Below are positions 1 through 64,000 of a stretch of 64,000 bases of DNA, piece after piece. The translations under genes were made by a program, and so were the position numbers. Below the pieces are notes generated by a model. That model searched no databases. It was not told where the DNA came from and worked only from the letters and a program-made list of their open reading frames with translations. Origin of the DNA: Calothrix sp. PCC 7103. GTDB taxonomy: Bacteria > Cyanobacteriota > Cyanobacteriia > Cyanobacteriales > Nostocaceae. The stretch spans positions 302,779-366,778 of the forward strand of contig NZ_KB217478.1 of NCBI RefSeq assembly GCF_000331305.1. Direction: 5' to 3'. Within the stretch, counting starts at the first letter, position 1; each line of letters opens with the position of its first letter.

Positions 1-111
1 GTTGATGTAGGCGCCGACCGTGTTAATCGCCATCACCAAAGCGTGAAAGCCTATCATACCAATACGTTTACCCTTAGGTAAGTGCCATTCTACCCCAGCG
101 ATTGTCTGAAC
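1..111 (-). other. partial reading frame running off the left edge
   Basis: On the minus strand a frame is open from about position 111 to the window edge and reads VEWHLPKGKRIGMIGFHALV followed by about ten more residues. It overlaps the end of the neighbouring surface-protein gene in another frame and has no start codon before its first internal Met. It resembles a hydrophobic segment of a membrane protein or the end of a transposase. I cannot assign it. Its first codons lie in the dispersed GAATGGCACTTA element, so it may belong to a mobile element whose edge is here. Confidence 0.25.
73..90. repeat. dispersed 18-mer CTTAAGTAAGTGCCATTC, copy 1
   Basis: CTTAGGTAAGTGCCATTC differs at one position from the copies at 43310-43327 (reverse complement) and 54928-54945. 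Here it supplies the last codons and stop of the truncated surface protein. It looks like the end of a mobile or MITE-like element. Confidence 0.5.
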
Positions 112-1021
112 TTAGTGGTGTAATGTTTGTAGCGTCTGCAATTTCTACAAATGAACCATCTACTCTACGAATTTTGAAATCAACACGCGCGATGTCAGTC
201 GCTCCATTGGCATCGTAAACCCAACCACTACTTACATTGATTGTCTCTGTATTATTATACGATGCTTTATTGATCTGAAATTGCAGCGAATTTGGCGCCG
301 TATTAGTTCGTGTAAAGGTAAACGCTCGTTCTGTTGAAACACTCGCACCTGCTTTATCAATAGCAGTTGCTAACAAGCTATAATTACCTGTCGCCAAATT
401 AAAAGCATCCAAAGATTGATTATAGCTAAAATTGATTCGGCGCCTGTCGAAACTATCAGAAGTTATACTCGCATTATCTGGAATATCAATAATAGCTCCA
501 CTACTGGTACGAATGCGAAAGTCTATTTTGGCAATATCACTACCACCATCTCCATCAAAAATCAAACCATTAATAGCGCTTAGTGTATCTCCACTTCTTA
601 GATTAGAATTACTCAGCTTGAACTGTATTACACTTGGAGCAGTATTTATAAGTTGTGTTGAAACATTTGCACTATAAGTAGTGGCGCCAGTTCCAGGTTG
701 GTAAATGCGAATAAAATATTGACCCACTTCCAAAGTCGTTTTTATTAAGTCAGTCGTGGCGCCAGCCAAATAAGAACCATTTATAATTTCATTAAAATCA
801 ATACTCAAATTCGAGTTTATATCTCGAATGATTTGTACGTCAGCATTACCAGAAAAACTGCTCAACGTCAAATTTAAACTACTGCGACCACTCAAATTGA
901 TACGATAAAAGTCATTTGGGTCAAATGAGTTGAGTGAACCAACAATTAATGATTGTGTATTGGGTGTTAGATTAATTGCTGTACCCAATGTGTTACCAGT
1001 ATTAGTGAATATATTAAACAT
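74..1021 (-). CDS. truncated surface protein with PPC-like domain and repeats
   Basis: The product (315 aa) begins MFNIFTNTGNTLGTAINL. Residues about 1-120 look like a bacterial pre-peptidase C-terminal (PPC) beta domain, with the DFYRINL core and the GQYFIRIYQPGTG closing strand. Two related repeats of about 100 aa follow, each with a pattern like YDANGATDIARVDFKIRRVD. No signal peptide is visible; such cyanobacterial proteins often leave by type I secretion (inference). The ATG at 1021 is chosen because AGGGG lies upstream; the TTG just before it is less likely. The last residues (RMALT) are encoded by a dispersed 18-mer, and the protein stops abruptly after a repeat, so the gene is probably 3'-truncated. 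Confidence 0.6.
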   Translation of the reverse strand: MFNIFTNTGNTLGTAINLTPNTQSLIVGSLNSFDPNDFYRINLSGRSSLNLTLSSFSGNADVQIIRDINSNLSIDFNEIINGSYLAGATTDLIKTTLEVGQYFIRIYQPGTGATTYSANVSTQLINTAPSVIQFKLSNSNLRSGDTLSAINGLIFDGDGGSDIAKIDFRIRTSSGAIIDIPDNASITSDSFDRRRINFSYNQSLDAFNLATGNYSLLATAIDKAGASVSTERAFTFTRTNTAPNSLQFQINKASYNNTETINVSSGWVYDANGATDIARVDFKIRRVDGSFVEIADATNITPLSSDNRWGRMALT

Positions 1022-1241
1022 CAACGTTACCCCTGTTTTTTTCTAAATTGCTCACACTCCTACATACTGGTACAATTTGTTACTTTTTGTTTATAGAGAT
1101 AATGCGTAACTTATTTTTAAAGATATGGTGAAAATCCTAACTCTCTTTTTGAAGAATATAAGGTTGCTGATATTTACCCATATTTACAAATCTTTTTATA
1201 TGTGTATTTTTATACTCAAAAACAATTTAAGGGTAATTATT

Positions 1242-1261
1242 TGTGCGCCATTGGCGCACAT
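1242..1261. repeat. palindrome TGTGCGCCA-T-TGGCGCACA, copy 1
   Basis: A perfect 9+1+9 inverted repeat, identical over 20 bases (TGTGCGCCATTGGCGCACAT) to the copy at 1571-1590. The pair brackets the region upstream of the first kinase gene. It could be a protein operator or a hairpin; the function is unknown. Confidence 0.6.
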
Positions 1262-1340
1262 TTTCTAATTGTGAAGTCTTTGTAAGCTTGAAAGTAGACT
1301 CACATGTGGTCTATGTCATAGTTTTGTTAGGCAAGGAGCG

Positions 1341-1369
1341 CAACGGATGTTGAAACGGATGTAACGGAC
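1341..1369 (+). repeat. degenerate AACGGATGT array
   Basis: Three imperfect copies of the 9-mer AACGGATGT (CAACGGATGTT, AAACGGATG, TAACGGAC), the same family as at 7065-7165, 17829-17848, 24954-24973 and 28738-28757. Confidence 0.5.
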
Positions 1370-1570
1370 AAGTAACTTTTAGTTATAAATATAACTAGCA
1401 TTATTAATTAGTACGTAATTATTGCAAAAAAAGCGCTGTTTTATAGAATGGATTGGTGTAATTAGTGTATTTTTGATACAAACAACATTTTATTTGGCGG
1501 CGCCGAATTAAACAAATCAACTATCCGTTACAGGAGTGATACCGTTGCCAAGCTACGAGTCTACAAATTT

Positions 1571-1590
1571 TGTGCGCCATTGGCGCACAT
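1571..1590. repeat. palindrome TGTGCGCCA-T-TGGCGCACA, copy 2
   Basis: Identical to the copy at 1242-1261. It ends 30 bases before the kinase ATG, so it would fall in the 5' untranslated region or promoter and could act as an operator or mRNA hairpin. Confidence 0.6.
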
Positions 1591-1620
1591 CTACAAAGAG
1601 CGCAGAGAAAGAGGTGTTTA

Positions 1621-2418
1621 ATGGGTTTGGAGTTAAGGCTGGGTGGTAAGCTGGTTGTAGAGATTGCTTCGGTTGTTGAAGTGACTTTGGTGGAGTTACT
1701 TGGGACTGGGGGGTTTGGTTCGGTTTGGAAGGTTGTTGATACTCGAACTAATAATGTATATGTTTTAAAGGTTATTCAGAATATTCAGAGTGGGATACTC
1801 GCTGAACGGGTACGTTTGGAAGCGGAGGTTTCGATTACTTCGCAGTATATTATACCTGTGGTTGGGTTGCGACAGTTGGATTCTACGACTTTCTTTTTAT
1901 TGTTTGAGTATTTTACCGGTTACTCTTTGGATAGATTTTTAACTTATAATTCTTTGTCTTCATCTCAAAAGAGTTATATTTTTTATCAAATTTTGGTTGG
2001 TGTGGGTGATGCTCATCGTTGTAATATCATCCATCGCGATTTGAAACCTGCTAATATCTTGTTAGGTGCCAATGATGAGGTAAAGTTAATTGACTTTGGT
2101 ATTTCTAAGTTCAAGGATTATCGATTGACGCTTGATAATCAGATTTTTGGCACTATTCCTTATATTGCACCTGAGCTATTATTGTACGGCGCCTCAATAG
2201 CAGATGCACGCGCGGATATTTACGCTTTGGGTCACATTTTGTATCAACTTACGACGGGTGAGCATTTTTGGACACGAAAAAATTTGCGAAATATGGATGA
2301 CTTTTTTCGCTATCTAAAGCAAACTCCGGCGCCGACTGACGCGATAGAATTGGATGGTTTTGACTGCGATTTTATTCCAAACGCGAAAAGTATCATATCA
2401 CGTATTGCAACAACGTAG
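1621..2418 (+). CDS. Ser/Thr protein kinase, possibly 3'-truncated
   Basis: Cytosolic Hanks-type kinase of 265 aa. Visible motifs: Gly-rich loop GTGGFGSVW (residues about 31-39), the VLK lysine, catalytic loop HRDLKPANIL, DFG in LIDFGISK and the activation end YIAPELL. All residues needed for activity are present. The ATG at 1621 is chosen because AGAGGTG lies just upstream; a TTG at 1570 inside a palindrome is unlikely. The C-terminus ends shortly after subdomain X, before the usual conserved Arg of subdomain XI, and overlaps the next gene by 65 bases in the +1 frame. This suggests either translational overlap or a broken kinase-vWA fusion. First gene of the kinase/vWA/FHA cluster. Confidence 0.85.
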   Translation: MGLELRLGGKLVVEIASVVEVTLVELLGTGGFGSVWKVVDTRTNNVYVLKVIQNIQSGILAERVRLEAEVSITSQYIIPVVGLRQLDSTTFFLLFEYFTGYSLDRFLTYNSLSSSQKSYIFYQILVGVGDAHRCNIIHRDLKPANILLGANDEVKLIDFGISKFKDYRLTLDNQIFGTIPYIAPELLLYGASIADARADIYALGHILYQLTTGEHFWTRKNLRNMDDFFRYLKQTPAPTDAIELDGFDCDFIPNAKSIISRIATT

Positions 2419-3022
2419 CGCTGATATTATGTTTGTCCTCGACTGTACTGGAAGTATGCAGGGAGAAATTGATGCGATTAAGGATGCAATTATTAGCTTT
2501 GCTGACAGTATAAAGTCTGATGGTGTACGCGCACGAGTCGGGTTAATTGAATTTCGCGATAGATTAATTAACGAAGAACACCAAGTATTAAAGTTTAATG
2601 GGGAAATATTTACAAGTGACCCTGCAATGTTTCGTAATGAGGTAGGAAAACTCAAAGCATCTGGTGGTGGTGATGAACCCGAAAGTAGTCTTGATGCAAT
2701 TTTACTCGCTTTGCGTCAACCTTTCAGCAACACTGCAAGTAAAGTAATTGTTTTAGTTACTGACGCATCACCCCATATCCCCGACTTGGAAACAAAGAGC
2801 ATTGACCAAGTAGTACAAGCAATACGTGATGTTAATATCCAGCAATTATATTTAGTTATTCCCACTCAAGATGCTAACTGTCATATTTATCTGAAATTAT
2901 TAGAAGCAGCAAGGGGACTTGCATTTGAACTGGGACAAGGTGATGATTTTCGTAAACGTGCTGAAGACTTCAAACGCACATTAATGTCATTAGGCAAAAC
3001 TATTTCTCAAGCAACTCGATAA
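2354..3022 (+). CDS. von Willebrand factor A (vWA) domain protein
   Basis: The product reads through a vWA fold: MIDAS motif DCTGSM (DxxGSM-like), then ESSLDAILLAL and the VLVTDASPH strand carrying the third MIDAS Asp, and ends at a helix about 200 residues on. It probably binds a divalent metal and mediates protein contacts. The start is uncertain: the ATG used here lies inside the kinase gene, and the recognisable vWA fold only begins at SADIMFVLD, about 25 codons later, just after the kinase stop. Kinase and vWA genes or fusions occur together in TerY-like phosphorylation modules (established knowledge), so the two products may act as a pair. Function in this organism is unknown. Confidence 0.75.
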   Translation: MVLTAILFQTRKVSYHVLQQRSADIMFVLDCTGSMQGEIDAIKDAIISFADSIKSDGVRARVGLIEFRDRLINEEHQVLKFNGEIFTSDPAMFRNEVGKLKASGGGDEPESSLDAILLALRQPFSNTASKVIVLVTDASPHIPDLETKSIDQVVQAIRDVNIQQLYLVIPTQDANCHIYLKLLEAARGLAFELGQGDDFRKRAEDFKRTLMSLGKTISQATR

Positions 3023-3030
3023 TTTTTTAT

Positions 3031-3144
3031 TGTCATGAGTCACCGTAGTGAAGCATCTCATAAGTCTCCAAATTAATAACTATTTAGAATTTTTGCTACG
3101 TTTACAATCATAATTTAGATTCTTCACTGCGTTCAGAATGACAG
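3031..3144. repeat. dispersed repeat (TGTCATG..GAAGCATC / AGATTCTTC..TCAGAATGACA), copy 1
   Basis: Its ends, TGTCATG..GTAGTGAAGCATCTC and AGATTCTTCACTGCGTTCAGAATGACA (in part), match the copy at 17857-17940. The two ends are roughly complementary (TGTCAT / ATGACA), so the unit can fold back. It is a small non-coding dispersed element between two signalling genes. Confidence 0.55.
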
Positions 3145-3241
3145 TTGAGAATTCTTAAGAATCTTTTAATGTATTAAAACTTAAATAAAAGTAATAAAAA
3201 CAAATTGTTCGCGAATAACAAACTTGGTACAATAGCTCTAA

Positions 3242-4423
3242 ATGCATCACAAAACCTCAATGCGTTGTCTAAACTGCCACCTCCAAGGAATAACAACATC
3301 AACACAAATATGTCCAAAATGCAACGTACATCTTCCTTCACTGATGCGTGATGTATTGTTACCTGGTACTATTATACATCAAGGCGCCTACTGTATTGAT
3401 TATGCACTGGGTCGAGGTGGGTTTGGCATTACATATCAAGCAGTTCACAGCAAGTTAGAAAAAAAAGTTGCAATCAAAGAATATTATCCTCAAGAACATG
3501 CACTACGCGACACTTACACCGGAATTCTAATTGTTCCAACTGCAAAACAAGATATTTATCAGCGTGGTTTATCAAGATTTGTTACAGAAGGTAAAATATT
3601 AGCAAAAATTAATCATCCAAATGTTGTTCGCGTAGAAAATTACTTTGAAGAACGTGGTACAGCTTATTTAGTCATGGAACTAATAGATGGTTATACTTTG
3701 CGTGAAGAATTGAATAGACAACCAAATAAAAAGCTTACACATTCGAGAGTTGAATTTATTATATCCGCGTTAGTCGATGCTTTAGCAACTGTACACGCAC
3801 AAGGCATTTATCATTTAGATTTAAAACCTGATAATGTATTATTAACATCCGATAATCGTTTAGTTCTAGTTGACTTCGGCGCCTCAAGACAAGGGTTAAG
3901 TACTGGTACAACGAGTCAAGCTTTCACTTTAGATTATGCACCCCCCGAAGTTCTCGCTGGTAAAGACTATGGTGCAGAAAGTGATATATTTGAACTAGGA
4001 ATGATGCTGCATGAAATGATTATAGGTGAATTGCCACCACGCGCAATCGACCGGATATTTAACGATAATTGGAATCCAGACTTACACCCATTAACCGAAC
4101 CCTGGAAAAACTTAATTATCTCAGCACTACAAATACAAAAACACATGCGCCCTAGTAATGTCAAACAATGGTGGCGCCATACCCCAACGATACAGCAAAC
4201 AACATCACAAATAAATTGCCATGCATGTAATGCGTCAAACCCCGCAACGCATAAATTTTGCCAAAGTTGTGGAACTTCATTACAAGTAGCTATTTTAAAC
4301 TCAACTCAACAACAATCAGAAAATCCCGAACTTCAGCAAAGTGACATCCACCCCGATGACTGGGCAAAAACTCAGAAAAAAGGGTTTTTTAAATTTCTCG
4401 GTTCTTTACTCGACGATAACTAA
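3242..4423 (+). CDS. zinc-ribbon Ser/Thr protein kinase
   Basis: 393 aa. An N-terminal zinc ribbon (CLNCHLQ..CPKC, residues about 9-28) is followed by a kinase domain (about 45-310): Gly loop GRGGFGITY, VAIKEYYPQ with the catalytic Lys, VMELIDGYTL hinge, catalytic loop HLDLKPDNVLL, DFGASR and APPEVL. The HRD arginine is replaced by Leu (HLD), a variant I associate with a cyanobacterial kinase subfamily that keeps the catalytic Asp and Asn. A second ribbon (CHACN..CQSCG) lies near residue 328, before a low-complexity tail. No membrane segment. It sits 13 bases before the next gene and likely shares its transcript with the PH-like and FHA proteins, which are plausible partners or substrates. 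Confidence 0.85.
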   Translation: MHHKTSMRCLNCHLQGITTSTQICPKCNVHLPSLMRDVLLPGTIIHQGAYCIDYALGRGGFGITYQAVHSKLEKKVAIKEYYPQEHALRDTYTGILIVPTAKQDIYQRGLSRFVTEGKILAKINHPNVVRVENYFEERGTAYLVMELIDGYTLREELNRQPNKKLTHSRVEFIISALVDALATVHAQGIYHLDLKPDNVLLTSDNRLVLVDFGASRQGLSTGTTSQAFTLDYAPPEVLAGKDYGAESDIFELGMMLHEMIIGELPPRAIDRIFNDNWNPDLHPLTEPWKNLIISALQIQKHMRPSNVKQWWRHTPTIQQTTSQINCHACNASNPATHKFCQSCGTSLQVAILNSTQQQSENPELQQSDIHPDDWAKTQKKGFFKFLGSLLDDN

Positions 4424-4436
4424 CTAATTTAAAACT

Positions 4437-5084
4437 ATGACAGCAAACGTATCATACAACCAACACGAGCAAAACCAGCAAAGTCAGCAAAACGATATTC
4501 GTATTGCATCCAGCATTCTACATCGAGCAACGCAAGATGACACAGATGCTATTGCCACAATGTTTAAACAGTTTTTAGCTGATGACGAACAAATATATTT
4601 AGTCTCATACCTCGGTCTACAAGGGTTATGGGGTTTTGGGACTCGCGAATTTGCATGTTTAACCGACCGACGTGTTGCTGACATCACTGTTGGTAGGTTT
4701 GGCAAAGTCTCTTACCAAGATGGATATTTAGAACATATTAACAGTACTTTTGTATTTCAACCATCAAAGCTCAAACTATATATAAGTGTAGGGTTCTTGT
4801 TTGCCATTCCAATAATGACATTCCTATCGCTGTTATTATCTCCAGTAGATATTATTCTCAATTTGATTATTTTGGTGATTACAACTGGAATCGCTTTATT
4901 ATTACTGCCAATATTTGTACAATTTTACTACCGTTTTAACAAATGTGGAATATTAATCGCAGTGCGTGGGGGTATTCCCATATATATATTTACCAATCGT
5001 AAGCTATTAACGCGCGCAAATACGTTATGTCGGGTGATGACAGTGAGTCGGGAAGAAAGAATTAAGTTACGTGGAGTAGTTTAA
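4437..5084 (+). CDS. membrane protein with PH-like domain
   Basis: 215 aa, no named family recognised with certainty. Residues about 35-115 match the C-terminal half of the next gene's product: FKQF..DEQ, YLG.(Q/R)GLWG.GTR.FAC, RRVADITVG, YQDG.LEHINS and QPSKL. The pattern of strands around RRVADITVGRFGKVSYQDG recalls bacterial PH-like (lipid- or peptide-binding) domains, which is an inference. Two hydrophobic helices follow (about 115-165). The N-terminal 20 residues are Gln/Asn-rich. Spacing to both neighbours is tight (13 and 1 bases), so it is co-transcribed with the zinc-ribbon kinase and the FHA protein. It looks like an FHA-less duplicate of the downstream gene. Confidence 0.75.
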   Translation: MTANVSYNQHEQNQQSQQNDIRIASSILHRATQDDTDAIATMFKQFLADDEQIYLVSYLGLQGLWGFGTREFACLTDRRVADITVGRFGKVSYQDGYLEHINSTFVFQPSKLKLYISVGFLFAIPIMTFLSLLLSPVDIILNLIILVITTGIALLLLPIFVQFYYRFNKCGILIAVRGGIPIYIFTNRKLLTRANTLCRVMTVSREERIKLRGVV

Positions 5085-5085
5085 T

Positions 5086-6312
5086 ATGTACGAAATTACT
5101 TTTGGATGGCAAATACAAGGAAAGCGATTTTCACAAACTTTATCATTTGATTCTACCAAGGCACCTGGAATCATCAAAATTGGACGCGACCCAAATCAGT
5201 GTGATATCGTTGTTGTCGATGAGAACAACCATGTTTCACGTTTGCACGCAGAAATTCTATTTAATAGTGATTCTGGAATATTCTACCTGCAAAATGCGAC
5301 TTTGCATAAATCTCAACCCAATACTGTATTTTTAAATAGTGATATAGTTACAGAAGAAGTTGAAATTCATAATGGTGATATAATCACACTGCGTGATGTG
5401 CCAATTACAGTAGAGAGTATGAGGGTACAAATCAAAAATCAAATACAGGCGCCAGTAGCAGCTAATATAAATCAATATAACCCAACTCAAGTCAGCACTC
5501 CTCAATACCAATCAAATAATCAATACCCAGCTAACCAAAACTATAATATTCCCAACAATTCACAAAACTTACAGACATTGCAGTTAGAAGCTCAAAACCA
5601 AGTTAAACAGCAAGGTGGAATTACACTTGGTCAAAGTATATTACAAAATGCATCTAAAAATGACTTCGGCGCCATTTCAGTGATGTTCAAGCAATTTATT
5701 CCAGAAGATGAGCAAATTGAATACGCATGTTATTTAGGTATTCGAGGACTATGGGGAATAGGAACTCGGCAATTTGCTTGTGTGACAAACCGTCGAGTTG
5801 CGGATATTACAGTTGGTTTATTTGGTGAAGTCACATATCAAGATGGATTCTTAGAGCATATCAATAGCGGTATAATTTATCAACCTTCTAAACTATGGTT
5901 ATATGTAATGCTACTAGGATATTTTCTTTTTGGTATCAGTTTCACATTACCTATTTGGACTACTATTTTATCAGCTTTCAGTTCGGCACCGTTAATATTG
6001 ATATTTAGTATCGCTTCATCAGCGTTATTTGTACCATTGGTAGTAAAATGGTATTACCGAATTGTCAAATGTGGTTTAGTAATGACGGTGAGAGAAGGTG
6101 AAGTATATCTAAGTCCGATGGGATATGCTTTTAGTCATCGTCTAATTTACTTTTTCAGTAACCGTAAACTAATTACACGAGCAAGCAGTTTATATCGTAA
6201 CTTTATTATTCAACGGGAAATTCGACTAAATGCAGTTGAAAATTATCCTTTACCAAACCAGCAACCCAAACAAACACCCGTTCGCTTAACACCGCTTGCT
6301 ATTTCTAGGTAA
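5086..6312 (+). CDS. FHA domain fused to PH-like membrane domain
   Basis: 408 aa. Residues about 25-110 form a forkhead-associated (FHA) domain: KIGRDPNQCDIVV, VSRLHAEI with the phosphothreonine-contacting Arg/Ser, and NGDIITL. FHA domains bind phospho-Thr peptides, so this product is the expected reader of the kinases encoded just upstream. A Gln/Asn-rich linker (about 125-185) leads to a second copy of the PH-like and two-helix membrane module found in the preceding gene, followed by SNRKLITRASSLYR near the C-terminus, also shared with it. The ATG follows the previous stop by one base. The 3' end overlaps the convergent DUF364 gene by 8 bases. Confidence 0.85.
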   Translation: MYEITFGWQIQGKRFSQTLSFDSTKAPGIIKIGRDPNQCDIVVVDENNHVSRLHAEILFNSDSGIFYLQNATLHKSQPNTVFLNSDIVTEEVEIHNGDIITLRDVPITVESMRVQIKNQIQAPVAANINQYNPTQVSTPQYQSNNQYPANQNYNIPNNSQNLQTLQLEAQNQVKQQGGITLGQSILQNASKNDFGAISVMFKQFIPEDEQIEYACYLGIRGLWGIGTRQFACVTNRRVADITVGLFGEVTYQDGFLEHINSGIIYQPSKLWLYVMLLGYFLFGISFTLPIWTTILSAFSSAPLILIFSIASSALFVPLVVKWYYRIVKCGLVMTVREGEVYLSPMGYAFSHRLIYFFSNRKLITRASSLYRNFIIQREIRLNAVENYPLPNQQPKQTPVRLTPLAISR

Positions 6313-7063
6313 ATGATGCTAATTCTAAAACACGGTACTGTACACCTGTTTCAAAAATTCTAGTTCCTCCTCCTTCAGCTATTGTCTGTCTTAGTAATTC
6401 CTTGTGAGTAACTGCAATACCCGCTAAATAGTCAATTCCCATTTCTCTTAATTCTGGCAACCAGGGTACAGTGGGTCCCATCAATACGAGTTTCGCGTTT
6501 TGTGATAACTCAACTAAACGGGGAAAGGTTTTGTTGACTATTGAGGTTGCCGTTAAAAATACCCAATCAGCTTCTGGTAAAATATACTCGCAAGCTGTAT
6601 CAGGAAGGTCTTGTGAAGTTGGTTGACGTTCGAGTACTTGCAAGTCTATTTCTTGTTCGTATTGTGATAACCCAGGATAACGTCCGATAACTACTACTTT
6701 TTTTCCGCGAATTAGTGGTAAAAAGTGTTCAAAAACCGCCAAATTACCAGAAACTTTGGGGTATAATGGCGCCGATGCTACAATAAGTGGAGAGGAAGCG
6801 TTAATTACAGCATTGATAGCTGCCATACCTATAGTAGCTTGATAACTATCCCAAGATTTTAACCAAGGCGCCAAATCATTAATTTTTTGATTTACTAAGG
6901 TTCCCGACCAAGGTAGAGTACGGGTTGGTTGAGCAGGACTCATACATAACCCGATTCCTTCTACTTGGCAGTATGTCCAGGTTAGTCCAATAATTATTTC
7001 TTTTACTGCTGTGTCTGTTTGGGCTGAGTCTAATAGTAAATTATAAATTTGTCGTGGGTGCAT
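6305..7063 (-). CDS. DUF364 / DUF4213-type putative heavy-metal chelation protein
   Basis: 252 aa, cytosolic. The sequence has the family's two-part build: an N-terminal DUF4213-like region (IIIGLTWTYCQVEG..GLCMSP) and a C-terminal Rossmann-like region with KKVVVIGRYPGL (about 135-147), ADWVFLTATSIVNKTFPRL and VLMGPTVPWLPEL. The family is linked to metal or radical-SAM cofactor handling, but no reaction is established. The ATG at 7063 is chosen over an upstream TTG (7069) that falls inside a repeat. No ribosome site is visible because the gene directly abuts that repeat. Confidence 0.75.
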   Translation of the reverse strand: MHPRQIYNLLLDSAQTDTAVKEIIIGLTWTYCQVEGIGLCMSPAQPTRTLPWSGTLVNQKINDLAPWLKSWDSYQATIGMAAINAVINASSPLIVASAPLYPKVSGNLAVFEHFLPLIRGKKVVVIGRYPGLSQYEQEIDLQVLERQPTSQDLPDTACEYILPEADWVFLTATSIVNKTFPRLVELSQNAKLVLMGPTVPWLPELREMGIDYLAGIAVTHKELLRQTIAEGGGTRIFETGVQYRVLELASFT

Positions 7064-7064
7064 T

Positions 7065-7165
7065 GGCAACGGATTATAAACGGATGTAACGGATAATTGA
7101 TTTTAGACGATTAAACTTTATTTGTAATCCATAACTCATCCGTTACATCCGTTACATCCGTTGCC
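7065..7165. repeat. inverted AACGGATGT repeat element (MITE-like)
   Basis: A 101-bp unit starts with GGCAACGGAT and ends with its complement ATCCGTTGCC. The left arm has GGCAACGG..AAACGGATGTAACGGAT; the right arm has three CCGTTACAT units. It lies exactly between the DUF364 start and the methyltransferase gene and supplies the methyltransferase C-terminal codons. The arms could form one long hairpin. Related arrays lie at 1341, 17829, 24954 and 28738. Confidence 0.65.
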
Positions 7166-7819
7166 AATTTCCGCTGTCCAATGTAAGTCAGATGATTGGT
7201 AAACTTTAACACCTGTTATTCCAGCAATTTCTAGCATTTCACCAACTTCAGAAATTGTGAATGAAGCATGTAGTGAGTCTCGAAATAACCTTGTTTGGTG
7301 TTCGTTATACTCAGTACCAATACTCTGCACAATATTATTCATGGTTGCTTCGTTTACTGGTCGGAGTAAATCGCGAATAAAAATCCCTCCGTCTGGTTTT
7401 AATACTCGTTTAATTTCGGTAAAAAAAGGTATTGGGTCTGGTAAATGATGAATTAAGCTGTTGGACATCACCATATCAAATTGTCCATCTTGATATGGTA
7501 AATTTTTAGAATCAACGAGTTCAAGTGATATTTGTTGTTGTAATCCTAGTGTTTCTATATTCTTGGCGCCTATTTTCAGCATATTCTCAGCAAGGTCTAT
7601 GCCAATGATTTGTAAATTTGGGCACCGTTGACACATTAGTTGACACATTAAAATTGGTATACGTGCTGTCCCTGTACCTGCATCTAACACTAAACCAGAG
7701 GCGCCTAAGCTAATTGCGTGTTCTGCAAATGCGGTGTTAACATTAGTAAAATCCATTGCATCATATTCGATAGCCTCTTGTAAGGTATCCATGACTTCTG
7801 GTTCGAGTACTCGCTGCAT
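7136..7819 (-). CDS. class I SAM-dependent methyltransferase
   Basis: 227 aa. Rossmann methyltransferase with motif I VLDAGTGTARIPI (about residues 43-55), the acidic IIGIDLAENML after strand 2, DSKNLPYQDGQFDMV and NSLIHHLPDP (Methyltransf_11-like). The substrate cannot be read from sequence. The start codon directly follows the stop of the small upstream gene (TAG-ATG), so translation is probably coupled. The last eight residues, NGCNGCNG, come from the AACGGATGT repeat that has invaded the 3' end, so the ancestral C-terminus was probably different. Confidence 0.85.
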   Translation of the reverse strand: MQRVLEPEVMDTLQEAIEYDAMDFTNVNTAFAEHAISLGASGLVLDAGTGTARIPILMCQLMCQRCPNLQIIGIDLAENMLKIGAKNIETLGLQQQISLELVDSKNLPYQDGQFDMVMSNSLIHHLPDPIPFFTEIKRVLKPDGGIFIRDLLRPVNEATMNNIVQSIGTEYNEHQTRLFRDSLHASFTISEVGEMLEIAGITGVKVYQSSDLHWTAEIGNGCNGCNG

Positions 7820-8023
7820 CTAAAATGTCTCCACATCTTGACCATAAGCAACGCACGGACTTTCTATCTCATGCATTGGTTGAAAAGAACTACAGAAAGT
7901 GACATTATAACAATTAATTTCAAACTCTTCTGGATGCGTACACTCTATGGTGCCTATCCTTGAAACATGAAAAATACAATCATTACATATAGTTTTATTT
8001 CGTTTATCAGCAAGTTCTGACAT
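7820..8023 (-). CDS. small Cys-rich conserved-type protein
   Basis: 67 aa with seven cysteines (CNDCIFH, IECTHP, NCYNVTFC, PCVAYG), spaced as in a small metal-binding or disulfide-linked domain. Function unknown. No signal peptide. Its stop directly precedes the methyltransferase ATG, so the two genes form a unit and the methyltransferase could act on the same pathway. The CxxC..C..C pattern would suit zinc or Fe-S binding (inference). Confidence 0.6.
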   Translation of the reverse strand: MSELADKRNKTICNDCIFHVSRIGTIECTHPEEFEINCYNVTFCSSFQPMHEIESPCVAYGQDVETF

Positions 8024-8155
8024 ATTACCAAATTCTCCTAGATACTTCTAAGAGTATGGTGGCATCATCGCACGAATGTTTTCAATCAAATTATCAAAAT
8101 CAAATGTGGTAATTAAGCTAAAATATAGCACAGAAAGGGCAGCCGATTAGCTATC

Positions 8156-9709
8156 CTACGGAATGATTATTTTATTGGTATATTCTTGATACTGTTTATC
8201 TTTAGATTGCAAATAAGTATCTACAGCTTTTTTGGTAGCTAAGGCACCTTCTAATTCATCTCCACCTTCGTTGATAATTCTTTGTTTGACTTGTTTTCGT
8301 AGGTCTGAAACAATTTTACCATTAATTTTACGTGTTTCTGACCAATCTAGCATTGGTTGTGGATAAGTGCTACGTCCCAGATATACACCTTGAATAATTT
8401 CGGGTACGCTATATCCTTTTAGTTCGGGTATCCAATACGAAATAAAACGCAGGTCAGAGTCACGTTCTTCAATATTTTTAGTTGGGTTATAAATACGGAA
8501 CGTATCACTAAGAGGGTTTGTGACACCTGCTTGCATTTGCCATTGCCAGTTATCAATAGCTAAATCACCATCTACTAAATAATTCATATAATGCTTGGCG
8601 CCGTGATGCCACGATATACCACAATTAATTGTTAGGAAAGTCGCACACATCGCGCGCATCCGAAAGTTCATCCATCCCATCGTCTTTAATTGTCGCATAC
8701 TAGCATCAACCATCGGGAATCCAGTTTCGCCCAATTGCCAAGCACGAAATAATTCTTGTTTCTCAGGTGTTAATTCGTCGTGTGTATACAACTCATCAAA
8801 CTCTCGAAAACGATTTTTATGAGCAATTTCTGGGTGAAAATATAATCTTTGGCTAAAACTATCATGCCAACGCAAACGGTCACGAAATGCTTTGAGCGAA
8901 AAACCTGCTTTCGGGTCTTGCGCTAACTCTTCCGCACGTCGCTTAGTGCTTTGATATACTTGGCGTACAGACATTGTGCCAAAAGTGAGATGCGGTGAAA
9001 GATGCGAAGTGGCGCCTTTTTGAGCAAGCCAAGGACGCGATAACTTCCAGTGATAACTATGAAAGCGAGATGTCAAAAAAGAATCGAGTTTTTCAAAAGC
9101 CTTAGTTTCTCCTCCTGGAAAATAAACCTTACCAGTTTGCCAAAACGCGCGGTACTTTTTCTTCAATTGTCTAAAAGTAAGCTGCGGAATATTAAAAGAT
9201 AACTGAGGGGTATTAATATGTAAAGGCTGTGGATAAATAGGATGACGCTGGTAACTATAATACTCATTAAACCACTCATCACGATGATTATCATCAGCTT
9301 GAAGAAAATTGGCTAAACCAACATGATAATCAAGATTGAGCGACTTATAAAAATTAATAATATGATTATCGCGCTCAATACCATACTCAACCTGAACATC
9401 ACGGTTAAAAAACAACTTAGGCTGACCAAGATTTGTTTCGAGCAACTCATAAGTCAAGTCCTTAATAACAGTCGCAGCATCACCTTCAAACAAATAAAGT
9501 TGACTACCCAACATCCGTAAATTCACATCAAGATTTTCCAAAGACTCAAACAAAAACCTAACGCGCGCATTACCAATATCAGCCCACCGCTCATAAAACC
9601 AGGGGTCAATCACAAAACAAGGCAACACAGAAGCATCCGTCGCACAAGCCAACGAAACACATTCATTATCAGTCAAACGTAAATCACGGCGAAACCAAAG
9701 AATATGCAT
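8156..9709 (-). CDS. cryptochrome/photolyase family protein
   Basis: 517 aa, a normal length for the family. The N-terminal alpha/beta antenna domain starts LWFRRDLRLTDNE. The FAD domain carries the signature runs ATSHLSPHLTFGTMS, RDRLRWHDSF, TGFPMVDASMRQL, MGWMNFRMRAM, YLVDGDLAIDNWQWQMQAG and FRIYNPT. It should bind FAD and use blue light, either to repair pyrimidine dimers or to signal. The FAD-site Asn and Trp-rich segment are kept, but I cannot separate a CPD photolyase from a cryptochrome by eye. The gene has its own 130-base upstream gap from the small Cys-rich gene and stands alone. Confidence 0.85.
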   Translation of the reverse strand: MHILWFRRDLRLTDNECVSLACATDASVLPCFVIDPWFYERWADIGNARVRFLFESLENLDVNLRMLGSQLYLFEGDAATVIKDLTYELLETNLGQPKLFFNRDVQVEYGIERDNHIINFYKSLNLDYHVGLANFLQADDNHRDEWFNEYYSYQRHPIYPQPLHINTPQLSFNIPQLTFRQLKKKYRAFWQTGKVYFPGGETKAFEKLDSFLTSRFHSYHWKLSRPWLAQKGATSHLSPHLTFGTMSVRQVYQSTKRRAEELAQDPKAGFSLKAFRDRLRWHDSFSQRLYFHPEIAHKNRFREFDELYTHDELTPEKQELFRAWQLGETGFPMVDASMRQLKTMGWMNFRMRAMCATFLTINCGISWHHGAKHYMNYLVDGDLAIDNWQWQMQAGVTNPLSDTFRIYNPTKNIEERDSDLRFISYWIPELKGYSVPEIIQGVYLGRSTYPQPMLDWSETRKINGKIVSDLRKQVKQRIINEGGDELEGALATKKAVDTYLQSKDKQYQEYTNKIIIP

Positions 9710-9711
9710 GA

Positions 9712-9739
9712 GAGTTAGGAGTTAGGAGTTATGAGTTAG
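9712..9739. repeat. short tandem repeat (GAGTTAG)x4
   Basis: Four heptamers, GAGTTAG, GAGTTAG, GAGTTAT, GAGTTAG, just upstream of the photolyase start. Tandem heptanucleotides of this type are common in filamentous cyanobacteria. Confidence 0.75.
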
Positions 9740-9934
9740 GGTAATAAATCTAATGGCGAGTAGGTGTGTAAGTCTACCGTCCGGGTTAATCTCAAAATGT
9801 AAAGAAATAATAACTACAAGTTAACAAACAAGACAAAGAACTTAAAGGAGGTTTACAAGTAATTATCTACAGTAATTACCCCACCAACCCCCTTTCCGAC
9901 TCAAAAACCTTATAAAACAACCTTTTTAATTAAC

Positions 9935-11098
9935 GTGTTAATCAATCAAACATTCACCGTAACCCAAACACAGGCGCCTAAACATGAACCAACAATTACA
10001 AAACTATGTTTAGAAATGTTACTAGCCGCACCGTTAGGTTACATAGGAGTATCACTAAACCTAGGTGGAATAACATGGATACTCTCAGGGATAGGTGCCG
10101 GGGTGATAGTATGTCGAAGCTACCCACTTGTATATAGATACTTCTGTAGTGACACAATCCTTATTAAACCAAACCGAAAAATTCGACAAATAGGAATGCT
10201 GTTAGTAGGTTTAACAATAGGTTTTTCAAACGCACACGCAGACCTTACCCATATAGCAACAAGTATACCCATTTATATAATTCTTACCTTATTCTTACTC
10301 CTAAGTGGCGCCTGTACAGGTTACATATACTCGCGACTAGCAAAAATAAATCTATTTACAGCAATGCTAGCGACAGTACCAGGTGGAGTAGGGGTAATGG
10401 CAGCAATAGCAGCAGACTACAACCGTAACGTCACACTAGTAGCACTTTCGCAAGTATTTCGCGTTACATCCGTAGTTATTCTCATACCATTAATAGCAAG
10501 AGCATCAGTCAACATATATTTACCACCACAAACATTATTTAACAATCAACTAGCATTCAACCTAGAACCCACATATATAGCCTTACTTTGTTTAGCATTA
10601 CTGCTAGCAGGAATATTTTCCACCTTAGCACTTCGTATAAAACTACCAGCCGCGCACTTTTTTTCAGCCTTACTAATAGGCATAACCTTCAATCCAATCA
10701 TTAACCTTTTACCAATTGAAGAAACAACTTTTATTCCACCAGCCATAATAGGAATCATCGGACAAATATTATTAGGAATCACAATAGGAGAATACTGGGG
10801 AGAAAAACCAACATTTGGAAAACGCGCGCTCTTGTATATGATAATTACTACAGCCATGACCTTAATATCAGGCGCCGTAGCATCATTAATAGCAATGTCT
10901 TTAACAAACTGGGACTGGTTAACATGCTTACTAGTTACGGCACCAGGAGGAGCAGCAGAAATGATATTAGTCGCACTAGCAATAGACCATAACGTAGAAA
11001 TAGTAACAGCAGGACATCTAGTTAGACTAATAGCCATTAACAGTTCGCTTCCAATATGGTTATATTTATTTAGGCGCCTAAAACAAACCAATCAATAA
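9935..11098 (+). CDS. AbrB/ammonia-monooxygenase-like membrane protein
   Basis: 387 aa with about ten hydrophobic helices arranged as two homologous halves, matching the AbrB duplication family (PF05145; not the DNA-binding AbrB). Landmarks are the paired motifs LATVPGGVGVMAAIAADY in half one and VTAPGGAAEMILVALAI in half two. The inner-membrane location is clear; transport or regulatory roles have been suggested for the family, but none is proven. The start is GTG with no good ribosome site; the next in-frame Met is at EMLLAAP, inside the first helix. It stands alone before the XisI-like gene. Confidence 0.75.
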   Translation: MLINQTFTVTQTQAPKHEPTITKLCLEMLLAAPLGYIGVSLNLGGITWILSGIGAGVIVCRSYPLVYRYFCSDTILIKPNRKIRQIGMLLVGLTIGFSNAHADLTHIATSIPIYIILTLFLLLSGACTGYIYSRLAKINLFTAMLATVPGGVGVMAAIAADYNRNVTLVALSQVFRVTSVVILIPLIARASVNIYLPPQTLFNNQLAFNLEPTYIALLCLALLLAGIFSTLALRIKLPAAHFFSALLIGITFNPIINLLPIEETTFIPPAIIGIIGQILLGITIGEYWGEKPTFGKRALLYMIITTAMTLISGAVASLIAMSLTNWDWLTCLLVTAPGGAAEMILVALAIDHNVEIVTAGHLVRLIAINSSLPIWLYLFRRLKQTNQ

Positions 11099-11207
11099 TG
11101 ATTATATTTATCTAAACGACCTATAACTCGCTGTTAGAACAAAATATGGTATCAATTAAATGATTACCATAATACATTTATCGTAAAAGCACAGTAAATT
11201 AAACTAT

Positions 11208-12305
11208 ATGAATGTTTCCGATAATACCGATATCATCATCGAACATAGAGAAATCGTCAAAAACGTTATTCTCCACCATGCCAATTTAATACCAAAAGGC
11301 AAAACAATAGATGTAGAAACAAAATTTGATGAATCTAACAACCAATATGCACTCGTAAAAACTGGTTGGGAAAGAGGACGAGAAATTAACCAAATAATAA
11401 TTCTTGTAGTTTTGAGAGGTAAAGGAGTCGAAATTAGAGTTGATAAAACCAAGAAGAAAATCACAAAAGACTTAATTAGACAAGGTATAAATAAAGACTA
11501 CATAGCATTACCGAGAAGATTTTTAAGAAGCATTGAAATCAACCCGACTACTTCTATATCCGGCGCCAGTTATATTTCGGCAAGTAAATCGGGTAGAATA
11601 TCCATATATATAATTTTCTTCTTATTCTTGCTAATAGTAGGAGTAGTATTAGCTTTCTTACTAAGATACAACTATGTTCTTGATAAATTTAGCTTTTTTG
11701 GAGCTAGTATAGTTTTAGCACTTGGTACAATATTAAGCTTAATAATTTGGACAATCTTAGATAACCTACCAAACCAGTTAACATATATTACAGAAAGCAA
11801 TTATCAAGCTGCTGCAAACTTAACATCTCAAAGTCAAGATAAAGTAAAACCAGCGTGGGATATATCAACAGCAACACTTTCAGCATACTTTAATCGAAAC
11901 CTTCAACAAATAGATTGGATATTTAGATTAAGTGTTATCACAATGTTATGCGGCTTTGGGTTAGTAGCATTTACAATTGTACTAGTATATCAAAAGCCAA
12001 GCTTAACCTTAATACTAGTTGGCTCTATCACAGGTACACTAACTCAAATCATCAGCCTTATATCTTTATTTATATATAGGTCAAGCATTATACAAGCTAA
12101 CAGACATATTGAAACATTGACCATCACGAACTATATTGGCACAGCGATGCAAATATTAGATGGAATTAATCAACAAGATTCTTTAGAAAAATTAACAGAT
12201 ATAAAGGTAGAGATTGCGAAGTTATTACTAGTCAATGCTCAAGAAATTCAAAAATATCATGAAAGTCAGCCAAGAAGAGGACGCAGGCGCCGTTTGAGAG
12301 AATAA
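11208..12305 (+). CDS. XisI-like domain fused to TRADD-associated two-TM module
   Basis: 365 aa. Residues 1-105 follow the XisI (fdxN excision controlling factor) pattern: HREIVKNVILHHA, DVETKFDESNNQYALVKTGW, then VLRGKGVEIRVDKTKKKI, LIRQGINKDYIAL. Two hydrophobic helices follow (about 130-155 and 165-190). Then comes a region with NLQQIDWIFRLSV, two more helices, FIYRSSIIQANRHIETL and TAMQILDGI. It matches my memory of the cyanobacterial TRADD-N-associated two-transmembrane domain described in conflict-system proteins. No recombinase is nearby, so a role in excision is doubtful. The basic tail RRGRRRRLRE would sit in the cytosol. Membrane-anchored sensor or effector is an inference. Confidence 0.65.
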   Translation: MNVSDNTDIIIEHREIVKNVILHHANLIPKGKTIDVETKFDESNNQYALVKTGWERGREINQIIILVVLRGKGVEIRVDKTKKKITKDLIRQGINKDYIALPRRFLRSIEINPTTSISGASYISASKSGRISIYIIFFLFLLIVGVVLAFLLRYNYVLDKFSFFGASIVLALGTILSLIIWTILDNLPNQLTYITESNYQAAANLTSQSQDKVKPAWDISTATLSAYFNRNLQQIDWIFRLSVITMLCGFGLVAFTIVLVYQKPSLTLILVGSITGTLTQIISLISLFIYRSSIIQANRHIETLTITNYIGTAMQILDGINQQDSLEKLTDIKVEIAKLLLVNAQEIQKYHESQPRRGRRRRLRE

Positions 12306-12503
12306 TCTCACTTGTTAACCTTTATGTCAAGCCACTTGCGTGACTCAGAGTAAACCTTAGCATGGTAGTTGCTTGTTGGTGTCCTTTGTGGTTTTAAATA
12401 TTTTACGACTCATTGCGAAAAAATAAGAACTTTGTGGATAGGTTTTAATAGAAGTAGAAAATCGCGTAATATTTTAGAGAACTCAAGTGCTTGGGGGAAT
12501 TAT

Positions 12504-12710
12504 ATGACTATTTGGGTAAACGAACAAGTTGATGCGTCTGGTATGATTCATGCGTGTATCGCGACCTCTAGTGAATCCCATGCTAAGGATTGTCATAAGT
12601 CTTTTCAGACAAATTTGACTGAAGTCCAAAAAGCTTGGGGTTGGGAGGCAAGACTACGTAAGGTGACTTCTTGGGATGAAGTACCTGTAAATGCACTAAC
12701 GCTCAATTAA
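12504..12710 (+). CDS. small conserved-type hypothetical protein
   Basis: 68 aa, starting MTIWVNEQVDASGMIHACIA. The start is fixed by a GGGGGA ribosome site 8 bases upstream of the ATG; a longer frame from 12369 is less likely. The composition is that of a soluble globular protein with no membrane segment or known motif. It is followed at once by a hairpin repeat. Function unknown. Confidence 0.55.
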   Translation: MTIWVNEQVDASGMIHACIATSSESHAKDCHKSFQTNLTEVQKAWGWEARLRKVTSWDEVPVNALTLN

Positions 12711-12728
12711 TTTATTTTTGACTTTGTT

Positions 12729-12782
12729 TGTGGAGACTTGATGTATCCCTGTGGGAAAACCTCCGGTTTACACGTCTCCACA
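12729..12782. repeat. hairpin TGTGGAGAC..GTCTCCACA
   Basis: A 9-bp perfect stem with about 36 bases between the arms, lying just after the small gene at 12504 and before the convergent small gene. It could act as a bidirectional stop for both transcripts or be a dispersed element related to the GTAGAGACG hairpins. Confidence 0.45.
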
Positions 12783-12791
12783 TTTATGTTT

Positions 12792-13037
12792 CTAGAACAA
12801 CATACTGTGTTCTGAGTCCCAACATTTTTCGTCACGCCATTCTTTACCACGATGTTCGCAGTCTGTTTTTGTGCTTACCCAAGGAAGCGATGTTGGGTAC
12901 GTATTGGCAGTCTGCTGGTAGTAATTTATCCAAGAACCAACGAATTGACAGCTAAAGTAACCTGTCACTATTAGCTTTATCACAAGGAAGGCAGCGATTA
13001 CTTTGTTAGTTTTGCTACTTGGATTATGTTGATGCAT
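12792..13037 (-). CDS. small single-pass membrane protein with Cys pair
   Basis: 81 aa. One hydrophobic helix (NKVIAAFLVIKLIVTGYFSC, about residues 11-30) is followed by an outside-facing tail containing CEHRGKEWRDEKCWDSEH, whose two cysteines may form a disulfide. The ATG at 13037 is preferred to a TTG two codons earlier. The Cys tail resembles a small protein family I have seen in filamentous cyanobacteria, but I cannot name it. Function unknown. Confidence 0.5.
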   Translation of the reverse strand: MHQHNPSSKTNKVIAAFLVIKLIVTGYFSCQFVGSWINYYQQTANTYPTSLPWVSTKTDCEHRGKEWRDEKCWDSEHSMLF

Positions 13038-13573
13038 TTTCAAACCAATTTGTTCTGATGATTTAATTAAAAACGTTTGTTAAGCGCAAAATTGCTATCT
13101 GCAAACATTACACAATCTGCCAGAATCTTTTTCAAGATTCAAGCGAGGCATAAAAATACCTTTTGCTGGATGAGTTTAAAACTTGATTTTTGATATTTCG
13201 ATTATTACTGATGATATAGGCAATTGTGCAGGGTCTTACTTAAGGTAGATATAAACTTTGTACTAATTTATGATAAATCTACCTAGCGCTTCGCTATGCT
13301 TTAGATTTTATAGATGCTACTTTGCGGGAAATATGAGTGGATTACACTACGTGAGGGCATGACGTAAAGTTCGGATATTCGATTTTTTGGTAGGAGATGG
13401 TGTCAGAATATTAAGAAAAGATAAAATTGATGTTAAAAATAATATAAAAATTTTAAAATTCAGTATATAAACTATGATTTTGCAAAAAAATCGTGTTTTT
13501 TCTTAAAAATTAAGAGTTATTATTTTTATCAAGGACAAGTTTGTACTCTCTTGTAAAAAACAGTATTAATTAG
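13038..13573. other. intergenic, nothing convincing
   Basis: About 535 bases, very AT-rich toward 13440-13560. A short minus-strand frame near 13093-13150 (MPRLNLEKDSGRLCNVCR) is too short to support. No hairpin or repeat of the families seen elsewhere was found. Confidence 0.4.
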
Positions 13574-14149
13574 GTGAATTATTTCAGAGTTCGGACTTCG
13601 GATGAAAGCTACCCCATTCATTTGGTTGGCAAACTGGGACAAGCTATTCAAATTTCAATTCATTCTCCTAGTCAATATATCTGTACCAACCGCGAGCGGA
13701 TATTTCCAGACTGGAAGGATAAGTCAATGTGGGTTGCAGTTGTTCTCGCAAAAGCACGTTACGAAATGCTTGAGGACAATGATGTTGTTGAAGCTGAAAA
13801 GCAAGTTCTGCGTGAACAATTTATTCGCTATGGGTTTGATGTTGCTTTTAATTTACGTGATGGAGGGTATTTTTCTGATTTAGTTGACCCTCGCACAGGT
13901 TATCCAATTCTGTCGCGTCCTGGTGAGTTTCCCCATGATGATACTGCTGTCGTTAAAGCTTTACTGGGTTATCCAATTATTAAAAATAAATGTCGTGTTG
14001 TGCTTCATCCTACTTGGGGTACTGCTGTTTATCCCGGTATTCTAATTAGTGAGGCGCCTCCTGTTATGATTGAGTGGATGTTGAAAAGCGTTGCTTCTAT
14101 GCATGGTTGGCAAGAAGTTAACGTTCAACAACCATTCGTAAATAGTTAA
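13574..14149 (+). CDS. MMADHC-like (methylmalonic aciduria/homocystinuria type D) protein
   Basis: 191 aa. It resembles a conserved cyanobacterial family annotated after the human cobalamin-trafficking protein MMADHC; the recognisable stretches are YICTNRERIFPDW, VDPRTGYPILSRPGE, PHDDTAVVKALLGYP and HPTWGTAVYPGIL with SEAPPVMIEWML. Whether it handles cobalamin in cyanobacteria is not established. The start is GTG with a weak ribosome site. It is convergent with the DevC gene 45 bases away. Assignment rests on recalled family resemblance. Confidence 0.55.
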   Translation: MNYFRVRTSDESYPIHLVGKLGQAIQISIHSPSQYICTNRERIFPDWKDKSMWVAVVLAKARYEMLEDNDVVEAEKQVLREQFIRYGFDVAFNLRDGGYFSDLVDPRTGYPILSRPGEFPHDDTAVVKALLGYPIIKNKCRVVLHPTWGTAVYPGILISEAPPVMIEWMLKSVASMHGWQEVNVQQPFVNS

Positions 14150-14194
14150 CTCCTGTTTAATGTTTGCACAATAACTCGTTAGTTTTATATTAAG

Positions 14195-15361
14195 TTACAT
14201 TAAGTCTGCTGGGTCTGCGGTGCGTAGCTTTTGCATGGCAATGATACCAGATACAAAGCACATTATTACTGTTAGTGCAAAAACACTGGCGCCTCGTTCT
14301 ATCGTCATAAATACGGGTAGTTTTGTTGTATTCGCAGCAAGTCTATAAAATCCTAACGCAGTTATTACACCTGGTATATATCCTAAAACTGCTAGTAGTA
14401 GAGCTTCTTGTCCAAGAACTGAAAGTAAGTAATTGTTTGTATAACCTATTGCTTTAAGCATTGCATACTCGGCTAAATGCGCTGAAATATCTGAATACAA
14501 AATTTGATAGACGATAACGCAACCGACTATAAACGATACCATAACACCAACTCCAAACATAAAACCAATGGGGGTTGTTTTTCCCCAGTAGTTTCTCTCC
14601 ATATCTATATATTCGTCGTGCGTTAATATCATAACATCGTCGGGTAAACCTAATTTTAAATTGTTTTTAACCTGTTTAATATCGGCGCCTGTTTTCAGCT
14701 TTATCAACCCTGTACCAATTTGGTTGGGTTCATGACTTGTAAAAAGTCTGAGGAAAGTAGAATCACTAGTAATAATATTTCCATAGGTGGCAAATGATTT
14801 ACCCAGAGAAAAATAACCACCGATACGCACTTTAGTTTTATTTACCTCTGTCTCTGGTATTGTTCTATTTTCAAATAACGAAGCAATATAGCTGTTTTTA
14901 GGTAAAGCAGTTTTATCAAATAAAACTTGATTCTGAATTTGCAACTCATTCAAATCACGATTGAGTTGGGATGATGTAAAAATTTTATTTGCTGGGTCTG
15001 TACCCATAATCAAAATCGTTTGCAGTCCTTGAGTTTCTGGGTTACTCCATCTCCCTAAACCTATATACACAGGATTCACTTCAAGAACTCCCGCAAATCC
15101 ACGTGCTTGGTACAATCGTTCAGTCGGAAAATCTTTGATTGAGTAAATAGTTTCAAAATTACGACTCACCAATACTAAATCGGTGTCGAAACTTTTATGA
15201 GGAGCAATTGCGCTTTCAAACAATGCTCCCTCAAATCCCATTTGAGCAAACATCAGTATATTTGCAAATGTTATACCCGCAACAGCTACAGCCAAACGTG
15301 TCTTTTCTTTAATTAACAGTTGCCAAGCCAGGGGAATCTTGGCAAAAAATTTACATATCAT
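14195..15361 (-). CDS. devC: DevC-family ABC transporter permease
   Basis: 388 aa, of normal DevC length. Inner-membrane permease with an N-terminal helix after IPLAWQLLIKEKTRLAVAVAG, a large periplasmic domain (about 45-265) and three C-terminal helices of the FtsX/MacB type, ending KLRTADPADLM. DevBCA exporters carry heterocyst glycolipids through TolC, and paralogs export other products (established for Anabaena). Here no DevA ATPase or DevB adaptor gene is adjacent, so the substrate is unknown and partners must be elsewhere. It lies 30 bases downstream of the potassium-channel gene on the same strand and may share its transcript. Confidence 0.85.
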   Translation of the reverse strand: MICKFFAKIPLAWQLLIKEKTRLAVAVAGITFANILMFAQMGFEGALFESAIAPHKSFDTDLVLVSRNFETIYSIKDFPTERLYQARGFAGVLEVNPVYIGLGRWSNPETQGLQTILIMGTDPANKIFTSSQLNRDLNELQIQNQVLFDKTALPKNSYIASLFENRTIPETEVNKTKVRIGGYFSLGKSFATYGNIITSDSTFLRLFTSHEPNQIGTGLIKLKTGADIKQVKNNLKLGLPDDVMILTHDEYIDMERNYWGKTTPIGFMFGVGVMVSFIVGCVIVYQILYSDISAHLAEYAMLKAIGYTNNYLLSVLGQEALLLAVLGYIPGVITALGFYRLAANTTKLPVFMTIERGASVFALTVIMCFVSGIIAMQKLRTADPADLM

Positions 15362-15391
15362 TTACGCAATCATCCGTATATTATATTATCT

Positions 15392-16471
15392 TCACTTTCT
15401 TTGGGAACGGTGCCGAGACTTGGTATTTATGGGTTCGAGAATTTGGTTGAGACTTCGCAGTTGCTCTGCTGTTCCCATGCAGATGAGTAAATCCCCTGGC
15501 AGTAATAGCGTATCTCCCGTTGGAGCACCAATCACAGAACCGTCCGCACGTTGAATCGCTAATACTAATGCACCAGTTTGAGCGCGTAAGCAAGCTTTCT
15601 GCAATGTTAACCCAACTACGGGACAAACTGCGGGGTCAAGGACAAGTTGTTCCATATAAACTTGACGGTCAGCACCAGTCAGGACACCTTCCACAAAGTC
15701 CATAACTTGGGGTCGCAGTGCTGCTGCTGCCATCCGCTTTCCACCTGTAATATAAGGGGAAATTACCACGTCGGCGCCACCACGCTGCAATTTTTGTACT
15801 GCTTCTTCTGTACTAGCGCGTGCAATGGCACGAATACTAGGATTTAAAGTTTTAGCAGAAAGTACAGTATAAAGATTTTCGGCATCAGATGGAAGAGCGG
15901 CAACAATACAAATTGCTCTTTCAATTCCAACTCGCAGCAGAGTTTCATCGAGGGTGGCATCTCCTTGGTAAAAAGTATATCCTTCCTGTTGAGCCTGCTG
16001 CATTGAATCAACGTCTTTCTCGATAATTACAAACAGTACACCCTCTGCCTGGAATTCTTTGGCAATTTGACGACCTGTTCGACTGAAACCACAAATAATA
16101 TAATGACCTGATAAGGAATTCATGAATAGGCGCCGTTGTCTGAGACGAAGATTTTCTTGGAAATAGCCTTCGATTACAGCTTCAGTAAATCGATTGACTA
16201 TATACCCAATGGTAATTACACCCATTAAGATTAACGCAATTGTAAATAATCTACCTCTATTTCCTAAAGGATGTGTTTCACCATAGCCAACAGTAGCTAA
16301 GGTAATAACAGTCATATACGCTGCATCTTGCCAAGACCAACGTTCTACCAGCGAGTACCAAGCAGTACCAATGAGGAAAACACCTACCAGTGCTAGTGTC
16401 CCTGCCATCAATTCTTTTTGAATGCGCTGATATTTTTGTTCAAGCGTTGAGTATACAGTTCTTTTTTTCAC
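15392..16471 (-). CDS. two-TM potassium channel with RCK (TrkA-N/TrkA-C) domains
   Basis: 359 aa. Membrane helix near residues 17-37, pore helix and selectivity filter TLATVGYGE (about 57-65), second helix LFTIALILMGVITIGYIVNRF, then a cytosolic RCK domain with HYIICGFSRTGRQIA and acidic IIEKD after the nucleotide site, then a TrkA-C domain ending LLICMGTAEQLRSL. The build matches MthK/Kch-like ligand-gated K+ channels, which are tetramers gated by ions or nucleotides through the RCK ring. TrkA-C domains of related proteins can bind c-di-AMP (family knowledge), of interest given the c-di-AMP-type riboswitch near 31.9 kb. The start is GTG. Confidence 0.9.
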   Translation of the reverse strand: MKKRTVYSTLEQKYQRIQKELMAGTLALVGVFLIGTAWYSLVERWSWQDAAYMTVITLATVGYGETHPLGNRGRLFTIALILMGVITIGYIVNRFTEAVIEGYFQENLRLRQRRLFMNSLSGHYIICGFSRTGRQIAKEFQAEGVLFVIIEKDVDSMQQAQQEGYTFYQGDATLDETLLRVGIERAICIVAALPSDAENLYTVLSAKTLNPSIRAIARASTEEAVQKLQRGGADVVISPYITGGKRMAAAALRPQVMDFVEGVLTGADRQVYMEQLVLDPAVCPVVGLTLQKACLRAQTGALVLAIQRADGSVIGAPTGDTLLLPGDLLICMGTAEQLRSLNQILEPINTKSRHRSQRK

Positions 16472-16569
16472 ACCGCCACTCGCATTTGAGATATTTAAGT
16501 ATTTGAACTAAGATTTAGTATTGGTAAAAACGGTTATAGAATTTGGATATTTTTAGGGAGGCAAGACTA

Positions 16570-17826
16570 ATGAGTATTGAGCTAGCAACATTAGAACCAA
16601 CATCACATAGTTTTGATAATAATGGCTTTGATAAAGCTGTAATGTCCACTTATGGACGATACGCAATAGCTTTAGAACGAGGTGCTGCTTGCCGTGTTTG
16701 GGATACACAAGGACGCGAATACTTAGATTTTGTTGCAGGAATCGCTACTTGTACACTTGGACATGCTCACCAAGCAATGATTGAAGCTGTTACACGTCAA
16801 ATTCAAAAACTACACCATGTTTCAAATTTGTACTATATTCCTGAACAGGGAGAATTAGCCACATGGCTAGTTAAACATTCTTGTCTAGACCGAGTGTTCT
16901 TTTGTAATTCCGGCGCCGAAGCAAACGAAGCTGCAATTAAATTAACACGTAAATACGCGCATACAGTATTAAAAATAGAACGTCCAATCATTTTAACAGC
17001 ACATTCGAGTTTTCACGGTCGAACTTTGGCGACAATTACAGCCACAGCACAACCAAAATACCAAAAGAATTTTGATCCTCTAGTACCTGGTTTCAGTTAC
17101 GTTCCATACAACGATTTTGCAGCAGTGGAAGCGGCAATAGGTGAACTCGACGAAGGAGACTACGGAGTTGCCGCAATTTTAATCGAACCATTACAAGGGG
17201 AAGGAGGAGTTCGACCGGGTGATGTTTCCTACTTCCGTAAACTACGCCAAATTTGTAATGAGACAGGAGTACTATTAATATTTGATGAAGTGCAAGTTGG
17301 CATGGGACGTAGTGGTAAACTATGGGGTTATGAACAGCTTGGTGTTGAGCCAGATATTTTGACTAGTGCTAAAGGTTTGGGTGGTGGTATTCCAATAGGC
17401 GCCATGTTAGCCAAAAAATTCTGTGATATATTCCAACCTGGTGAACACGCTTCGACATTTGGGGGAAATCCTTTTGCTTGTGGAGTTGCGTTAGCCGTAT
17501 GCGAGACCATAGAGAAAGAAAATATACTTGCAAACGTTGAAGCGAGAGGAGAACAATTACGTGCAGGATTGAAGCTATTAGCGGCTAAATATCCACAGCT
17601 TATCAGTGATGTCCGAGGTTGGGGTTTAATTAATGGTATGGAATTACACGATAATGTAGAATTAACTTCAAGTGATGTTGTTAATGCTGCGATTAAAGAA
17701 GGATTATTATTAGTCCCCGCAGGACCAAAAGTAATTCGTTTTGTACCACCATTAATTGTCACCGAAGCTGAAATTAACTTGGCACTCGAAGCATTAGAGC
17801 GTGCGTTTACAGCAGTAAACGGATAG
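16570..17826 (+). CDS. argD: acetylornithine aminotransferase
   Basis: 418 aa. Fold-type I PLP enzyme of arginine biosynthesis that interconverts N-acetylornithine and N-acetylglutamate semialdehyde. Motifs: FCNSGAEANEAAIKLTRKYA (phosphate and cofactor binding), SFHGRT, IEPLQGEGG, FDEVQVGMGRSG, and the PLP Lys in TSAKGLGGGIPIGAM. The ATG at 16570 is chosen because GGGAGG lies 10 bases upstream; a start at 16543 is poor. Very similar to GABA or ornithine transaminases in general fold, but the length and motif set favour ArgD. Single gene, followed by dispersed repeats. Confidence 0.92.
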   Translation: MSIELATLEPTSHSFDNNGFDKAVMSTYGRYAIALERGAACRVWDTQGREYLDFVAGIATCTLGHAHQAMIEAVTRQIQKLHHVSNLYYIPEQGELATWLVKHSCLDRVFFCNSGAEANEAAIKLTRKYAHTVLKIERPIILTAHSSFHGRTLATITATAQPKYQKNFDPLVPGFSYVPYNDFAAVEAAIGELDEGDYGVAAILIEPLQGEGGVRPGDVSYFRKLRQICNETGVLLIFDEVQVGMGRSGKLWGYEQLGVEPDILTSAKGLGGGIPIGAMLAKKFCDIFQPGEHASTFGGNPFACGVALAVCETIEKENILANVEARGEQLRAGLKLLAAKYPQLISDVRGWGLINGMELHDNVELTSSDVVNAAIKEGLLLVPAGPKVIRFVPPLIVTEAEINLALEALERAFTAVNG

Positions 17827-17828
17827 TT

Positions 17829-17848
17829 GGCAACGGATGTAACGGATG
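17829..17848 (+). repeat. AACGGATGT element GGCAACGGATGTAACGGATG
   Basis: Three bases after the argD stop. The 20-mer is the same as at 24954-24973 (inverted), showing that the unit has a fixed form GGC(AACGGATGT)(AACGGATG). Confidence 0.65.
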
Positions 17849-17856
17849 CCCTTACA

Positions 17857-17940
17857 TGTCATGCTGAACGTAGTGAAGCATCCCAAGATATAGTTAGAAC
17901 ATTAGATTCTTCAGATTCTTCGCTGCGCTCAGAATGACAA
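17857..17940. repeat. dispersed repeat TGTCATGCTGAACG..CTCAGAATGACA, copy 2
   Basis: Its ends TGTCATGCTGAACG / CGCTGCGCTCAGAATGACA are imperfectly complementary, and the inner words GTAGTGAAGCATC and AGATTCTTC match the copy at 3031-3144. Located between argD and the convergent nei gene. Confidence 0.6.
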
Positions 17941-17959
17941 TAATGGCTTACAATGACAA

Positions 17960-18778
17960 TTAACTTTGACATTGAGGACAATAATAAATACGTCTGGCGC
18001 CCATTACACTTTTAATAATAGTCGTACCACAAACGTGACAAGGTTGATTATCTCTATTAAAAACCCAGTGACGATAAGCTTTGCGTGGTTTACCAGCAGC
18101 TTTAAGCTGACTAGCAATGCTAATATCATTTGTAATTCCCTTGGTAATATAAGACTTACGAGGAATTACAACTACTGCTTCTGCGAGTTTCTCAATTTGC
18201 CTGCTAGTACAGTCCATAGGACGAAATGAAGGATTTATACGTGCTACAAACAAAATCTCACTACGAAGATAATTACCTATTCCACAAATAAATTGCTGAT
18301 TGAGTAATAACGGCGCCAAGCCTCTGCGATAGAATTGTTTATCAAGCAACCGTTCTTCGACTTGTTCTATTGTTGTAGCTTCATCCAATACATCGGGGCC
18401 AAGACTCTTTAAAAATGGATGTACAGCGATTTCAACATCATTGAGAATAGATATATCTGATGCGCTGTATAATAAAGCTGATTTTTTATGCGTGTGAATT
18501 GCCAACCGTAGTTGTCTATTGGTTTTGGGATAACTATTTGCGTCACGTATGTACCAAAGTCCATAAAGTTGGTTGTGACTATATATACTTAGGTCATTAC
18601 TAAATCGAATTAATAATGCTTTGCCTTTGGGTTTGACGGACACTACTTGCTCACTTGCCAGAATTTTTTCAAACTCTTTCAGTGCGTCAAAAGCAAAGAA
18701 TATATCAGTTATAGGTACGTTACAAATAGCTTTGGCAATTTTTGCTGCTGCTAATTTAATCTCAGGTCCTTCGGGCAT
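17960..18778 (-). CDS. nei: endonuclease VIII-like DNA glycosylase (Fpg/Nei family)
   Basis: 272 aa. The N-terminus MPEGPEIKLAA carries the catalytic Pro2 and Glu3. The body has the helix-two-turn-helix FICGIGNYLRSEILFVARI, and the C-terminus the zinc finger CHVCG..YYCPQCQS. It removes oxidised bases and cuts by beta/delta elimination. GPEI and overall length favour Nei over Fpg, but the exact substrate range is not readable. The start overlaps the end of the upstream gene by 28 bases, which suggests a co-translated pair. Confidence 0.88.
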   Translation of the reverse strand: MPEGPEIKLAAAKIAKAICNVPITDIFFAFDALKEFEKILASEQVVSVKPKGKALLIRFSNDLSIYSHNQLYGLWYIRDANSYPKTNRQLRLAIHTHKKSALLYSASDISILNDVEIAVHPFLKSLGPDVLDEATTIEQVEERLLDKQFYRRGLAPLLLNQQFICGIGNYLRSEILFVARINPSFRPMDCTSRQIEKLAEAVVVIPRKSYITKGITNDISIASQLKAAGKPRKAYRHWVFNRDNQPCHVCGTTIIKSVMGARRIYYCPQCQS

Positions 18779-19239
18779 TTGATAATTTCATCTATAGAAA
18801 CAAAATTCCGCAATTGTCTTCCCTCGTAAGGCATAGAATAACATCCCAAGGATTTTAAATATTCTACTGCCATTGCTGAAAGCTCCCAAGCTTGCTCCTC
18901 ATTCACTTTGACTATAGATGCCTCAAAAATTGGGGCGCCTGTAAATGTATAGAGTTCTTTTATTTTCTCAGATTTTACTCGTAAAGGCTCAAGTATCGAT
19001 GAATTTGCCCATGACCATTGCCATGTTTCACTTTTATACGAGAAACTACCAATAGGTGTAACAAGCGCTTCAACTTGTACCTGTTCAGAGTCATCTTGAA
19101 ATTGGAGCGTTCCGATTTCTTGGTCAAAACAATACTTGGGAAAGCTTCCAAAAGCGTATTTGTCTTTTAAATCTTCTTGCTTACGTTGAAGACTATCTAT
19201 AGATTCTTCAAAAAAAATAGCAAATTCATCTTTATTCAT
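18751..19239 (-). CDS. DUF6882-like hypothetical protein
   Basis: 162 aa, soluble. The pattern WQWSWANSSILEPLRVKSEKI followed by FEASIVKVNEEQAWELSAMAVEYL is what I associate with the DUF6882 family, found beside unrelated genes in many bacteria. The ATG at 19239 is chosen because AAGG lies just upstream; an earlier ATG at 19284 would place 15 residues inside a repeat. It overlaps nei by 28 bases. Function unknown. Confidence 0.6.
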   Translation of the reverse strand: MNKDEFAIFFEESIDSLQRKQEDLKDKYAFGSFPKYCFDQEIGTLQFQDDSEQVQVEALVTPIGSFSYKSETWQWSWANSSILEPLRVKSEKIKELYTFTGAPIFEASIVKVNEEQAWELSAMAVEYLKSLGCYSMPYEGRQLRNFVSIDEIIKCPKDLRLN

Positions 19240-19251
19240 AATTTTTACCTT

Positions 19252-19385
19252 GGTAGGGTGCGTGGCGTCATAAACAAATTTCAATTTAATTATAGACTTG
19301 TAGCGCCACGCACCAGCTTTTGATTGTGTTGCTACTGGTGCGTGACGCTACGTTGGAGTTTTTTGGTTGCGTCACGTACCCTACC
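19252..19385. repeat. nested MITE-like element (GGTAGGGTGCGTGRCG)
   Basis: Outer arms GGTAGGGTGCGTGGCGTCA and TGCGTCACGTACCCTACC are near-perfect complements. Inside is a second pair, GTAGCGCCACGCACCAG and CTGGTGCGTGACGCTAC. The element therefore looks like one copy inserted in or joined to another. It separates the DUF6882-like gene from the HAD gene, whose stop codon lies in the right arm. Confidence 0.7.
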
Positions 19386-20052
19386 GAATTGCTGCTTCTG
19401 GGAGTTGAGAGTTTAAAAGTGTCCACAAACGTAAGTCTGTAAAGTCAGCTATTGCCATACAGGCACCTATCTCGCATAATTTTTCTGGGTTGTGAGTTGA
19501 TGCAATGCCAATAGTTTTTATGCTTGCACCAACTGCTGACTTAATTCCGGATGGTGAATCTTCAAGAGCAATCGCATTTTCAATATTAACTCCTAGACGT
19601 TGTGCTGCAACTCGGTAGGGTGTAGGGTCTGGCTTTGCTTTCTCTTCGTCTTCTGCTAATACTATTAATTCAAATGCGGCGCCTAATCCTAATACGTCTA
19701 ACATAAAGTAAGCGTTTGCACGTGGTGCGTTTGTAACTAATGCGCGCTTGATATTGTGCGTGTCTGTCCAAGCTAATAACTCAGTTAGTCCTGGTAAACG
19801 CTGTAAAGATGGCGCCATTTCTCGAAACATCGCTTCTTTTTCATCAGCAAATTCCACTACTTCCTGCAATGATAACTGTGGCAAAATATCCGCGAGTATC
19901 TCCGGATTCAATCGACCACTGATATTTTTCTGGTAAAAACTTTCATCTATATGTATATCATAGCGACTCAGCATTTTCTGCCAAGCTAAAAAATGGATGG
20001 GGTCTGTGTTAACGAGGGTTCCATCTAAGTCGAACAGAAGTGCTGTCAGCAT
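19381..20052 (-). CDS. HAD-superfamily hydrolase, beta-phosphoglucomutase-like
   Basis: 223 aa. HAD motif I FDLDGTLVNTD with the nucleophile and acid/base Asp (residues 8 and 10), a helical cap, motif II LVTNAPR, Lys in EEKAKPDPTPY, and motif IV ALEDSPSGIKSA. This is subclass I, close to beta-phosphoglucomutases and sugar-phosphate phosphatases. The natural substrate cannot be read. Its last codons and stop overlap the edge of the MITE-like element, so the C-terminus may have been modified by the insertion. Confidence 0.85.
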   Translation of the reverse strand: MLTALLFDLDGTLVNTDPIHFLAWQKMLSRYDIHIDESFYQKNISGRLNPEILADILPQLSLQEVVEFADEKEAMFREMAPSLQRLPGLTELLAWTDTHNIKRALVTNAPRANAYFMLDVLGLGAAFELIVLAEDEEKAKPDPTPYRVAAQRLGVNIENAIALEDSPSGIKSAVGASIKTIGIASTHNPEKLCEIGACMAIADFTDLRLWTLLNSQLPEAAIR

Positions 20053-20197
20053 AAGCTATGTAAATAAAGTTAAGAAAACATAAACTTTCTTTACATATTT
20101 TACATGAGAAAGGGCGCCTGTCCAAAATTCTAAGCACGTCAAAATATTTATATATAGATATATAACGATTAAACCATCAAAAATAGAGACAATCCCC

Positions 20198-20287
20198 ATT
20201 TTACTGGAATTTGGATTAAACATCAAGCAAATAGCAGAACGCTTAAAGCTAGATGTAAAAACTGTTCAAGAGAACGTTAAACAGTAG
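20198..20287 (+). pseudogene. C-terminal remnant of an Rpn-type nuclease/transposase
   Basis: The frame reads ILLEFGLNIKQIAERLKLDV then KTVQENVKQ and stop, preceded by KIETIP. This is the helix-turn-helix-like tail seen at the end of Rpn-family PD-(D/E)XK proteins (pattern LLELGLSVEQIAEAL). No upstream catalytic region remains, so only the end of the gene survives. Confidence 0.5.
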
Positions 20288-20307
20288 CATTTTGTCACAG
20301 CGCATTT

Positions 20308-20332
20308 GTATGGTCGTCACTGACGACCATAC
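20308..20332. repeat. perfect palindrome GTATGGTCGTCA-C-TGACGACCATAC
   Basis: A perfect 12+1+12 inverted repeat 20 bases after the Rpn remnant. It could be a terminator stem (no T run follows) or an operator. Only one copy was seen. Confidence 0.5.
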
Positions 20333-20433
20333 TATATACAATTATTCACGGAGTTTCAAACAGTAGTTAAATATCAGGTTGAGAAATAAACACTTCTACT
20401 TTGGAACTTCCAAAAATTAAATTATTCATCTTG

Positions 20434-20459
20434 TGGAATGGGCATCCTTGCCCGTTCCA
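20434..20459. repeat. hairpin TGGAATGGGCA..TGCCCGTTCCA
   Basis: An 11-bp stem with one G-T pair and a TCCT loop. Same GGGCA/TGCCC core as hairpins at 32704, 41375 and 54467. Confidence 0.5.
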
Positions 20460-20573
20460 AGCATAAAGCTTTTCTGTCTTCCACACCACAAAAACAATTT
20501 CGCAATCTCCCCACGAAATGCATTATTTAGCATCATAAGAAAACAAAATTACCATTTTTTATAAGGAAGAAAC

Positions 20574-20720
20574 TTACCAGACAGTTTCAGTTTTACCCGA
20601 ACCCGTAGGCGCCTTTATAATGGTATCTTGACGGTTGAGGATGTGTGTAATTGTTTGAAGCTAGAAATTATATGGTTCGTGGTTAGTGAGTGTATGGAAA
20701 AGTTTTGTTAGTGGCGCCAT
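20574..20720 (-). pseudogene. N-terminal fragment of a Cas3-like DEAD/DEAH helicase
   Basis: From an ATG with AAAGG upstream the frame reads MAPLTKLFHTLTNHEPYNF, an in-frame TAG, then LQTITHILNRQDTIIKAPTG and SGKTETVW before TAA. The segment APTGSGKTE is a helicase Walker A, and the preceding Gln-containing motif resembles CRISPR type I helicases. The rest of the gene is gone. It may instead be a general superfamily 2 helicase. Confidence 0.5.
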
Positions 20721-20820
20721 AGAACCTTTATAGTAGGAAAACTATAATGTGAGGGTAATTCAAGAAATCAATAATCCTGTATGACAGGCAAGACACCTAT
20801 CCTACGGGGCTTTACAAAAT

Positions 20821-21591
20821 ATGATAAATCCTTTGAAGAACTTCCGCATATCGTCTCTTGAAGTAAATGTTTACAATTCTGAAGCTGAGATAGCGCGCGC
20901 TGCTGCTGAAATTGTATATGAGTATCTATATAATGTGTTGCAGGAACAAGAAACAGCAAGTGTATTATTAGCAACTGGTAATTCACAGCTTAAGTTCTTA
21001 GACGAGTTGATATCACTAGGTGGTATTGACTGGTCGCGAGTTATTTGTTTTCATTTAGATGAGTATTTAGGTATTTCGGCTCACCATTCAGCAAGTTTTC
21101 GACGATATTTAAGAGAAAAAGTTGAGCAAAAAGTTAATCCCCAGGTATTTCATTATATTGAAGGGGATACTCAACAACCATTACTAGAGTGCGCGCGTTA
21201 TTCAGAATTGCTACCAACACACAAGATTGATTTGTGTTTACTGGGTATTGGGGAAAATGGACATTTGGCATTTAATGACCCCAAAGTTGCAGATTTTAAT
21301 GACCCATATACTGTTAAGCTAGTTAAACTAGATGAAGTTAACCGTCAACAACAGGTTAATACAGGATATTTTTCTAGTATTGAACAAGTGCCTCAATATG
21401 CTTTTACTGTTACAATACCAACTATTTGCGCTGCTAAGAGAATAATTTGTCTGGCGCTGGGTCAACGTAAAGCTAAAATTATTGCTAAAATGCTTCAAGG
21501 TGAAGTTACTACAACATGTCCAGCTTCTATTTTACGTCATCAATCACAAGCAACGTTATTTTTAGATGTTGATTCTGCAAGTTTGATATAG
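20821..21591 (+). CDS. nagB: glucosamine-6-phosphate deaminase family protein
   Basis: 256 aa, the usual NagB length. Motifs: VLLATGNSQLKFLDEL (phosphate loop), FHLDEYLGI with the catalytic Asp, and LGIGENGHLAFNDP with the catalytic Glu/His. It should convert glucosamine-6-phosphate to fructose-6-phosphate and ammonia. 6-phosphogluconolactonase relatives share the fold, but the ENGHLAFNDP motif fits NagB. The ATG at 20821 lacks a strong ribosome site. No other amino-sugar gene is adjacent. A degenerate helicase fragment lies immediately upstream. Confidence 0.85.
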   Translation: MINPLKNFRISSLEVNVYNSEAEIARAAAEIVYEYLYNVLQEQETASVLLATGNSQLKFLDELISLGGIDWSRVICFHLDEYLGISAHHSASFRRYLREKVEQKVNPQVFHYIEGDTQQPLLECARYSELLPTHKIDLCLLGIGENGHLAFNDPKVADFNDPYTVKLVKLDEVNRQQQVNTGYFSSIEQVPQYAFTVTIPTICAAKRIICLALGQRKAKIIAKMLQGEVTTTCPASILRHQSQATLFLDVDSASLI

Positions 21592-21600
21592 TATTAAATC

Positions 21601-21666
21601 ACAAAGGCACAAAGGGCACAAAGAAACTTCCTCTTTTCCTTAGTGTCTTTGTGTTCTTTGTGGTTC
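21601..21666. repeat. ACAAAGGC-type dispersed repeat
   Basis: Tandem ACAAAGGC / ACAAAGGGC / ACAAAG units on the left and TCTTTGTGTTCTTTGTGGTT on the right are complementary, so this 66-bp unit can fold back. Related CACAAAG-rich stretches lie near 35550-35575, and a looser one near 29360-29385. Confidence 0.5.
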
Positions 21667-21678
21667 ATTTTATAATAT

Positions 21679-23247
21679 ATGGTTATATTACATCAAATTT
21701 CAGACTTCATACATCCAGCAGTAAAAAGCTCGGCGCCTCCCAGCTATTATTACAATGGACAACTGCCCAGAACTGCCCTTTCAGAAAAAGTTGCTCGTGG
21801 TTTGATGCGACATTTAGAACAAGACGCGCGTTATTCTCAAGAAGGTAAAATGTATGGAATATTAATCGTAGAATTACCATCAGGTGATATTAGAGTTATT
21901 AAAGCATTCTCAGGATTATTAAATGGAGAAAGTTTTGTCCCAGGTTGGGCACCACCTATACCCGGACGTACAGAAGTTGCATTTGACGAAGCGCAAGTTC
22001 TTTCAAAGTTAGATACTATTAAACAAGAATTAATTACTTTACAACAAATGCCTGAGCGTCAAGAATATGAAAAATTATCGCTTCACTTCGCAGACAAAAT
22101 ACAACAATTAAATACACGCCATCAACAACGTAAACAGCAACGTCAACAAAGACGCCTGCAATTATCCAATATAAACGAAGAAGAACTTTTAGAAGAAAGT
22201 CGTCGAGATGGTATTGAAAAAAAATTACTCAAGCGTCAACGTGATGAAGTATTACACCCATTAAAACAAATTATTGAATCAGCTAACAACCGTATTACCG
22301 AATTAAAACATCAGCGCAAAGAAATTTCGCGTCAACTCCAAGCCAAAATGCACGCAGTATATTCATTGACTAACTTTTTAGGAATGTCACAATCGTTACA
22401 GCAATTAATGCCGCAAGCACCAACTGGAACGGGTGACTGTTGTGCCCCAAAATTACTTCATTATGCTGCAACACATAATTTAAAACCTTTGGCAATGGCT
22501 GAATTTTGGTGGGGAGAGTCATTACCCAACGGTGATAAAATTCAAGGAGAGTTTTATGGCGCCTGTTCCGAACGTTGTCAACCTATTATGGGGTTTCTAC
22601 TTTCTGGTTTACATACACCAGAACTAATGGCATCTATCTATGAAGATGAATATATAATAGCTATTAATAAGCCTTCTGGGTTACTATCCGTTCCCGGTCG
22701 CTATCGTAATACTCAAGATAGTGTATTAAGCCGTTTGCGTAATACATTAACCGATGGCATAAAATTAATTCCTGTACATCGTCTAGACCAGGATACATCA
22801 GGAATATTACTAATTGCACGTAATTTAGATATATATCGTCAACTTGCTGTGCAGTTTCAACAAAGACAAGTTCACAAAGTCTATGAAGCTGTACTTTCCT
22901 GTAACATAAATTCAGACACCGGTATCATCGAACTTCCACTTTGGGGAAATCCACAAAATCGCCCATACCAAGAAGTAAACTGGGAACACGGGAAAAAATG
23001 CACAACTCATTACAAAGTAATGCATAAGAGTAATTATACTCGTATTGAGTTTATACCTCTAACAGGGCGCCCGCATCAGTTACGAGTTCATGCTGCCGAT
23101 AAACAAGGACTTGGAACACCAATTTTAGGCGATAGGTTATATGGAAGCAATAACTCATCAGATACATTACATTTACATGCACGCGAGCTTCACTTTACAC
23201 ATCCAATTTTAGGAAAATTATCTTTACAAACCAAGGCGCCCTTTTAG
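21679..23247 (+). CDS. RluA-family pseudouridine synthase with long N-terminal extension
   Basis: 522 aa. The catalytic RluA domain is C-terminal (about 330-520): EYIIAINKPSGLLSVPG, the active-site HRLDQDTSGILL (Asp nucleophile), and PLTGRPHQLRVH. It should isomerise uridines in tRNA or rRNA. The first 310 residues include a basic coiled coil (QQRKQQRQQRRLQL..) and a segment PTGTGDCCAPKLLHYAA with FYGACSERC, a build common to a group of large RluA-like synthases. The target RNA is not readable. Confidence 0.88.
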   Translation: MVILHQISDFIHPAVKSSAPPSYYYNGQLPRTALSEKVARGLMRHLEQDARYSQEGKMYGILIVELPSGDIRVIKAFSGLLNGESFVPGWAPPIPGRTEVAFDEAQVLSKLDTIKQELITLQQMPERQEYEKLSLHFADKIQQLNTRHQQRKQQRQQRRLQLSNINEEELLEESRRDGIEKKLLKRQRDEVLHPLKQIIESANNRITELKHQRKEISRQLQAKMHAVYSLTNFLGMSQSLQQLMPQAPTGTGDCCAPKLLHYAATHNLKPLAMAEFWWGESLPNGDKIQGEFYGACSERCQPIMGFLLSGLHTPELMASIYEDEYIIAINKPSGLLSVPGRYRNTQDSVLSRLRNTLTDGIKLIPVHRLDQDTSGILLIARNLDIYRQLAVQFQQRQVHKVYEAVLSCNINSDTGIIELPLWGNPQNRPYQEVNWEHGKKCTTHYKVMHKSNYTRIEFIPLTGRPHQLRVHAADKQGLGTPILGDRLYGSNNSSDTLHLHARELHFTHPILGKLSLQTKAPF

Positions 23248-23309
23248 AAACACAAGTATTAATATTTACGTCTATATATTAAGTAAGCTCAACCCTACCT
23301 TGCAAAAGC

Positions 23310-24416
23310 ATGTATAGAAGAAGATTTTTAATGACTGCTGTAGGCACCGGATTAGTATCATGTAAAGATTTATTCACTAATGATACATCAATAACGGTAT
23401 CAAATGCCTCTGTTGCAGATGCAACTTCAATTAGTCTTAAAGATGCTGCTCGTCGAGTTAAAAAGTTTTACGGCAGCGCTATTTCAGAGAAGGATATAGA
23501 GCAAGATAAAGCTTATGCTAACTTAATTAGTCGTGAATGTTCTATTGCAACTACCGAAGGGGCTTTTAAATGGGTTGTTATTGAACCATCACCTGGACAA
23601 TTTAATTTTGCACCAGCTGACAAGAGTATTAATTTTTGTGCAGCGAATAATATTAAATTGCGTGGGCATACACTTGTATGGCACATGGCAAGGCCTGACT
23701 GGTTAGCTTATCCACCAAAACTTTCTGATGTTGAACGTCACTTTACTGCTATATTAGGACGTTATCGCAATAATAAAACGCTTTATTCCTGGGATATCGT
23801 GAATGAAGTGGTTGCAGATAGTTCCTCTGAAGCTGAAGACCAAAACGGACTGCGTAAAGGTGTAAAAATTGAATATGTTCGAGATGTTTTTCAGATAGCT
23901 GCTAAAATAGACAATACTAAAGAATTTGTAATTAACGATTTTGGATGTGAAGATGTAGGATGGAAACAGAATAAATATTTAAATCTTGTTAAGTATCTAA
24001 AGAAAAATAACGTTAAGCTCGACGCAGTTGGTTTACAAGCACATATGTGGTTTTCAAAAAACTACACATGGAACGCAGCAGGATTTAGAAATTTTTTGAA
24101 ACAGCTAAAAGGCGCCGGAGTCAAGCCAATTATAACAGAACTCGATGTAATTATAGACACACCATTACCCAATACATTAGCTGAATTAGATACAATGGTC
24201 GCTGATGGCTATAAGCGATTTTTAGACGTTTGTTTTGCAGAAGGTATAGATACAATTATTACTTGGGGATTAAGCGATAAATATTCATGGCTCCGTCATC
24301 CTGATTATCTGCCCAAAAAGTTAGCAAGCTCTAAAAACTTTATTCGACCATTGCCTTATGATGATAAGTTACAGCCAAAACTAGCTAGAAAAGCAATATT
24401 ACAATCTTTTCAATAA
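23310..24416 (+). CDS. glycoside hydrolase family 10 endo-1,4-beta-xylanase
   Basis: 368 aa. An N-terminal export signal MYRRRFLMTAVGTGLVSC combines a twin-Arg-like start with a lipobox-like LVSC, so the enzyme is likely exported and perhaps lipid-anchored. The GH10 barrel shows LRGHTLVWH, the acid/base Glu166 in WDIVNEV, and the nucleophile Glu277 in PIITELDV, then TWGLSDKYSW. All catalytic residues are present, so it should cleave beta-1,4-xylan. Xylanase in a cyanobacterium may act on sheath or environmental polysaccharide. Single gene. Confidence 0.9.
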   Translation: MYRRRFLMTAVGTGLVSCKDLFTNDTSITVSNASVADATSISLKDAARRVKKFYGSAISEKDIEQDKAYANLISRECSIATTEGAFKWVVIEPSPGQFNFAPADKSINFCAANNIKLRGHTLVWHMARPDWLAYPPKLSDVERHFTAILGRYRNNKTLYSWDIVNEVVADSSSEAEDQNGLRKGVKIEYVRDVFQIAAKIDNTKEFVINDFGCEDVGWKQNKYLNLVKYLKKNNVKLDAVGLQAHMWFSKNYTWNAAGFRNFLKQLKGAGVKPIITELDVIIDTPLPNTLAELDTMVADGYKRFLDVCFAEGIDTIITWGLSDKYSWLRHPDYLPKKLASSKNFIRPLPYDDKLQPKLARKAILQSFQ

Positions 24417-24493
24417 ACATTTATTTTCGCTTTAGTATTTAATTAAGAGTCGTTATAACAGTCCTAGATGAATTGTAAAAAATGCCTAAATGT

Positions 24494-24513
24494 AGACGCG
24501 ATTAATCGCGTCT
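24494..24513. repeat. palindrome AGACGCGATTAATCGCGTCT
   Basis: A perfect 20-bp palindrome flanked by GT and CT, giving GTAGACGCG..CGCGTCTCTAC. Hairpins with a similar GTAGAGACG core are at 35836-35855 and 43478-43499. It lies downstream of both the xylanase and the small Lys-rich gene (convergent), where it could stop transcription. Confidence 0.6.
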
Positions 24514-24536
24514 CTACATACGTTAATTAGAAAACC

Positions 24537-24683
24537 TTAAGGGTTTCGTGGCTCATTTGATTTTTTGGCTACACGCACTACTGGTCCATCGTGTCTATTG
24601 GGGTCTTTTTTTTCCTTCTTACTACCATCAGATTCTTTTTTGGGTTTTTTGCCTTCTCTATTGCCCTTTTTCTCTTTCGACAT
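24537..24683 (-). CDS. small Lys-rich protein
   Basis: 48 aa starting MSKEKKGNREGKKPKKE and ending VAKKSNEPRNP. It is strongly basic and likely disordered. The start has a good ribosome site (GGAG, nine bases upstream). Small proteins with a KGNREAKKPK-like N-terminus occur in many bacteria without a known role, and nucleic-acid binding is a guess. The long hydrophobic frame on the opposite strand is its shadow. Confidence 0.65.
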   Translation of the reverse strand: MSKEKKGNREGKKPKKESDGSKKEKKDPNRHDGPVVRVAKKSNEPRNP

Positions 24684-24986
24684 AATAATAATGCTCCAAT
24701 TGAGGTTACTTTAAGCTCAGACTCGCTAGAACCACTTATCAAAAAGGCGCCACTCTTTTATGGACACTCAGTAAAGCTAAACTGAGATTTATGTATCATT
24801 TCCTTACAAAGGTTCGATGGCATAGTCGTTCAGCCAATCGAATCCCTCAATCACCAAACCAATTTTATAAGTTTTCTTTTTGGTTTTGTGATTTTCTATA
24901 AACTAAACTTAACATTTTTATGACAAAACTGCAACTTTTCTCACTCAATAACCCATCCGTTACATCCGTTGCCAGCTAACCCCATA
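24684..24986. other. intergenic with possible coding remnant
   Basis: Promoter region of the Lys-rich gene. On the minus strand, a short frame ending at 24804 reads YKIGLVIEGFDWLNDYAIEP but has no start codon and is bounded by a stop after about 30 residues. It may be the tail of a lost gene. A repeat sits at the far end. Confidence 0.35.
24954..24973 (-). repeat. AACGGATGT element, inverted copy
   Basis: Reverse complement is GGCAACGGATGTAACGGATG, identical to 17829-17848. It lies 14 bases after the GTPase stop, like the copy after argD. Confidence 0.65.
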
Positions 24987-26894
24987 CTAAGATTGCAAAT
25001 AAAACTCAAACCTTTCTCTTAGTTGTTCAAGCGTTAAGTTTTGTGTCCAATATTCGACTAAAGCCCTTCCAAATGCCCATGCATTACGGTCAGGCGCCGA
25101 TGTATTATCTAAAAGCAGCGTCCACAAAGACCGTAAATCAAAACTAAGAGGGTTTGCGCTATGTGGACTCAACAGCGAAAATAATTCATATGCTATTTGT
25201 AACTTACCTATAACAATAGGTAACTGCTCTGCGGGTATCTTCTGTGCTAGTAAATTAGCAAGTGCAGGTGAACCAGTAGACACAGTAGAAATAAATTGCA
25301 GCACTGGACTTTTTAACAATGCAGTCACTCCTTGTGCTGTCGTCATCTGAAACGTATAATTATCGATTATCTTCGCTGCTGCTAAACTTTTTGCATCAAC
25401 ATCACGCAAAAATCTAGCTAGTCGCTGTTGTTTAGCTGGGTTGATTGATTCGATTAACGCCAATGATAATGTATCTACTCCCCATCCTTGGCGATTTGTT
25501 TTAATATCGCTTGTTACAACAGGTAATATGATATCGCAGTAATTACTGAGTAATTCTGCACGATATTTCACAGCTTCACGAATTGCAACTTCTTTCGGTC
25601 TATCTCCATTTTGCCAGTCATAAGGTGGTTCCCATTCTCGAATCGGGCGTAATTTATCAACTTGGGTAACAATTGATATTGTAGGTAAATCTTTTACTTC
25701 GGCTTTTATATCACGCAAAAAGTCTGCATCGATTTGTAGTGAAGGGTCGAGAACTGGAGTGACTAATAATAGTAAATCGGCTTGGTGTGTATATTCTATA
25801 ACTGTATCACGCAAGGCACCTCGATTCACTTGTTCATAACCAGGTGTGTCTAAAAGCGTTAATACTTCTTTATTTTCGGTTTGCCAATGATAATTTTGTA
25901 TTTTATCAGTGCTAGGTAATACGTCAACCTCAGCTAACTCAGATTGGAATAATGTATTTATTAAACTACTTTTCCCGGCGCCTGTACGACCAACGATAAG
26001 AATATTAACGGGTTTTACTTCGACTTGTTCTACAGGTTGAGCTTGAATTAGGATATTGCGTAAAGTTTCAGTTTTCGGTTGTTCTGGTAATGCGGGTGTT
26101 GCTGGTGTAGATATATAAGTAGATGTATTTGCCTTACCACTGTAAAGAGTTACCGCTTGCTTGCACAAATTTCTCAAAGCAGCTTCACGCATCAACTGGT
26201 TTAAATTACCGAGTAATTGCTGGTTTGCTTTATTACCATAGCGTTGCGACGCGCGTTTAGCTACCGCAGCAGCTGGGTTTAATAACCATTGTGCCGCATC
26301 CCAAACTCTTAGTAACTTGCGCGCGGAAGGTTCGAGTTTTTGATATACTTCATAAGCCTCATATGCTTGGGCAATGCTAACTTGGTTTAATGCGGGTGAT
26401 AGCTTTTGCATCCAGCTATCCATATCATCAACAGTTCCCCGAATTAACCCATAAGCTTGAGGAACATAGATATTAAGCTGAGGATACTTAACGTCAGGAT
26501 AGTATATTCGGGCAATCGCTGCGACTAAATCAAGACATCGTTGCCAAAAAGTTTGTATATCTTCCCATATCGCTACATCATTTTGCGATGCTTCCAAAAC
26601 CTCTTTTAAAGCACTTTCAACCTGACTTGCTCGTGTTCCTACCGCTACCGTATCACCTTGTGTCTCTAAATCGCGACTAATTTCTGCTACAACTTCTTCA
26701 ACCTGCGTTATAACTGGTTTTGTCCACTTCACTAGCAACTGGCGCCAGATTACCAACATTATAGTAAACACTGCCCAAATCCAATTTAGGCGCCATTCAT
26801 GGATTTGCATACCCGCAGCAACTAAGATAAAACCAACTATAGATGCTATGGGAAGTCCCAAAACTAGCCATTGCCAAAGTTGTAACCGTACCAT
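24987..26894 (-). CDS. membrane-anchored dynamin/Era-like GTPase
   Basis: 635 aa. Two hydrophobic helices at the N-terminus (about 8-29 and 36-52), a helical region (about 60-290), then a GTPase domain: G1 GRTGAGKSSL (about residue 303), G3 LLDTPGYE, and G4 TQVDKL. A helical C-terminal region (about 480-635) follows. The order of G motifs and membrane anchoring fit the bacterial GTPases related to YfjP/HSR1 that act at membranes. Role unknown; no partner gene is adjacent. Confidence 0.8.
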   Translation of the reverse strand: MVRLQLWQWLVLGLPIASIVGFILVAAGMQIHEWRLNWIWAVFTIMLVIWRQLLVKWTKPVITQVEEVVAEISRDLETQGDTVAVGTRASQVESALKEVLEASQNDVAIWEDIQTFWQRCLDLVAAIARIYYPDVKYPQLNIYVPQAYGLIRGTVDDMDSWMQKLSPALNQVSIAQAYEAYEVYQKLEPSARKLLRVWDAAQWLLNPAAAVAKRASQRYGNKANQQLLGNLNQLMREAALRNLCKQAVTLYSGKANTSTYISTPATPALPEQPKTETLRNILIQAQPVEQVEVKPVNILIVGRTGAGKSSLINTLFQSELAEVDVLPSTDKIQNYHWQTENKEVLTLLDTPGYEQVNRGALRDTVIEYTHQADLLLLVTPVLDPSLQIDADFLRDIKAEVKDLPTISIVTQVDKLRPIREWEPPYDWQNGDRPKEVAIREAVKYRAELLSNYCDIILPVVTSDIKTNRQGWGVDTLSLALIESINPAKQQRLARFLRDVDAKSLAAAKIIDNYTFQMTTAQGVTALLKSPVLQFISTVSTGSPALANLLAQKIPAEQLPIVIGKLQIAYELFSLLSPHSANPLSFDLRSLWTLLLDNTSAPDRNAWAFGRALVEYWTQNLTLEQLRERFEFYLQS

Positions 26895-26925
26895 TACCCT
26901 GTCCCTAATGAGCGCCTCTCCTATT

Positions 26926-26993
26926 GTAGGATGCGTGACGCTACGAAATGTTTTAATGAGCGTGATAAATATTTATGGTGTCACACACCCTAC
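26926..26993. repeat. MITE-like element, copy 2
   Basis: Left arm GTAGGATGCGTGACG and right arm GGTGTCACACACCCTAC are imperfect complements. Same family as 19252-19385, 43242-43305 and 54777-54842. Confidence 0.6.
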
Positions 26994-27065
26994 TTCGTAA
27001 CATTGAACGCAATTGATGTATCCTTTATAGCTTAGAGTCTTAGGGGTCGCAATTAGAGAGTTATT

Positions 27066-28274
27066 ATGGAGCGCACAATTTCGTTAATTGGTATCGCAGT
27101 ATTTATTGGTATATCTTATGCCCTTTCAGTTAATCGTAAAGCAATACGTTGGCGTACTATTGCTTGGGGTTTAGGGCTTGAATTTGGGTTTGCACTACTA
27201 ATTCTCAAGACTCCTTGGGGTTTAAGAGTCTTCAAATCTCTTGGTGATATTGTCTCAAATTTTCTGTCGTATTCAGATGTCGGCGCCAAGTTTGTCTTCG
27301 GTGACAGTTATAAAGACCATTTATTTGCCTTTCAAATACTTCCTACTATCATCTTTTTCTCAGCATTTATTAGTATTTTATATCACTACGGTATTTTACA
27401 ATGGGTAGTTAATGGTTTCGCATGGGTAATGATGAAAACGATGCAAACCTCTGGTGCAGAGTCATTATCTACTGCTGGCAATATCTTTTTGGGTCCAACT
27501 GAATCACCACTTATAGTCAAGCCATATGTCGCAAAAATGACACAATCGGAATTATTTGCGGTGATGACAGGAGGGTTTGCAACGGTTGCAGGAGGGGTTT
27601 TAGGCGCCTATTTATCGTTTGGTGTACCAGCAGAGCATTTAATAGCAGCATTTTTTATGACAGCACCAACTGCATTGGTTGTAGCAAAAATACTTTATCC
27701 AGAGACTGAAATTGCCGAAACAGCGGGCGATGTCAAAATGGATGTGAAGACTAATTATGTGAATGCAATTGATGCAGTAACGACTGGTGCAATTGATGGT
27801 GTCAAGTTAGCTGTAAACGTCGGTGTGATGATTATCGCATTTTTAGGTTTACTCGCCGTTGTTAACGCTTTACTCGGATGGATAGGAGCGCGGGTTCTAT
27901 TGCCACAGCTATCACTCGAATGGATTTTATCGTTTGTAATGGCGCCCTTCGCGTTTTTAATGGGAGTACCGCTATCTGATTGTATGCAAGTGGGAGCTTT
28001 GTTAGGTAAAAAGACGATTTTGAACGAGTTTATAGCTTTTTTAGACTTAAAAACAGTTATTGAGAAAAAGCAAATATCTGAGCGTGGCATTATTATCGCT
28101 ACCTACGCTTTGTGTAACTTCGCTAATATCGGTTCTATTGGTATCACAATTGGTGGTATTACCGGAATGGCACCGCACCGTCAGCATGATTTAGCGCGCA
28201 TGGGTGTTAAATCTATGGTAGGCGGGTTATTGGCTAGTTTTATTACTGCCGCAATTGCTGGAATGTTGATTTGA
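27066..28274 (+). CDS. concentrative nucleoside transporter (CNT/NupC family)
   Basis: 402 aa with about ten membrane helices. CNT signatures: GNIFLGPTESPLIVKPY and GGFATVAGGVLGAYLSFG, which line the nucleoside and sodium or proton sites, and GAESLSTAGN. It should import nucleosides across the inner membrane driven by an ion gradient. The start ATG follows an AGAGAG ribosome site. No nucleoside-catabolic gene is adjacent. Length is typical of the family. Confidence 0.9.
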   Translation: MERTISLIGIAVFIGISYALSVNRKAIRWRTIAWGLGLEFGFALLILKTPWGLRVFKSLGDIVSNFLSYSDVGAKFVFGDSYKDHLFAFQILPTIIFFSAFISILYHYGILQWVVNGFAWVMMKTMQTSGAESLSTAGNIFLGPTESPLIVKPYVAKMTQSELFAVMTGGFATVAGGVLGAYLSFGVPAEHLIAAFFMTAPTALVVAKILYPETEIAETAGDVKMDVKTNYVNAIDAVTTGAIDGVKLAVNVGVMIIAFLGLLAVVNALLGWIGARVLLPQLSLEWILSFVMAPFAFLMGVPLSDCMQVGALLGKKTILNEFIAFLDLKTVIEKKQISERGIIIATYALCNFANIGSIGITIGGITGMAPHRQHDLARMGVKSMVGGLLASFITAAIAGMLI

Positions 28275-28800
28275 TAGAAACCGGGTTTCTTATATATTGC
28301 GAAACTTTAACAGTTGTAAATAAAGGTTAAAAGTAGGCACCACTAAAACAAGTGGTGCTAAATTAGTGTCAAGACACCAAACAAGGCACAAACCAAAAGC
28401 AAAGGGCTTCAAGACAAGGTGTCTCCGGTCGGTAGCCTAAAACAAATGTTCAGCATAATTTAAATGTGGTGATGCTATCAGCGTTAGACAGCAAGCCAAA
28501 TCCCAAAGCGGAAAAACAAAAAAATGCTGAGTTTGTTCGCGATGTAAACCCTTATTTGTTAACTGTTTAATTAATCCCAAAGTAAACTAGTTTGAATCAC
28601 TTTTATCGACATTAAGCCCAGTCACCTTTGATTGGGCTTAATTGTTTGTATATCTGAAAACCTGTATTTATTACTTGTTCTTTGTTTGCTTCAGTTGCTC
28701 CCAGCAGTCAGGGCAATTGCTTTAATATTACGATTTTGGCAACGGATAGAACAGATGAGTTATTTGTTAAGAACTGCCAACTCACTGTAAATGGTCAAAT
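28275..28800. other. intergenic region with fold-prone sequence
   Basis: A run near 28337-28440 holds GCACCACT..AGTGGTGC (8 bp), GTGTC..GACAC and a GACACC..GGTGTC pair. A clean 10-bp stem with A/T-rich flank lies at 28611-28642. A transcribed structured RNA is possible, but I match no known family. A degenerate AACGGATGT copy is at 28738-28757. Confidence 0.35.
28611..28642. terminator. hairpin ATTAAGCCCA..TGGGCTTAAT
   Basis: A perfect 10-bp stem with a 12-base loop, followed by TGTTTGT. It could end a transcript crossing 28330-28610. Confidence 0.45.
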
Positions 28801-29187
28801 TCAAAGTCCATAGACCATTGCCATTCCCTGTGGTTCATGACTATATTTCCCACTTTTTACAGGATAGTACATCTCATTATAAAGACAAAGACTATTGGGA
28901 TGACGGGTATAAAATTGCATCATCTGACGATGGGCAGCACCCCGGAAAAATTCCATTAAATGCTGGTCTGATTCCCAGTAGCTCACCATAATGATTTCTT
29001 TGGCGCCACAAATTCCCGCTTTGACTTGGATACAACCTGGTGCTTTAACAGTTGATTGACGAATGCTGTTAAGATGGCGCCACAACCACAGAAAGCCAGA
29101 GCTATCGCGAGCAATCATGCCATTCACAAAAACAACTGCGCTTGGATTTTCAGGTAGTTGGATTTGATAGAGCGAAGATTTCAACAT
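28801..29187 (-). CDS. DUF4188 / monooxygenase-like family protein
   Basis: 128 aa, a small ferredoxin-like fold protein. The segment MVSYWESDQHLMEFFRGAAH with a preceding Gly-Cys-Ile-Gln run is the DUF4188 pattern, a family grouped with phenylacetaldoxime-dehydratase-like and monooxygenase-like heme proteins. The substrate is unknown. The ATG has GAGAG upstream. Two palindromic operator-like sites lie immediately upstream, so a repressor probably controls it; no regulator gene is adjacent in this window. Confidence 0.75.
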   Translation of the reverse strand: MLKSSLYQIQLPENPSAVVFVNGMIARDSSGFLWLWRHLNSIRQSTVKAPGCIQVKAGICGAKEIIMVSYWESDQHLMEFFRGAAHRQMMQFYTRHPNSLCLYNEMYYPVKSGKYSHEPQGMAMVYGL

Positions 29188-29214
29188 GGTGATTTCTCTC
29201 AGAAGTGGTTAACT

Positions 29215-29234
29215 GTACTCAATTAATTGAGTAC
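29215..29234. promoter_or_regulatory. operator-like palindrome GTACTCAATTAATTGAGTAC
   Basis: A perfect 20-bp palindrome 28 bases upstream of the DUF4188 start codon. With the second site at 29246 (31 bases on, about three helical turns) it looks like a tandem operator for a dimeric repressor of the MarR, HxlR or TetR type. The regulator is not identified. Confidence 0.65.
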
Positions 29235-29245
29235 TATTCCAATTT

Positions 29246-29265
29246 ATACTCAATTAGTTGGATAT
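29246..29265. promoter_or_regulatory. second operator-like site ATACTCAATTAGTTGGATAT
   Basis: Its left half is identical to that of the first site over TACTCAATTA, and the right half is degenerate. It lies farther from the gene and probably binds the same factor less strongly. Confidence 0.55.
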
Positions 29266-29544
29266 GTCAACCATTCGGATTTGCGAGTTCAAGATTTAGT
29301 CATTGACAGCGCAAACACTATCTAGTGGTTTGTGTCATTAATTCTGAGATGTGGGAGAAACGAACCGCTAAGGACGCTAAGGTCGCAAAGAAAGAATTAG
29401 CAAGAAAGAACATGCCAAAGCTTTTGACACAGACCAGTAGCTTTTATTACAACCCTTAATGTAGAGTATTTACGGTTATATTAGGGTATGAAGCCTGATT
29501 AATAGTCAAGAGATTCTTCACTTAATGAGAGTGACAGTTTAATT

Positions 29545-30441
29545 ATGAAATTATCATTAAAATATTTAGCGGCTGCATTGACTTTAGGAAGTATTGTGTT
29601 TTCAGGTATGGCTTACTCTCAAGAAACTAATACTGCTCAACAGATAACAATTAAATTTGCTGGTAGAGTAAATAATCAAGCTTTTGCTTGCGGTCGTTAT
29701 TACAAACTGGGCAAAGCTGCGACTACTGTTACTCCTTTAGACTTTCGTTTTTACGTTTCTGATGTTTCTTTAATTGATGCACAGGGTAAAGTTGTTCCCC
29801 TAACTCTTGCCCAAGATGGTAAATGGCAATATCAAAATGTGGCATTAATCGACTTTGAGAATAAGACAGGCGGCTGTGTGAATGGTACAGTTGAGACGCG
29901 CGATATTGTTATTGGCACGGTTCCCAAAGGAAAATACAAAGCTGTAAGATTCTCTCTTGGTGTTCCACAAAATCTTAACCATGAAGACTCAACGCTGGCG
30001 CCTTCTCCGCTAAACTTAACTTCATTATGGTGGAATTGGCAGTTTGGTTACAAGTTTGCTCGCATTGATTTTACTTCTCGGCCACCTTCCACGGGTCAAA
30101 AGCAACACATTCATGATGAAATGGCAAAATCTCAGGGCTTTCTCATTCATTTAGGCAGTACAGGTTGTCAAGCTGAAACAACTAGTCAAAAACCCACAAC
30201 GGCATGTAGTAATCCTAACAAAGCAACTATCACATTGAATAACTTTGACGCAAATAAAAATGTAATTGTTGCTGATATTGCAAAACTATTTGCGAATGTA
30301 GATTTGAGTTATAACCAACCTGGAACGGCGCCTGGGTGTATGTCAGAACCCAATGACAAAGACTGTACTGGCGTAATGAAAAATTTTGGGATACCTTTTG
30401 GTGCTAAAACTCCTAAACAAATATTTTTTAGCGTAAAGTAA
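29545..30441 (+). CDS. mbnP: MbnP family copper-binding protein (metallo-mystery pair, four-Cys)
   Basis: 298 aa. A cleavable signal peptide (residues 1-25, ending MAYSQE) sends it to the periplasm. The body has the family's fixed cysteines (FACGRYY, GGCVNGT, GCQAETT, TACSN, and PGCMSEPNDKDC), the FRFYVSDVSL strand, LIDFENKTGGC, and WNWQFGYKFARIDF followed by a His run HIHDEMA. In characterised systems the partner MbnH oxidises a tryptophan of MbnP to kynurenine, making a copper(I) site. The Trp-rich SLWWNWQFGY run could hold that residue, but I cannot point to it with certainty. Five bases separate it from mbnH. Confidence 0.85.
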   Translation: MKLSLKYLAAALTLGSIVFSGMAYSQETNTAQQITIKFAGRVNNQAFACGRYYKLGKAATTVTPLDFRFYVSDVSLIDAQGKVVPLTLAQDGKWQYQNVALIDFENKTGGCVNGTVETRDIVIGTVPKGKYKAVRFSLGVPQNLNHEDSTLAPSPLNLTSLWWNWQFGYKFARIDFTSRPPSTGQKQHIHDEMAKSQGFLIHLGSTGCQAETTSQKPTTACSNPNKATITLNNFDANKNVIVADIAKLFANVDLSYNQPGTAPGCMSEPNDKDCTGVMKNFGIPFGAKTPKQIFFSVK

Positions 30442-30446
30442 TACAC

Positions 30447-31610
30447 ATGCTTTATAAGTGGAAACGCTGCTTCGGTTTAACAGTGGTTTTCGCACTGACC
30501 TGCTGTTTATCGATTGGTTTAAGTCAAGCATTATCGGCGCCTATCCCGAATAATGATTATGTCTGGGATATTCCAGCTTGGATGCCAAAACCAATTGTGC
30601 CTGCTGATAACCCAATGACAAAAGAAAAAGTAGAACTAGGTAGACACTTATTTTACGAAAGGCGCCTCTCTGTAACTGGAGACTTTTCCTGTGCTTCGTG
30701 CCATATTCAAGGAGTGGCATTTTCAGAACCCAAACCTGTTTCGGTAGGAGCAACCGGAGAAAAACATCCCCGTAGTTCAATGAGTTTAGCCAATATCGCT
30801 TATAGTTCTGTACTGACTTGGGCACATCCAGGTATGAAAAAGCTGGAAGTACAAGCATTAGTGCCTATGTTTGGCGAACGTCCTGTAGAACTAGGTTTAT
30901 CAGGTAAAGACAAACAAGTATTAAATAAATTGCGCGAAGACCCTAATTACCAAAAGTTATTCGCTGCTGCATTCAATGAAAAAGATAACGTAAATCTTAA
31001 AAATATTACTAAAGCTATCGCATCGTTTGAACGCAGTTTAATCTCAGCAAATTCACCCTACGACCGTTACCGCTATGGTGGAGAGAAAGGCGCCATATCA
31101 ACTGCAGCAAAACGTGGCGAAGTATTATTTAATAGTGAACGTTTAGAATGTTTTCATTGTCATTCTGGCTTTAACTTTAGTGACTCTATCAAACACGAAC
31201 GTCTTGCATTTGAAGAAATAGCTTTTCATAACACAGGACTTTATAATATTGACGGCAAAGGAGCATATCCACCTAATAATACAGGAGTCCATGAAATTAC
31301 TCGTAAACCATCAGATATGGGACGCTTCAAGGCACCGACATTAAGAAATATTGAGTTAACAGCACCTTACATGCATGACGGTAGTATTGCCACACTTGAA
31401 GAAGTCATAGACCATTATGCAGCAGGAGGTCGAACGATTAAAACAGGTGAGTATGCAGGAGTAGGAAGCAAGAACCCCCTAAAAAGTAACTTCGTCTCTG
31501 GTTTCCAAATTACTCCACAAGAAAAGCAAGACTTAGTAGAGTTTCTAAAAACCCTAACCGACGAATCATTTATAAAAAACCCTGCCTTCAGTGACCCGCA
31601 TGATGCATAG
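30447..31610 (+). CDS. mbnH: MbnH-type di-heme cytochrome c peroxidase-like enzyme
   Basis: 387 aa, exported: the signal peptide is about residues 1-31, ending in a SQALSAP-like site. Two c-type heme sites, CASCH (82-86) and CFHCH (235-239), give the di-heme CCP/MauG fold; downstream FKAPTLRNIELTAPYMHDG with a distal-type Met/His and a GGRTIKTG loop complete it. It should form a high-valent bis-Fe(IV) state and modify MbnP. The ATG is 5 bases after the mbnP stop, so the two are co-expressed. A rho-independent-type stem follows the gene. Confidence 0.88.
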   Translation: MLYKWKRCFGLTVVFALTCCLSIGLSQALSAPIPNNDYVWDIPAWMPKPIVPADNPMTKEKVELGRHLFYERRLSVTGDFSCASCHIQGVAFSEPKPVSVGATGEKHPRSSMSLANIAYSSVLTWAHPGMKKLEVQALVPMFGERPVELGLSGKDKQVLNKLREDPNYQKLFAAAFNEKDNVNLKNITKAIASFERSLISANSPYDRYRYGGEKGAISTAAKRGEVLFNSERLECFHCHSGFNFSDSIKHERLAFEEIAFHNTGLYNIDGKGAYPPNNTGVHEITRKPSDMGRFKAPTLRNIELTAPYMHDGSIATLEEVIDHYAAGGRTIKTGEYAGVGSKNPLKSNFVSGFQITPQEKQDLVEFLKTLTDESFIKNPAFSDPHDA

Positions 31611-31623
31611 TAGATAGTATAAA

Positions 31624-31652
31624 GCGCTCTCAGTAATTGAGGGCGCATTTTT
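31624..31652 (+). terminator. rho-independent terminator after mbnPH
   Basis: GCGCTCTCA-GTAA-TTGAGGGCGC (one G-T pair) followed by ATTTTTTG, 13 bases after the mbnH stop. Confidence 0.8.
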
Positions 31653-31844
31653 TGTGGTTGAGGTGATTTCAATTTGTTATGGCGCCAATATGTGATTTTG
31701 ATTTGGGAGTGATTGCACATCACCAGACAGATGTGCTACAAGTCGGGATGAAATATATCTTTACATAGATGCTTTGTTTCAATAAGCGATTATAATTTGA
31801 TTGTTATTGCAAGTGCATCACCTTGTTGAAGTGGGTAGCTTAAT

Positions 31845-31965
31845 CCTGATTCGTTTGCATGAGTCGGGAACGGAGGAACCATTGTTTGGGGCTAATATTT
31901 ATAGAGGCACCTTCCAGCCTTCGCCCGTCAGCTAACTCCGTAAGCCGTGGAAGGAACTCCCTCAT
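31845..31965 (+). ncRNA. ydaO/yuaA-type c-di-AMP riboswitch
   Basis: The region has the conserved ydaO pieces in order: GGAGGAACCAT, TGGGGCTAAT, TAGAGGCACCTTCCAGCC and CCCGTCAGCTAACTCCGTA, with AGCC and GGAAGGA closing the fold. These match the family consensus (GGGGAACC..GGGGUGAA..CACCUUC..CCCGUCAGCUAACUC). The known ligand is c-di-AMP, which usually turns expression off. It lies about 135 bases before the universal-stress-like gene. Exact boundaries are approximate, and a GATAAGGGCGTTCTTATC hairpin follows at 31987-32004 and may be the expression platform. Confidence 0.85.
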
Positions 31966-31986
31966 GTTTGGCTGTGGCAACAGTTT

Positions 31987-32004
31987 GATAAGGGCGTTCT
32001 TATC
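31987..32004 (+). promoter_or_regulatory. hairpin GATAAG..CTTATC after the riboswitch
   Basis: A 6-bp stem with GGCGTT loop, followed by a GATGATTTTAG stretch. It may be the terminator part of the c-di-AMP switch, but the T run is poor. Confidence 0.45.
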
Positions 32005-32098
32005 GATGATTTTAGATTGAGCTATATTATATCTAATCTCAAGTCGATATTTCCACTTTTCTTTGTTTGTTTATTTATATTGGAGAGAAGTGAAAGCT

Positions 32099-32704
32099 GT
32101 GAAAATCAAGCCTATGTTGACTCGACTGCAAAATACTATCGGTCGAGATGATTTGATTGAGCAAATGGTACTGGCGCCTGAACCACCCATATCTATTGAG
32201 AATAAATCTAATTCAGGTAAGTTTATTGTTGGGTATAACAGTTCTCGTCAGAGTCATACGGCGTTGGATATAGCTTTATGCATGGCACATCAAGCTCGGT
32301 TAGCGTCTAACATGCAAATAACTGTTCAAGCAGTTTATGTGGTTGAAGATAATCAAAGCTGTTATATACAAGACAGGTATTCAAGTATACATCAACCTGT
32401 ATATGCGGATATTGTTTCAACATCTGTATTAACAGAAGCAAGGCTTAAAAGCGAATGTTTAATGATAATGGAACAAACTGATGCTATTCTTTGTCAAGCA
32501 CGAAGTTTAGCAGAAGAGTGGCAAGTCGATTTTGATTGCCTTTTACGGTTTGGCTGTGCAGCTTCAGAACTTAAGCAAATTGTTGAATTAGAAGGCGCCG
32601 ATGTTTTATTTTTAGGTTGTAATTCTACGAAGCACCCCATTATTAAATCTTTTGGTGCTGATTTACAGTGTACTATTTTGGGTATTCCTAGTTCGATTGA
32701 TTAA
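32099..32704 (+). CDS. universal stress protein (UspA)-like protein under riboswitch control
   Basis: 201 aa. UspA-like fold: strand FIVGYNSSRQSHTALDIAL, a long middle, then EGADVLFLGCNSTKHPIIKSF and a final strand. The ATP-loop Gly pattern (GxxGxxxxS/T) is degenerate. The start is taken as GTG at 32099, 11 bases after GGAGAG. The upstream c-di-AMP riboswitch suggests the product responds to c-di-AMP and hence to potassium or osmotic stress, since UspA domains are frequent companions of K+ transporters. The stop codon overlaps a hairpin shared with the convergent peptidase gene. Confidence 0.7.
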   Translation: MKIKPMLTRLQNTIGRDDLIEQMVLAPEPPISIENKSNSGKFIVGYNSSRQSHTALDIALCMAHQARLASNMQITVQAVYVVEDNQSCYIQDRYSSIHQPVYADIVSTSVLTEARLKSECLMIMEQTDAILCQARSLAEEWQVDFDCLLRFGCAASELKQIVELEGADVLFLGCNSTKHPIIKSFGADLQCTILGIPSSID

Positions 32705-32738
32705 ATAGTAAGGTGGGGGCAATGCCCACCTTACTATT
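32704..32738. terminator. shared hairpin between two convergent genes
   Basis: AATAGTAAGGTGGG(GG)C-AAT-GCCCACCTTACTATT forms a 15-bp stem. Its left arm overlaps the Usp-like stop codon and its right arm the peptidase stop, so the hairpin can end both transcripts. Same GTGGGCA-type core as other dispersed hairpins. Confidence 0.7.
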
Positions 32739-34014
32739 AACATGGTTTAGCAATGACGACACCATAAGCATCGCTGGGTAAATATTGTTCAGCTGCCTGC
32801 ATTAAATGCGTAGAAGTTTGTGCTTGAATACGACCTGGATACTCGAAAGCTGGTTCTAAGGCGCCTACAAGTGATTGATAATAGCCGTATAAACCTGCTC
32901 TGTCGCTAGGAGATTCGTTAGCGAAAACAAATCGCTTGGCAACCTGAGAACTAATACGCTCAAGTTCTGAAACACTGACTTTGCTGGTAGAAACTGCTTG
33001 AATATGTTGAACTATCGCATTTTCTACTGCTTTTATATTTTCTACTGGACATTGTGCTGATATATAAAATATCCCCTGATGCTGAAAATTCATATTGCTG
33101 GTGCCGATGTGCGATACTAACCCTTTATCTTCTCGTAGGTCGCGCACTAACCTAGATGTACGTCCATGTCCTAAAATCGCTGCTAGTACATCTAATGCGT
33201 ATGTGTCGTTCAAATCTTTTAATCCAGGCACTCGCCACATTAATGCTATACGCGCTTGCTGTAAAGTTTCATCTATATATGTAGTGCGAACTATTTTTTT
33301 AAATGGCGTTTCGGAATAACTTACTGTTTGTTGTTGATTATCAACTGGCTGTTTACTATTACCAAATCCTAATACTACAGTATCAATTAACTCTTCGACG
33401 GGTAAATTCCCTACAACTACTGCCGTCATTGACTTTGGTTGATACCAGTGTGTGTGAAAATCTCGCATTTGCTGCGGTTGTATTTGAGATATTATGGCTT
33501 GTGGTCCCAATACCTGACGACGATATGGTGATTTTTCAAAGGACATTTCCATCATTCGTCCAAACATCCGGCGCCGAGGATTATCTTCACTGCGACGTAT
33601 TTCTTCTAAAACTACTAACCGTTCACGCTCAAATGCATCATCGGGTATTAATGGATTTAATACCACATCCATTTGTAGTGGCGCCAGTTCGGCAAAATCT
33701 TTAGGAGCGCAAGTAAGGTAATAATGCGTATAGTCTTGACTTGTAGCAGCATTGGTAACGGCGCCTCGTTGCTCTATTCTTCGTTCAAATTCACCACTCT
33801 GCAATCGCTTGGTTCCTTTAAATATCATATGCTCAAGGAAATGAGCCATCCCATTGATTGCATCAGGTTCTAAATAACTACCGACATTCAACCATAAGTT
33901 TAAATTTATAGCATCAATGGGCATTTGCTCCGCGATAACAGTCAAACCATTAGCTAGGTGATGTACTTCGGGCGCATTGAGACGAGGTAGTCTCGCTAGG
34001 GTTGAGGAGGTCAT
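32737..34014 (-). CDS. M16-family zinc metallopeptidase (processing-peptidase like)
   Basis: 425 aa. Inverzincin motif His58-Phe-Leu-Glu61-His62 (HFLEH) followed by RRIEQRGAVTNAATSQDYTHYY, the usual third ligand region, then the C-terminal half with NFQHQGIFYISAQCP and PSDRAGLYGYYQSL. Active residues are present in this subunit, so it is probably the catalytic member of an M16 pair. No signal peptide, hence cytosolic or membrane-associated. Family members degrade or mature short peptides. No second M16 gene is adjacent in the window. Confidence 0.88.
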   Translation of the reverse strand: MTSSTLARLPRLNAPEVHHLANGLTVIAEQMPIDAINLNLWLNVGSYLEPDAINGMAHFLEHMIFKGTKRLQSGEFERRIEQRGAVTNAATSQDYTHYYLTCAPKDFAELAPLQMDVVLNPLIPDDAFERERLVVLEEIRRSEDNPRRRMFGRMMEMSFEKSPYRRQVLGPQAIISQIQPQQMRDFHTHWYQPKSMTAVVVGNLPVEELIDTVVLGFGNSKQPVDNQQQTVSYSETPFKKIVRTTYIDETLQQARIALMWRVPGLKDLNDTYALDVLAAILGHGRTSRLVRDLREDKGLVSHIGTSNMNFQHQGIFYISAQCPVENIKAVENAIVQHIQAVSTSKVSVSELERISSQVAKRFVFANESPSDRAGLYGYYQSLVGALEPAFEYPGRIQAQTSTHLMQAAEQYLPSDAYGVVIAKPC

Positions 34015-34164
34015 TGGGTGTTTTCGCTTTTGTTCTCTATTAGTCTATTCTACTTACAGACTTTATATTTAAACATTTCACGAAAAGATATAATTTAATT
34101 ACTAGATAATAAACGTGAATGTAAGAATGGTAAATACACCCAGTTTCTGGGACTAAGCTTAAAT

Positions 34165-35406
34165 TTATTCCCCAGAATAATTCATTTGCATCTCTTCTAA
34201 TTTCTCAATCGATGGATAAAGGTTCTCTTTTATGTTAGAATTATCCAATATCGGTTTTAACTCATTTTGAACCTCAAATTCAGCGTTAGTACTTGTTGGT
34301 GCTTTACTGGTGCTTGCTTTCTTGGCGTTTGGTATAATTAATGCCTTTTTAAAACTGACGTTATTTGCCTGGATTGCTTTATTATCTAACTGTAAAATTT
34401 TTTTCTCCCAAGTAGCAATTTGCTGATTTGCTTCATTGTATAAAGGACGCTCTTTACCTATTAGTTTTGCTTCATTGACTGCCATTTTTAGAGATATCTC
34501 ATCATTCTTAGAAGCTAGCTTTTTCGCTTCCTCTAAATATGTACTATCTTCTAAAACGGCAATTTTCTTTTCTGTCTCCGTCATTAACTTACGTGCGTCT
34601 TTGACATATGGCTCAGAAATTACCATACTTGCTTCTACTAGTGCAGAACGCATATCGTCTAGTTTTCCTGAGTTGGCAAGCTTGCGGGCTATATTTAATT
34701 GAGATGATTCGTCGCTTTTATCATCATACACAATATTATCACTATTATCTGTCTGCAATTTTTCAGATGCTGATTTTTTCTCGATGTCTCCTTTCTCACG
34801 GTCTTCACGGGCGCCTTGAATGTGACGTACTAATTCATAATATTTTGTACTCGCCCAGTATTCATTCTCTAATGTCTGCAACTGTTTCGCTTTGTTAAGA
34901 GCTGCATACCAGTTTTTTGAGTCATCATCAATTTCTGCTAGGGCCGCAGTATGTATACCTTCCGCTTGCGACCATATCGACCGCCAAGTTTTTATTTGCT
35001 CACTAGCTGTTTGAGAAGCAAAATGATTATCGGGTATTATGAGCGCTAGTTCTACGGCTTTGTTTATATCTCCTTCGTTAAATGCTTTTTGACTTAGATG
35101 CATTATTGAGTGTGACCAGCGTTCTATCAAGTTATCTGCGTTGGAACGTAAGGGGTTGTCTTGGGGTATTGTGTTCACTAATCGAATTGATGAAGATAAT
35201 TTCGCGGGGTCTTGCTCGTCAACTGTTGTTGTTGCACAATATATAACTGCGGATGCGGTGTCTAAGAGGGTTTCGGAGACACAGTTGTTTTCTTGTGGGG
35301 ACTTTGCGAGAAAAACAACAGCGCCTGCTCCTAGACCTCCTGTTGCTAGGAGGATACCTAATATCCAATGCCACCATCTTGTAAATGGTAAATATCGAAT
35401 GTTCAT
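34165..35406 (-). CDS. single-pass membrane protein with long helical (coiled-coil) domain
   Basis: 413 aa. One hydrophobic helix (residues about 13-33, WWHWILGILLATGGLGAGAVVFL) anchors it; the rest (40-413) is helical and charge-rich with repeating A/E/K patterns (ARKLANSGKLDDMRSALVEA, AKKLASKNDEISLKMAVNEA) that look like TPR-like or coiled-coil repeats. Two Cys (NNCVSE, IYCATTT) flank a short segment after the membrane helix. No family is assigned. Function unknown; structural role at the envelope is a guess. Confidence 0.6.
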   Translation of the reverse strand: MNIRYLPFTRWWHWILGILLATGGLGAGAVVFLAKSPQENNCVSETLLDTASAVIYCATTTVDEQDPAKLSSSIRLVNTIPQDNPLRSNADNLIERWSHSIMHLSQKAFNEGDINKAVELALIIPDNHFASQTASEQIKTWRSIWSQAEGIHTAALAEIDDDSKNWYAALNKAKQLQTLENEYWASTKYYELVRHIQGAREDREKGDIEKKSASEKLQTDNSDNIVYDDKSDESSQLNIARKLANSGKLDDMRSALVEASMVISEPYVKDARKLMTETEKKIAVLEDSTYLEEAKKLASKNDEISLKMAVNEAKLIGKERPLYNEANQQIATWEKKILQLDNKAIQANNVSFKKALIIPNAKKASTSKAPTSTNAEFEVQNELKPILDNSNIKENLYPSIEKLEEMQMNYSGE

Positions 35407-35912
35407 ACTTCACGCTCTACTGTGATTCTATAGTGTCTATTTAGTATTCCCGATAACTAAGCGAAAATCACTATAACTTAGCTCTTTTTTTTACAGGGAC
35501 GGGAAAAAGACCTTTTTGCCATAGAGACCACGGGAGTTCACAGAGGAAGAAAAACCACAAAGGTCACAAAGAAAAGATTAGGAAGAGAGAACACACCAAA
35601 ACTAATACTATATGCCATTAATTTTGAAGAGTTGGATAAACGAACCGCAAATTACCCTGCATAATGCTAAGAAAAAAAATAAGAGATAAGAAGTCCCCAA
35701 AACTTTTGATATGAATCACTAAGCTATTTGGGTTAATCACTGTCATAAGTCTTGTTTTAATGTAGCTTTTTTTAATTGAATATAATAAGTGTTCTACATT
35801 TATACATAGATATAATTTTTACAATTACACGCGCGTGTAGAGACGTTACTCTACATATAAACGATATGCGTTAGACTGAATAGCATTGTCACGTTAAGAT
35901 GGCTTTGTTATC
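35407..35912. other. intergenic with dispersed repeats
   Basis: Contains a CACAAAGGTCACAAAG stretch (35552-35570), a GTAGAGACG hairpin at 35836-35855 and AT-rich sequence. No open frame longer than shadow size with a ribosome site was seen. Confidence 0.45.
35836..35855. repeat. hairpin TGTAGAG-ACGTTA-CTCTACA
   Basis: A perfect 7-bp stem of the same group as the palindrome at 24494-24513 and the stretch at 43478-43499. Confidence 0.5.
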
Positions 35913-37466
35913 ATGGCTCGTCGTTGGTTTAACATCTCAGGTCCCTGTAGACCTGATAAGCACTATACATCATCGCCTACTATTCGGTTGCCTTCCCTGG
36001 AGCGGTTATTTCGACAGGAGAGCTATTTTGTTCTCCACGCACCGCGTCAAACGGGTAAAACGACAGCAATGATAGCGTTAGCCAAACAAATAACAGAAAA
36101 CGGACAATATTGTGCTGTTACTCTATCAGTAGAAGTAGGAAATGCTTTTAATAATGACATAGGAGGCGCCGAATCAGCAATTCTTGATACATGGCATGAT
36201 AATATAATAGACAGATTACCATCCGAATTGCACCCCCCAAATTGGGTAGAGGGGGCGCCTGGGCAGAGAATTCGAGCTAATCTTAGACTTTGGGCGCAAA
36301 AGTGTCCACGACCGATAATATTATTTATAGATGAAATAGATTCTTTAGAAAACGAAGTATTAATTTCTATTTTGCGACAATTGCGTGATGGTTATACCAA
36401 TCGTCCTAAAAACTTTCCTTCATCTATAGGATTGATTGGGATGCGAGATGTACGAGATTATAAAGTGGCTTCTGGTGGTAGTGATAGGTTAAATACAGCA
36501 AGTCCGTTTAATATCAAAGACCGTTCGCTAACAATGAGAGATTTTAATGCGGCTGAGGTTGTAGAATTATACCAACAGCATACGGAAGATACAGGACAAG
36601 TTTTTGCTCCTGAAGCTGCTCAACTAGCTTTTGATGTAACTCAAGGACAACCTTGGTTAACAAATTCACTCGCGAAAGAAATTGTTGAAGAATTAGTTAC
36701 AGACACAAAAGTTGCTATTACAGTAGAACATATTAATCAAGCTAAAGAAATACTTATTGCGCGTAAAGATACTCATCTTGACTCTCTTGCAAATCGACTT
36801 ACTGAAACAAGAATTCAAGCTATAATTGAACCAATGTTGGCAGGGTTAGAATTAGGAAATGTACCAGCAGATGATATTCAATTTGTGATAGATTTAGGAT
36901 TATGTAAAATGAGTCCGCAAGGTGGGTTAGTAATTGCTAATCCAATTTATCGTGAGGTGTTACCTCGAGTATTAACAATAACACCAATGGCAAGTTTGCC
37001 GACTATTGCACCAACTTGGTTAAACCCTGAAGGAGAAATAGATGTTAATGTTTTATTAGATGCTTTTATAGACTTCTGGCGCCAGCATGGAGAACCCTTA
37101 CTTGGTACAACATCATACCATGAAATAGCACCCCACTTAGTATTAATGTCATATTTACATCGCGTAGTAAATGGTGGTGGAACTTTAGAGCGCGAATATG
37201 CAATTGGCTCTGGTCGTATGGATTTATGTTTAAAATATAAAAAGGTAACTTTAGGAATTGAGGTTAAAGTTTGGCGAGATAAAATTAAAGACCCAGAGGA
37301 ACAAGGGTTAAAACAGTTAGAAGCTTATTTAGAAAGAATAAAAGCAGATTACGGTTGGTTATTTGTTTTTGATAGACGTAAAAAGGCGGCTTCTTTTATT
37401 GAACGCTTGCAAACTAAAACTGTAACAACAAAAAAGGGACGTTCTATAGTTATTATACGAGCTTAA
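35913..37466 (+). CDS. AAA-like ATPase with C-terminal PD-(D/E)XK nuclease domain
   Basis: 517 aa. ATPase core: Walker A APRQTGKTTAM (about residues 43-53), Walker B ILFIDEIDSL, then sensor-like GLIGMRDVRDYK and a winged-helix-like part (about 270-350). The C-terminal 100 residues contain GSGRMDLCLKYKKVTLGIEV followed by KVW, i.e. the D..ExK nuclease core. Such ATPase-nuclease proteins are widespread in archaea and cyanobacteria, and a conflict or mobile role has been proposed for relatives. The nuclease core residues are intact. Confidence 0.75.
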   Translation: MARRWFNISGPCRPDKHYTSSPTIRLPSLERLFRQESYFVLHAPRQTGKTTAMIALAKQITENGQYCAVTLSVEVGNAFNNDIGGAESAILDTWHDNIIDRLPSELHPPNWVEGAPGQRIRANLRLWAQKCPRPIILFIDEIDSLENEVLISILRQLRDGYTNRPKNFPSSIGLIGMRDVRDYKVASGGSDRLNTASPFNIKDRSLTMRDFNAAEVVELYQQHTEDTGQVFAPEAAQLAFDVTQGQPWLTNSLAKEIVEELVTDTKVAITVEHINQAKEILIARKDTHLDSLANRLTETRIQAIIEPMLAGLELGNVPADDIQFVIDLGLCKMSPQGGLVIANPIYREVLPRVLTITPMASLPTIAPTWLNPEGEIDVNVLLDAFIDFWRQHGEPLLGTTSYHEIAPHLVLMSYLHRVVNGGGTLEREYAIGSGRMDLCLKYKKVTLGIEVKVWRDKIKDPEEQGLKQLEAYLERIKADYGWLFVFDRRKKAASFIERLQTKTVTTKKGRSIVIIRA

Positions 37467-37574
37467 TATATATTGATATTTTTCTCTTGTAACGGCGCCA
37501 GAATATGAAAAATTAGACATACTCTTACTGGTTTGCAACGCGCGGTTATAATTATCATTTAAGTTCTACATCAA

Positions 37575-38240
37575 TTGGGATACGCTGATATAAATGAATG
37601 GAGTTCACTTTTACCTAGAGCGCCAAATTTAGAATTGCTGGGAGCGGAGAAATACGGACATAATTTGAATCGGACTCACTCAACTAGTGTTTCAGATATT
37701 ACAACAGTCCAACCAAAAGTACATATAGAGCAACCTGTCCAACTGGCGCCGAAAAACAAAAAGCCCAACAAACAAAAACCGCCAAAAGAAGAGCGCAGAA
37801 TGCAGGGAGATCACGTCTTTAATGACTTTATATGGGACACCCAAGATATTGGCGGCAATCTTCCTTTCCATTCAGGAGTGGGTATAGAAAGCCAATATAG
37901 GAAACAGAAAGTTGATTACAGCGAAAATGGCTTAGATAATGCTGCAACCTATGGAAATAATAAGAAAGAAGCAGACAATGCTTTTAAAAAGCTTACAGAT
38001 AACAAAGCAAAGCACAAAGTCAGACCTGGAGATAAAAAACATCCTGATTATAAAAACGCAATGACAAGTTTAAACAATATGCAAGAAAGCGCGATAGATC
38101 AAGGTGCCTACGACCAAACTAAAAACAACAAAGTCGTTGATCAAACAAATAAATATCGGCAAGGTCTTCCAACAATGAATGACCGCTTAATTGACCAGTA
38201 TATTTTGTCTGAACAATACAAACGAGACAAAATTGCATAG
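37575..38240 (+). CDS. orphan Lys/Asn-rich protein, possibly a lost effector tail
   Basis: 221 aa, hydrophilic and without a recognised domain. A basic linker (LAPKNKKPNKQKPPKEERR, about residues 58-76) precedes a globular-looking part with GDHVFNDFIWDTQDIGG, AATYGNNKKEADNAFKKLTD and DQYILSEQYKRDK. The start is a TTG with no ribosome site and an upstream in-frame stop is close, so this may be the C-terminal end of a larger protein whose N-terminus is lost. A linker-then-compact-domain build is typical of secreted effector C-termini, but no catalytic motif was found. Confidence 0.4.
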   Translation: MGYADINEWSSLLPRAPNLELLGAEKYGHNLNRTHSTSVSDITTVQPKVHIEQPVQLAPKNKKPNKQKPPKEERRMQGDHVFNDFIWDTQDIGGNLPFHSGVGIESQYRKQKVDYSENGLDNAATYGNNKKEADNAFKKLTDNKAKHKVRPGDKKHPDYKNAMTSLNNMQESAIDQGAYDQTKNNKVVDQTNKYRQGLPTMNDRLIDQYILSEQYKRDKIA

Positions 38241-38328
38241 GGAATAAAAGCCCAAAACAAAGCTAAAAAATAATTTAATAACATCCTGTATGTGGCGCAA
38301 ATACATCTATATTAAACGGGAGTTCGAG

Positions 38329-38353
38329 TTGTTGGGGTCAAAATCCCCAACAA
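38329..38353. terminator. hairpin TTGTTGGGG..CCCCAACAA
   Basis: A perfect 9-bp stem with a 7-base loop between two convergent genes. A bidirectional terminator is likely. Confidence 0.6.
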
Positions 38354-38388
38354 TAAGCAGTATGCACCCTGTTAAGAGTTCCCTCTTT

Positions 38389-39396
38389 TTAATTTCTTAC
38401 TCTTTTTCGTAGCTGATTAATTATAATTCCAGCAAGACTTATCCCAAAAAGCCCAAAATTCGGCGCCGATTCAGGAACTCGTTCGCTAATTACCGTCACA
38501 TTGGGGTCAGTAGCATCACCCGTAAAATATATATAGTTGAAAGCGTCTTTATCATCCAGAATCGAAGCGCGCAAAAACAACCCGCTCCAACGAGCTAAAG
38601 TTTCAATTGCTACATCTTGAGGAATTATAGGTGTGTTTCTATCAGGAGATGGTCCAGATGGATTATTGGTATTCGTGATGCCATAATGATTGGCGCCTGT
38701 CAAACTTATTAATGTTTTTGGAGGATTCTGTATATTATCGTAAGTTCCATCAGTAACAAAGGGTGGTATCACACCATCAAGCGTTCCTTTTAATAAAGCA
38801 ACAGGTATCGAATTATTAATTGGAATATACTCAACAGGTAAAACGTTTGGAGTCCGTGCTAAACCTGTAGCATAAAAGGCGCCTGCTGCAACTTCATCAG
38901 GTAAGCTGAAGGGCGTTGAACAGAAACGAGGCAAACAAGCATCCGCAATTGCCGACAATCCAACACTTCCCCCAAAGGAATGTCCTAGCAATCCAACTTT
39001 TTTAGTATTAACAACACCCGCAACAGGTGAATTAGGATTCGAGTTTTCTGTTCGCATTTGTGCGAGAACAGCGTTAAAAAGTGAGGTTTCAGCAAAAAGT
39101 CCTGTGCCTAATGGTGGCAGCGCGCGCTCGTTATTCGGTACAACTACAACAAACCCGTAACCAGCAACTGTACTAGCATAATTTGAGTAATTTGATTTAT
39201 CTACATTGGCACCTTGTAATAGCAGTGCAACAGGAAATGAGTAATCACCAGTGTTTAAATCAGATGGGTTAGGGAAATAAATATCAGCGGCGCCGTTGCT
39301 TGTAGTTATACTTGTCGTATAACTTGTAACATCAGTGAATAATGGAGGAGCGTTAAACGTCGCAGCGGCTGTTTTATTCATGTTCAACACAACCAA
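38389..39396 (-). CDS. alpha/beta hydrolase with PEP-CTERM-like anchor, start unclear
   Basis: 335 aa. Alpha/beta hydrolase core of the chlorophyllase/dienelactone-hydrolase type: VALLLQGANVDKSNY, GYGFVVVVPNNERA, the nucleophile elbow GLLGHSFGGSVG (Ser in GHSFGG) and LKGTLDGVIPP with a late Asp and NHYGIT His. The end VPESAPNFGLFGISLAGIII then QLRKRVRN mimics the PEP-CTERM sorting tail (VPEP..hydrophobic..RKR), so it is likely exported and anchored. In frame, the codons before the first usable start read GRAKLKALSVVATFSLVVLN, a clear signal peptide, but no start codon precedes them; the true start may be lost. Confidence 0.65.
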   Translation of the reverse strand: MVVLNMNKTAAATFNAPPLFTDVTSYTTSITTSNGAADIYFPNPSDLNTGDYSFPVALLLQGANVDKSNYSNYASTVAGYGFVVVVPNNERALPPLGTGLFAETSLFNAVLAQMRTENSNPNSPVAGVVNTKKVGLLGHSFGGSVGLSAIADACLPRFCSTPFSLPDEVAAGAFYATGLARTPNVLPVEYIPINNSIPVALLKGTLDGVIPPFVTDGTYDNIQNPPKTLISLTGANHYGITNTNNPSGPSPDRNTPIIPQDVAIETLARWSGLFLRASILDDKDAFNYIYFTGDATDPNVTVISERVPESAPNFGLFGISLAGIIINQLRKRVRN

Positions 39397-39931
39397 TGAA
39401 AACGTTGCAACAACTGATAAAGCTTTAAGTTTGGCTCTTCCGTAGGTGTTATGCTGAACTTAAAACTAAAAATCAGAAATTTCCTTTCAAACCAAGGCTT
39501 TCAGGCAGTTATAGTCTAGATTGCACACAAAAGGGAGAACGTTAAGACTAATGGCTACTATCTTTGTCCAGTAAAGGTTTCAAGCTTATTTTTAGACGTG
39601 TTTAGCATAACAAGTAAGGAAGAACCTTAAGTTTTAACATATTCACACTCCTTCCACACTTACACATTTATTCTCATTCTTATATTGATTATTTTTCTTT
39701 TAATACAAAATAGACGAGTTGAATGTAAAACTTGGTGCCTGAATCAGTAACACCTTATATAAAAGTAATAATTTTAACCGTATTCAAAATTCCATACTTA
39801 TAAACTAAATGCTGCTATCTGGGAAAGGCGCTTTTTGCAAATCTGCAACAACTTCTATCACCTTTTAGGCGCCGCTCACATGGTCGCAATAAATGTAAAC
39901 GTAAACGCAGTTTTCACTCTCGGTCACAAGA
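39397..39931. other. intergenic, signal-peptide codons and AT-rich sequence
   Basis: The first 80 bases hold the in-frame signal-peptide codons of the hydrolase. The rest is AT-rich with no supportable gene. The left flank of the IS630 element carries a frame that matches the end of the interrupted gene (see the IS entries). Confidence 0.4.
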
Positions 39932-39933
39932 TA

Positions 39934-41016
39934 AGTAGTTACGCAAAATCGATTATATATTCTTCTCCAAAATTCTTTAAGATGTATTCTACTGACTCAA
40001 CCAACCTCTCCCAACTCTCATAAGCATCTATTTCTAGCCAATAATATTTAATAAAACGCCACAAAGATTCAATGATATTCAATTCGGGGGAGTATGTGGG
40101 TAGGAAAAATAAGGTTAATCCTTTTTCTTTCCATTCTTCTAGTTTATCAAGTAGCGCATGACTAGTATGAATTGAAGAATTATCAACTACTAATACAGTC
40201 TTTTTCTCAAGAGTTTCACAAAATTTATCAATACATGCTATTACAACATCACTATTAATGCTGCGTTCAAATAAATAAACCTCTAAATCGTTTCTTCTAT
40301 TTAAAAAGCCTAAAGCATTTAAACGCTTACTTCTCTGAGTTTTTACAATAATAGTTTCTCCTTTTTCTTGCCATGCATATGGAACATAAGAAGTTAAGCA
40401 AAACCCTGTTTCATCAACATATCTTAAATCAATTTCTCCTCTATCGTCTTGTTTTCTTAATTCTTCTAATTCTTCCTTTTTTTGCTTGTATACTGACTCT
40501 TCTGGCTCTCCTGCCACGCCTCTTTTAATGCGGCGCCATGTAACATCAAAAAACTCTAAAACTCGCTTAATTGTATCATTACTAACATCAATTCCCCATT
40601 CATCTCTAATTTTCATTCTTACAATATGTAAATTTCTTGAATTTTCAAGCGACCAGTGTTTAACCTGCTCTTTTTGTTCATCATCTAATTTTGACTTTCT
40701 TCCTCTTCCCTTTTTGTCGTATAACCCAGCTAGTACATAATTATCCCAATCATCAAACCAGTTAGTAATCGTTAGACGACTGACATTAAAAATTTTAGTT
40801 AAGTCGGTTATTTTATATCCATCATGACTTAATTTTATACACTGCGCTCTCTGCCGTACTTGATGATATTTACTGTATTTATAAATTCTTTCTAAAATTT
40901 TGATGGTTTCTTGACTTAATCCTTTGATAAAACGCATGTTCGCACCCCTTTCTTGACGTTTTAGTTTTCTAGTCATAGTTTATCATGAAATGCATAAATA
41001 TTTTTGCGTACCTACT
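39934..41016 (-). mobile_element. IS630-family insertion sequence
   Basis: Terminal inverted repeats AGTAGTTACGCAAAA (left) and TTTTGCGTACCTACT (right) differ at one position. They are flanked by TA on both sides (39932-39933 and 41017-41018), the known IS630 target duplication. It contains one transposase gene on the minus strand and has inserted near the 3' end of a small ORF. The element looks intact and recent. Confidence 0.88.
39939..40937 (-). CDS. IS630 transposase
   Basis: 332 aa. N-terminal helix-turn-helix (ITDLTKIFNVSRLTITNWFDDW), and a DDE catalytic core: YVDETGF (first Asp), VLVVDNSSIHTS (second Asp), and LPTYSPELNIIESLW (Glu). It should cut and rejoin at TA. The ATG at 40937 is chosen because AAAGGGGTG lies upstream; an ATG 13 codons earlier is less likely. 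The last five codons and stop lie in the left terminal repeat. All catalytic residues are present. Confidence 0.92.
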   Translation of the reverse strand: MRFIKGLSQETIKILERIYKYSKYHQVRQRAQCIKLSHDGYKITDLTKIFNVSRLTITNWFDDWDNYVLAGLYDKKGRGRKSKLDDEQKEQVKHWSLENSRNLHIVRMKIRDEWGIDVSNDTIKRVLEFFDVTWRRIKRGVAGEPEESVYKQKKEELEELRKQDDRGEIDLRYVDETGFCLTSYVPYAWQEKGETIIVKTQRSKRLNALGFLNRRNDLEVYLFERSINSDVVIACIDKFCETLEKKTVLVVDNSSIHTSHALLDKLEEWKEKGLTLFFLPTYSPELNIIESLWRFIKYYWLEIDAYESWERLVESVEYILKNFGEEYIIDFA

Positions 41017-41247
41017 TATAGATTCAAATCGAGGTGTATTAGTTTTTGTAAAAGGGGTGTTAGCAACTAAATACAAATCTCCTTTAGAAGAACGCACCCA
41101 ACCAGTAGCTTCCGCAATTTTCATAGGATAGCGCGAAGAATCTATGTTTATTTTGCCTGGTGCATAATGAAAAAAATCTTGCCGAATCAAGCTATCATCT
41201 CTTCTAACTGAACTCAAAACTTTCAAATTGTAACTTGAAGTAGTCAT
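40974..41247 (-). pseudogene. tail of hemagglutinin-like small ORF, 3' end replaced by IS630
   Basis: The frame from an ATG with AAAAGGT upstream reads MTTSSYNLKVLSSVRRDDSL, later MKIAEATGWVRSSKGDLYLV and NTPRFESI, then enters the IS right repeat and gains 15 foreign residues. EATGWVRSSKGDLYLVA is the closing motif of cyanobacterial two-partner-secretion exoproteins. If the IS and one TA are removed, the frame continues SCDRE and stops, so only about five codons were lost. Confidence 0.5.
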
Positions 41248-41374
41248 TATATGTACCTTTTTAACAATCATTAAGTCAATGTGATACAAGATTGATTATT
41301 CTTGGTACATATTATAACTATATGGCACTTCAAACTTCTGTATTAAACGCGCTTTGTGTCTTATCAACGCACAA

Positions 41375-41407
41375 GTATGTAGAATGAGCAATGCCCACCC
41401 TACATAC
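41375..41407. repeat. hairpin GTATGTAG..GCA-ATGCCC..CTACATAC
   Basis: Arms pair at 13 of 16 positions. GGGCA-type hairpin, 47 bases after the end of the RiPP-like gene; it may end that transcript. Confidence 0.45.
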
Positions 41408-41453
41408 TTAAAGATTCTTCAACAACTATTTAAATTTTCTATATCTAAATTCA

Positions 41454-41588
41454 TTAACCGCATACCCAGCATCCTAGAGGATTACCTGTTGGACAAGGGG
41501 TTACTTTTATACATCCCTTGGGTGTAATGTCAGGTTTTAAACTTTCTTGTAAAACTTCCTGTACTTGTTCGCTATTAACTCCAAACAC
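41454..41588 (-). CDS. Cys-rich RiPP-precursor-like peptide
   Basis: 44 aa: a helical, acidic leader (MFGVNSEQVQEVLQESLKPD) followed by GCIKVTPCPTGNPLGCWVCG with four Cys, two Thr, and three Pro. The leader/core contrast, the Gly-Cys junction and the Cys-rich end resemble lanthipeptide-type or other RiPP precursors. GTG at 41588 is chosen because GGAGG is 5 bases upstream; an ATG at 41600 would add four residues and put that site inside the coding part. No LanM, radical-SAM or protease gene is adjacent, so the modifying enzyme would lie elsewhere or be lost. Confidence 0.5.
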   Translation of the reverse strand: MFGVNSEQVQEVLQESLKPDITPKGCIKVTPCPTGNPLGCWVCG

Positions 41589-41600
41589 AGTAGCCTCCAT

Positions 41601-41993
41601 TAATTATTTTACTTTTACGGAGTGACCATTATTACCTTCACTTTAAACTGTTTTAGATGGAAGGGTGCATAATAATTTGACAAATAACAGTAGGTGGTTA
41701 GGTGTTATGAAACATTTATAAATTTCCACAACCAGGTTCCTTTTTTTTAAACTGGTGAGCAGCTATTATAAGCTAATGAGGAGCAAACTCAATAGTTTTA
41801 TAAACTGAGAAAACAAGAAAATAATGGAACAAAATTTATATATCCACCCATACATCATACATTATCTATTGCAGATACATTAATGCCAAAAAACTGAAAA
41901 TAATTCTTAATTAATTTCAGGACTTGGAGCATATAAATCTCAAAAATAATTTTATGTAAGCATTCTATATAAAAATTAGATTCCGAACATTGC
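41601..41993. other. intergenic region upstream of the RiPP-like peptide
   Basis: About 390 bases of AT-rich sequence. Short frames only; no repeat family was recognised. Confidence 0.35.
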
Positions 41994-42245
41994 TCAAACT
42001 GTGATGGAGTTGATTCGCTCTTGTTCTTTGAGCCAACTAACTACGCTCGACTTACTAACGTTTACATGTCTGTCTTCACCTTCTCTAAATATTTGGAATG
42101 ACCCTGTTTCTAGCTCGTATTAGTCTAAAATTAAGTTTGATTCTCTTGCTTTGTTCAACGCTTTGACTTGTTGGGGTATTAACTCCTCAATTCTGGATTT
42201 TTCTGCTTCGCTTAGTTGCTCCCAGACTTTATCCTTAACTGTCTA
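41994..42245 (-). pseudogene. unassigned gene remnant with in-frame stops
   Basis: One frame reads VKDKVWEQLSEAEKSRIEEL, then NKARESNLILD, a TAA, then YELETGSFQIFREGEDRHVN and SKSSVVSWLKEQERIN before TGA. A further in-frame TAG separates it from upstream codons that continue to 42494. The text looks like real protein with two nonsense mutations. No family was recognised. Confidence 0.5.
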
Positions 42246-42530
42246 GTGACGATATAACGAGCTTCTGACTTGGTAGTAACTTGTCGCTATAATGCGTTTG
42301 TACTTATTATACTTGAAGTTGTAGGTACGGTAGTTGTTCAAACTGGAAAATCTTGTAAGTGAAACTTTCTTATTATCCGTAAGATATACATTTATGGTAG
42401 GATAGTTGGCGACATCAAAAAAATGTACCTGAAGGCGCAAATTATCATTGGCATAAAAGAAATATCTTCTATACAATAAAGTTAATGCCCTCAAAATTTC
42501 ACTTTAATTTCGTAACTAAACTGTATCAAT

Positions 42531-43022
42531 ATGGCGAGAAAGAAAATAACGAAGTCTGAAGAGCGCGAGCCGTCAGCGAAAAAAGTCAAACAAGTCAAGC
42601 CCGAAGAAAACAAGGCATCGGCTAAAAAAGTCAAAGAAATTAAGCCATTGGAGGGTGAGGCATTAGTTAGCAAAGTCAAAGAAATGCCGAATAGCAGTAA
42701 AGAAGAAAAAGCTAAAGCCTGCGGCTACTATAGCGTCACCAAAAATGGCGTAGAGCGAGTTAATATGATGAAATTCCTCAATGCTCTACTTGATGCAGAA
42801 GAGATATCATTTGATACCCGTTCGGACGAGCATGGTCATGTCGGACGCAGTCCAAACTATCGAATTACAGTGCAGTCTAACGGCAATTTGCTCGTGGGTT
42901 CAGCTTATACAAAACAATTAGGCTTAAAACCTGGAGATGAATTTACCATCAATATAGGAAGAAAGCACATTAAATTGATATCAGTTTCAGAGCAAGAAAA
43001 TCAAGACGAACTTGCCGCTTAA
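42531..43022 (+). CDS. cyAbrB-type transcriptional regulator
   Basis: 163 aa. The C-terminal half (about 60-155) has the cyAbrB pattern: KACGYYSVTKNGVERVNMMK followed by FLNALLDAE, then GRSPNYRITVQSNGNLLVG, TKQLGLKPGDEFTINIGRKH. These proteins bind DNA and tune nitrogen, carbon and stress genes in cyanobacteria. The N-terminal 55 residues are an added Lys/Glu-rich tail with a repeated unit (SAKKVKQVKPEENKA / SAKKVKEIKPLEGEA), probably disordered. It is monocistronic and followed by a terminator made of two GGCGCC words. Confidence 0.88.
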   Translation: MARKKITKSEEREPSAKKVKQVKPEENKASAKKVKEIKPLEGEALVSKVKEMPNSSKEEKAKACGYYSVTKNGVERVNMMKFLNALLDAEEISFDTRSDEHGHVGRSPNYRITVQSNGNLLVGSAYTKQLGLKPGDEFTINIGRKHIKLISVSEQENQDELAA

Positions 43023-43043
43023 AACCAAATCTAAATCAACGAC

Positions 43044-43076
43044 GGCGCCTTTTGTGATAAACTTAAGGCGCCTTTT
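43044..43076 (+). terminator. terminator built from two GGCGCC palindromes
   Basis: GGCGCCTT and AAGGCGCC form the stem, followed by TTTTC, about 20 bases after the cyAbrB stop. Confidence 0.7.
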
Positions 43077-43241
43077 CTAATCACGAGACACCGATTATTA
43101 AATTTGGGTATACTTATAAATAGTCTGTACTTACGCGAACAATATGACATTAGGACTGGGTGTTAATACTCGTAATTCCTTCACAAAATAGTACTAGCTC
43201 TAACTATGTTGGTGACGCCGTAATTTACTGAACGTATTAAT

Positions 43242-43305
43242 GGTGCGTGAAAGCACTTTAATATACCTTACGTTGATTGGTTGTAATAGCTTTCACGCAC
43301 CCTAC
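43242..43305. repeat. MITE-like element, copy 3 (GGTGCGTGAAAGC)
   Basis: Arms GGTGCGTGAAAGC and GCTTTCACGCACCCTAC. The inner word GAAAGC replaces GACGC of copies 1 and 2, as in the copy at 54777. Confidence 0.6.
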
Positions 43306-43309
43306 TCTA

Positions 43310-43327
43310 GAATGGCACTTACTTAAG
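43310..43327 (+). repeat. dispersed 18-mer GAATGGCACTTACTTAAG, copy 2
   Basis: Directly adjacent to the MITE-like element; the reverse complement matches 54928-54945 exactly. Confidence 0.5.
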
Positions 43328-43477
43328 CTCGCAAAACTGTTGGTGGGTATGAAGTGTTTAATGTGTTTTTATAATAGTGAAATCCTAAGTAATTTTACTA
43401 CCTTAATCTTGGTAATATTTTTATGAGTATTTTATAAAAGAAATAATCATATCATGTCTGGTTGATTGCCCACAATG

Positions 43478-43499
43478 TAGAGACGTTACATGTAACGTC
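43478..43499. repeat. GTAGAGACG hairpin, third member
   Basis: TGTAGAGACGTTACATGTAACGTC contains GACGTTACATGTAACGTC, a perfect 18-bp palindrome, of the same GTAGAGACG family as 24494 and 35836. Confidence 0.5.
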
Positions 43500-43698
43500 A
43501 TGACCAGGATTTTATTACTTTCGGTAGATTAAACAAAATTTTTCGTTCTGCTTTGCATAATTTAGTACTTGTCCTGCCCATAGGTTAGAGAACACTCGAA
43601 TATTCACCAATACGTAATGTATAAACTAAAATACATCGAAATCATATATAATTTTACGAATAATTTAGGATTGTTATATTGAGGGGCTATGCATTTTT

Positions 43699-46600
43699 AT
43701 GTCGGATTTTTCCCGTAGTTGGGCGTTAGTCATTGGAATTAATAATTACAATAACGGTATTCCTCCTTTACAGAATGCAGTTAATGATGCTGAGTCTTTG
43801 GCAGAACTATTGCGGGGAAAATACGGTTACGAAGTGTGGAAATATATAGATGAAGCTGCCACTCTCAAAAATCTGCATGAATTACTTTCGGTAACGCTGC
43901 CAAAAAAAATTACTGCTAATGACCGATTGCTATTTTACTTTGCTGGTCATGGTATAGCGCTTAATTGTGATGAAGAATTGGAAGGTTTTTTGATTCCTCA
44001 AGATGCCAAGTTGAGAGATGTTCAAACTTACTTACCAATGACTCTGTTACATGAATGTTTGAGTAAATTGCCTTGTCGTCATTTTTTGGGTATTCTTGAC
44101 TGCTGTTTCGCTGGAGCATTTCGTTGGTCATCTGCTAACAGAGAAATTTTAGCTGCAATCACTGTATATAAAGAACGCTACGAACGGTTTATTGCTGACC
44201 CGGCATGGCAGGTAATTACTAGTGCATCTTATAATCAAAAAGCTTTAGATGCATTCGCACTTAATAATCAACGTGGTTTAGAGGGCAAGCATTCACCTTT
44301 TGCTTTCTCGTTATTAGAAGCTTTAGAGGGAAAAGCAGACCTTTATCCTCCAAGTACTAATGGTAGACCTGCTGGTGATGGTGTCATTACTGCTACTGAA
44401 TTATATTTATACCTCCGTGGTGCCTTAGAATCAATTCCTGAAGAACGTTGTCAAAAGCAAACTCCAGGAATTTTTCCTTTGAAGAAGCACGATAAAGGTG
44501 AATATATTTTCCTGACACCCGGACACGTACTTAATTTACCTTCGGCGCCACCTTTGGATGAATCAAAAAATCCTTATCGTGGTTTAGAATCTTTTGAGGA
44601 AGAACACAGTGGGCTATTTTTTGGTAGACAAGAATTAATCGAAAAGCTGCATGGATTCGTAAATAAGCAACCATTAACTGTAGTACTGGGAGCTTCGGGA
44701 AGCGGAAAATCTAGCTTGGTTAAAGCAGGATTAATATCTTATATCAAGAAGTTAGAATATTGGGAACAAGACTGGGTTATTTTATCACCTATGCGTCCTG
44801 GGGAATCACCATTTCGCGCTCTAAATAATGTGTTGACTTCTGAGAAACTACTCCCTGTTGACGTATCTAATGGCAATTATCAACAAGCAATTGTAAATTT
44901 AAAAGCTAGAATGACCGTTTGGTGTAAGCGTAATCCCAAGAAAAAGCTTTTATTTGTAGTTGACCAATTAGAAGAAGTGATTACTTTATGTCGCAACAAG
45001 CAAGAACAAGAAAACTTTTTAAATTTTTTAGCATTAGCATTAGAACAATATCCAAATTATGTGCGAATTATAATAACTTTGCGAAACGATTTTGAAGCGC
45101 AATTTAGGGATATTCATTTACGAAACTATTGGCAGCAGTCTCGATTTATTGTGGCGCCAATGACGCGCGATGATTTACGAAAAGCAATAGAAGAACCTGC
45201 TATTGCGAGGGTCATGTATTTTGAACCACATAGTTTAGTAGAGCAGTTACTCGATGATGTCGCACAAATGCCAGGAGCTTTACCTTTACTTTCTTTTACA
45301 TTAAGCGAACTTTATTTAAAGTATTTAAGAAGTTGTCGAGATGCTTTAAGAGATAATCGTGCGATAACACAACAAGATTACGAAGAATTAGGAGGGGTTG
45401 CACGGAGTCTCACTCAAAGAGCAGATTATGAATATGACCAATTAGTTAAATTAAATATTGCTTATGCTCAAACTATTCGTCATGTAATGTTACGAATGAT
45501 TGCAGTTGGTGGTGTTGACTCTGCTCGTCGGAGAGTGCAGTTAACAGAACTTGAGTATCCACCAGGAGAAAATGAGCGAGTACAAGAAGTGATATATCAT
45601 TTTACAGACGCGCGGTTATTAGTCAAAGGAGAAGATATTGATGGTAATCTTTATGTAGAACCTGCTCATGATGCTTTGGTGCATGGATGGCATAAGCTGT
45701 TAATATGGAAATACGAAGATGAGGAAAGTTTAATTTTACAACGACAGCTAACGCCCGCAACTCTTGATTGGATAAGTCAAAAATCGGCGCGCTTTCTTTG
45801 GAATAATAACCCTCGTCTTAGTTTATTGAAACAGATACTTAATTCTGATAATAATTGGCTTAACAAAGTAGAAGCTGAATTTGTGCGCCAAAGTCTTAAA
45901 CAAAAAAACAAGGTATTGACTCGTAATTGCAGTATTACAGTTGTAGCAGCATTATTATTAATTAGTACCACAACTATTGCAATTATTAAAGCTATAGACG
46001 CTCAAAAGCAATTACTTGAATCTAACTCGCTCTTAGCAGAAAATTTACTAGCATCAAATCAAGATTTAGAGGCTTTAGTAAAAGCTACTGAGGCAGGAAA
46101 AATGTTAAAAAACATGTTGACTGCTAACACAACTAAAGAAGATACTAAAACTAGAGTAATAACTACTTTAGAAAAGGTAGTTCACGGAGTCAAAGAACGC
46201 AACCGCTTAGAAGGAAAGCAAGAAAATAGCTTAATAAGTGTGAGTTTTAGCTCAGATGGTAAAATAATTGCTGGTGGTGGTGAAAATGGAATTATTAAGT
46301 TGTGGCATGATGATGGTAGAACATTTCAACAGCTTACTCAACAACAAGTAAATGATAGTAATGTTGTTCGAGTTATTTTTAGTAGTGATAATCAAACTTT
46401 AATTTCAGCTAGTCAGCAAAGCCTTAACATTTGGCGGCGCCAGGGTAATGAAAAATTCACCTTTTATAAATCAATCACTGACCCAAATGCAATAATGACT
46501 TGTGCTTTAAGTCCTGACGGCAAAACTATTGCTACTAGTAATTCAAGTGGAAATAATACGGTTATCAAGCTTTGGAACTTAAATGGCAAACTATTGAACA

Positions 46601-48030
46601 CTATAAATGGACATAAAGACCGCGTTAATGATTTGAGTTTTAGTCAAGATGGTTTAACTCTTGCTTCTGCTAGTGCAGATAAAACCATTAAGCTATGGAG
46701 TACTAAAAATGGTACAAAACCCAAAACTACTATTATGGACACTGAAAGTGTGTTTGCAGTACGTTTTATAGATAGTCAAACTATTGCGACGACTGGCGCC
46801 AATAGAGCTATTAAATTTTGGAATATTAAAGACGGCAAGTTGAAAAAAGTATTTACAACTGGTAATTCTGATGCTATCTCACGTTTGGTTCTGAGTCAGG
46901 ATGGTAAAACTATTGCTTCTATAAGCAAGGAAGATGGAATTATTAAAATTTCGAGTATAGACAAGAAACAATTGAATACTTTACATAGCGATAAAACGTT
47001 TACAGATGCGAGCTTTAGCTTTAGTAGTAATATTATTGCTTCTGCCGACGGAGATAATAAAATTAGAATTTGGAATTTTAGTAATACTGCTATGGCGCCT
47101 CAAGGTAAAACTTTTAGTTTTAGTCCAGACAGTAAAATGATAGTTACTGGAGAAGATAAAAATATTAACCTTTGGCGAATTGATGGTCAGCATGTAAAAA
47201 AGTTTAAACCAGCACATAAGGACTTTATCAATAAAGTGGTTTTTAGTCTAGATGGGAAAAAAATTGCGAGCGCTAGTAGAGATAGAACTGTGAAGCTGTG
47301 GGATTTAAACGGAAACCCACTGCAAACTTTTCCAGACCACAAAGAGTCAGTTACAAGCGTTAGCTTTAGCCCTGATGGTAAAATGATTGCTTCAGGTAGT
47401 CTTGATAATACAGTAAAACTTTGGGATATAAATAAAAACAAAATTAAAACTTTTTTAGGTCATAAAGATTCCGTTACAAGCGTTAGCTTTAGTCCTGATG
47501 GTAAAATGATTGCTTCAAGTAGTAACGATAAAACGGTGAAATTGTGGGATTTAAATGGAAATGTAGTCAAAAATATTACAGGATATGCAAAAGGTGTTTT
47601 GGATGTTAGTTTTAATCCGACTGGTAAGATGATTGCTACCGGAGGTGACGATAAAATTGTCACCCTTTGGGATTTAAGTACATCCTCTGGGCACCTAGAT
47701 GTTCGCTACAAATTTCCAATGTCTCATGAAGGCAGTGTTTTTCGAGTAAAATTCAATCCTCATGGTCGAACTTTAGCTTCGGCAAGTGAAACTGAAATTA
47801 TGCTTTGGACTTTAGATGGCACCCTGTTGCCATTAAAACAACAAAATTTTAAACAAGTCAGAGACATTAATTTTAGCCCAGATAGTACAAGCTTTGCGTT
47901 ATCTGATTCTGGTAAAATAACCGTGCTGAATATGAATTTAGATAAGTTACTCAAACAAAGTTGTAGCTGGCTGCATAACTACTTGCTGTACAGCAATCGC
48001 TCCTCAAGGACAGTATGTAATGTAAAGTAA
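43699..48030 (+). CDS. caspase (metacaspase/orthocaspase) - STAND NTPase - WD40 protein
   Basis: 1443 aa. Residues about 5-240 form a C14 caspase domain with His84 (YFAGHG) and the Cys dyad 135-136 (LDCCFAG). NPYRGLESFEEEHSGLFFGR opens a STAND NTPase (nSTAND1-like) with Walker A GASGSGKSS (331-339) and Walker B LLFVVDQLEEV, then a helical region to about 740. A hydrophobic helix (about 743-765) is followed by about 13 WD40 repeats (SFSPDGKMIASGS..VKLWD) up to 1420. The WD40 ring probably senses a signal, the STAND oligomerises and the caspase cuts. An ATG with GAGGGG upstream starts it. Natural substrates are unknown. Followed by the small helical gene and the second caspase locus. Confidence 0.92.
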   Translation: MSDFSRSWALVIGINNYNNGIPPLQNAVNDAESLAELLRGKYGYEVWKYIDEAATLKNLHELLSVTLPKKITANDRLLFYFAGHGIALNCDEELEGFLIPQDAKLRDVQTYLPMTLLHECLSKLPCRHFLGILDCCFAGAFRWSSANREILAAITVYKERYERFIADPAWQVITSASYNQKALDAFALNNQRGLEGKHSPFAFSLLEALEGKADLYPPSTNGRPAGDGVITATELYLYLRGALESIPEERCQKQTPGIFPLKKHDKGEYIFLTPGHVLNLPSAPPLDESKNPYRGLESFEEEHSGLFFGRQELIEKLHGFVNKQPLTVVLGASGSGKSSLVKAGLISYIKKLEYWEQDWVILSPMRPGESPFRALNNVLTSEKLLPVDVSNGNYQQAIVNLKARMTVWCKRNPKKKLLFVVDQLEEVITLCRNKQEQENFLNFLALALEQYPNYVRIIITLRNDFEAQFRDIHLRNYWQQSRFIVAPMTRDDLRKAIEEPAIARVMYFEPHSLVEQLLDDVAQMPGALPLLSFTLSELYLKYLRSCRDALRDNRAITQQDYEELGGVARSLTQRADYEYDQLVKLNIAYAQTIRHVMLRMIAVGGVDSARRRVQLTELEYPPGENERVQEVIYHFTDARLLVKGEDIDGNLYVEPAHDALVHGWHKLLIWKYEDEESLILQRQLTPATLDWISQKSARFLWNNNPRLSLLKQILNSDNNWLNKVEAEFVRQSLKQKNKVLTRNCSITVVAALLLISTTTIAIIKAIDAQKQLLESNSLLAENLLASNQDLEALVKATEAGKMLKNMLTANTTKEDTKTRVITTLEKVVHGVKERNRLEGKQENSLISVSFSSDGKIIAGGGENGIIKLWHDDGRTFQQLTQQQVNDSNVVRVIFSSDNQTLISASQQSLNIWRRQGNEKFTFYKSITDPNAIMTCALSPDGKTIATSNSSGNNTVIKLWNLNGKLLNTINGHKDRVNDLSFSQDGLTLASASADKTIKLWSTKNGTKPKTTIMDTESVFAVRFIDSQTIATTGANRAIKFWNIKDGKLKKVFTTGNSDAISRLVLSQDGKTIASISKEDGIIKISSIDKKQLNTLHSDKTFTDASFSFSSNIIASADGDNKIRIWNFSNTAMAPQGKTFSFSPDSKMIVTGEDKNINLWRIDGQHVKKFKPAHKDFINKVVFSLDGKKIASASRDRTVKLWDLNGNPLQTFPDHKESVTSVSFSPDGKMIASGSLDNTVKLWDINKNKIKTFLGHKDSVTSVSFSPDGKMIASSSNDKTVKLWDLNGNVVKNITGYAKGVLDVSFNPTGKMIATGGDDKIVTLWDLSTSSGHLDVRYKFPMSHEGSVFRVKFNPHGRTLASASETEIMLWTLDGTLLPLKQQNFKQVRDINFSPDSTSFALSDSGKITVLNMNLDKLLKQSCSWLHNYLLYSNRSSRTVCNVK

Positions 48031-48066
48031 AGTTCTGAAAAATTCATTCAAATTATTTACGCGCGA

Positions 48067-48152
48067 AGTGCATAAAGTTATTTTAGTGACACCTATATAT
48101 TAGCAAGAGAACAAATTTTGTTCTTTGTAAACTCATTTGGAGGTTTGAATTA
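48067..48152 (+). promoter_or_regulatory. conserved upstream sequence of small helical gene 1
   Basis: About 85 bases (GTGCATAAAGTTATTTTAGTGACACCTATATATTAGCAAG..GGAGGTTT) that recur, with few changes, before the second paralog (49360-49445). The conservation reaches from about 85 bases upstream to the ribosome site, as expected for a shared promoter or leader. Confidence 0.6.
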
Positions 48153-48364
48153 TGACATACGGCGACTATACTTACGGCTCATCCTATGAAGATGGTATAC
48201 AACACTATAATACAGCAACGGATTACATAGGGCAGGGACGTAGGGATGATGCTCGCTCATATCTAGAATTAGCGAGAAATATCTTTATGCAGTGTAGCCA
48301 AACAAAACCTGAAGCTGCAAGATATTTGCAAATGGTAGAAGATAAGCTACGGAATTTGGGTTAA
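48152..48364 (+). CDS. small helical protein, paralog 1
   Basis: 70 aa. Pattern MTYGDYTYGSSYEDGIQHYN followed by YIGQGRRDDARSYLELARN, FMQCSQTKPEAARYLQMVED and LRNLG. Two or three helices with A/L spacing of TPR type, soluble, no Cys cluster apart from CSQ. The second copy (49446) is about 60% identical by eye. The ribosome site GGAGG is 9 bases upstream. It follows the caspase-STAND-WD40 gene by 121 bases. Role unknown; TPR-like fold suggests a protein-protein adaptor of the caspases (inference). Confidence 0.75.
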   Translation: MTYGDYTYGSSYEDGIQHYNTATDYIGQGRRDDARSYLELARNIFMQCSQTKPEAARYLQMVEDKLRNLG

Positions 48365-48387
48365 TAATTAGTTTACATCTTATGGGA

Positions 48388-48403
48388 TGGGCGCCTTCGC
48401 CCA
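48388..48403. terminator. hairpin TGGGCG-CCTT-CGCCCA
   Basis: A perfect 6-bp stem 24 bases after the stop of paralog 1. No T run follows, so termination is only possible. Confidence 0.4.
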
Positions 48404-48417
48404 GTCATATGTCAAAA

Positions 48418-48564
48418 TTAAGATGGGCAAACTCTGGGAGTAATGAAGTCTCCAGGCACCTTATTTGATATAGATGCTGTTAACATAACTTCACCCTTAT
48501 TGTTTATTGCCCAATTATCAGCTTCGACAATTTGAGGTGAAGTTAATTTTTCTTTAAGGTAAAT
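48418..48564 (-). pseudogene. tail remnant of a two-partner-secretion exoprotein
   Basis: 48 codons ending TAA: KEKLTSPQIVEADNWAINNK then GEVMLTASISNKVPG and TPRVCPS. PQIVEADNWxxxxKGEVxLTA is the final motif of cyanobacterial filamentous-hemagglutinin-like proteins. No start and no upstream repeats remain. Confidence 0.6.
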
Positions 48565-48946
48565 AATTTAGTACTAATGTTTGCCTTAAAAGGGCTGGCA
48601 TTGCCCTGACTGCCTGACAGATTTATATGGAAAGCAGTCAAATCAAGCTTTGCACTCCAAAGAGTAGATGCGAGAAAACCATATTTTGTAACTAATATCT
48701 TCGCGAGCTTTATTGGAAGCAAAACAAGGCTCTTGGTATGAAGGTAGTAAAGGGACTGGGGTTAATAATTCTCGCCCCTTATTAATAACGCCTTTAAGCT
48801 AGGGTGTTGACTCTGTAACGATTTTGGGTTTTCGTTCATGCAAAAACTGTGGTTAGTTGCAATGGCTGAAACCTTCTTTTCAACCCGCTTTCAGCAAAAA
48901 AAACTAAATAGCACGTACAAATTTACCAAAAAAGGGCTAAATTTTA

Positions 48947-48989
48947 ACAAAGTAAACACCCTACCTTTAAGCTAGGGTGTTTACTTTGT
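48947..48989. repeat. 17-bp perfect hairpin around TTTAAGC
   Basis: ACAAAGTAAACACCCTA and its complement TAGGGTGTTTACTTTGT with a 9-base loop (CCTTTAAGC). The loop and right arm are repeated at 48791-48808 without the left arm. Confidence 0.6.
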
Positions 48990-49359
48990 GTATAAGGCTT
49001 GTAAAAAAGTTCATACAGTTTTTGTGTCACGTGGCGCCAGCGTAAAAGGCTTGTATAATAAGGGTTTTGAGCTTTACGACAAAACACAGTACTATGATAA
49101 GCTATTTATGTCTAAATTATAACATAATCAACACCCTAGAATTAAACCCCTCTGACTTGTTAAAAGAGTGGGATTGAAACAAGGACGTTGTTTTTCTTCG
49201 TGCAACGCATACACTCGTTCACGTAGTGTCTCCGGAGGAGAAAAAACATTTTTATTTTTACGCTCGCTTAAACCCAGAAGGCGCATTTCTTATTGGTATG
49301 GAGCCAATTCGCCTTCTGCCCTCTGCCTTCTTGTAAAAAAAAATTAAATTGGTTGCTTA

Positions 49360-49445
49360 AGAGTGCATAAAGTCATTTTCGTGACACCTACATATTAGTA
49401 AGGGAGCAAGCTTTGCTCTGTGTATATTAAATGGAGGTTTTAATT
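49360..49445 (+). promoter_or_regulatory. conserved upstream sequence of small helical gene 2
   Basis: Matches the first copy: GTGCATAAAGTCATTTTCGTGACACCTACATATTAGTAAG and a final GGAGGTTTTAATT before the ATG. The in-between segment (GAGCAAGCTTTGCTC, a hairpin) corresponds to GAACAAATTTTGTTC in the first. Confidence 0.6.
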
Positions 49446-49664
49446 ATGACATACGGTGACGGCGGTTACGGTGGCTCATCTTTTGAGCAAGGTAAAGCAA
49501 ACTACAAGTCAGCTATGGAATACATAGGGCAGGGACGTAAGGGTGATGCTCGCAAATATCTAGAATTAGCAATAAATATCTTTAAAATGTGCAGTCAACA
49601 AAGTTCTGAAGCTGCAAAATATTTGGGTATGGCTGAACAAGAGCTACAAAATTTGGGTAGATAA
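49446..49664 (+). CDS. small helical protein, paralog 2
   Basis: 72 aa. MTYGDGGYGGSSFEQGKANY, YIGQGRKGDARKYLELAIN, CSQQSSEAAKYLGMAEQELQ, close to paralog 1. The ATG at 49446 is fixed by GGAGG and by alignment to paralog 1. It precedes the lipoprotein gene by 111 bases. Its placement ahead of the second caspase locus, with its own copy of the leader, suggests each paralog belongs to one caspase protein. Confidence 0.75.
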   Translation: MTYGDGGYGGSSFEQGKANYKSAMEYIGQGRKGDARKYLELAINIFKMCSQQSSEAAKYLGMAEQELQNLGR

Positions 49665-49775
49665 TCAGTAAACATGCTTCCTTAGTGTAAAAACCTTACA
49701 TGTACGGTTTCTACGTCTTTGGAAGTATTAGTGCAGTTTTCAGGGAAACTCAAAATAATTGAATGTCAAATACTT

Positions 49776-50669
49776 ATGGCTAAAAACTTTCAGAAAACAT
49801 TGTTACTAGTTACCATTTTGGCAACTTTCGCAAGTGGGTGTCGGTCTACAGATGATTACAAAAAGTTTGCTGAGGCTGGAAATAACTTTGCTAAAGCCAA
49901 TAATGAGTTATTAAATTCTGCTGAGAAGATGGCAGTTAATACCACTTCTGAAAGAATGTTGAGTGATAGAATCATTAAAGGAGAACCTGAGCTTAATATT
50001 AAGGATAGAGACAATTTTACTAGGCGTTATGAGGAAAATTTTTCCAAGTCAGATATAGAACGTCTTGAACTTATTAAAGAGCTTCGTAATCACAATAGAC
50101 TTTTGTTTACCTACTTTAATACACTGCTCAAATTAGCTGGTTCTGACTCTTCTGTACGAACTCAAACAGCAGTTACTAGTATCGCTAATCAGTTACAAGA
50201 TAGTGGTAACAGGCTAATAAGTCTTGGCAATCTCGGCAAATTACCATCCGTGACTGGTATAGTTCTTGATGCTCGAATTCGCGGCACCATTAGAGGAGAA
50301 TTAGAAAAGCGTAAAGAGAGTATTTACCGAGAAATAACAATCCAAGAAAAGTTATTGAAAGTCATTGGTAATTCAATGGAGGATGATGCAAAAGTAACAC
50401 GACAATTACAAGAATATCGTCTTGTACTTCTACCACTATTTGAATCATTAGACAAGATTAAGCAGGATGACTGGTTAGAAAAAAGGTATGAAGTAATGAC
50501 ACAAGATTCTAAAGTAATAGACCAAATTAATGAAGCAAGTGGTAATTTAGCAGAGTTCAGAGAAATGTTTATCGCTTCTGTCGGGGGAGAAGTAACTAGT
50601 AAGCAGATTAATACTTTTGTCAGAAAAACCAATTCATTTTCAAAAGAGATTGTTGTTAACAAACCATAA
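49776..50669 (+). CDS. lipoprotein with helical domain
   Basis: 297 aa. Signal peptide with lipobox LATFASGC (Cys21 or so) after KNFQKTLLLVTI, so the mature form is lipid-anchored at the membrane. The rest is helical and charged, with no named family: DRDNFTRRYEENFSKSDIER, LFTYFNTLLKLAGSD, a central LEKRKESIYREITIQEKL. The start at 49776 is chosen to place the signal at the N-terminus. It lies 23 bases before the caspase-lipase gene and the two are probably co-expressed. It may tether or regulate the caspase at the membrane (inference). Confidence 0.75.
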   Translation: MAKNFQKTLLLVTILATFASGCRSTDDYKKFAEAGNNFAKANNELLNSAEKMAVNTTSERMLSDRIIKGEPELNIKDRDNFTRRYEENFSKSDIERLELIKELRNHNRLLFTYFNTLLKLAGSDSSVRTQTAVTSIANQLQDSGNRLISLGNLGKLPSVTGIVLDARIRGTIRGELEKRKESIYREITIQEKLLKVIGNSMEDDAKVTRQLQEYRLVLLPLFESLDKIKQDDWLEKRYEVMTQDSKVIDQINEASGNLAEFREMFIASVGGEVTSKQINTFVRKTNSFSKEIVVNKP

Positions 50670-50692
50670 TTATTTATCAGGAGATATATACC

Positions 50693-53600
50693 ATGTCTAT
50701 TAATACTGAAGCAGATGCTCAAGCATATTTGGCTCAATTAAGGCAATGTGACTTAAATCTTAACAAGCCAAGCATGATAATTAAAAAGCAAGGTCAATCC
50801 ATAGCGGAAATAGATGCATTTAACGACAAGCGTGCAGCACTTGCTAGTAAAATTCGAGAACTTGAAACTCGAAATATTAGGCAATTATTAGCAAATTTAA
50901 AAGCAAATGAAGCTTCATTAAAAAATGGCATAAATAATTTAAATAAAGAAATTGAAATAGCTAATAATATCGCTAAAATTACAGAGGCAATTGATAGAGT
51001 CCTCAAGGTTGTTACTGCTGTGTTGAGTGTAGGACGAGAAATTGTCAGAAGAAGTATATACGTTTTACTTGTGGGTATCGATAATTATCCCGACCCAAAT
51101 CATGCCCTCAAAGGTTGTGTAAATGATATTATCGCTATTGAAGAGTACTTAATTACACGATTCAATCAAAAAGAATACCAACTAAATTTATTAACGCTCA
51201 AAGACGAGCAAGCAACCCGCGAAGCAATTATTAATGGTTTCCGTACCCATCTTTGTCAAGCTACAAAAGATGATGTAGTTCTATTCTACTACAGTGGTCA
51301 TGGTTCTCAAGAGTTGGCGCCTGCTGAATTTTTGCATTTAGAACCAGACCATTTAGATGAAACTTTGGTATGTTATGACAGTCGTACAAAAAACGGTTGG
51401 GACTTGGCAGATAAGGAATTAGCAAAACTAATCTCAGAATTGAGACAAGACGCACATATCACTATTATTATGGATTGCTGTCACTCTGGTTCTGGCACTA
51501 AAGACCCAAGTGATAGAACTCTTGAACGTCGCTTAGATGTAGACAAACGCGCACGTCCATTAGATAGCTTTATTTTTACCCTCGATGATTTAAAGCAGCT
51601 ATCAAACACCCGTGACCATGACAAACATCCCAGTGGATGGAATATACTTACAGGTCGTCATGTGCTTTTAGCAGCTTGTCGAGACTATGAAACCGCAAAG
51701 GAATATCCAGGTAAATATCGGGGTTACTTCTCTTATTATTTAATGGATACGCTTTCTAAAGCTAACGGAAAGTTAACTTATCGAGATTTATTTGGACGTG
51801 TAAATGCCATTGTCCGCAGTGCAATGTTAGACCAGTCTCCGCAACTGGAAGTAAATTACACCGAGGATAGTCATAAATTTTTCCTCGATGGTGCCATCGC
51901 TGAAACTGCACCATATTATATTGTTCAGTATGACCAAACTGATGGCTGGGTAATTGATGGTGGTGCTGTTCACGGAGTACAACCACCTAAAAATGGCGAA
52001 ACTACTTTACTGACTTTGTTTCCATTTGGCGCCACAATTGAAGATACACGGGATGCTTCAAAATCTGTAGGTACAGCAAAAATCACAGATGTACTACCAA
52101 CTAAAAGTAAGATAGATCTCGAAGGAGTACAAGACTTAGATGATAATAGTACATTTAAAGCAATTGTCACTAGTTTACCACTACCACCATTAGGAGTATA
52201 TATTGAAGGAGACTCTAAGGGTGTAAATTTGGCAGTTGAAAAGCTAGGTACTTCAGCTTATATACGCGGGGAACAAGAAATAAGCAAAGCCGATTTTCGT
52301 CTATTGTGCCGCAATGACCAGTATATAATAACTAGAACGATAAATGACCGACCTTTAGTAGCTCAAATTGATGGCTACATTCCAGACAACGCAGACAAAG
52401 CAATTAAACGCTTAGAACATATTGCCCGGTGGACAACAGTTGCTCAACTTGCAAATACTGCTGCGACTTGGATAAAAGCGGATGATGTGAAAATGGAGCT
52501 TATCTTTACCGATAAGAACTTAGAGCAAACATCGATGCGTTTATCATATATATATAAAGACCAGAAGTGGCACAAACCCGAATTTCAACTTAAACTCACC
52601 AATACAAGCAATAAACCACTTTATTGTGGTTTAGTTAATCTTTCAGACAGCTTTTCTATTAGTACTCCATTTTTTGAATCAGGTAGTATTAGATTGCAAC
52701 CAGGAGAAGAAGCTTATGCTTTAGATGGACAAAGGTTAACACTCTCTGTCCCAGATGAGTATTGGAAACAAGGAATTACTGAGTACAAAGATATTATTAA
52801 GTTGATTGTAAGCAATAACGAATTTGATGCTAGATTACTCAACCAGGGTTCGCTTGATGCTCCTCGGCCAATACGAAGAAATACAGAATCATCAACTAAA
52901 AGTAGTTTAGAGCGCTTAATGGAGCGTACTCAAAATCGTGAAATTACTGCTGCAAGTGATGGCGCCAATGTTGATGATTGGTACGCAAAAGAAATTACAA
53001 TTACTACAGTGCGTCCTTTAGATTCTATTCCAGTTTCTAAAGAACACTCACAACGATTAGGAGTAGGAGTAAATTTACAACCCCATTCCAGCTTAACAGC
53101 AAATGTTCGCCTTACAAGTACACCGCAAGCTAGTCGAGACTTAGATAATAAAATTGTACCTCCCATCTTGCGAGAAAATCCCGAAATTATTCGACCCTTC
53201 CAATTTACTACCAGTCGCGGTACAGACCCAGGATTAAGTGTACTGGAACTGACCGATGTTACAGATTATGAAGTTGTTACAGAAGAGGCGCCTTTAAAAT
53301 TACTAGTCAATGCACAATTAGCAGATAATGAATATATACTTCCTTACGGTTACGATGGTGAATTTTTTTTACCACTAGGTTATGGTCAAGCAACTGCAAA
53401 TGGCTTAGTCGAAATTACTTTAGAAAGATTATCGGCGCCTGTTAGTGAGGGAGAACGCAGCTTACAAGGTTCGATTAAAATCTTCTTTGAAAAAGTCGTC
53501 AGCCAGAAATTAGGAAGAGAATTTGATTATCCTATTTTAGCAGTAGCTGAAGTAGAAGAGGATGAAAAAGTCACTTATAAACGGGATGCAAATTATGTCA

Positions 53601-54454
53601 AACAAAGAGTAGCTCAAGCAAAACGAATTGCTGTATATATTCATGGAATCATTGGCAGTACAGAAAGTTTAGTCTCTACAATCAAACAACCCGTTGGTAA
53701 ACATTGCATCAGCGAATTTTATGATTTAGTTCTCACCTTTGATTACGAGAATCTGAATACTAACATTGAGCAAAACGCTGAATATTTAAAGCAACGCCTA
53801 AAAGATGTAGGTTTATCAGAAAATCACGGTAAACAACTACACATTATTGCTCATTCAATGGGTGGTTTGGTATCTCGCTGGTTTATTGAGCGAGAAGGAG
53901 GTAATAAAGTTGTTCAACACCTAATTATGTTAGGTACACCAAATGCCGGTTCTCCTTGGTCTGTAGTAGAAGATCTAGTAAAATTGACTCTAGCTATTGC
54001 ACTCAATGGTCTTTCTACAATTGCTTATCCTACAAAAGTGATAGCGATGTTAATGGATACATTAGGAAAAAATATTCGGGTAGCTATGGCTCAAATGAAC
54101 CCAAATTCCGATTTTCTCAAACATCTGGCAGCGAGTCAAGACCCAGGTATTCCCTACTCAATTATCGCTGGTAATACCTCTATCATACCCGCAGCATTGA
54201 AGGAACAAGCCGATGATACATCTGTAATACAACGATTACAACAACGTTTATTTAATAAAGTTGTAGAAGTGCCGTTTTTTGGTATACCGAATGATATAGC
54301 GGTGAAAGTGGATAGTATTACGAGTATCCCTATGGGACGCGCGCATTCTCCTTATATTCAAGAAGTACCTTGTGACCATTTGAGTTACTTTTTGAGTACT
54401 CCCACTACTGTTGGGTTAAGCGCTTTGGTTGGTGCTATTGAGTCATTGGAATAG
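50693..54454 (+). CDS. caspase domain fused to an alpha/beta-hydrolase (lipase-like) domain
   Basis: 1253 aa. N-terminal coiled coil (about 30-110, LRELETRNIRQLLANLKANE-like), then a C14 caspase (about 118-400): SIYVLLVGIDNYPDPNHALK, His203 in YYSGHGS, Cys dyad 262-263 in MDCCHSGSG. A central beta-rich region (about 400-955, including caspase-associated-like segments and VEKLGTSAYIRG) connects to a C-terminal alpha/beta hydrolase (about 975-1250): VYIHGIIGSTESL, Ser1055 in AHSMGG, and LGTPNAGSPW, a PGAP1/DUF676-like lipase pattern. AGGAGA lies 9 bases before the ATG. A plausible model is a protease that activates or pairs with a membrane lipase. Both active sites keep their key residues. Confidence 0.88.
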   Translation: MSINTEADAQAYLAQLRQCDLNLNKPSMIIKKQGQSIAEIDAFNDKRAALASKIRELETRNIRQLLANLKANEASLKNGINNLNKEIEIANNIAKITEAIDRVLKVVTAVLSVGREIVRRSIYVLLVGIDNYPDPNHALKGCVNDIIAIEEYLITRFNQKEYQLNLLTLKDEQATREAIINGFRTHLCQATKDDVVLFYYSGHGSQELAPAEFLHLEPDHLDETLVCYDSRTKNGWDLADKELAKLISELRQDAHITIIMDCCHSGSGTKDPSDRTLERRLDVDKRARPLDSFIFTLDDLKQLSNTRDHDKHPSGWNILTGRHVLLAACRDYETAKEYPGKYRGYFSYYLMDTLSKANGKLTYRDLFGRVNAIVRSAMLDQSPQLEVNYTEDSHKFFLDGAIAETAPYYIVQYDQTDGWVIDGGAVHGVQPPKNGETTLLTLFPFGATIEDTRDASKSVGTAKITDVLPTKSKIDLEGVQDLDDNSTFKAIVTSLPLPPLGVYIEGDSKGVNLAVEKLGTSAYIRGEQEISKADFRLLCRNDQYIITRTINDRPLVAQIDGYIPDNADKAIKRLEHIARWTTVAQLANTAATWIKADDVKMELIFTDKNLEQTSMRLSYIYKDQKWHKPEFQLKLTNTSNKPLYCGLVNLSDSFSISTPFFESGSIRLQPGEEAYALDGQRLTLSVPDEYWKQGITEYKDIIKLIVSNNEFDARLLNQGSLDAPRPIRRNTESSTKSSLERLMERTQNREITAASDGANVDDWYAKEITITTVRPLDSIPVSKEHSQRLGVGVNLQPHSSLTANVRLTSTPQASRDLDNKIVPPILRENPEIIRPFQFTTSRGTDPGLSVLELTDVTDYEVVTEEAPLKLLVNAQLADNEYILPYGYDGEFFLPLGYGQATANGLVEITLERLSAPVSEGERSLQGSIKIFFEKVVSQKLGREFDYPILAVAEVEEDEKVTYKRDANYVKQRVAQAKRIAVYIHGIIGSTESLVSTIKQPVGKHCISEFYDLVLTFDYENLNTNIEQNAEYLKQRLKDVGLSENHGKQLHIIAHSMGGLVSRWFIEREGGNKVVQHLIMLGTPNAGSPWSVVEDLVKLTLAIALNGLSTIAYPTKVIAMLMDTLGKNIRVAMAQMNPNSDFLKHLAASQDPGIPYSIIAGNTSIIPAALKEQADDTSVIQRLQQRLFNKVVEVPFFGIPNDIAVKVDSITSIPMGRAHSPYIQEVPCDHLSYFLSTPTTVGLSALVGAIESLE

Positions 54455-54466
54455 GGGTTTGAACTT

Positions 54467-54490
54467 GGGGTGGGCAGAGATGCCCGCTCC
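54467..54490. repeat. hairpin GGTGGGCA-GAGA-TGCCCGCTCC
   Basis: A GGGCA/TGCCC-type stem 13 bases after the caspase-lipase stop; a possible transcript end. Confidence 0.45.
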
Positions 54491-54543
54491 ACATGAGACA
54501 GATGAAGATTTGAAGGTGATTTTTATAACACTTGACCAAAGCA

Positions 54544-54723
54544 TTAATTAGCGTTTAAGCTACCTTGCCAACGAAGACTATTCCAAGCATAAGCATCAAT
54601 TTCGACTTGCAGATCGAGTTTTGGCGCCTGGTTATAAGCTGAGAGCGCTTTTTTGATTTTATTTTCGCGAACAACATTACTTGCCTTATCAACTAAACCT
54701 GAAGCTGAAATACGGATGTCCAA
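54544..54723 (-). pseudogene. TPR-like tail remnant of a STAND/WD40-type protein
   Basis: 59 codons ending TAA, cut off upstream by an in-frame TAG: LDIRISASGLVDKASNVVRE then KALSAYNQAPKLDLQVEIDA and WNSLRWQGSLNAN. The AYxxAxxLDxxxEIxAxxWNSLxWxGSL pattern ends many cyanobacterial STAND, caspase or WD40 giant proteins. It probably marks a lost relative of the intact genes to its left. Confidence 0.55.
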
Positions 54724-54776
54724 CTACTAGATTTATGATATATGACCTATCGGCGCCTGAACCTTTGGTTAAGTAT

Positions 54777-54842
54777 GTAGTGTGCGTGAAAGCTTGAATA
54801 AATTAAAATTAAAACGCGAAATCAAGTGCTTTCACGCTCCAC
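54777..54842. repeat. MITE-like element, copy 4
   Basis: Arms GTAGTGTGCGTGAAAGC and GCTTTCACGCTCCAC. As at 43242, an 18-mer of the GAATGGCACTTA type follows within about 90 bases. Confidence 0.6.
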
Positions 54843-54927
54843 CAACTCGAATAAGAAAAGCTTCGTCTAATTAAAGGTATTAACAAGCTTGTGATGTTGG
54901 GTTCCGTTCCTCCACTACCTACAATTC

Positions 54928-54945
54928 CTTAAGTAAGTGCCATTC
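54928..54945 (-). repeat. dispersed 18-mer CTTAAGTAAGTGCCATTC, copy 3
   Basis: Exact complement of 43310-43327. Confidence 0.5.
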
Positions 54946-55338
54946 AACTGTAAAATATCATTACTTGAATACTTGCGTGTTAATACTGTTGCCATTCAAA
55001 GTTTCTTCTTCTCAGGGCAGTCTCAGTAGTTAATCCACCCTTTTTAAGCTTTCTTCATCATTTTTATAAAGCTAAGAAAAACTATCTCAAGTAGAAAAAA
55101 TCATTTAATTAAAGACCCACAACACTAACTTTGTTTATTTTTCAAGGCTTTTATCTTAAAAATATTTATTAATTTCGTATGAATCAACTCTCTATATATT
55201 TTTGCAGGACTTGATTTTTAAATTTGTGTAAAAAAAATGTGAAATAGCTTCAAATTACTATTTCAGCAAAATTACGCTTTTTTTATTTAACAGAATTAGT
55301 AAAGTTAGATACATAACATAAACCAGTCTTCCGAAGTT

Positions 55339-58300
55339 ATGGCAGATAATAACCTTTCAATTTTTAATTCAATATTACCAACTACAGTAACAGAAATTAT
55401 TACCGATTACGACACGTCAACAACTACAGCATCTCTTTCGCCAAGTTATATAAATGTCACCATTACTAATGGCGGACAACTGAATGGCGTTTATGACGCT
55501 TGGTGTGTTAATAGTACCGTTGCGATTCGTAAAGGCACTTATAATCAAGCTAATGTATATTCAAGCTATGGCGCCATACCTGCTGGTATCCTTTATACAG
55601 GTTCGCAAACAACCAACTCGTCTGCTGAACAATACCTAAATAAACTTAAGCAAATTAATTGGCTAATAAATAACGTTACAGAAGCAGCTAATGTAGTTGA
55701 CAATAAATACCGCTACAATAACGTTGACTACACTTGGGGTGATGTACAGTTAGCTATCTGGAAACTTCTGGGAGAAACTTCTGTAATAGATAGCACGGAC
55801 TACAACTCATTAGAAGTTTATAGTCAGCAGAGAGCAGATGCGTTAGTAAGTTTTGCTGTAACCAATGGGAGTGATTTTGTACCAGTAGCAGGACAAGATT
55901 TTGGAGTAATTGTTAAAGGCGCCAACCAGCAACCAATCTTGATGGAAGTCAAGACAGCAGGTATTGGAGATTTTGTTTGGCATGACTTAAATGCCAATGG
56001 GGTTCAAGAGGCTAACGAAGCAGGAATAGATGGTGTAACAGTTACGTTACTTGATGGTAAAGGTAATGTTGTTGGCACCACTACTACTGGAGATAACCCC
56101 TACACAACACAAATTGAGAAGGGTTGGTATCAGTTTGGTCCTTTGCTGCCTAATACCTATCAGGTGAAATTTAGCTTACCAGAAGGCTTTAATACAGTTA
56201 GTCCATACCTGCAAGGCAACACATCTCTAGATTCCAATGCTAACATCAACAATAATTTGACTTCCGCACCTATTACCTTAGTTGCTGGAGAAGTTAACAG
56301 AACTATTGATGCAGGGTTCTACAAAACAGCATCGTTGGGAGACAAAGTATTCAATGACTCCAACAACAACGGTATTCAAGATGCAACAGAAGCAGGAGTT
56401 GCAGGGGTAACAGTACAATTAATCAGCCCCGTTGACGGTAGTGTTATCGGTACAACCACCACAGATGCAAATGGTGGTTATAGCTTTAGCGGTTTAACCC
56501 CTGGCGATTATCAAGTTAAATTTACATCGCCAACAGGTTATATCTTTAGCCAAGCCAATATCGGAGATGACACTAAAGACAGTGATGCTAACTCCACAAC
56601 TGGTTTAACCCAAACAGTCACCCTAACATCAGGAGAATTTAACGGCACAATAGATGCTGGATTAGTGCGATTAGCTAGTTTAGGTAACTTTGTCTTTGAA
56701 GACAAAAATGCTAATGGTATCCAAGATACTTCTGAAACGGGTATCGCCAATGCTACAGTCAACCTGCTAGATACAGCAGGTAATGTCATTGCCACCACAA
56801 CCACAGACGCAAATGGTCTCTACTCCTTCAGCAACTTGCAACCAGGAGATTACAAAGTTCAATTTGTACAACCTGATGCCTTTAATGCCGTAAGTGTTGC
56901 CAATGTTGGCACCAATGATGAGATTGACAGCGATGGTCTCCAGAGCGATGTAGTTAATCTTTCTCCAGGAGAGAATGACACCACAGTCGATTCCGGGTTC
57001 TACAAAACAGCATCGTTGGGAGACAAAGTATTCAATGACTCCAATAACAACGGTATTCAAGATGCAGCAGAAACAGGAATAAATGGCGTAACAGTACAAT
57101 TAATCAATCCTATTGATGGTAGTGTCATCGTTACAACCACCACAGATGCAAATGGTGGTTATAGCTTTAGCGGTTTAACCCCTGGCGATTATCAAGTTAA
57201 ATTTACATCTCCAACAGGCTATATCTTTAGTACAGCAAATGTCGGAGATGATGCCAAAGACAGTGATGCTAATTCCACAACAGGTTTAACTCAAACAGTT
57301 ACCCTAACATCAGGAGAATTTAACGGTACATTAGATGCTGGATTGGTTCAATTAGCAAGCTTAGGTAACTTTGTCTTTGAAGACAAAAATGCCAACGGTA
57401 TTCAAGAAGCAGGTGAAGCAGGTATTGCCAATGCCACTGTTAAATTGTTAGATGTAGCAGGTAATGTCATCGCTACAACTACCACAGACGAGAATGGTCT
57501 TTACTCCTTCAACAACTTGCAACCAGGAGATTACAAAGTTCAATTTGTACAACCTGATGCCTTTAATGCCGTAAGTGTTGCCAATGTTGGCACCAATGAT
57601 GAGATTGACAGCGATGGTCTCCAGAGCGATGTAGTTAATCTTTCTCCAGGAGAGAATGACACCACAGTCGATTCCGGGTTCTACAAAACAGCATCGTTGG
57701 GAGACAAAGTATTCAATGACTCCAACAACAACGGTATTCAAGATGCAACAGAAGTAGGAGTTGCAGGGGTAACAGTAGAATTAATCAGCCCCGTTGACGG
57801 TAGTGTCATCGGTACAACCACCACAGATGCAGATGGTGGTTATAGCTTTAGCGGTTTAACCCCTGGAGACTATCAAGTTAAATTCACATCGCCAACAGGC
57901 TATATCTTCAGCGAAGCCAATATCGGAGATGACACTAAAGACAGTGATGCTGATTCCACAACTGGTTTAACTCAAACAGTTACCCTAACATCAGGAGAAT
58001 TTAACGGTACATTAGATGCTGGATTGGTTCAATTAGCAAGCTTGGGTAACTTTGTCTTTGAAGACAAAAATGCCAACGGTATTCAAGAAGCAGGTGAAGC
58101 AGGTATTGCCAATGCCACTGTTAAATTGTTAGATGTAGCAGGTAATGTCATCGCTACAACTACCACAGACGAGAATGGTCTTTACTCCTTCAACAACTTG
58201 CAACCAGGAGATTACAAAGTTCAATTTGTACAACCTGATGCCTTTAATGCCGTAAGTGTTGCCAATATTGGCGCCAATGATGAGATTGACAGTGATGGAC

Positions 58301-61300
58301 TTATCACCGATGTAGTTAACCTTTCTCCAGGAGAAAACGATACCACAATCGATTCAGGGTTCTACAAAACAGCATCTTTGGGAGACAAAGTATTCAATGA
58401 CTCCAACAACAACGGTATCCAAGATGCAACAGAAGTAGGAGTTGCAGGGGTAACAGTAGAATTAATCAGCCCCGTTGACGGTAGTGTCATCGGTACAACC
58501 ACCACAGATGCAGATGGTGGTTATAGCTTTAGCGGTTTAACCCCTGGCGATTATCAAGTTAAATTTACATCGCCAACAGGCTATATCTTTAGCCAAGCAA
58601 ATGTGGGAGATGATGCCAAAGACAGTGATGCTGATTCCACAACTGGTTTAACTCAAACAGTTACCCTAACATCAGGAGAATTTAACGGTACATTAGATGC
58701 TGGATTGGTTCAATTAGCAAGCTTAGGAGATAAAGTTTGGTTAGATAACAACGCTAACGGTATCCAAGATGCGGGTGAAGCAGGAGTCGCTGGTGTAACT
58801 GTTACCCTGACTAGCGGTGGAGCAGATGGCATTATTAACGGGGTTGGCGATACTACTGTCACCACAACTACCAACACTAGTGGCAATTACAGTTTCGCTG
58901 CACTAACACCAGGTCAACAATATCAAGTCGGTTTCTCTAATCTGCCTACTGGATATCAATTTACTAAGTCTGATGTAGGTGCTAATGATGCCGTAGATTC
59001 TGATGTTAACCCTAACACTGGCAAAACTCAGATTGTTACTTTGGCGCCTGGGGAAAACAACCTGACTTTAGATGCAGGTCTTTATCAAAATGCTGGCGAT
59101 TTGTCAATTACTAAATCTAACGGTTTGACAACTGTTACCCCTGGACAGCAGATTACTTATACCATTGTGGCTAAAAATAATGGTCTAATTACTGCTAATA
59201 ATGCCTTGGTGAGCGATATCATGCCAACGAATCTCACTAATGTAACTTGGAGTAGTGTAGCTAGTGATGGTGCAACGGACAATGAAACCAGTGGAACGAG
59301 CAGCATTAATGATTACGTGACCTTAGCAGGTGGTAGTAGTATCACCTATACAGTGAATGCAACTGTAGCCGCTAACGCAATTTCTTCGTCTTATACTACC
59401 CCCACCACTATTAGCTTGACCGATGGCAGCTCGAGCGATGGTGCTGTAGGCAACATTCGCACCTTCTCTGCTAATGGTATTTCTGTTAAAGCCAGTGCTT
59501 TTAGTAGCGACAGTGCGGGAACTTGGAATACCGCCAAACTAGGTCTTTATGGCAGTTGGGGTTTAGGTGTAATTGACTACACAGAAACTAGTGCAAGCCA
59601 TCGCGTTGATAATTCTGGTCTTAATAACTACGTTTTGCTAGAATTCTCTGAGTCAGTGGTTATTGACAAAGCTGCATTGGCTTACGTTGCTGGTGCGGAT
59701 AGTGATATTTCTGTCTGGGTTGGTAATTTCAACAATCCTTACAGCAATCATATCATCTTAAATAATTCAGTTCTTAATAGCTTCAGCTTCACTGAATTTA
59801 ACAATGGTGGTAGTACCGACCGCACGGCGGATATCAATGCGGGTAATATTGCAGGTAACGCTGTGGTAATTGCCGCTAAAATCGGCGACACCAATGATAG
59901 CTTTAAGCTCAAGTCTGTTGATATTCTCAAAGCAACAACTCAAACTAGTGGCTCTCTCAGCAACACTGCTACAATCACCGGTTCAACTGGTTTTACTGAC
60001 ACCAACACTAACAACAACAGCGCTACCGATACTGATGCTGTTGTAGCTGTTTCCACTGTGAAAGTAGGTGATCGTGTTTGGTACGACATCGATGGAGATG
60101 GTGTTCAAGATACTGGCGAATCTGGAGTTTCTGGTGTAGCTGTTAAGTTGTTTAACCAAGCAGGCGCCCAAATTGGAACGACTACCACCGATGCTAATGG
60201 TCTTTATCAATTTAGCGTCAATGCCAACAGTAGCTACAGCATTCAATTCGCTCAACCCACTGGCTTCGATGGATTTACTACCGCCAATGCAGGTAGCGAT
60301 ACGGGTGATAGTGATGTTATTAATAGCAACGGTACAACGGCTCAATTCTCTGTTGGTACAACTGATAACCTGACGATTGATGCAGGACTAATTAAAAATA
60401 TCGGCGACTTGTCAATTACTAAATCTAACGGTTTGACAAGTGTTACCCCCGGACAGAAGATTACCTACACCATTGTCGCTAAAAATAATAGTTTGATGAC
60501 TGCTACCAATGCCTTGGTAAGCGATATCATGCCGACGAATCTCACCGATGTCACTTGGACTAGTGTTGCTACTTCTGGCGCCAAAGATAACCAAGCTAGT
60601 GGTACAGGCAACATTAACGATTACGTGACTTTAGCAGGTGGTAGTAGTATTACTTATACTGTGAACGGTACTGTAGCTAACAACACCGTTTCTACAGGTG
60701 CTAAGACCACATTTGACTTTGGCGCCAATTCTAGCAGTGCCCTTGATGGAGCCGATGGGAATACTCGGACATTTACGAAAGACGGTGTTACTGTTACGGC
60801 TCGTGCCTTTAGCCGCGTTGATGGAACAAATGGAGCTTGGAGTAATGCTTACTTAGGTAGCTATTATGGTGGTGGTTTAGGTGTCACTGACAGCGGTGAA
60901 GGAAATGGGAACAGTACTCATCGCGTTGATAACGTTGGTGGACGAGATAACTACGTTCTATTCCAATTCTCCGAATCGGTTGTTTTAGACCGCGCTTATT
61001 TGCAATACGTCATCAATGATAGCGATATCTCTGTATGGATTGGTAACTCTACTACCCCCGTCACGACTTTAAATGACTCAATTCTTAGCAGCTTTGGGTT
61101 CAACGAAGTTAACGAAACCAATCTCACGACTGACCGCTGGGCAGATGTGAATACAGGTAAGTATGTGGGTAACACCATTGTTATTGCAGCTTCTACAATA
61201 GACACAACTCCCGAAGACGAGTTCAAGATTCGCTATTTGGATGTTCTCAAACCTACCCCTGCTTCTTTAGTCAATACTGCTACAATCACAGGACCTACTG

Positions 61301-62070
61301 GTTTCACTGACACCAACACCAGCAATAACAGTGCTACTGATACAGACAGTATTGTTGCTCCAACTCTCCCATCTGCCCCTGGTGTACGTACTCCCGGATT
61401 CTGGCAAAATTCTGAGTGGCAGAAGTTCTGGGACGGTATTCAAGGTAACGAACCATCACAAAAAACAGAGTCCAATTTCGCTGATAGTGATCTTCTGTTG
61501 GCGCCTTACACTAATTCTGCACAACCTGGAAAAGTTCTCGATCCAGTCACCAGACAATATGAAACAGGTTTACTAGTCGGCGACTTCAACCGCAATGGTA
61601 AAACAGATGCAGGTGAAGATACTCTCTTCTATTCTCGCGCTCAAGCACTCCAAATTGTTGATGCTTCCCAACACCCGAACGGAGATAAGCGCTACGACCT
61701 TGGTCGCTCTTTAATTGCTGGTTGGTTGAATTATCTGGCTGGTAACCCCATTGACACCGCTAGTACAACTGATAAAGATGCTCGATACTACATCAAAGAA
61801 GGTATCAATTGGTTGCAAGCCATAACTCCAGACGAAAATGGCGATAAGAAGGGTGATGGCGCCTTAAACAATATGACTGGTAGCAATGTTAACAGCGCGC
61901 GTGTTGACAACCTCTGGAGTCTAGGAATTTCTAGTGCCTCCAGCTTGCCAAGTCCTTACAACTCTAACACCAACGTTCTCTATGGATTAGATGCTGGCAG
62001 TGTAATTAATGACAATTTAGACAAGTACAACAACGGTTTGGGTCTTGCTGATAATGTTTACCACGGATAA
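55339..62070 (+). CDS. giant adhesin-like protein with SdrD-B and DUF11 repeats
   Basis: 2243 aa, no signal peptide. Residues 1-205 form an N-terminal domain (thioester-like Cys in YDAWCVNS). Then about ten SdrD-B/Cna-B repeats (GDKVFNDSNNNGIQD..GLTPGDYQVKF), two DUF11 repeats (DLSITKSNGLTTVTPGQQITY), each followed by an extra beta domain (HRVDNSGLNNYVLLEFSESV), and a C-terminal domain starting PGVRTPGFWQNSEWQKFWDG. The repeats occur as 681-bp DNA units (start words at 56321, 57002, 57683, 58364), nearly identical in sequence. Surface or sheath adhesion is likely; without a signal it would need type I or another export route. Highly repetitive DNA makes assembly errors possible. Confidence 0.88.
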   Translation: MADNNLSIFNSILPTTVTEIITDYDTSTTTASLSPSYINVTITNGGQLNGVYDAWCVNSTVAIRKGTYNQANVYSSYGAIPAGILYTGSQTTNSSAEQYLNKLKQINWLINNVTEAANVVDNKYRYNNVDYTWGDVQLAIWKLLGETSVIDSTDYNSLEVYSQQRADALVSFAVTNGSDFVPVAGQDFGVIVKGANQQPILMEVKTAGIGDFVWHDLNANGVQEANEAGIDGVTVTLLDGKGNVVGTTTTGDNPYTTQIEKGWYQFGPLLPNTYQVKFSLPEGFNTVSPYLQGNTSLDSNANINNNLTSAPITLVAGEVNRTIDAGFYKTASLGDKVFNDSNNNGIQDATEAGVAGVTVQLISPVDGSVIGTTTTDANGGYSFSGLTPGDYQVKFTSPTGYIFSQANIGDDTKDSDANSTTGLTQTVTLTSGEFNGTIDAGLVRLASLGNFVFEDKNANGIQDTSETGIANATVNLLDTAGNVIATTTTDANGLYSFSNLQPGDYKVQFVQPDAFNAVSVANVGTNDEIDSDGLQSDVVNLSPGENDTTVDSGFYKTASLGDKVFNDSNNNGIQDAAETGINGVTVQLINPIDGSVIVTTTTDANGGYSFSGLTPGDYQVKFTSPTGYIFSTANVGDDAKDSDANSTTGLTQTVTLTSGEFNGTLDAGLVQLASLGNFVFEDKNANGIQEAGEAGIANATVKLLDVAGNVIATTTTDENGLYSFNNLQPGDYKVQFVQPDAFNAVSVANVGTNDEIDSDGLQSDVVNLSPGENDTTVDSGFYKTASLGDKVFNDSNNNGIQDATEVGVAGVTVELISPVDGSVIGTTTTDADGGYSFSGLTPGDYQVKFTSPTGYIFSEANIGDDTKDSDADSTTGLTQTVTLTSGEFNGTLDAGLVQLASLGNFVFEDKNANGIQEAGEAGIANATVKLLDVAGNVIATTTTDENGLYSFNNLQPGDYKVQFVQPDAFNAVSVANIGANDEIDSDGLITDVVNLSPGENDTTIDSGFYKTASLGDKVFNDSNNNGIQDATEVGVAGVTVELISPVDGSVIGTTTTDADGGYSFSGLTPGDYQVKFTSPTGYIFSQANVGDDAKDSDADSTTGLTQTVTLTSGEFNGTLDAGLVQLASLGDKVWLDNNANGIQDAGEAGVAGVTVTLTSGGADGIINGVGDTTVTTTTNTSGNYSFAALTPGQQYQVGFSNLPTGYQFTKSDVGANDAVDSDVNPNTGKTQIVTLAPGENNLTLDAGLYQNAGDLSITKSNGLTTVTPGQQITYTIVAKNNGLITANNALVSDIMPTNLTNVTWSSVASDGATDNETSGTSSINDYVTLAGGSSITYTVNATVAANAISSSYTTPTTISLTDGSSSDGAVGNIRTFSANGISVKASAFSSDSAGTWNTAKLGLYGSWGLGVIDYTETSASHRVDNSGLNNYVLLEFSESVVIDKAALAYVAGADSDISVWVGNFNNPYSNHIILNNSVLNSFSFTEFNNGGSTDRTADINAGNIAGNAVVIAAKIGDTNDSFKLKSVDILKATTQTSGSLSNTATITGSTGFTDTNTNNNSATDTDAVVAVSTVKVGDRVWYDIDGDGVQDTGESGVSGVAVKLFNQAGAQIGTTTTDANGLYQFSVNANSSYSIQFAQPTGFDGFTTANAGSDTGDSDVINSNGTTAQFSVGTTDNLTIDAGLIKNIGDLSITKSNGLTSVTPGQKITYTIVAKNNSLMTATNALVSDIMPTNLTDVTWTSVATSGAKDNQASGTGNINDYVTLAGGSSITYTVNGTVANNTVSTGAKTTFDFGANSSSALDGADGNTRTFTKDGVTVTARAFSRVDGTNGAWSNAYLGSYYGGGLGVTDSGEGNGNSTHRVDNVGGRDNYVLFQFSESVVLDRAYLQYVINDSDISVWIGNSTTPVTTLNDSILSSFGFNEVNETNLTTDRWADVNTGKYVGNTIVIAASTIDTTPEDEFKIRYLDVLKPTPASLVNTATITGPTGFTDTNTSNNSATDTDSIVAPTLPSAPGVRTPGFWQNSEWQKFWDGIQGNEPSQKTESNFADSDLLLAPYTNSAQPGKVLDPVTRQYETGLLVGDFNRNGKTDAGEDTLFYSRAQALQIVDASQHPNGDKRYDLGRSLIAGWLNYLAGNPIDTASTTDKDARYYIKEGINWLQAITPDENGDKKGDGALNNMTGSNVNSARVDNLWSLGISSASSLPSPYNSNTNVLYGLDAGSVINDNLDKYNNGLGLADNVYHG

Positions 62071-62279
62071 ACGCATAATTCACCATAACCCCCACACCAT
62101 AGTCTAAAAACCTTATTCCCTCCTTATCTCCCTAAACGGTTAATACCAGATTTAGGAATTATCGAGGGATTTTTGTACTTCTCAAATATTTTTGTTATAC
62201 TCGATTAACTAACATATTTAAATGTTATTAATAAGACTACAAAATATTTTAATTACGAGTAATTACTGAGATAAAAATT

Positions 62280-64000
62280 ATGATTCTCAAGGAAATAGGT
62301 ACAAATTATCCTCAAAATAAGTGTATTCATCAGTTGTTTGAGGAACAGGTAGAGAAAACACCAGATGCAATTGCAGTGGTGTTTGAAAATCAACAACTTA
62401 CTTATCAAGAACTCAACAAAAAAGCAAATCAATTAGCACACTATTTACAATCATTAGGAGTAGAATCAGAAGTTTTAGTAGGTATTTGCGTAGAACGTTC
62501 CCTAGAATTGATTGTAGGTATATTAGGGATTCTCAAAGCTGGTGGAGCTTATGTGCCTTTAGATATTACCTATCCTAAAGAGCGTTTAGCTTTCATGCTA
62601 TCAGATTCTCAAGTTTCAATATTATTAACACAACAGCATTTAATTGAAAAACTTCCTGAACATCAAACTAAGATGGTTTGTTTAGATACTAATTGGGAAG
62701 ATATAGTCAAAACACCAAGTCAAGCAGGAAAAATTGCAGTTAACCCGTCGAACCTTGCTTATATTATTTACACTTCTGGTTCGACAGGTCAACCTAAAGG
62801 TGTTCTTATTCCCCACTGCAACGTCGTTCGTTTATTTGCAGCCACACAGCCTTGGTTTCAATTTAACGAGAATGATGTTTGGAGTTTGTTCCATTCCTAT
62901 GCATTTGACTTTTCTGTGTGGGAAATTTGGGGCGCCCTTCTTTATGGTGGTCGTCTCGTTATTATAAGTTATTATGTGAGTCGTTCTCCTGAATTATTTT
63001 ATAAATTATTATCTCAAGAAAGAATTACAGTTTTGAATCAAACACCTTCTGCTTTTCAACAACTGATACAATTAGAAGAGTTGTTAGGTAATAATTATAA
63101 CTTGAACTTACGCTTTGTGATTTTTGGTGGAGAAGCACTGAATATTCAAAGCTTAAAACCTTGGTTTGATAGACATGGAGATAAGTTTCCTCAATTAGTT
63201 AATATGTACGGTATTACGGAAACTACCGTTCATGTTACTTATCGTCCTATCAATATAGACGATTTAAATTTTTCATCAAAAGTAATTGGTCGTGCAATTC
63301 CAGATTTACAACTTTATATATTAAATGAACATCTGCAACCTGTACCTATTGGTGTTACTGGTGAAATTTATGTTGAAGGTGCTGGTTTAGCACGTGGTTA
63401 TTTGAATCGACCCGAATTAACTGCTGAAAGGTTTATTTACCATAGTATTAATAATCAACCAGAAGCGCGCCTTTATAAAACAGGTGATTTAGCTCGTTAT
63501 TTGCCTGATGGTGATATTGAGTATTTAGGAAGAATTGATAATCAAGTCAAAATTCGCGGTTTCAGAATCGAGTTAGGAGAAATTGAAACGTTATTAAATC
63601 AACATGCAAATTTAAGAGAAGCTAAAGTTATTGTTAGAGAAGATATTCCTGGGGATAAAAGATTAATTGCCTATATTATACCCAATTTGGCAAAACAATC
63701 AGAAATTGTATATCAAGTACGCGATTACCTAAAACAGCAGCTACCTGATTATATGATTCCTGCTGCTTTTGTTGTGTTAGAGTCTTTTCCTTTGACTAAT
63801 AATGGTAAAATTGACTATCACGCGCTTCCTGCTCCCAATTTTACATCTGTTCAAAGTAATTATGTTGCTCCTCGGACTTCTAGAGAAAAAACTCTCGCTG
63901 ATATTTGGAGTCAGGTTTTGAAGCTGGACAATATTGGAATTAATGATAACTTTTTTGAGTTGGGTGGAAACTCATTACTAGCTACACAAGTTATATCGCG
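62280..64000 (+). CDS. non-ribosomal peptide synthetase, loading module for threonine (partial)
   Basis: Gene starts at ATG 62280 and runs off the right edge. It opens directly with an adenylation domain, no condensation domain: core A2 KAGGAYVPLD, A3 YIIYTSGSTGQPKG, A4 FDFSVWEIWG, A5 NMYGITETTVH, A7 YKTGDLARYLPDG, A10 NGKID. The Stachelhaus residues read D-F-W-N-I-G-M-V-H plus the core Lys, which is the known threonine code. A thiolation domain (FFELGGNSLL) follows. So the product likely starts a peptide with L-Thr. The rest of the assembly line is outside the window. Confidence 0.92.
   Translation, partial: MILKEIGTNYPQNKCIHQLFEEQVEKTPDAIAVVFENQQLTYQELNKKANQLAHYLQSLGVESEVLVGICVERSLELIVGILGILKAGGAYVPLDITYPKERLAFMLSDSQVSILLTQQHLIEKLPEHQTKMVCLDTNWEDIVKTPSQAGKIAVNPSNLAYIIYTSGSTGQPKGVLIPHCNVVRLFAATQPWFQFNENDVWSLFHSYAFDFSVWEIWGALLYGGRLVIISYYVSRSPELFYKLLSQERITVLNQTPSAFQQLIQLEELLGNNYNLNLRFVIFGGEALNIQSLKPWFDRHGDKFPQLVNMYGITETTVHVTYRPINIDDLNFSSKVIGRAIPDLQLYILNEHLQPVPIGVTGEIYVEGAGLARGYLNRPELTAERFIYHSINNQPEARLYKTGDLARYLPDGDIEYLGRIDNQVKIRGFRIELGEIETLLNQHANLREAKVIVREDIPGDKRLIAYIIPNLAKQSEIVYQVRDYLKQQLPDYMIPAAFVVLESFPLTNNGKIDYHALPAPNFTSVQSNYVAPRTSREKTLADIWSQVLKLDNIGINDNFFELGGNSLLATQVIS

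Follow-up and report, generated by a model that had tools for sequence, protein, structure and literature searches.

The window analysed here is a 64,000-nt stretch of the Calothrix sp. PCC 7103 genome (GCF_000331305.1, NZ_KB217478.1, positions 302,779–366,778), in which the locus occupies positions 43699–54454. The original prediction placed five genes here on one strand, and the list of open reading frames confirmed all five on the + strand (Table 1). The active-site residues that it reported were likewise found in the caspases (AGHG/DCCFAG in the caspase-STAND protein and SGHG/DCCHSG in the fusion), the NTPase (Walker A, GASGSGKSS) and the hydrolase (AHSMGG), and the lipoprotein carries a lipobox (FASGC). 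We take each of these motifs to have its customary role.

Table 1. Positions of the genes, domains and upstream elements of the locus, in window coordinates
Feature	Position	Strand	Basis or remark
Caspase–nSTAND1–predicted TM–WD40 protein, 1443 aa, proposed transmembrane receptor/initiator	43699..48030	+	ORF, Pfam, motifs, hydrophobicity
Caspase domain of caspase-STAND (approximate limits)	43699..44553	+	AGHGIA 43942–43959, DCCFAG 44098–44115
nSTAND1 NTPase	44572..45783	+	Walker A 44689–44715, Walker B-like 44947–44979
Predicted transmembrane segment, aa 745–763	45931..45987	+	K/R excess on N side
WD40 propeller region (approximate limits), predicted periplasmic	46219..47949	+	Pfam, topology prediction
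~34-bp upstream element, copy 1	48067..48100	+	
small1, 70-aa TPR-hairpin-like protein	48152..48364	+	ORF, profile; 122 bp 3′ of caspase-STAND gene
~34-bp upstream element, copy 2	49362..49395	+	
small2, 72-aa paralogue of small1, duplicated leader	49446..49664	+	ORF; full frame from 49431, 77 aa
Lipoprotein, 297 aa, all-helical model	49776..50669	+	Lipobox 49827–49841; Cys22 invariant in 17 rows of alignment A4
Adaptor–caspase–hydrolase fusion, 1253 aa	50693..54454	+	ORF, Pfam
N-terminal helical adaptor, aa 1–116, six helices in model	50693..51040	+	Homologous to standalone protein encoded beside lipoprotein elsewhere
Conserved linker Arg115, candidate self-cleavage site	51035..51037	+	Arg in 15/15 fused proteins examined
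Caspase domain of fusion (approximate limits)	51056..51892	+	His203 51299–51301, Cys263 51479–51481
Alpha/beta-hydrolase, DUF7379/LCAT/PGAP1-like	53618..54451	+	Ser1055 in AHSMGG

Proteins and leaders of the locus

Both caspase genes belong to the prokaryotic caspases (orthocaspases), with Peptidase_C14 matches above the cut-off and His–Cys dyad motifs. The genome holds 19 such matches in all, these two included, and two of the 19 are a second copy of one stretch on contig C9. In the caspase-STAND protein, Pfam gave nSTAND1 (E 2e-101; 341 bits against a cut-off of 27.1) and WD40 (E 7e-93). A hydrophobic 19-residue segment lies between these two regions in 49 of 59 long STAND proteins, with more lysine and arginine on its N-terminal side in 48 of the 49; the other 10 fell under the transmembrane threshold, some narrowly. 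The protein is therefore predicted to span the membrane, with the WD40 region on the outer side.

The fusion matched Peptidase_C14 (E 1e-21). It also matched DUF7379 (E 5e-16) and, less strongly, LCAT and PGAP1, which indicates an alpha/beta-hydrolase. Alignment A5, with the window among its 29 rows, shows no variation at His203 or Cys263, and Foldseek aligned the caspase fold with metacaspase 9 (E 2e-12). The model is weak outside the adaptor and caspase (mean pLDDT 67, pTM 0.43). Inspection by eye revealed no signal sequence in the caspase–hydrolase.

The start of the lipoprotein was chosen from its relatives as the ATG at 49776; a longer frame of 316 aa opens at a TTG at 49719. After the lipobox, the all-helical chain matched no Pfam family, and neither structure nor sequence gave a specific PDB match. 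ClyA-like toxins, which are alpha-helical and pore-forming, were among its weak matches.

The two small genes had been called paralogues, which their 63% protein identity bears out. Each protein resembles a single TPR-type hairpin (TPR_2, E 0.02 and 0.008, both under the Pfam family cut-off). The common leader of ∼85 bases is also real, at 81% identity over 84 bases. Since the full leader occurs only twice in the 11.58-Mb genome, it most likely arose together with a duplication of the gene in this genome. As a structured RNA it found little favour, with folding z-scores of −0.35 and −1.85 and no Rfam match at the gathering score in 42000–55400. By eye, both leaders show a 15-nt palindrome with matching changes. 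The first ∼34 bp of the leader recur upstream of other genes of the system in other genomes; they also stand before a TIR gene and before unrelated cupin, glycosyltransferase, peroxidase, ferric reductase and response-regulator genes.

Linkage of the genes across genomes

The original prediction treated the five genes as one joint locus, a grouping that was to fall if no neighbourhood were conserved and the caspases lay scattered. Linkage recurs across genomes and the grouping stood, whereas the fixed five-gene set did not. Neighbourhoods point instead to three linked units: a caspase pair, a lipoprotein–adaptor cassette, and small helical genes beside the caspase-STAND gene. Relative to the usual order, that of the window is inverted, with the STAND gene 5′ and the small genes in between.

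Of the 61 caspase-STAND genes whose 5′ flank covered 2 kb or more, 30 had a caspase(-hydrolase) gene on the same strand within 2 kb on the 5′ side. The number rose to 37 with either side and 5 kb allowed, leaving 24 with none within 5 kb. On these counts, the caspase(-hydrolase) and caspase–nSTAND–WD40 genes are a recurrent core pair.

The original prediction lacked the tie between lipoprotein and caspase–hydrolase that the fused adaptor domain appears to provide. Elsewhere this adaptor is a helical protein of ∼110 aa encoded directly 3′ of the lipoprotein gene. Among 52 lipoprotein loci, it was standalone and directly 3′ in 41, caspase-fused in 8, on the 5′ side in 1 and not seen in 2. The lipoprotein gene lies directly 5′ of 7/7 fused caspase genes versus 0/54 unfused caspase(-hydrolase) genes. 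With none of these 54 next to the lipoprotein gene on that side and 41 of the 52 cassettes standalone, the parts combine freely. A caspase-STAND gene is near the fused cassettes in seven of eight loci (L088 has none in the stretch examined) and near the standalone ones in 3 of 41. Strong adaptor matches in the 291 genomes of the order adjoin a lipoprotein gene in all eight cases, and 49 of 53 adaptor reading frames, from 51 loci, lie within 300 bp of one. The remaining four are second copies at L139 and L140, one at 432 bp (L151) and one at L065. The adaptor is thus not quite always beside the lipoprotein: the L065 adaptor (115 bits), standalone and 458 bp 3′ of an unfused caspase–hydrolase, has no lipoprotein in its 16 kb. 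Fifteen adaptors searched against Pfam gave weak matches only, with no known effector-associated domain (EAD, Death-like or TRADD-N) among the first 25 of 127 families listed. Of the 217 genomes of the family, 46 have a lipoprotein match, in a few cases only a fragment; for the order the figure is 8 of 291.

A single fusion event with clean descent was unsupported. On the 66-row caspase tree the fused label is scattered, with eight changes of state, at least six of them forced by well-supported branches; this tree omits 9 of the 74 chosen relatives, the fused P0052 and P0055 among them, whose start the regular expression missed. Fused adaptors are 50–68% identical to that of the window and standalone adaptors 18–26%, so one fusion origin with later losses or recombination seems likely.

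The small-protein family is fast-evolving, with strong matches in 4 of 208 genomes, always 3′ of a caspase-STAND gene. A first profile search of 291 genomes gave no convincing match outside the window, and a five-word search of 5.8 billion proteins returned small2 alone. Relatives 3′ of caspase-STAND genes did emerge with profiles built up from candidate sequences, strong at L064, L181 and L123 and weaker at L224 and L190 (the last not recovered in the genome-wide search), which rules out the small genes as orphans.

A possible two-caspase switch

Our tentative reading, which we regard as quite possible, is that the locus is a membrane-spanning two-caspase switch for regulated death or defence in Nostocales-type cyanobacteria. 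To the gene content, motifs, fusion, predicted topology, upstream element and linkage above, it would add sensing, a cascade, cleavage, a lipid target and a purpose; that the genes act jointly in defence or cell death is something we infer. The caspase–nSTAND–WD40 protein would be a transmembrane receptor, with its WD40 region in the periplasm and its NTPase and caspase inside. An envelope-side signal would be sensed by the WD40 region together with the lipoprotein. The latter could serve, not as the plain anchor first suggested, but as a partner in the periplasm for this receptor, with its WD40 region predicted to lie outside the membrane. The nSTAND domains would then oligomerise and bring the receptor caspases together as initiators, which would act on the neighbouring adaptor–caspase–hydrolase, the executioner. 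An Arg-directed cut at the adaptor–caspase joint (the available part of PMC6426788 reports that orthocaspases cut after positively charged residues) would free the adaptor, which would then be similar in length to the standalone protein and carry an amphipathic C-terminal helix. It would also unlock the caspase and lipid hydrolase, leading to damage to the membrane or proteome.

The lipoprotein–adaptor cassette would have been a separate two-gene module, later joined to a caspase gene; once fused, it would tether the executioner to the envelope and, probably, also hold it in check. The small TPR-hairpin proteins would be fast-evolving accessories of the STAND receptor. The contact between lipoprotein and fusion is left unexplained by this scheme, because the lipoprotein is expected outside the cytoplasmic membrane and the caspase–hydrolase inside; the receptor or the amphipathic helix of the adaptor would be needed as a bridge. 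We are doubtful of the fullest version, a two-tier cascade across the cytoplasmic membrane. Here, an apoptosome-like receptor with an outward-facing WD40 sensor would fire its inner caspase, which would cut the caspase–lipase at the conserved Arg, freeing a membrane-active adaptor and killing the cell; the lipoprotein would gate the executioner, and receptor, executioner, cassette and small regulators would share an upstream control element.

The pair could instead be a membrane signalling protease in stress or development (e.g. heterocyst, hormogonium or akinete formation), with the hydrolase remodelling lipids. The many caspase genes of this genome (19 matches) would suit such a role, and the ∼34-bp element, found before the cupin and other unrelated genes listed above, looks like the mark of a physiological regulon. 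We nevertheless consider this reading unlikely, given the patchy distribution of the lipoprotein, the rapid evolution of the small proteins, the TIR gene with the same element, and an architecture like that of the conflict systems described in the accessible text of PMC7159879.

It is also improbable, in our judgement, that the cassette is an independent envelope module (e.g. a lysis or stress lipoprotein and its partner) merely fused to the caspase, with the lipoprotein and small genes having no role in its pathway. Most cassettes are indeed standalone, the lipoprotein is missing 5′ of all 54 unfused caspase genes, and the nine neighbouring proteins scanned were mixed in kind: WD40 proteins (three loci), a histidine kinase together with a formamidase (one locus), a GDSL lipase, an MFS/DUF900 protein, a protein of no family, and a polyketide synthase at L101, a locus without an adaptor. 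Set against this are the lipoprotein directly 5′ of all seven fused genes compared and the STAND caspase in all but one of the fused loci. A chance gathering of genes, which the caspase-rich genome and the atypical gene order might suggest, is contradicted by other genomes, where the pairing and the cassette linkage recur, and is very improbable indeed.

If the switch model is true, bacteria would hold initiator–executioner caspase logic and an apoptosome-like receptor in one compact locus, its sensor facing the envelope and its output attacking lipids, and many cyanobacterial caspase genes would gain a concrete, testable circuit. The analysis also defines a two-gene lipoprotein–adaptor cassette without a Pfam family, recurrent in Nostocales-type cyanobacteria.

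Comparison with known systems

In the animal apoptosome, formed by Apaf-1 and caspases, a sensor with a STAND NTPase and WD40 repeats clusters caspases, the initiator acting before the executioner. The WD40 region of the caspase-STAND protein is similar to that of Apaf-1, and the locus looks like a bacterial relative of this death-starting machinery. Unlike the apoptosome, the locus has a caspase as part of the receptor chain itself, a receptor predicted to be membrane-spanning and a hydrolase on the second caspase.

PADLOC (PADLOC-DB of 2023) matched no known anti-phage system, giving only its generic ‘caspase’ model and WD40 and ATPase cross-matches; the lipoprotein and small genes had no match. 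In the search for mobile carriage, the lipoprotein was in no plasmid record and one phage record had a distant caspase match. Titles and abstract openings of the literature matches listed did not describe the caspase pair, the cassette or the small genes.

Cyanobacterial orthocaspases that carry NACHT/AAA and WD40 domains share the caspase–STAND-type NTPase–WD40 architecture (PMC3501461, PMC7475262, PMC8283722), and a transmembrane version with WD40 outside has already been proposed for some (PMC7475262). The portions available of these surveys deal with domains within individual proteins and mention neither the paired caspase–hydrolase gene nor the lipoprotein–adaptor cassette nor the small genes.

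The two-gene EACC1 system (System 4 of Kaur et al. 2020, PMC7159879) likewise has a membrane component 5′ of a caspase with a variable C-terminal effector, and autoproteolytic effector release was proposed for it. As described in the part of that paper available, EACC1 has a single TM segment and occurs in actinobacteria and some proteobacteria, whereas here the place 5′ of the caspase is taken by the gene of a helical lipoprotein, and the caspase bears the adaptor as a separate fused domain. The two caspases scored 65.9 and 48.6 bits against the cut-off of 140 for the EACC1-associated type (NCBIfam NF047832), and the 5′ protein has a lipobox followed by an all-helical model rather than one conserved glycine-rich TM helix. 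In the VMAP/MoxR-vWA ternary systems, the same text reports a caspase always accompanied by an alpha/beta-hydrolase gene. Here, too, caspase and hydrolase occur together, but within one polypeptide, and an nSTAND receptor supplies the NTPase; none of MoxR, vWA or VMAP was found among seven window proteins scanned.

The cleavage step of the switch model resembles the Canu caspase–nuclease defence, where, according to the sections available, a caspase activates an adjacent effector by cleavage and the system protects E. coli against phage T4 (PMC12799240). The Canu effector is a nuclease, and those sections mention no STAND–WD40 receptor, lipoprotein or second caspase.

Gene content and the lipoprotein-adaptor cassette

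The five genes named in the original prediction (the caspase-nSTAND-WD40 gene, hereafter caspase-STAND; small1; small2; the lipoprotein; and the caspase-hydrolase) were all found on the + strand of the window, with the expected domains and motifs, in a genome of 11.58 Mb (G000). Their proposed grouping is real, and it is modular. An IS630-type transposase gene lies upstream of the locus and an AbrB-like regulator (PF14250) 5′ of the caspase-STAND gene; coordinates of these and other features are collected in the table.

Features of the window and of the loci compared
Feature	Stretch	Position
IS630-type transposase gene	window	39939-40976
AbrB-like regulator (PF14250)	window	42531-43022
~34-bp element, first ~34 bp of duplicated leader	window	48067-48100
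Near-identical pieces between small1 and small2	window	48800-49000
~34-bp element, first ~34 bp of duplicated leader	window	49362-49395
Standalone adaptor lacking a lipoprotein	L065 (G006)	7432-7734
Degraded lipoprotein fragment	G000:C7	6244464-6244815
Caspase matches, first occurrence	G000:C9	104-108 kb
Caspase matches, second occurrence	G000:C9	384-389 kb

The N-terminal 116 residues of the caspase-hydrolase share homology with standalone helical proteins 100-160 aa long, and this adaptor forms a cassette with the lipoprotein gene. The lipoprotein is matched in 46 of 217 family genomes, in a few as fragments only, and the same protein is found in Calothrix sp. NIES-4105 (NZ_AP018290.1), of the same genus. 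We surveyed 52 of the 53 fetched lipoprotein loci, each with a whole or nearly whole gene and apart from short fragments elsewhere in the genomes; we excluded L155, which nearly duplicates L134 and whose assembly is marked 38% contaminated. A standalone adaptor lies directly 3′ of the lipoprotein gene in 41 of the 52 loci (gaps of −76 to +72 bp; the lipoprotein gene is frame-broken in two), and eight loci have an adaptor-caspase fusion instead. The adaptor is 5′ of the lipoprotein gene in L151, was not seen in L101, and is undecidable in L150, which is near a contig end. In the 138 stretches scanned, a lipoprotein gene is found no more than 300 bp from 49 of the 53 ORFs that bear the adaptor; L139 and L140 each have a tandem pair of standalone adaptors by a single lipoprotein gene. 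When the order was searched (291 genomes), eight genomes matched the lipoprotein profile and the adaptor profile gave eight strong matches (E <1e-15), all adjoining a lipoprotein gene; 17 further adaptor matches (E 3e-4 to 0.008) were treated as noise.

Where the 5′ flank is at least 1.2 kb (one fused and four unfused genes excluded), a lipoprotein gene is 5′ of 7/7 fused and 0/54 unfused caspase(-hydrolase) genes; in the excluded fused case (L120) it is 1 bp away. A caspase-STAND gene occurs within the fetched stretch for 7/8 fused against 3/41 standalone loci (Fisher p 1e-5, with loci that are not independent and flanks of unequal length). Of the four adaptor-bearing ORFs beyond 300 bp, the one of consequence is in L065: a standalone adaptor with no lipoprotein, lying 458 bp downstream of an unfused caspase-hydrolase and possibly a pre-fusion step or a post-fusion relic.

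Neither the lipoprotein (17 rows searched) nor the adaptor (15 rows searched) gave a convincing Pfam family. The lipoprotein model is all-helical and confident (pLDDT 84), and a structure search returned no specific match to it; the adaptor model has six helices (pLDDT near 83) and an amphipathic helix at its end. An arginine directly follows the last adaptor helix in the window fusion (Arg115) and in 14 fused relatives picked among the best 120 caspase-hydrolase relatives, and in all of these a second basic residue comes before the caspase domain. Orthocaspase cleavage after positively charged residues is described in PMC6426788. A predicted cut at the junction arginine would release an adaptor of about standalone length.

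Partners and topology of the caspase-STAND gene

Caspase-hydrolase relatives are numerous (2271 of 7992 scored proteins at E ≤ 0.001); nearly all of the best 120 carry Peptidase_C14 together with DUF7379, and their source names are cyanobacterial 'caspase family' proteins. Pairing was assessed in 60 stretches chosen for a close caspase-STAND relative, not for the presence of a partner, from 98 listed places (at most five candidates scored per genome, places already fetched for other reasons left out). They hold 65 caspase-STAND genes, four of which were excluded for a 5′ flank below 2 kb. A same-strand caspase(-hydrolase) gene lies within 2 kb 5′ of 30 of the remaining 61; in 18 of these 30 the partner carries the hydrolase and in 12 it does not. 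With the limit widened to 5 kb on any side, 37 have such a gene and 24 have none; several of the stretches share a genome or come from close relatives, and so are not independent. In pairs, the STAND gene usually follows the caspase(-hydrolase) gene, and the gap is often below 400 bp. The window order is reversed, with 2.66 kb between the two. L089 (G031) has a STAND gene on each side, and across the first 700 aa its 5′ copy is 77% identical to that of the window; the usual 3′ partner may thus have been lost from the window.

Contig C9 of the window genome carries more caspase pairs and a standalone lipoprotein-adaptor cassette (L084-L086). Its caspase matches at 104-108 kb recur with equal scores at 384-389 kb, and the contig could represent a ~280-kb circular replicon whose ends overlap in the assembly.

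A hydrophobic 19-residue stretch (mean Kyte-Doolittle ≥1.6) is present within residues 600-950, between nSTAND and WD40, in 49 of the 59 STAND proteins that reach 1350 aa, and in 48 of these 49 K/R are more numerous on its N-side. By the positive-inside rule, the caspase and NTPase are predicted to be cytoplasmic and the WD40 part periplasmic. A comparable layout has been put forward for some orthocaspases (PMC7475262).

The small genes are a small, rapidly diverging family. A profile search of 208 family genomes gave five genes in four genomes at E <1e-20: two in the window and one each in G009, G018 and G343, the latter three being themselves rows of the profile. The G009 gene had been found by plain search (E 5e-6), that of G018 as a 24-bit match and that of G343 next (E 2e-13). 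All five lie 3′ of a caspase-STAND gene, a link first noticed from position; the distance is 120-135 bp for small1 of the window and for the G009 and G018 genes, and ~400 bp from the last STAND/WD40 piece in G343. The G343 locus (L123), where the STAND gene is in pieces, also encodes the lipoprotein together with a 983-aa adaptor-caspase fusion that lacks the hydrolase part. Frame-broken STAND genes are followed by a 68-aa ORF at 184 bp in G369 (E 5e-4 genome-wide) and by a 72-aa ORF at 148 bp in G364 (L190; E 1.1 across all loci, 0.003 in its own locus), the latter absent from the matches across the 208 genomes. The remaining 37 of 43 genome-wide matches (E 7e-5 to 0.009, mostly longer frames) were treated as noise, and most of 80 caspase-STAND genes examined have no such small gene beside them.

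The upstream element

The leader duplicated before small1 and small2 begins with a ~34-bp element, in which TGCATAA is followed by an AT-rich spacer and ACACCTATATA. In L190 and L064 the same element stands ahead of the small genes, and further sites include those in L082, L085, L096, L102, L124, L149, L198 and L205. A profile from these four seed sites, grown for one round by score alone, found 39 sites at E ≤0.1 in 2.06 Mb of fetched loci. A same-strand gene lies within 400 bp of 34 sites: 28 system genes (three of the four seeds counted among them) and six others, against a background of 269 system genes and 985 others in the same loci, which were selected for system genes and in part overlap or are orthologous.

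Genome-wide pattern searches of G000, G002 and G024 (≤2 mismatches) gave 29 sites versus 0 for reversed-pattern controls. At eight of them the gene downstream is a small, STAND-caspase, caspase(-hydrolase) or lipoprotein gene, counting one lipoprotein fragment, and at a ninth it is a WD40-like fragment; others precede, for example, TIR, AAA, response-regulator, cupin, glycosyltransferase, peroxidase, ferric-reductase and dehydrogenase genes, or genes without a family. This is thus a wider regulatory element, enriched upstream of the system genes and not private to them, possibly the promoter of a regulon.

A degraded lipoprotein fragment on contig C7 still has the element upstream. Between small1 and small2 lie two near-identical pieces around ttaagctagggtgtt, ~170 bp apart, perhaps a mobile-element remnant.

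Comparison with described systems

Read together, the pairing, the topology, the junction arginine and the hydrolase fit a membrane cascade best, each of its functional steps being putative. In the portions consulted of the published accounts of the four nearest systems, EACC1-caspase, the VMAP caspase with hydrolase, Canu and the WD40 orthocaspases, the full combination seen at this locus is not found; each of the four shares single traits with it.
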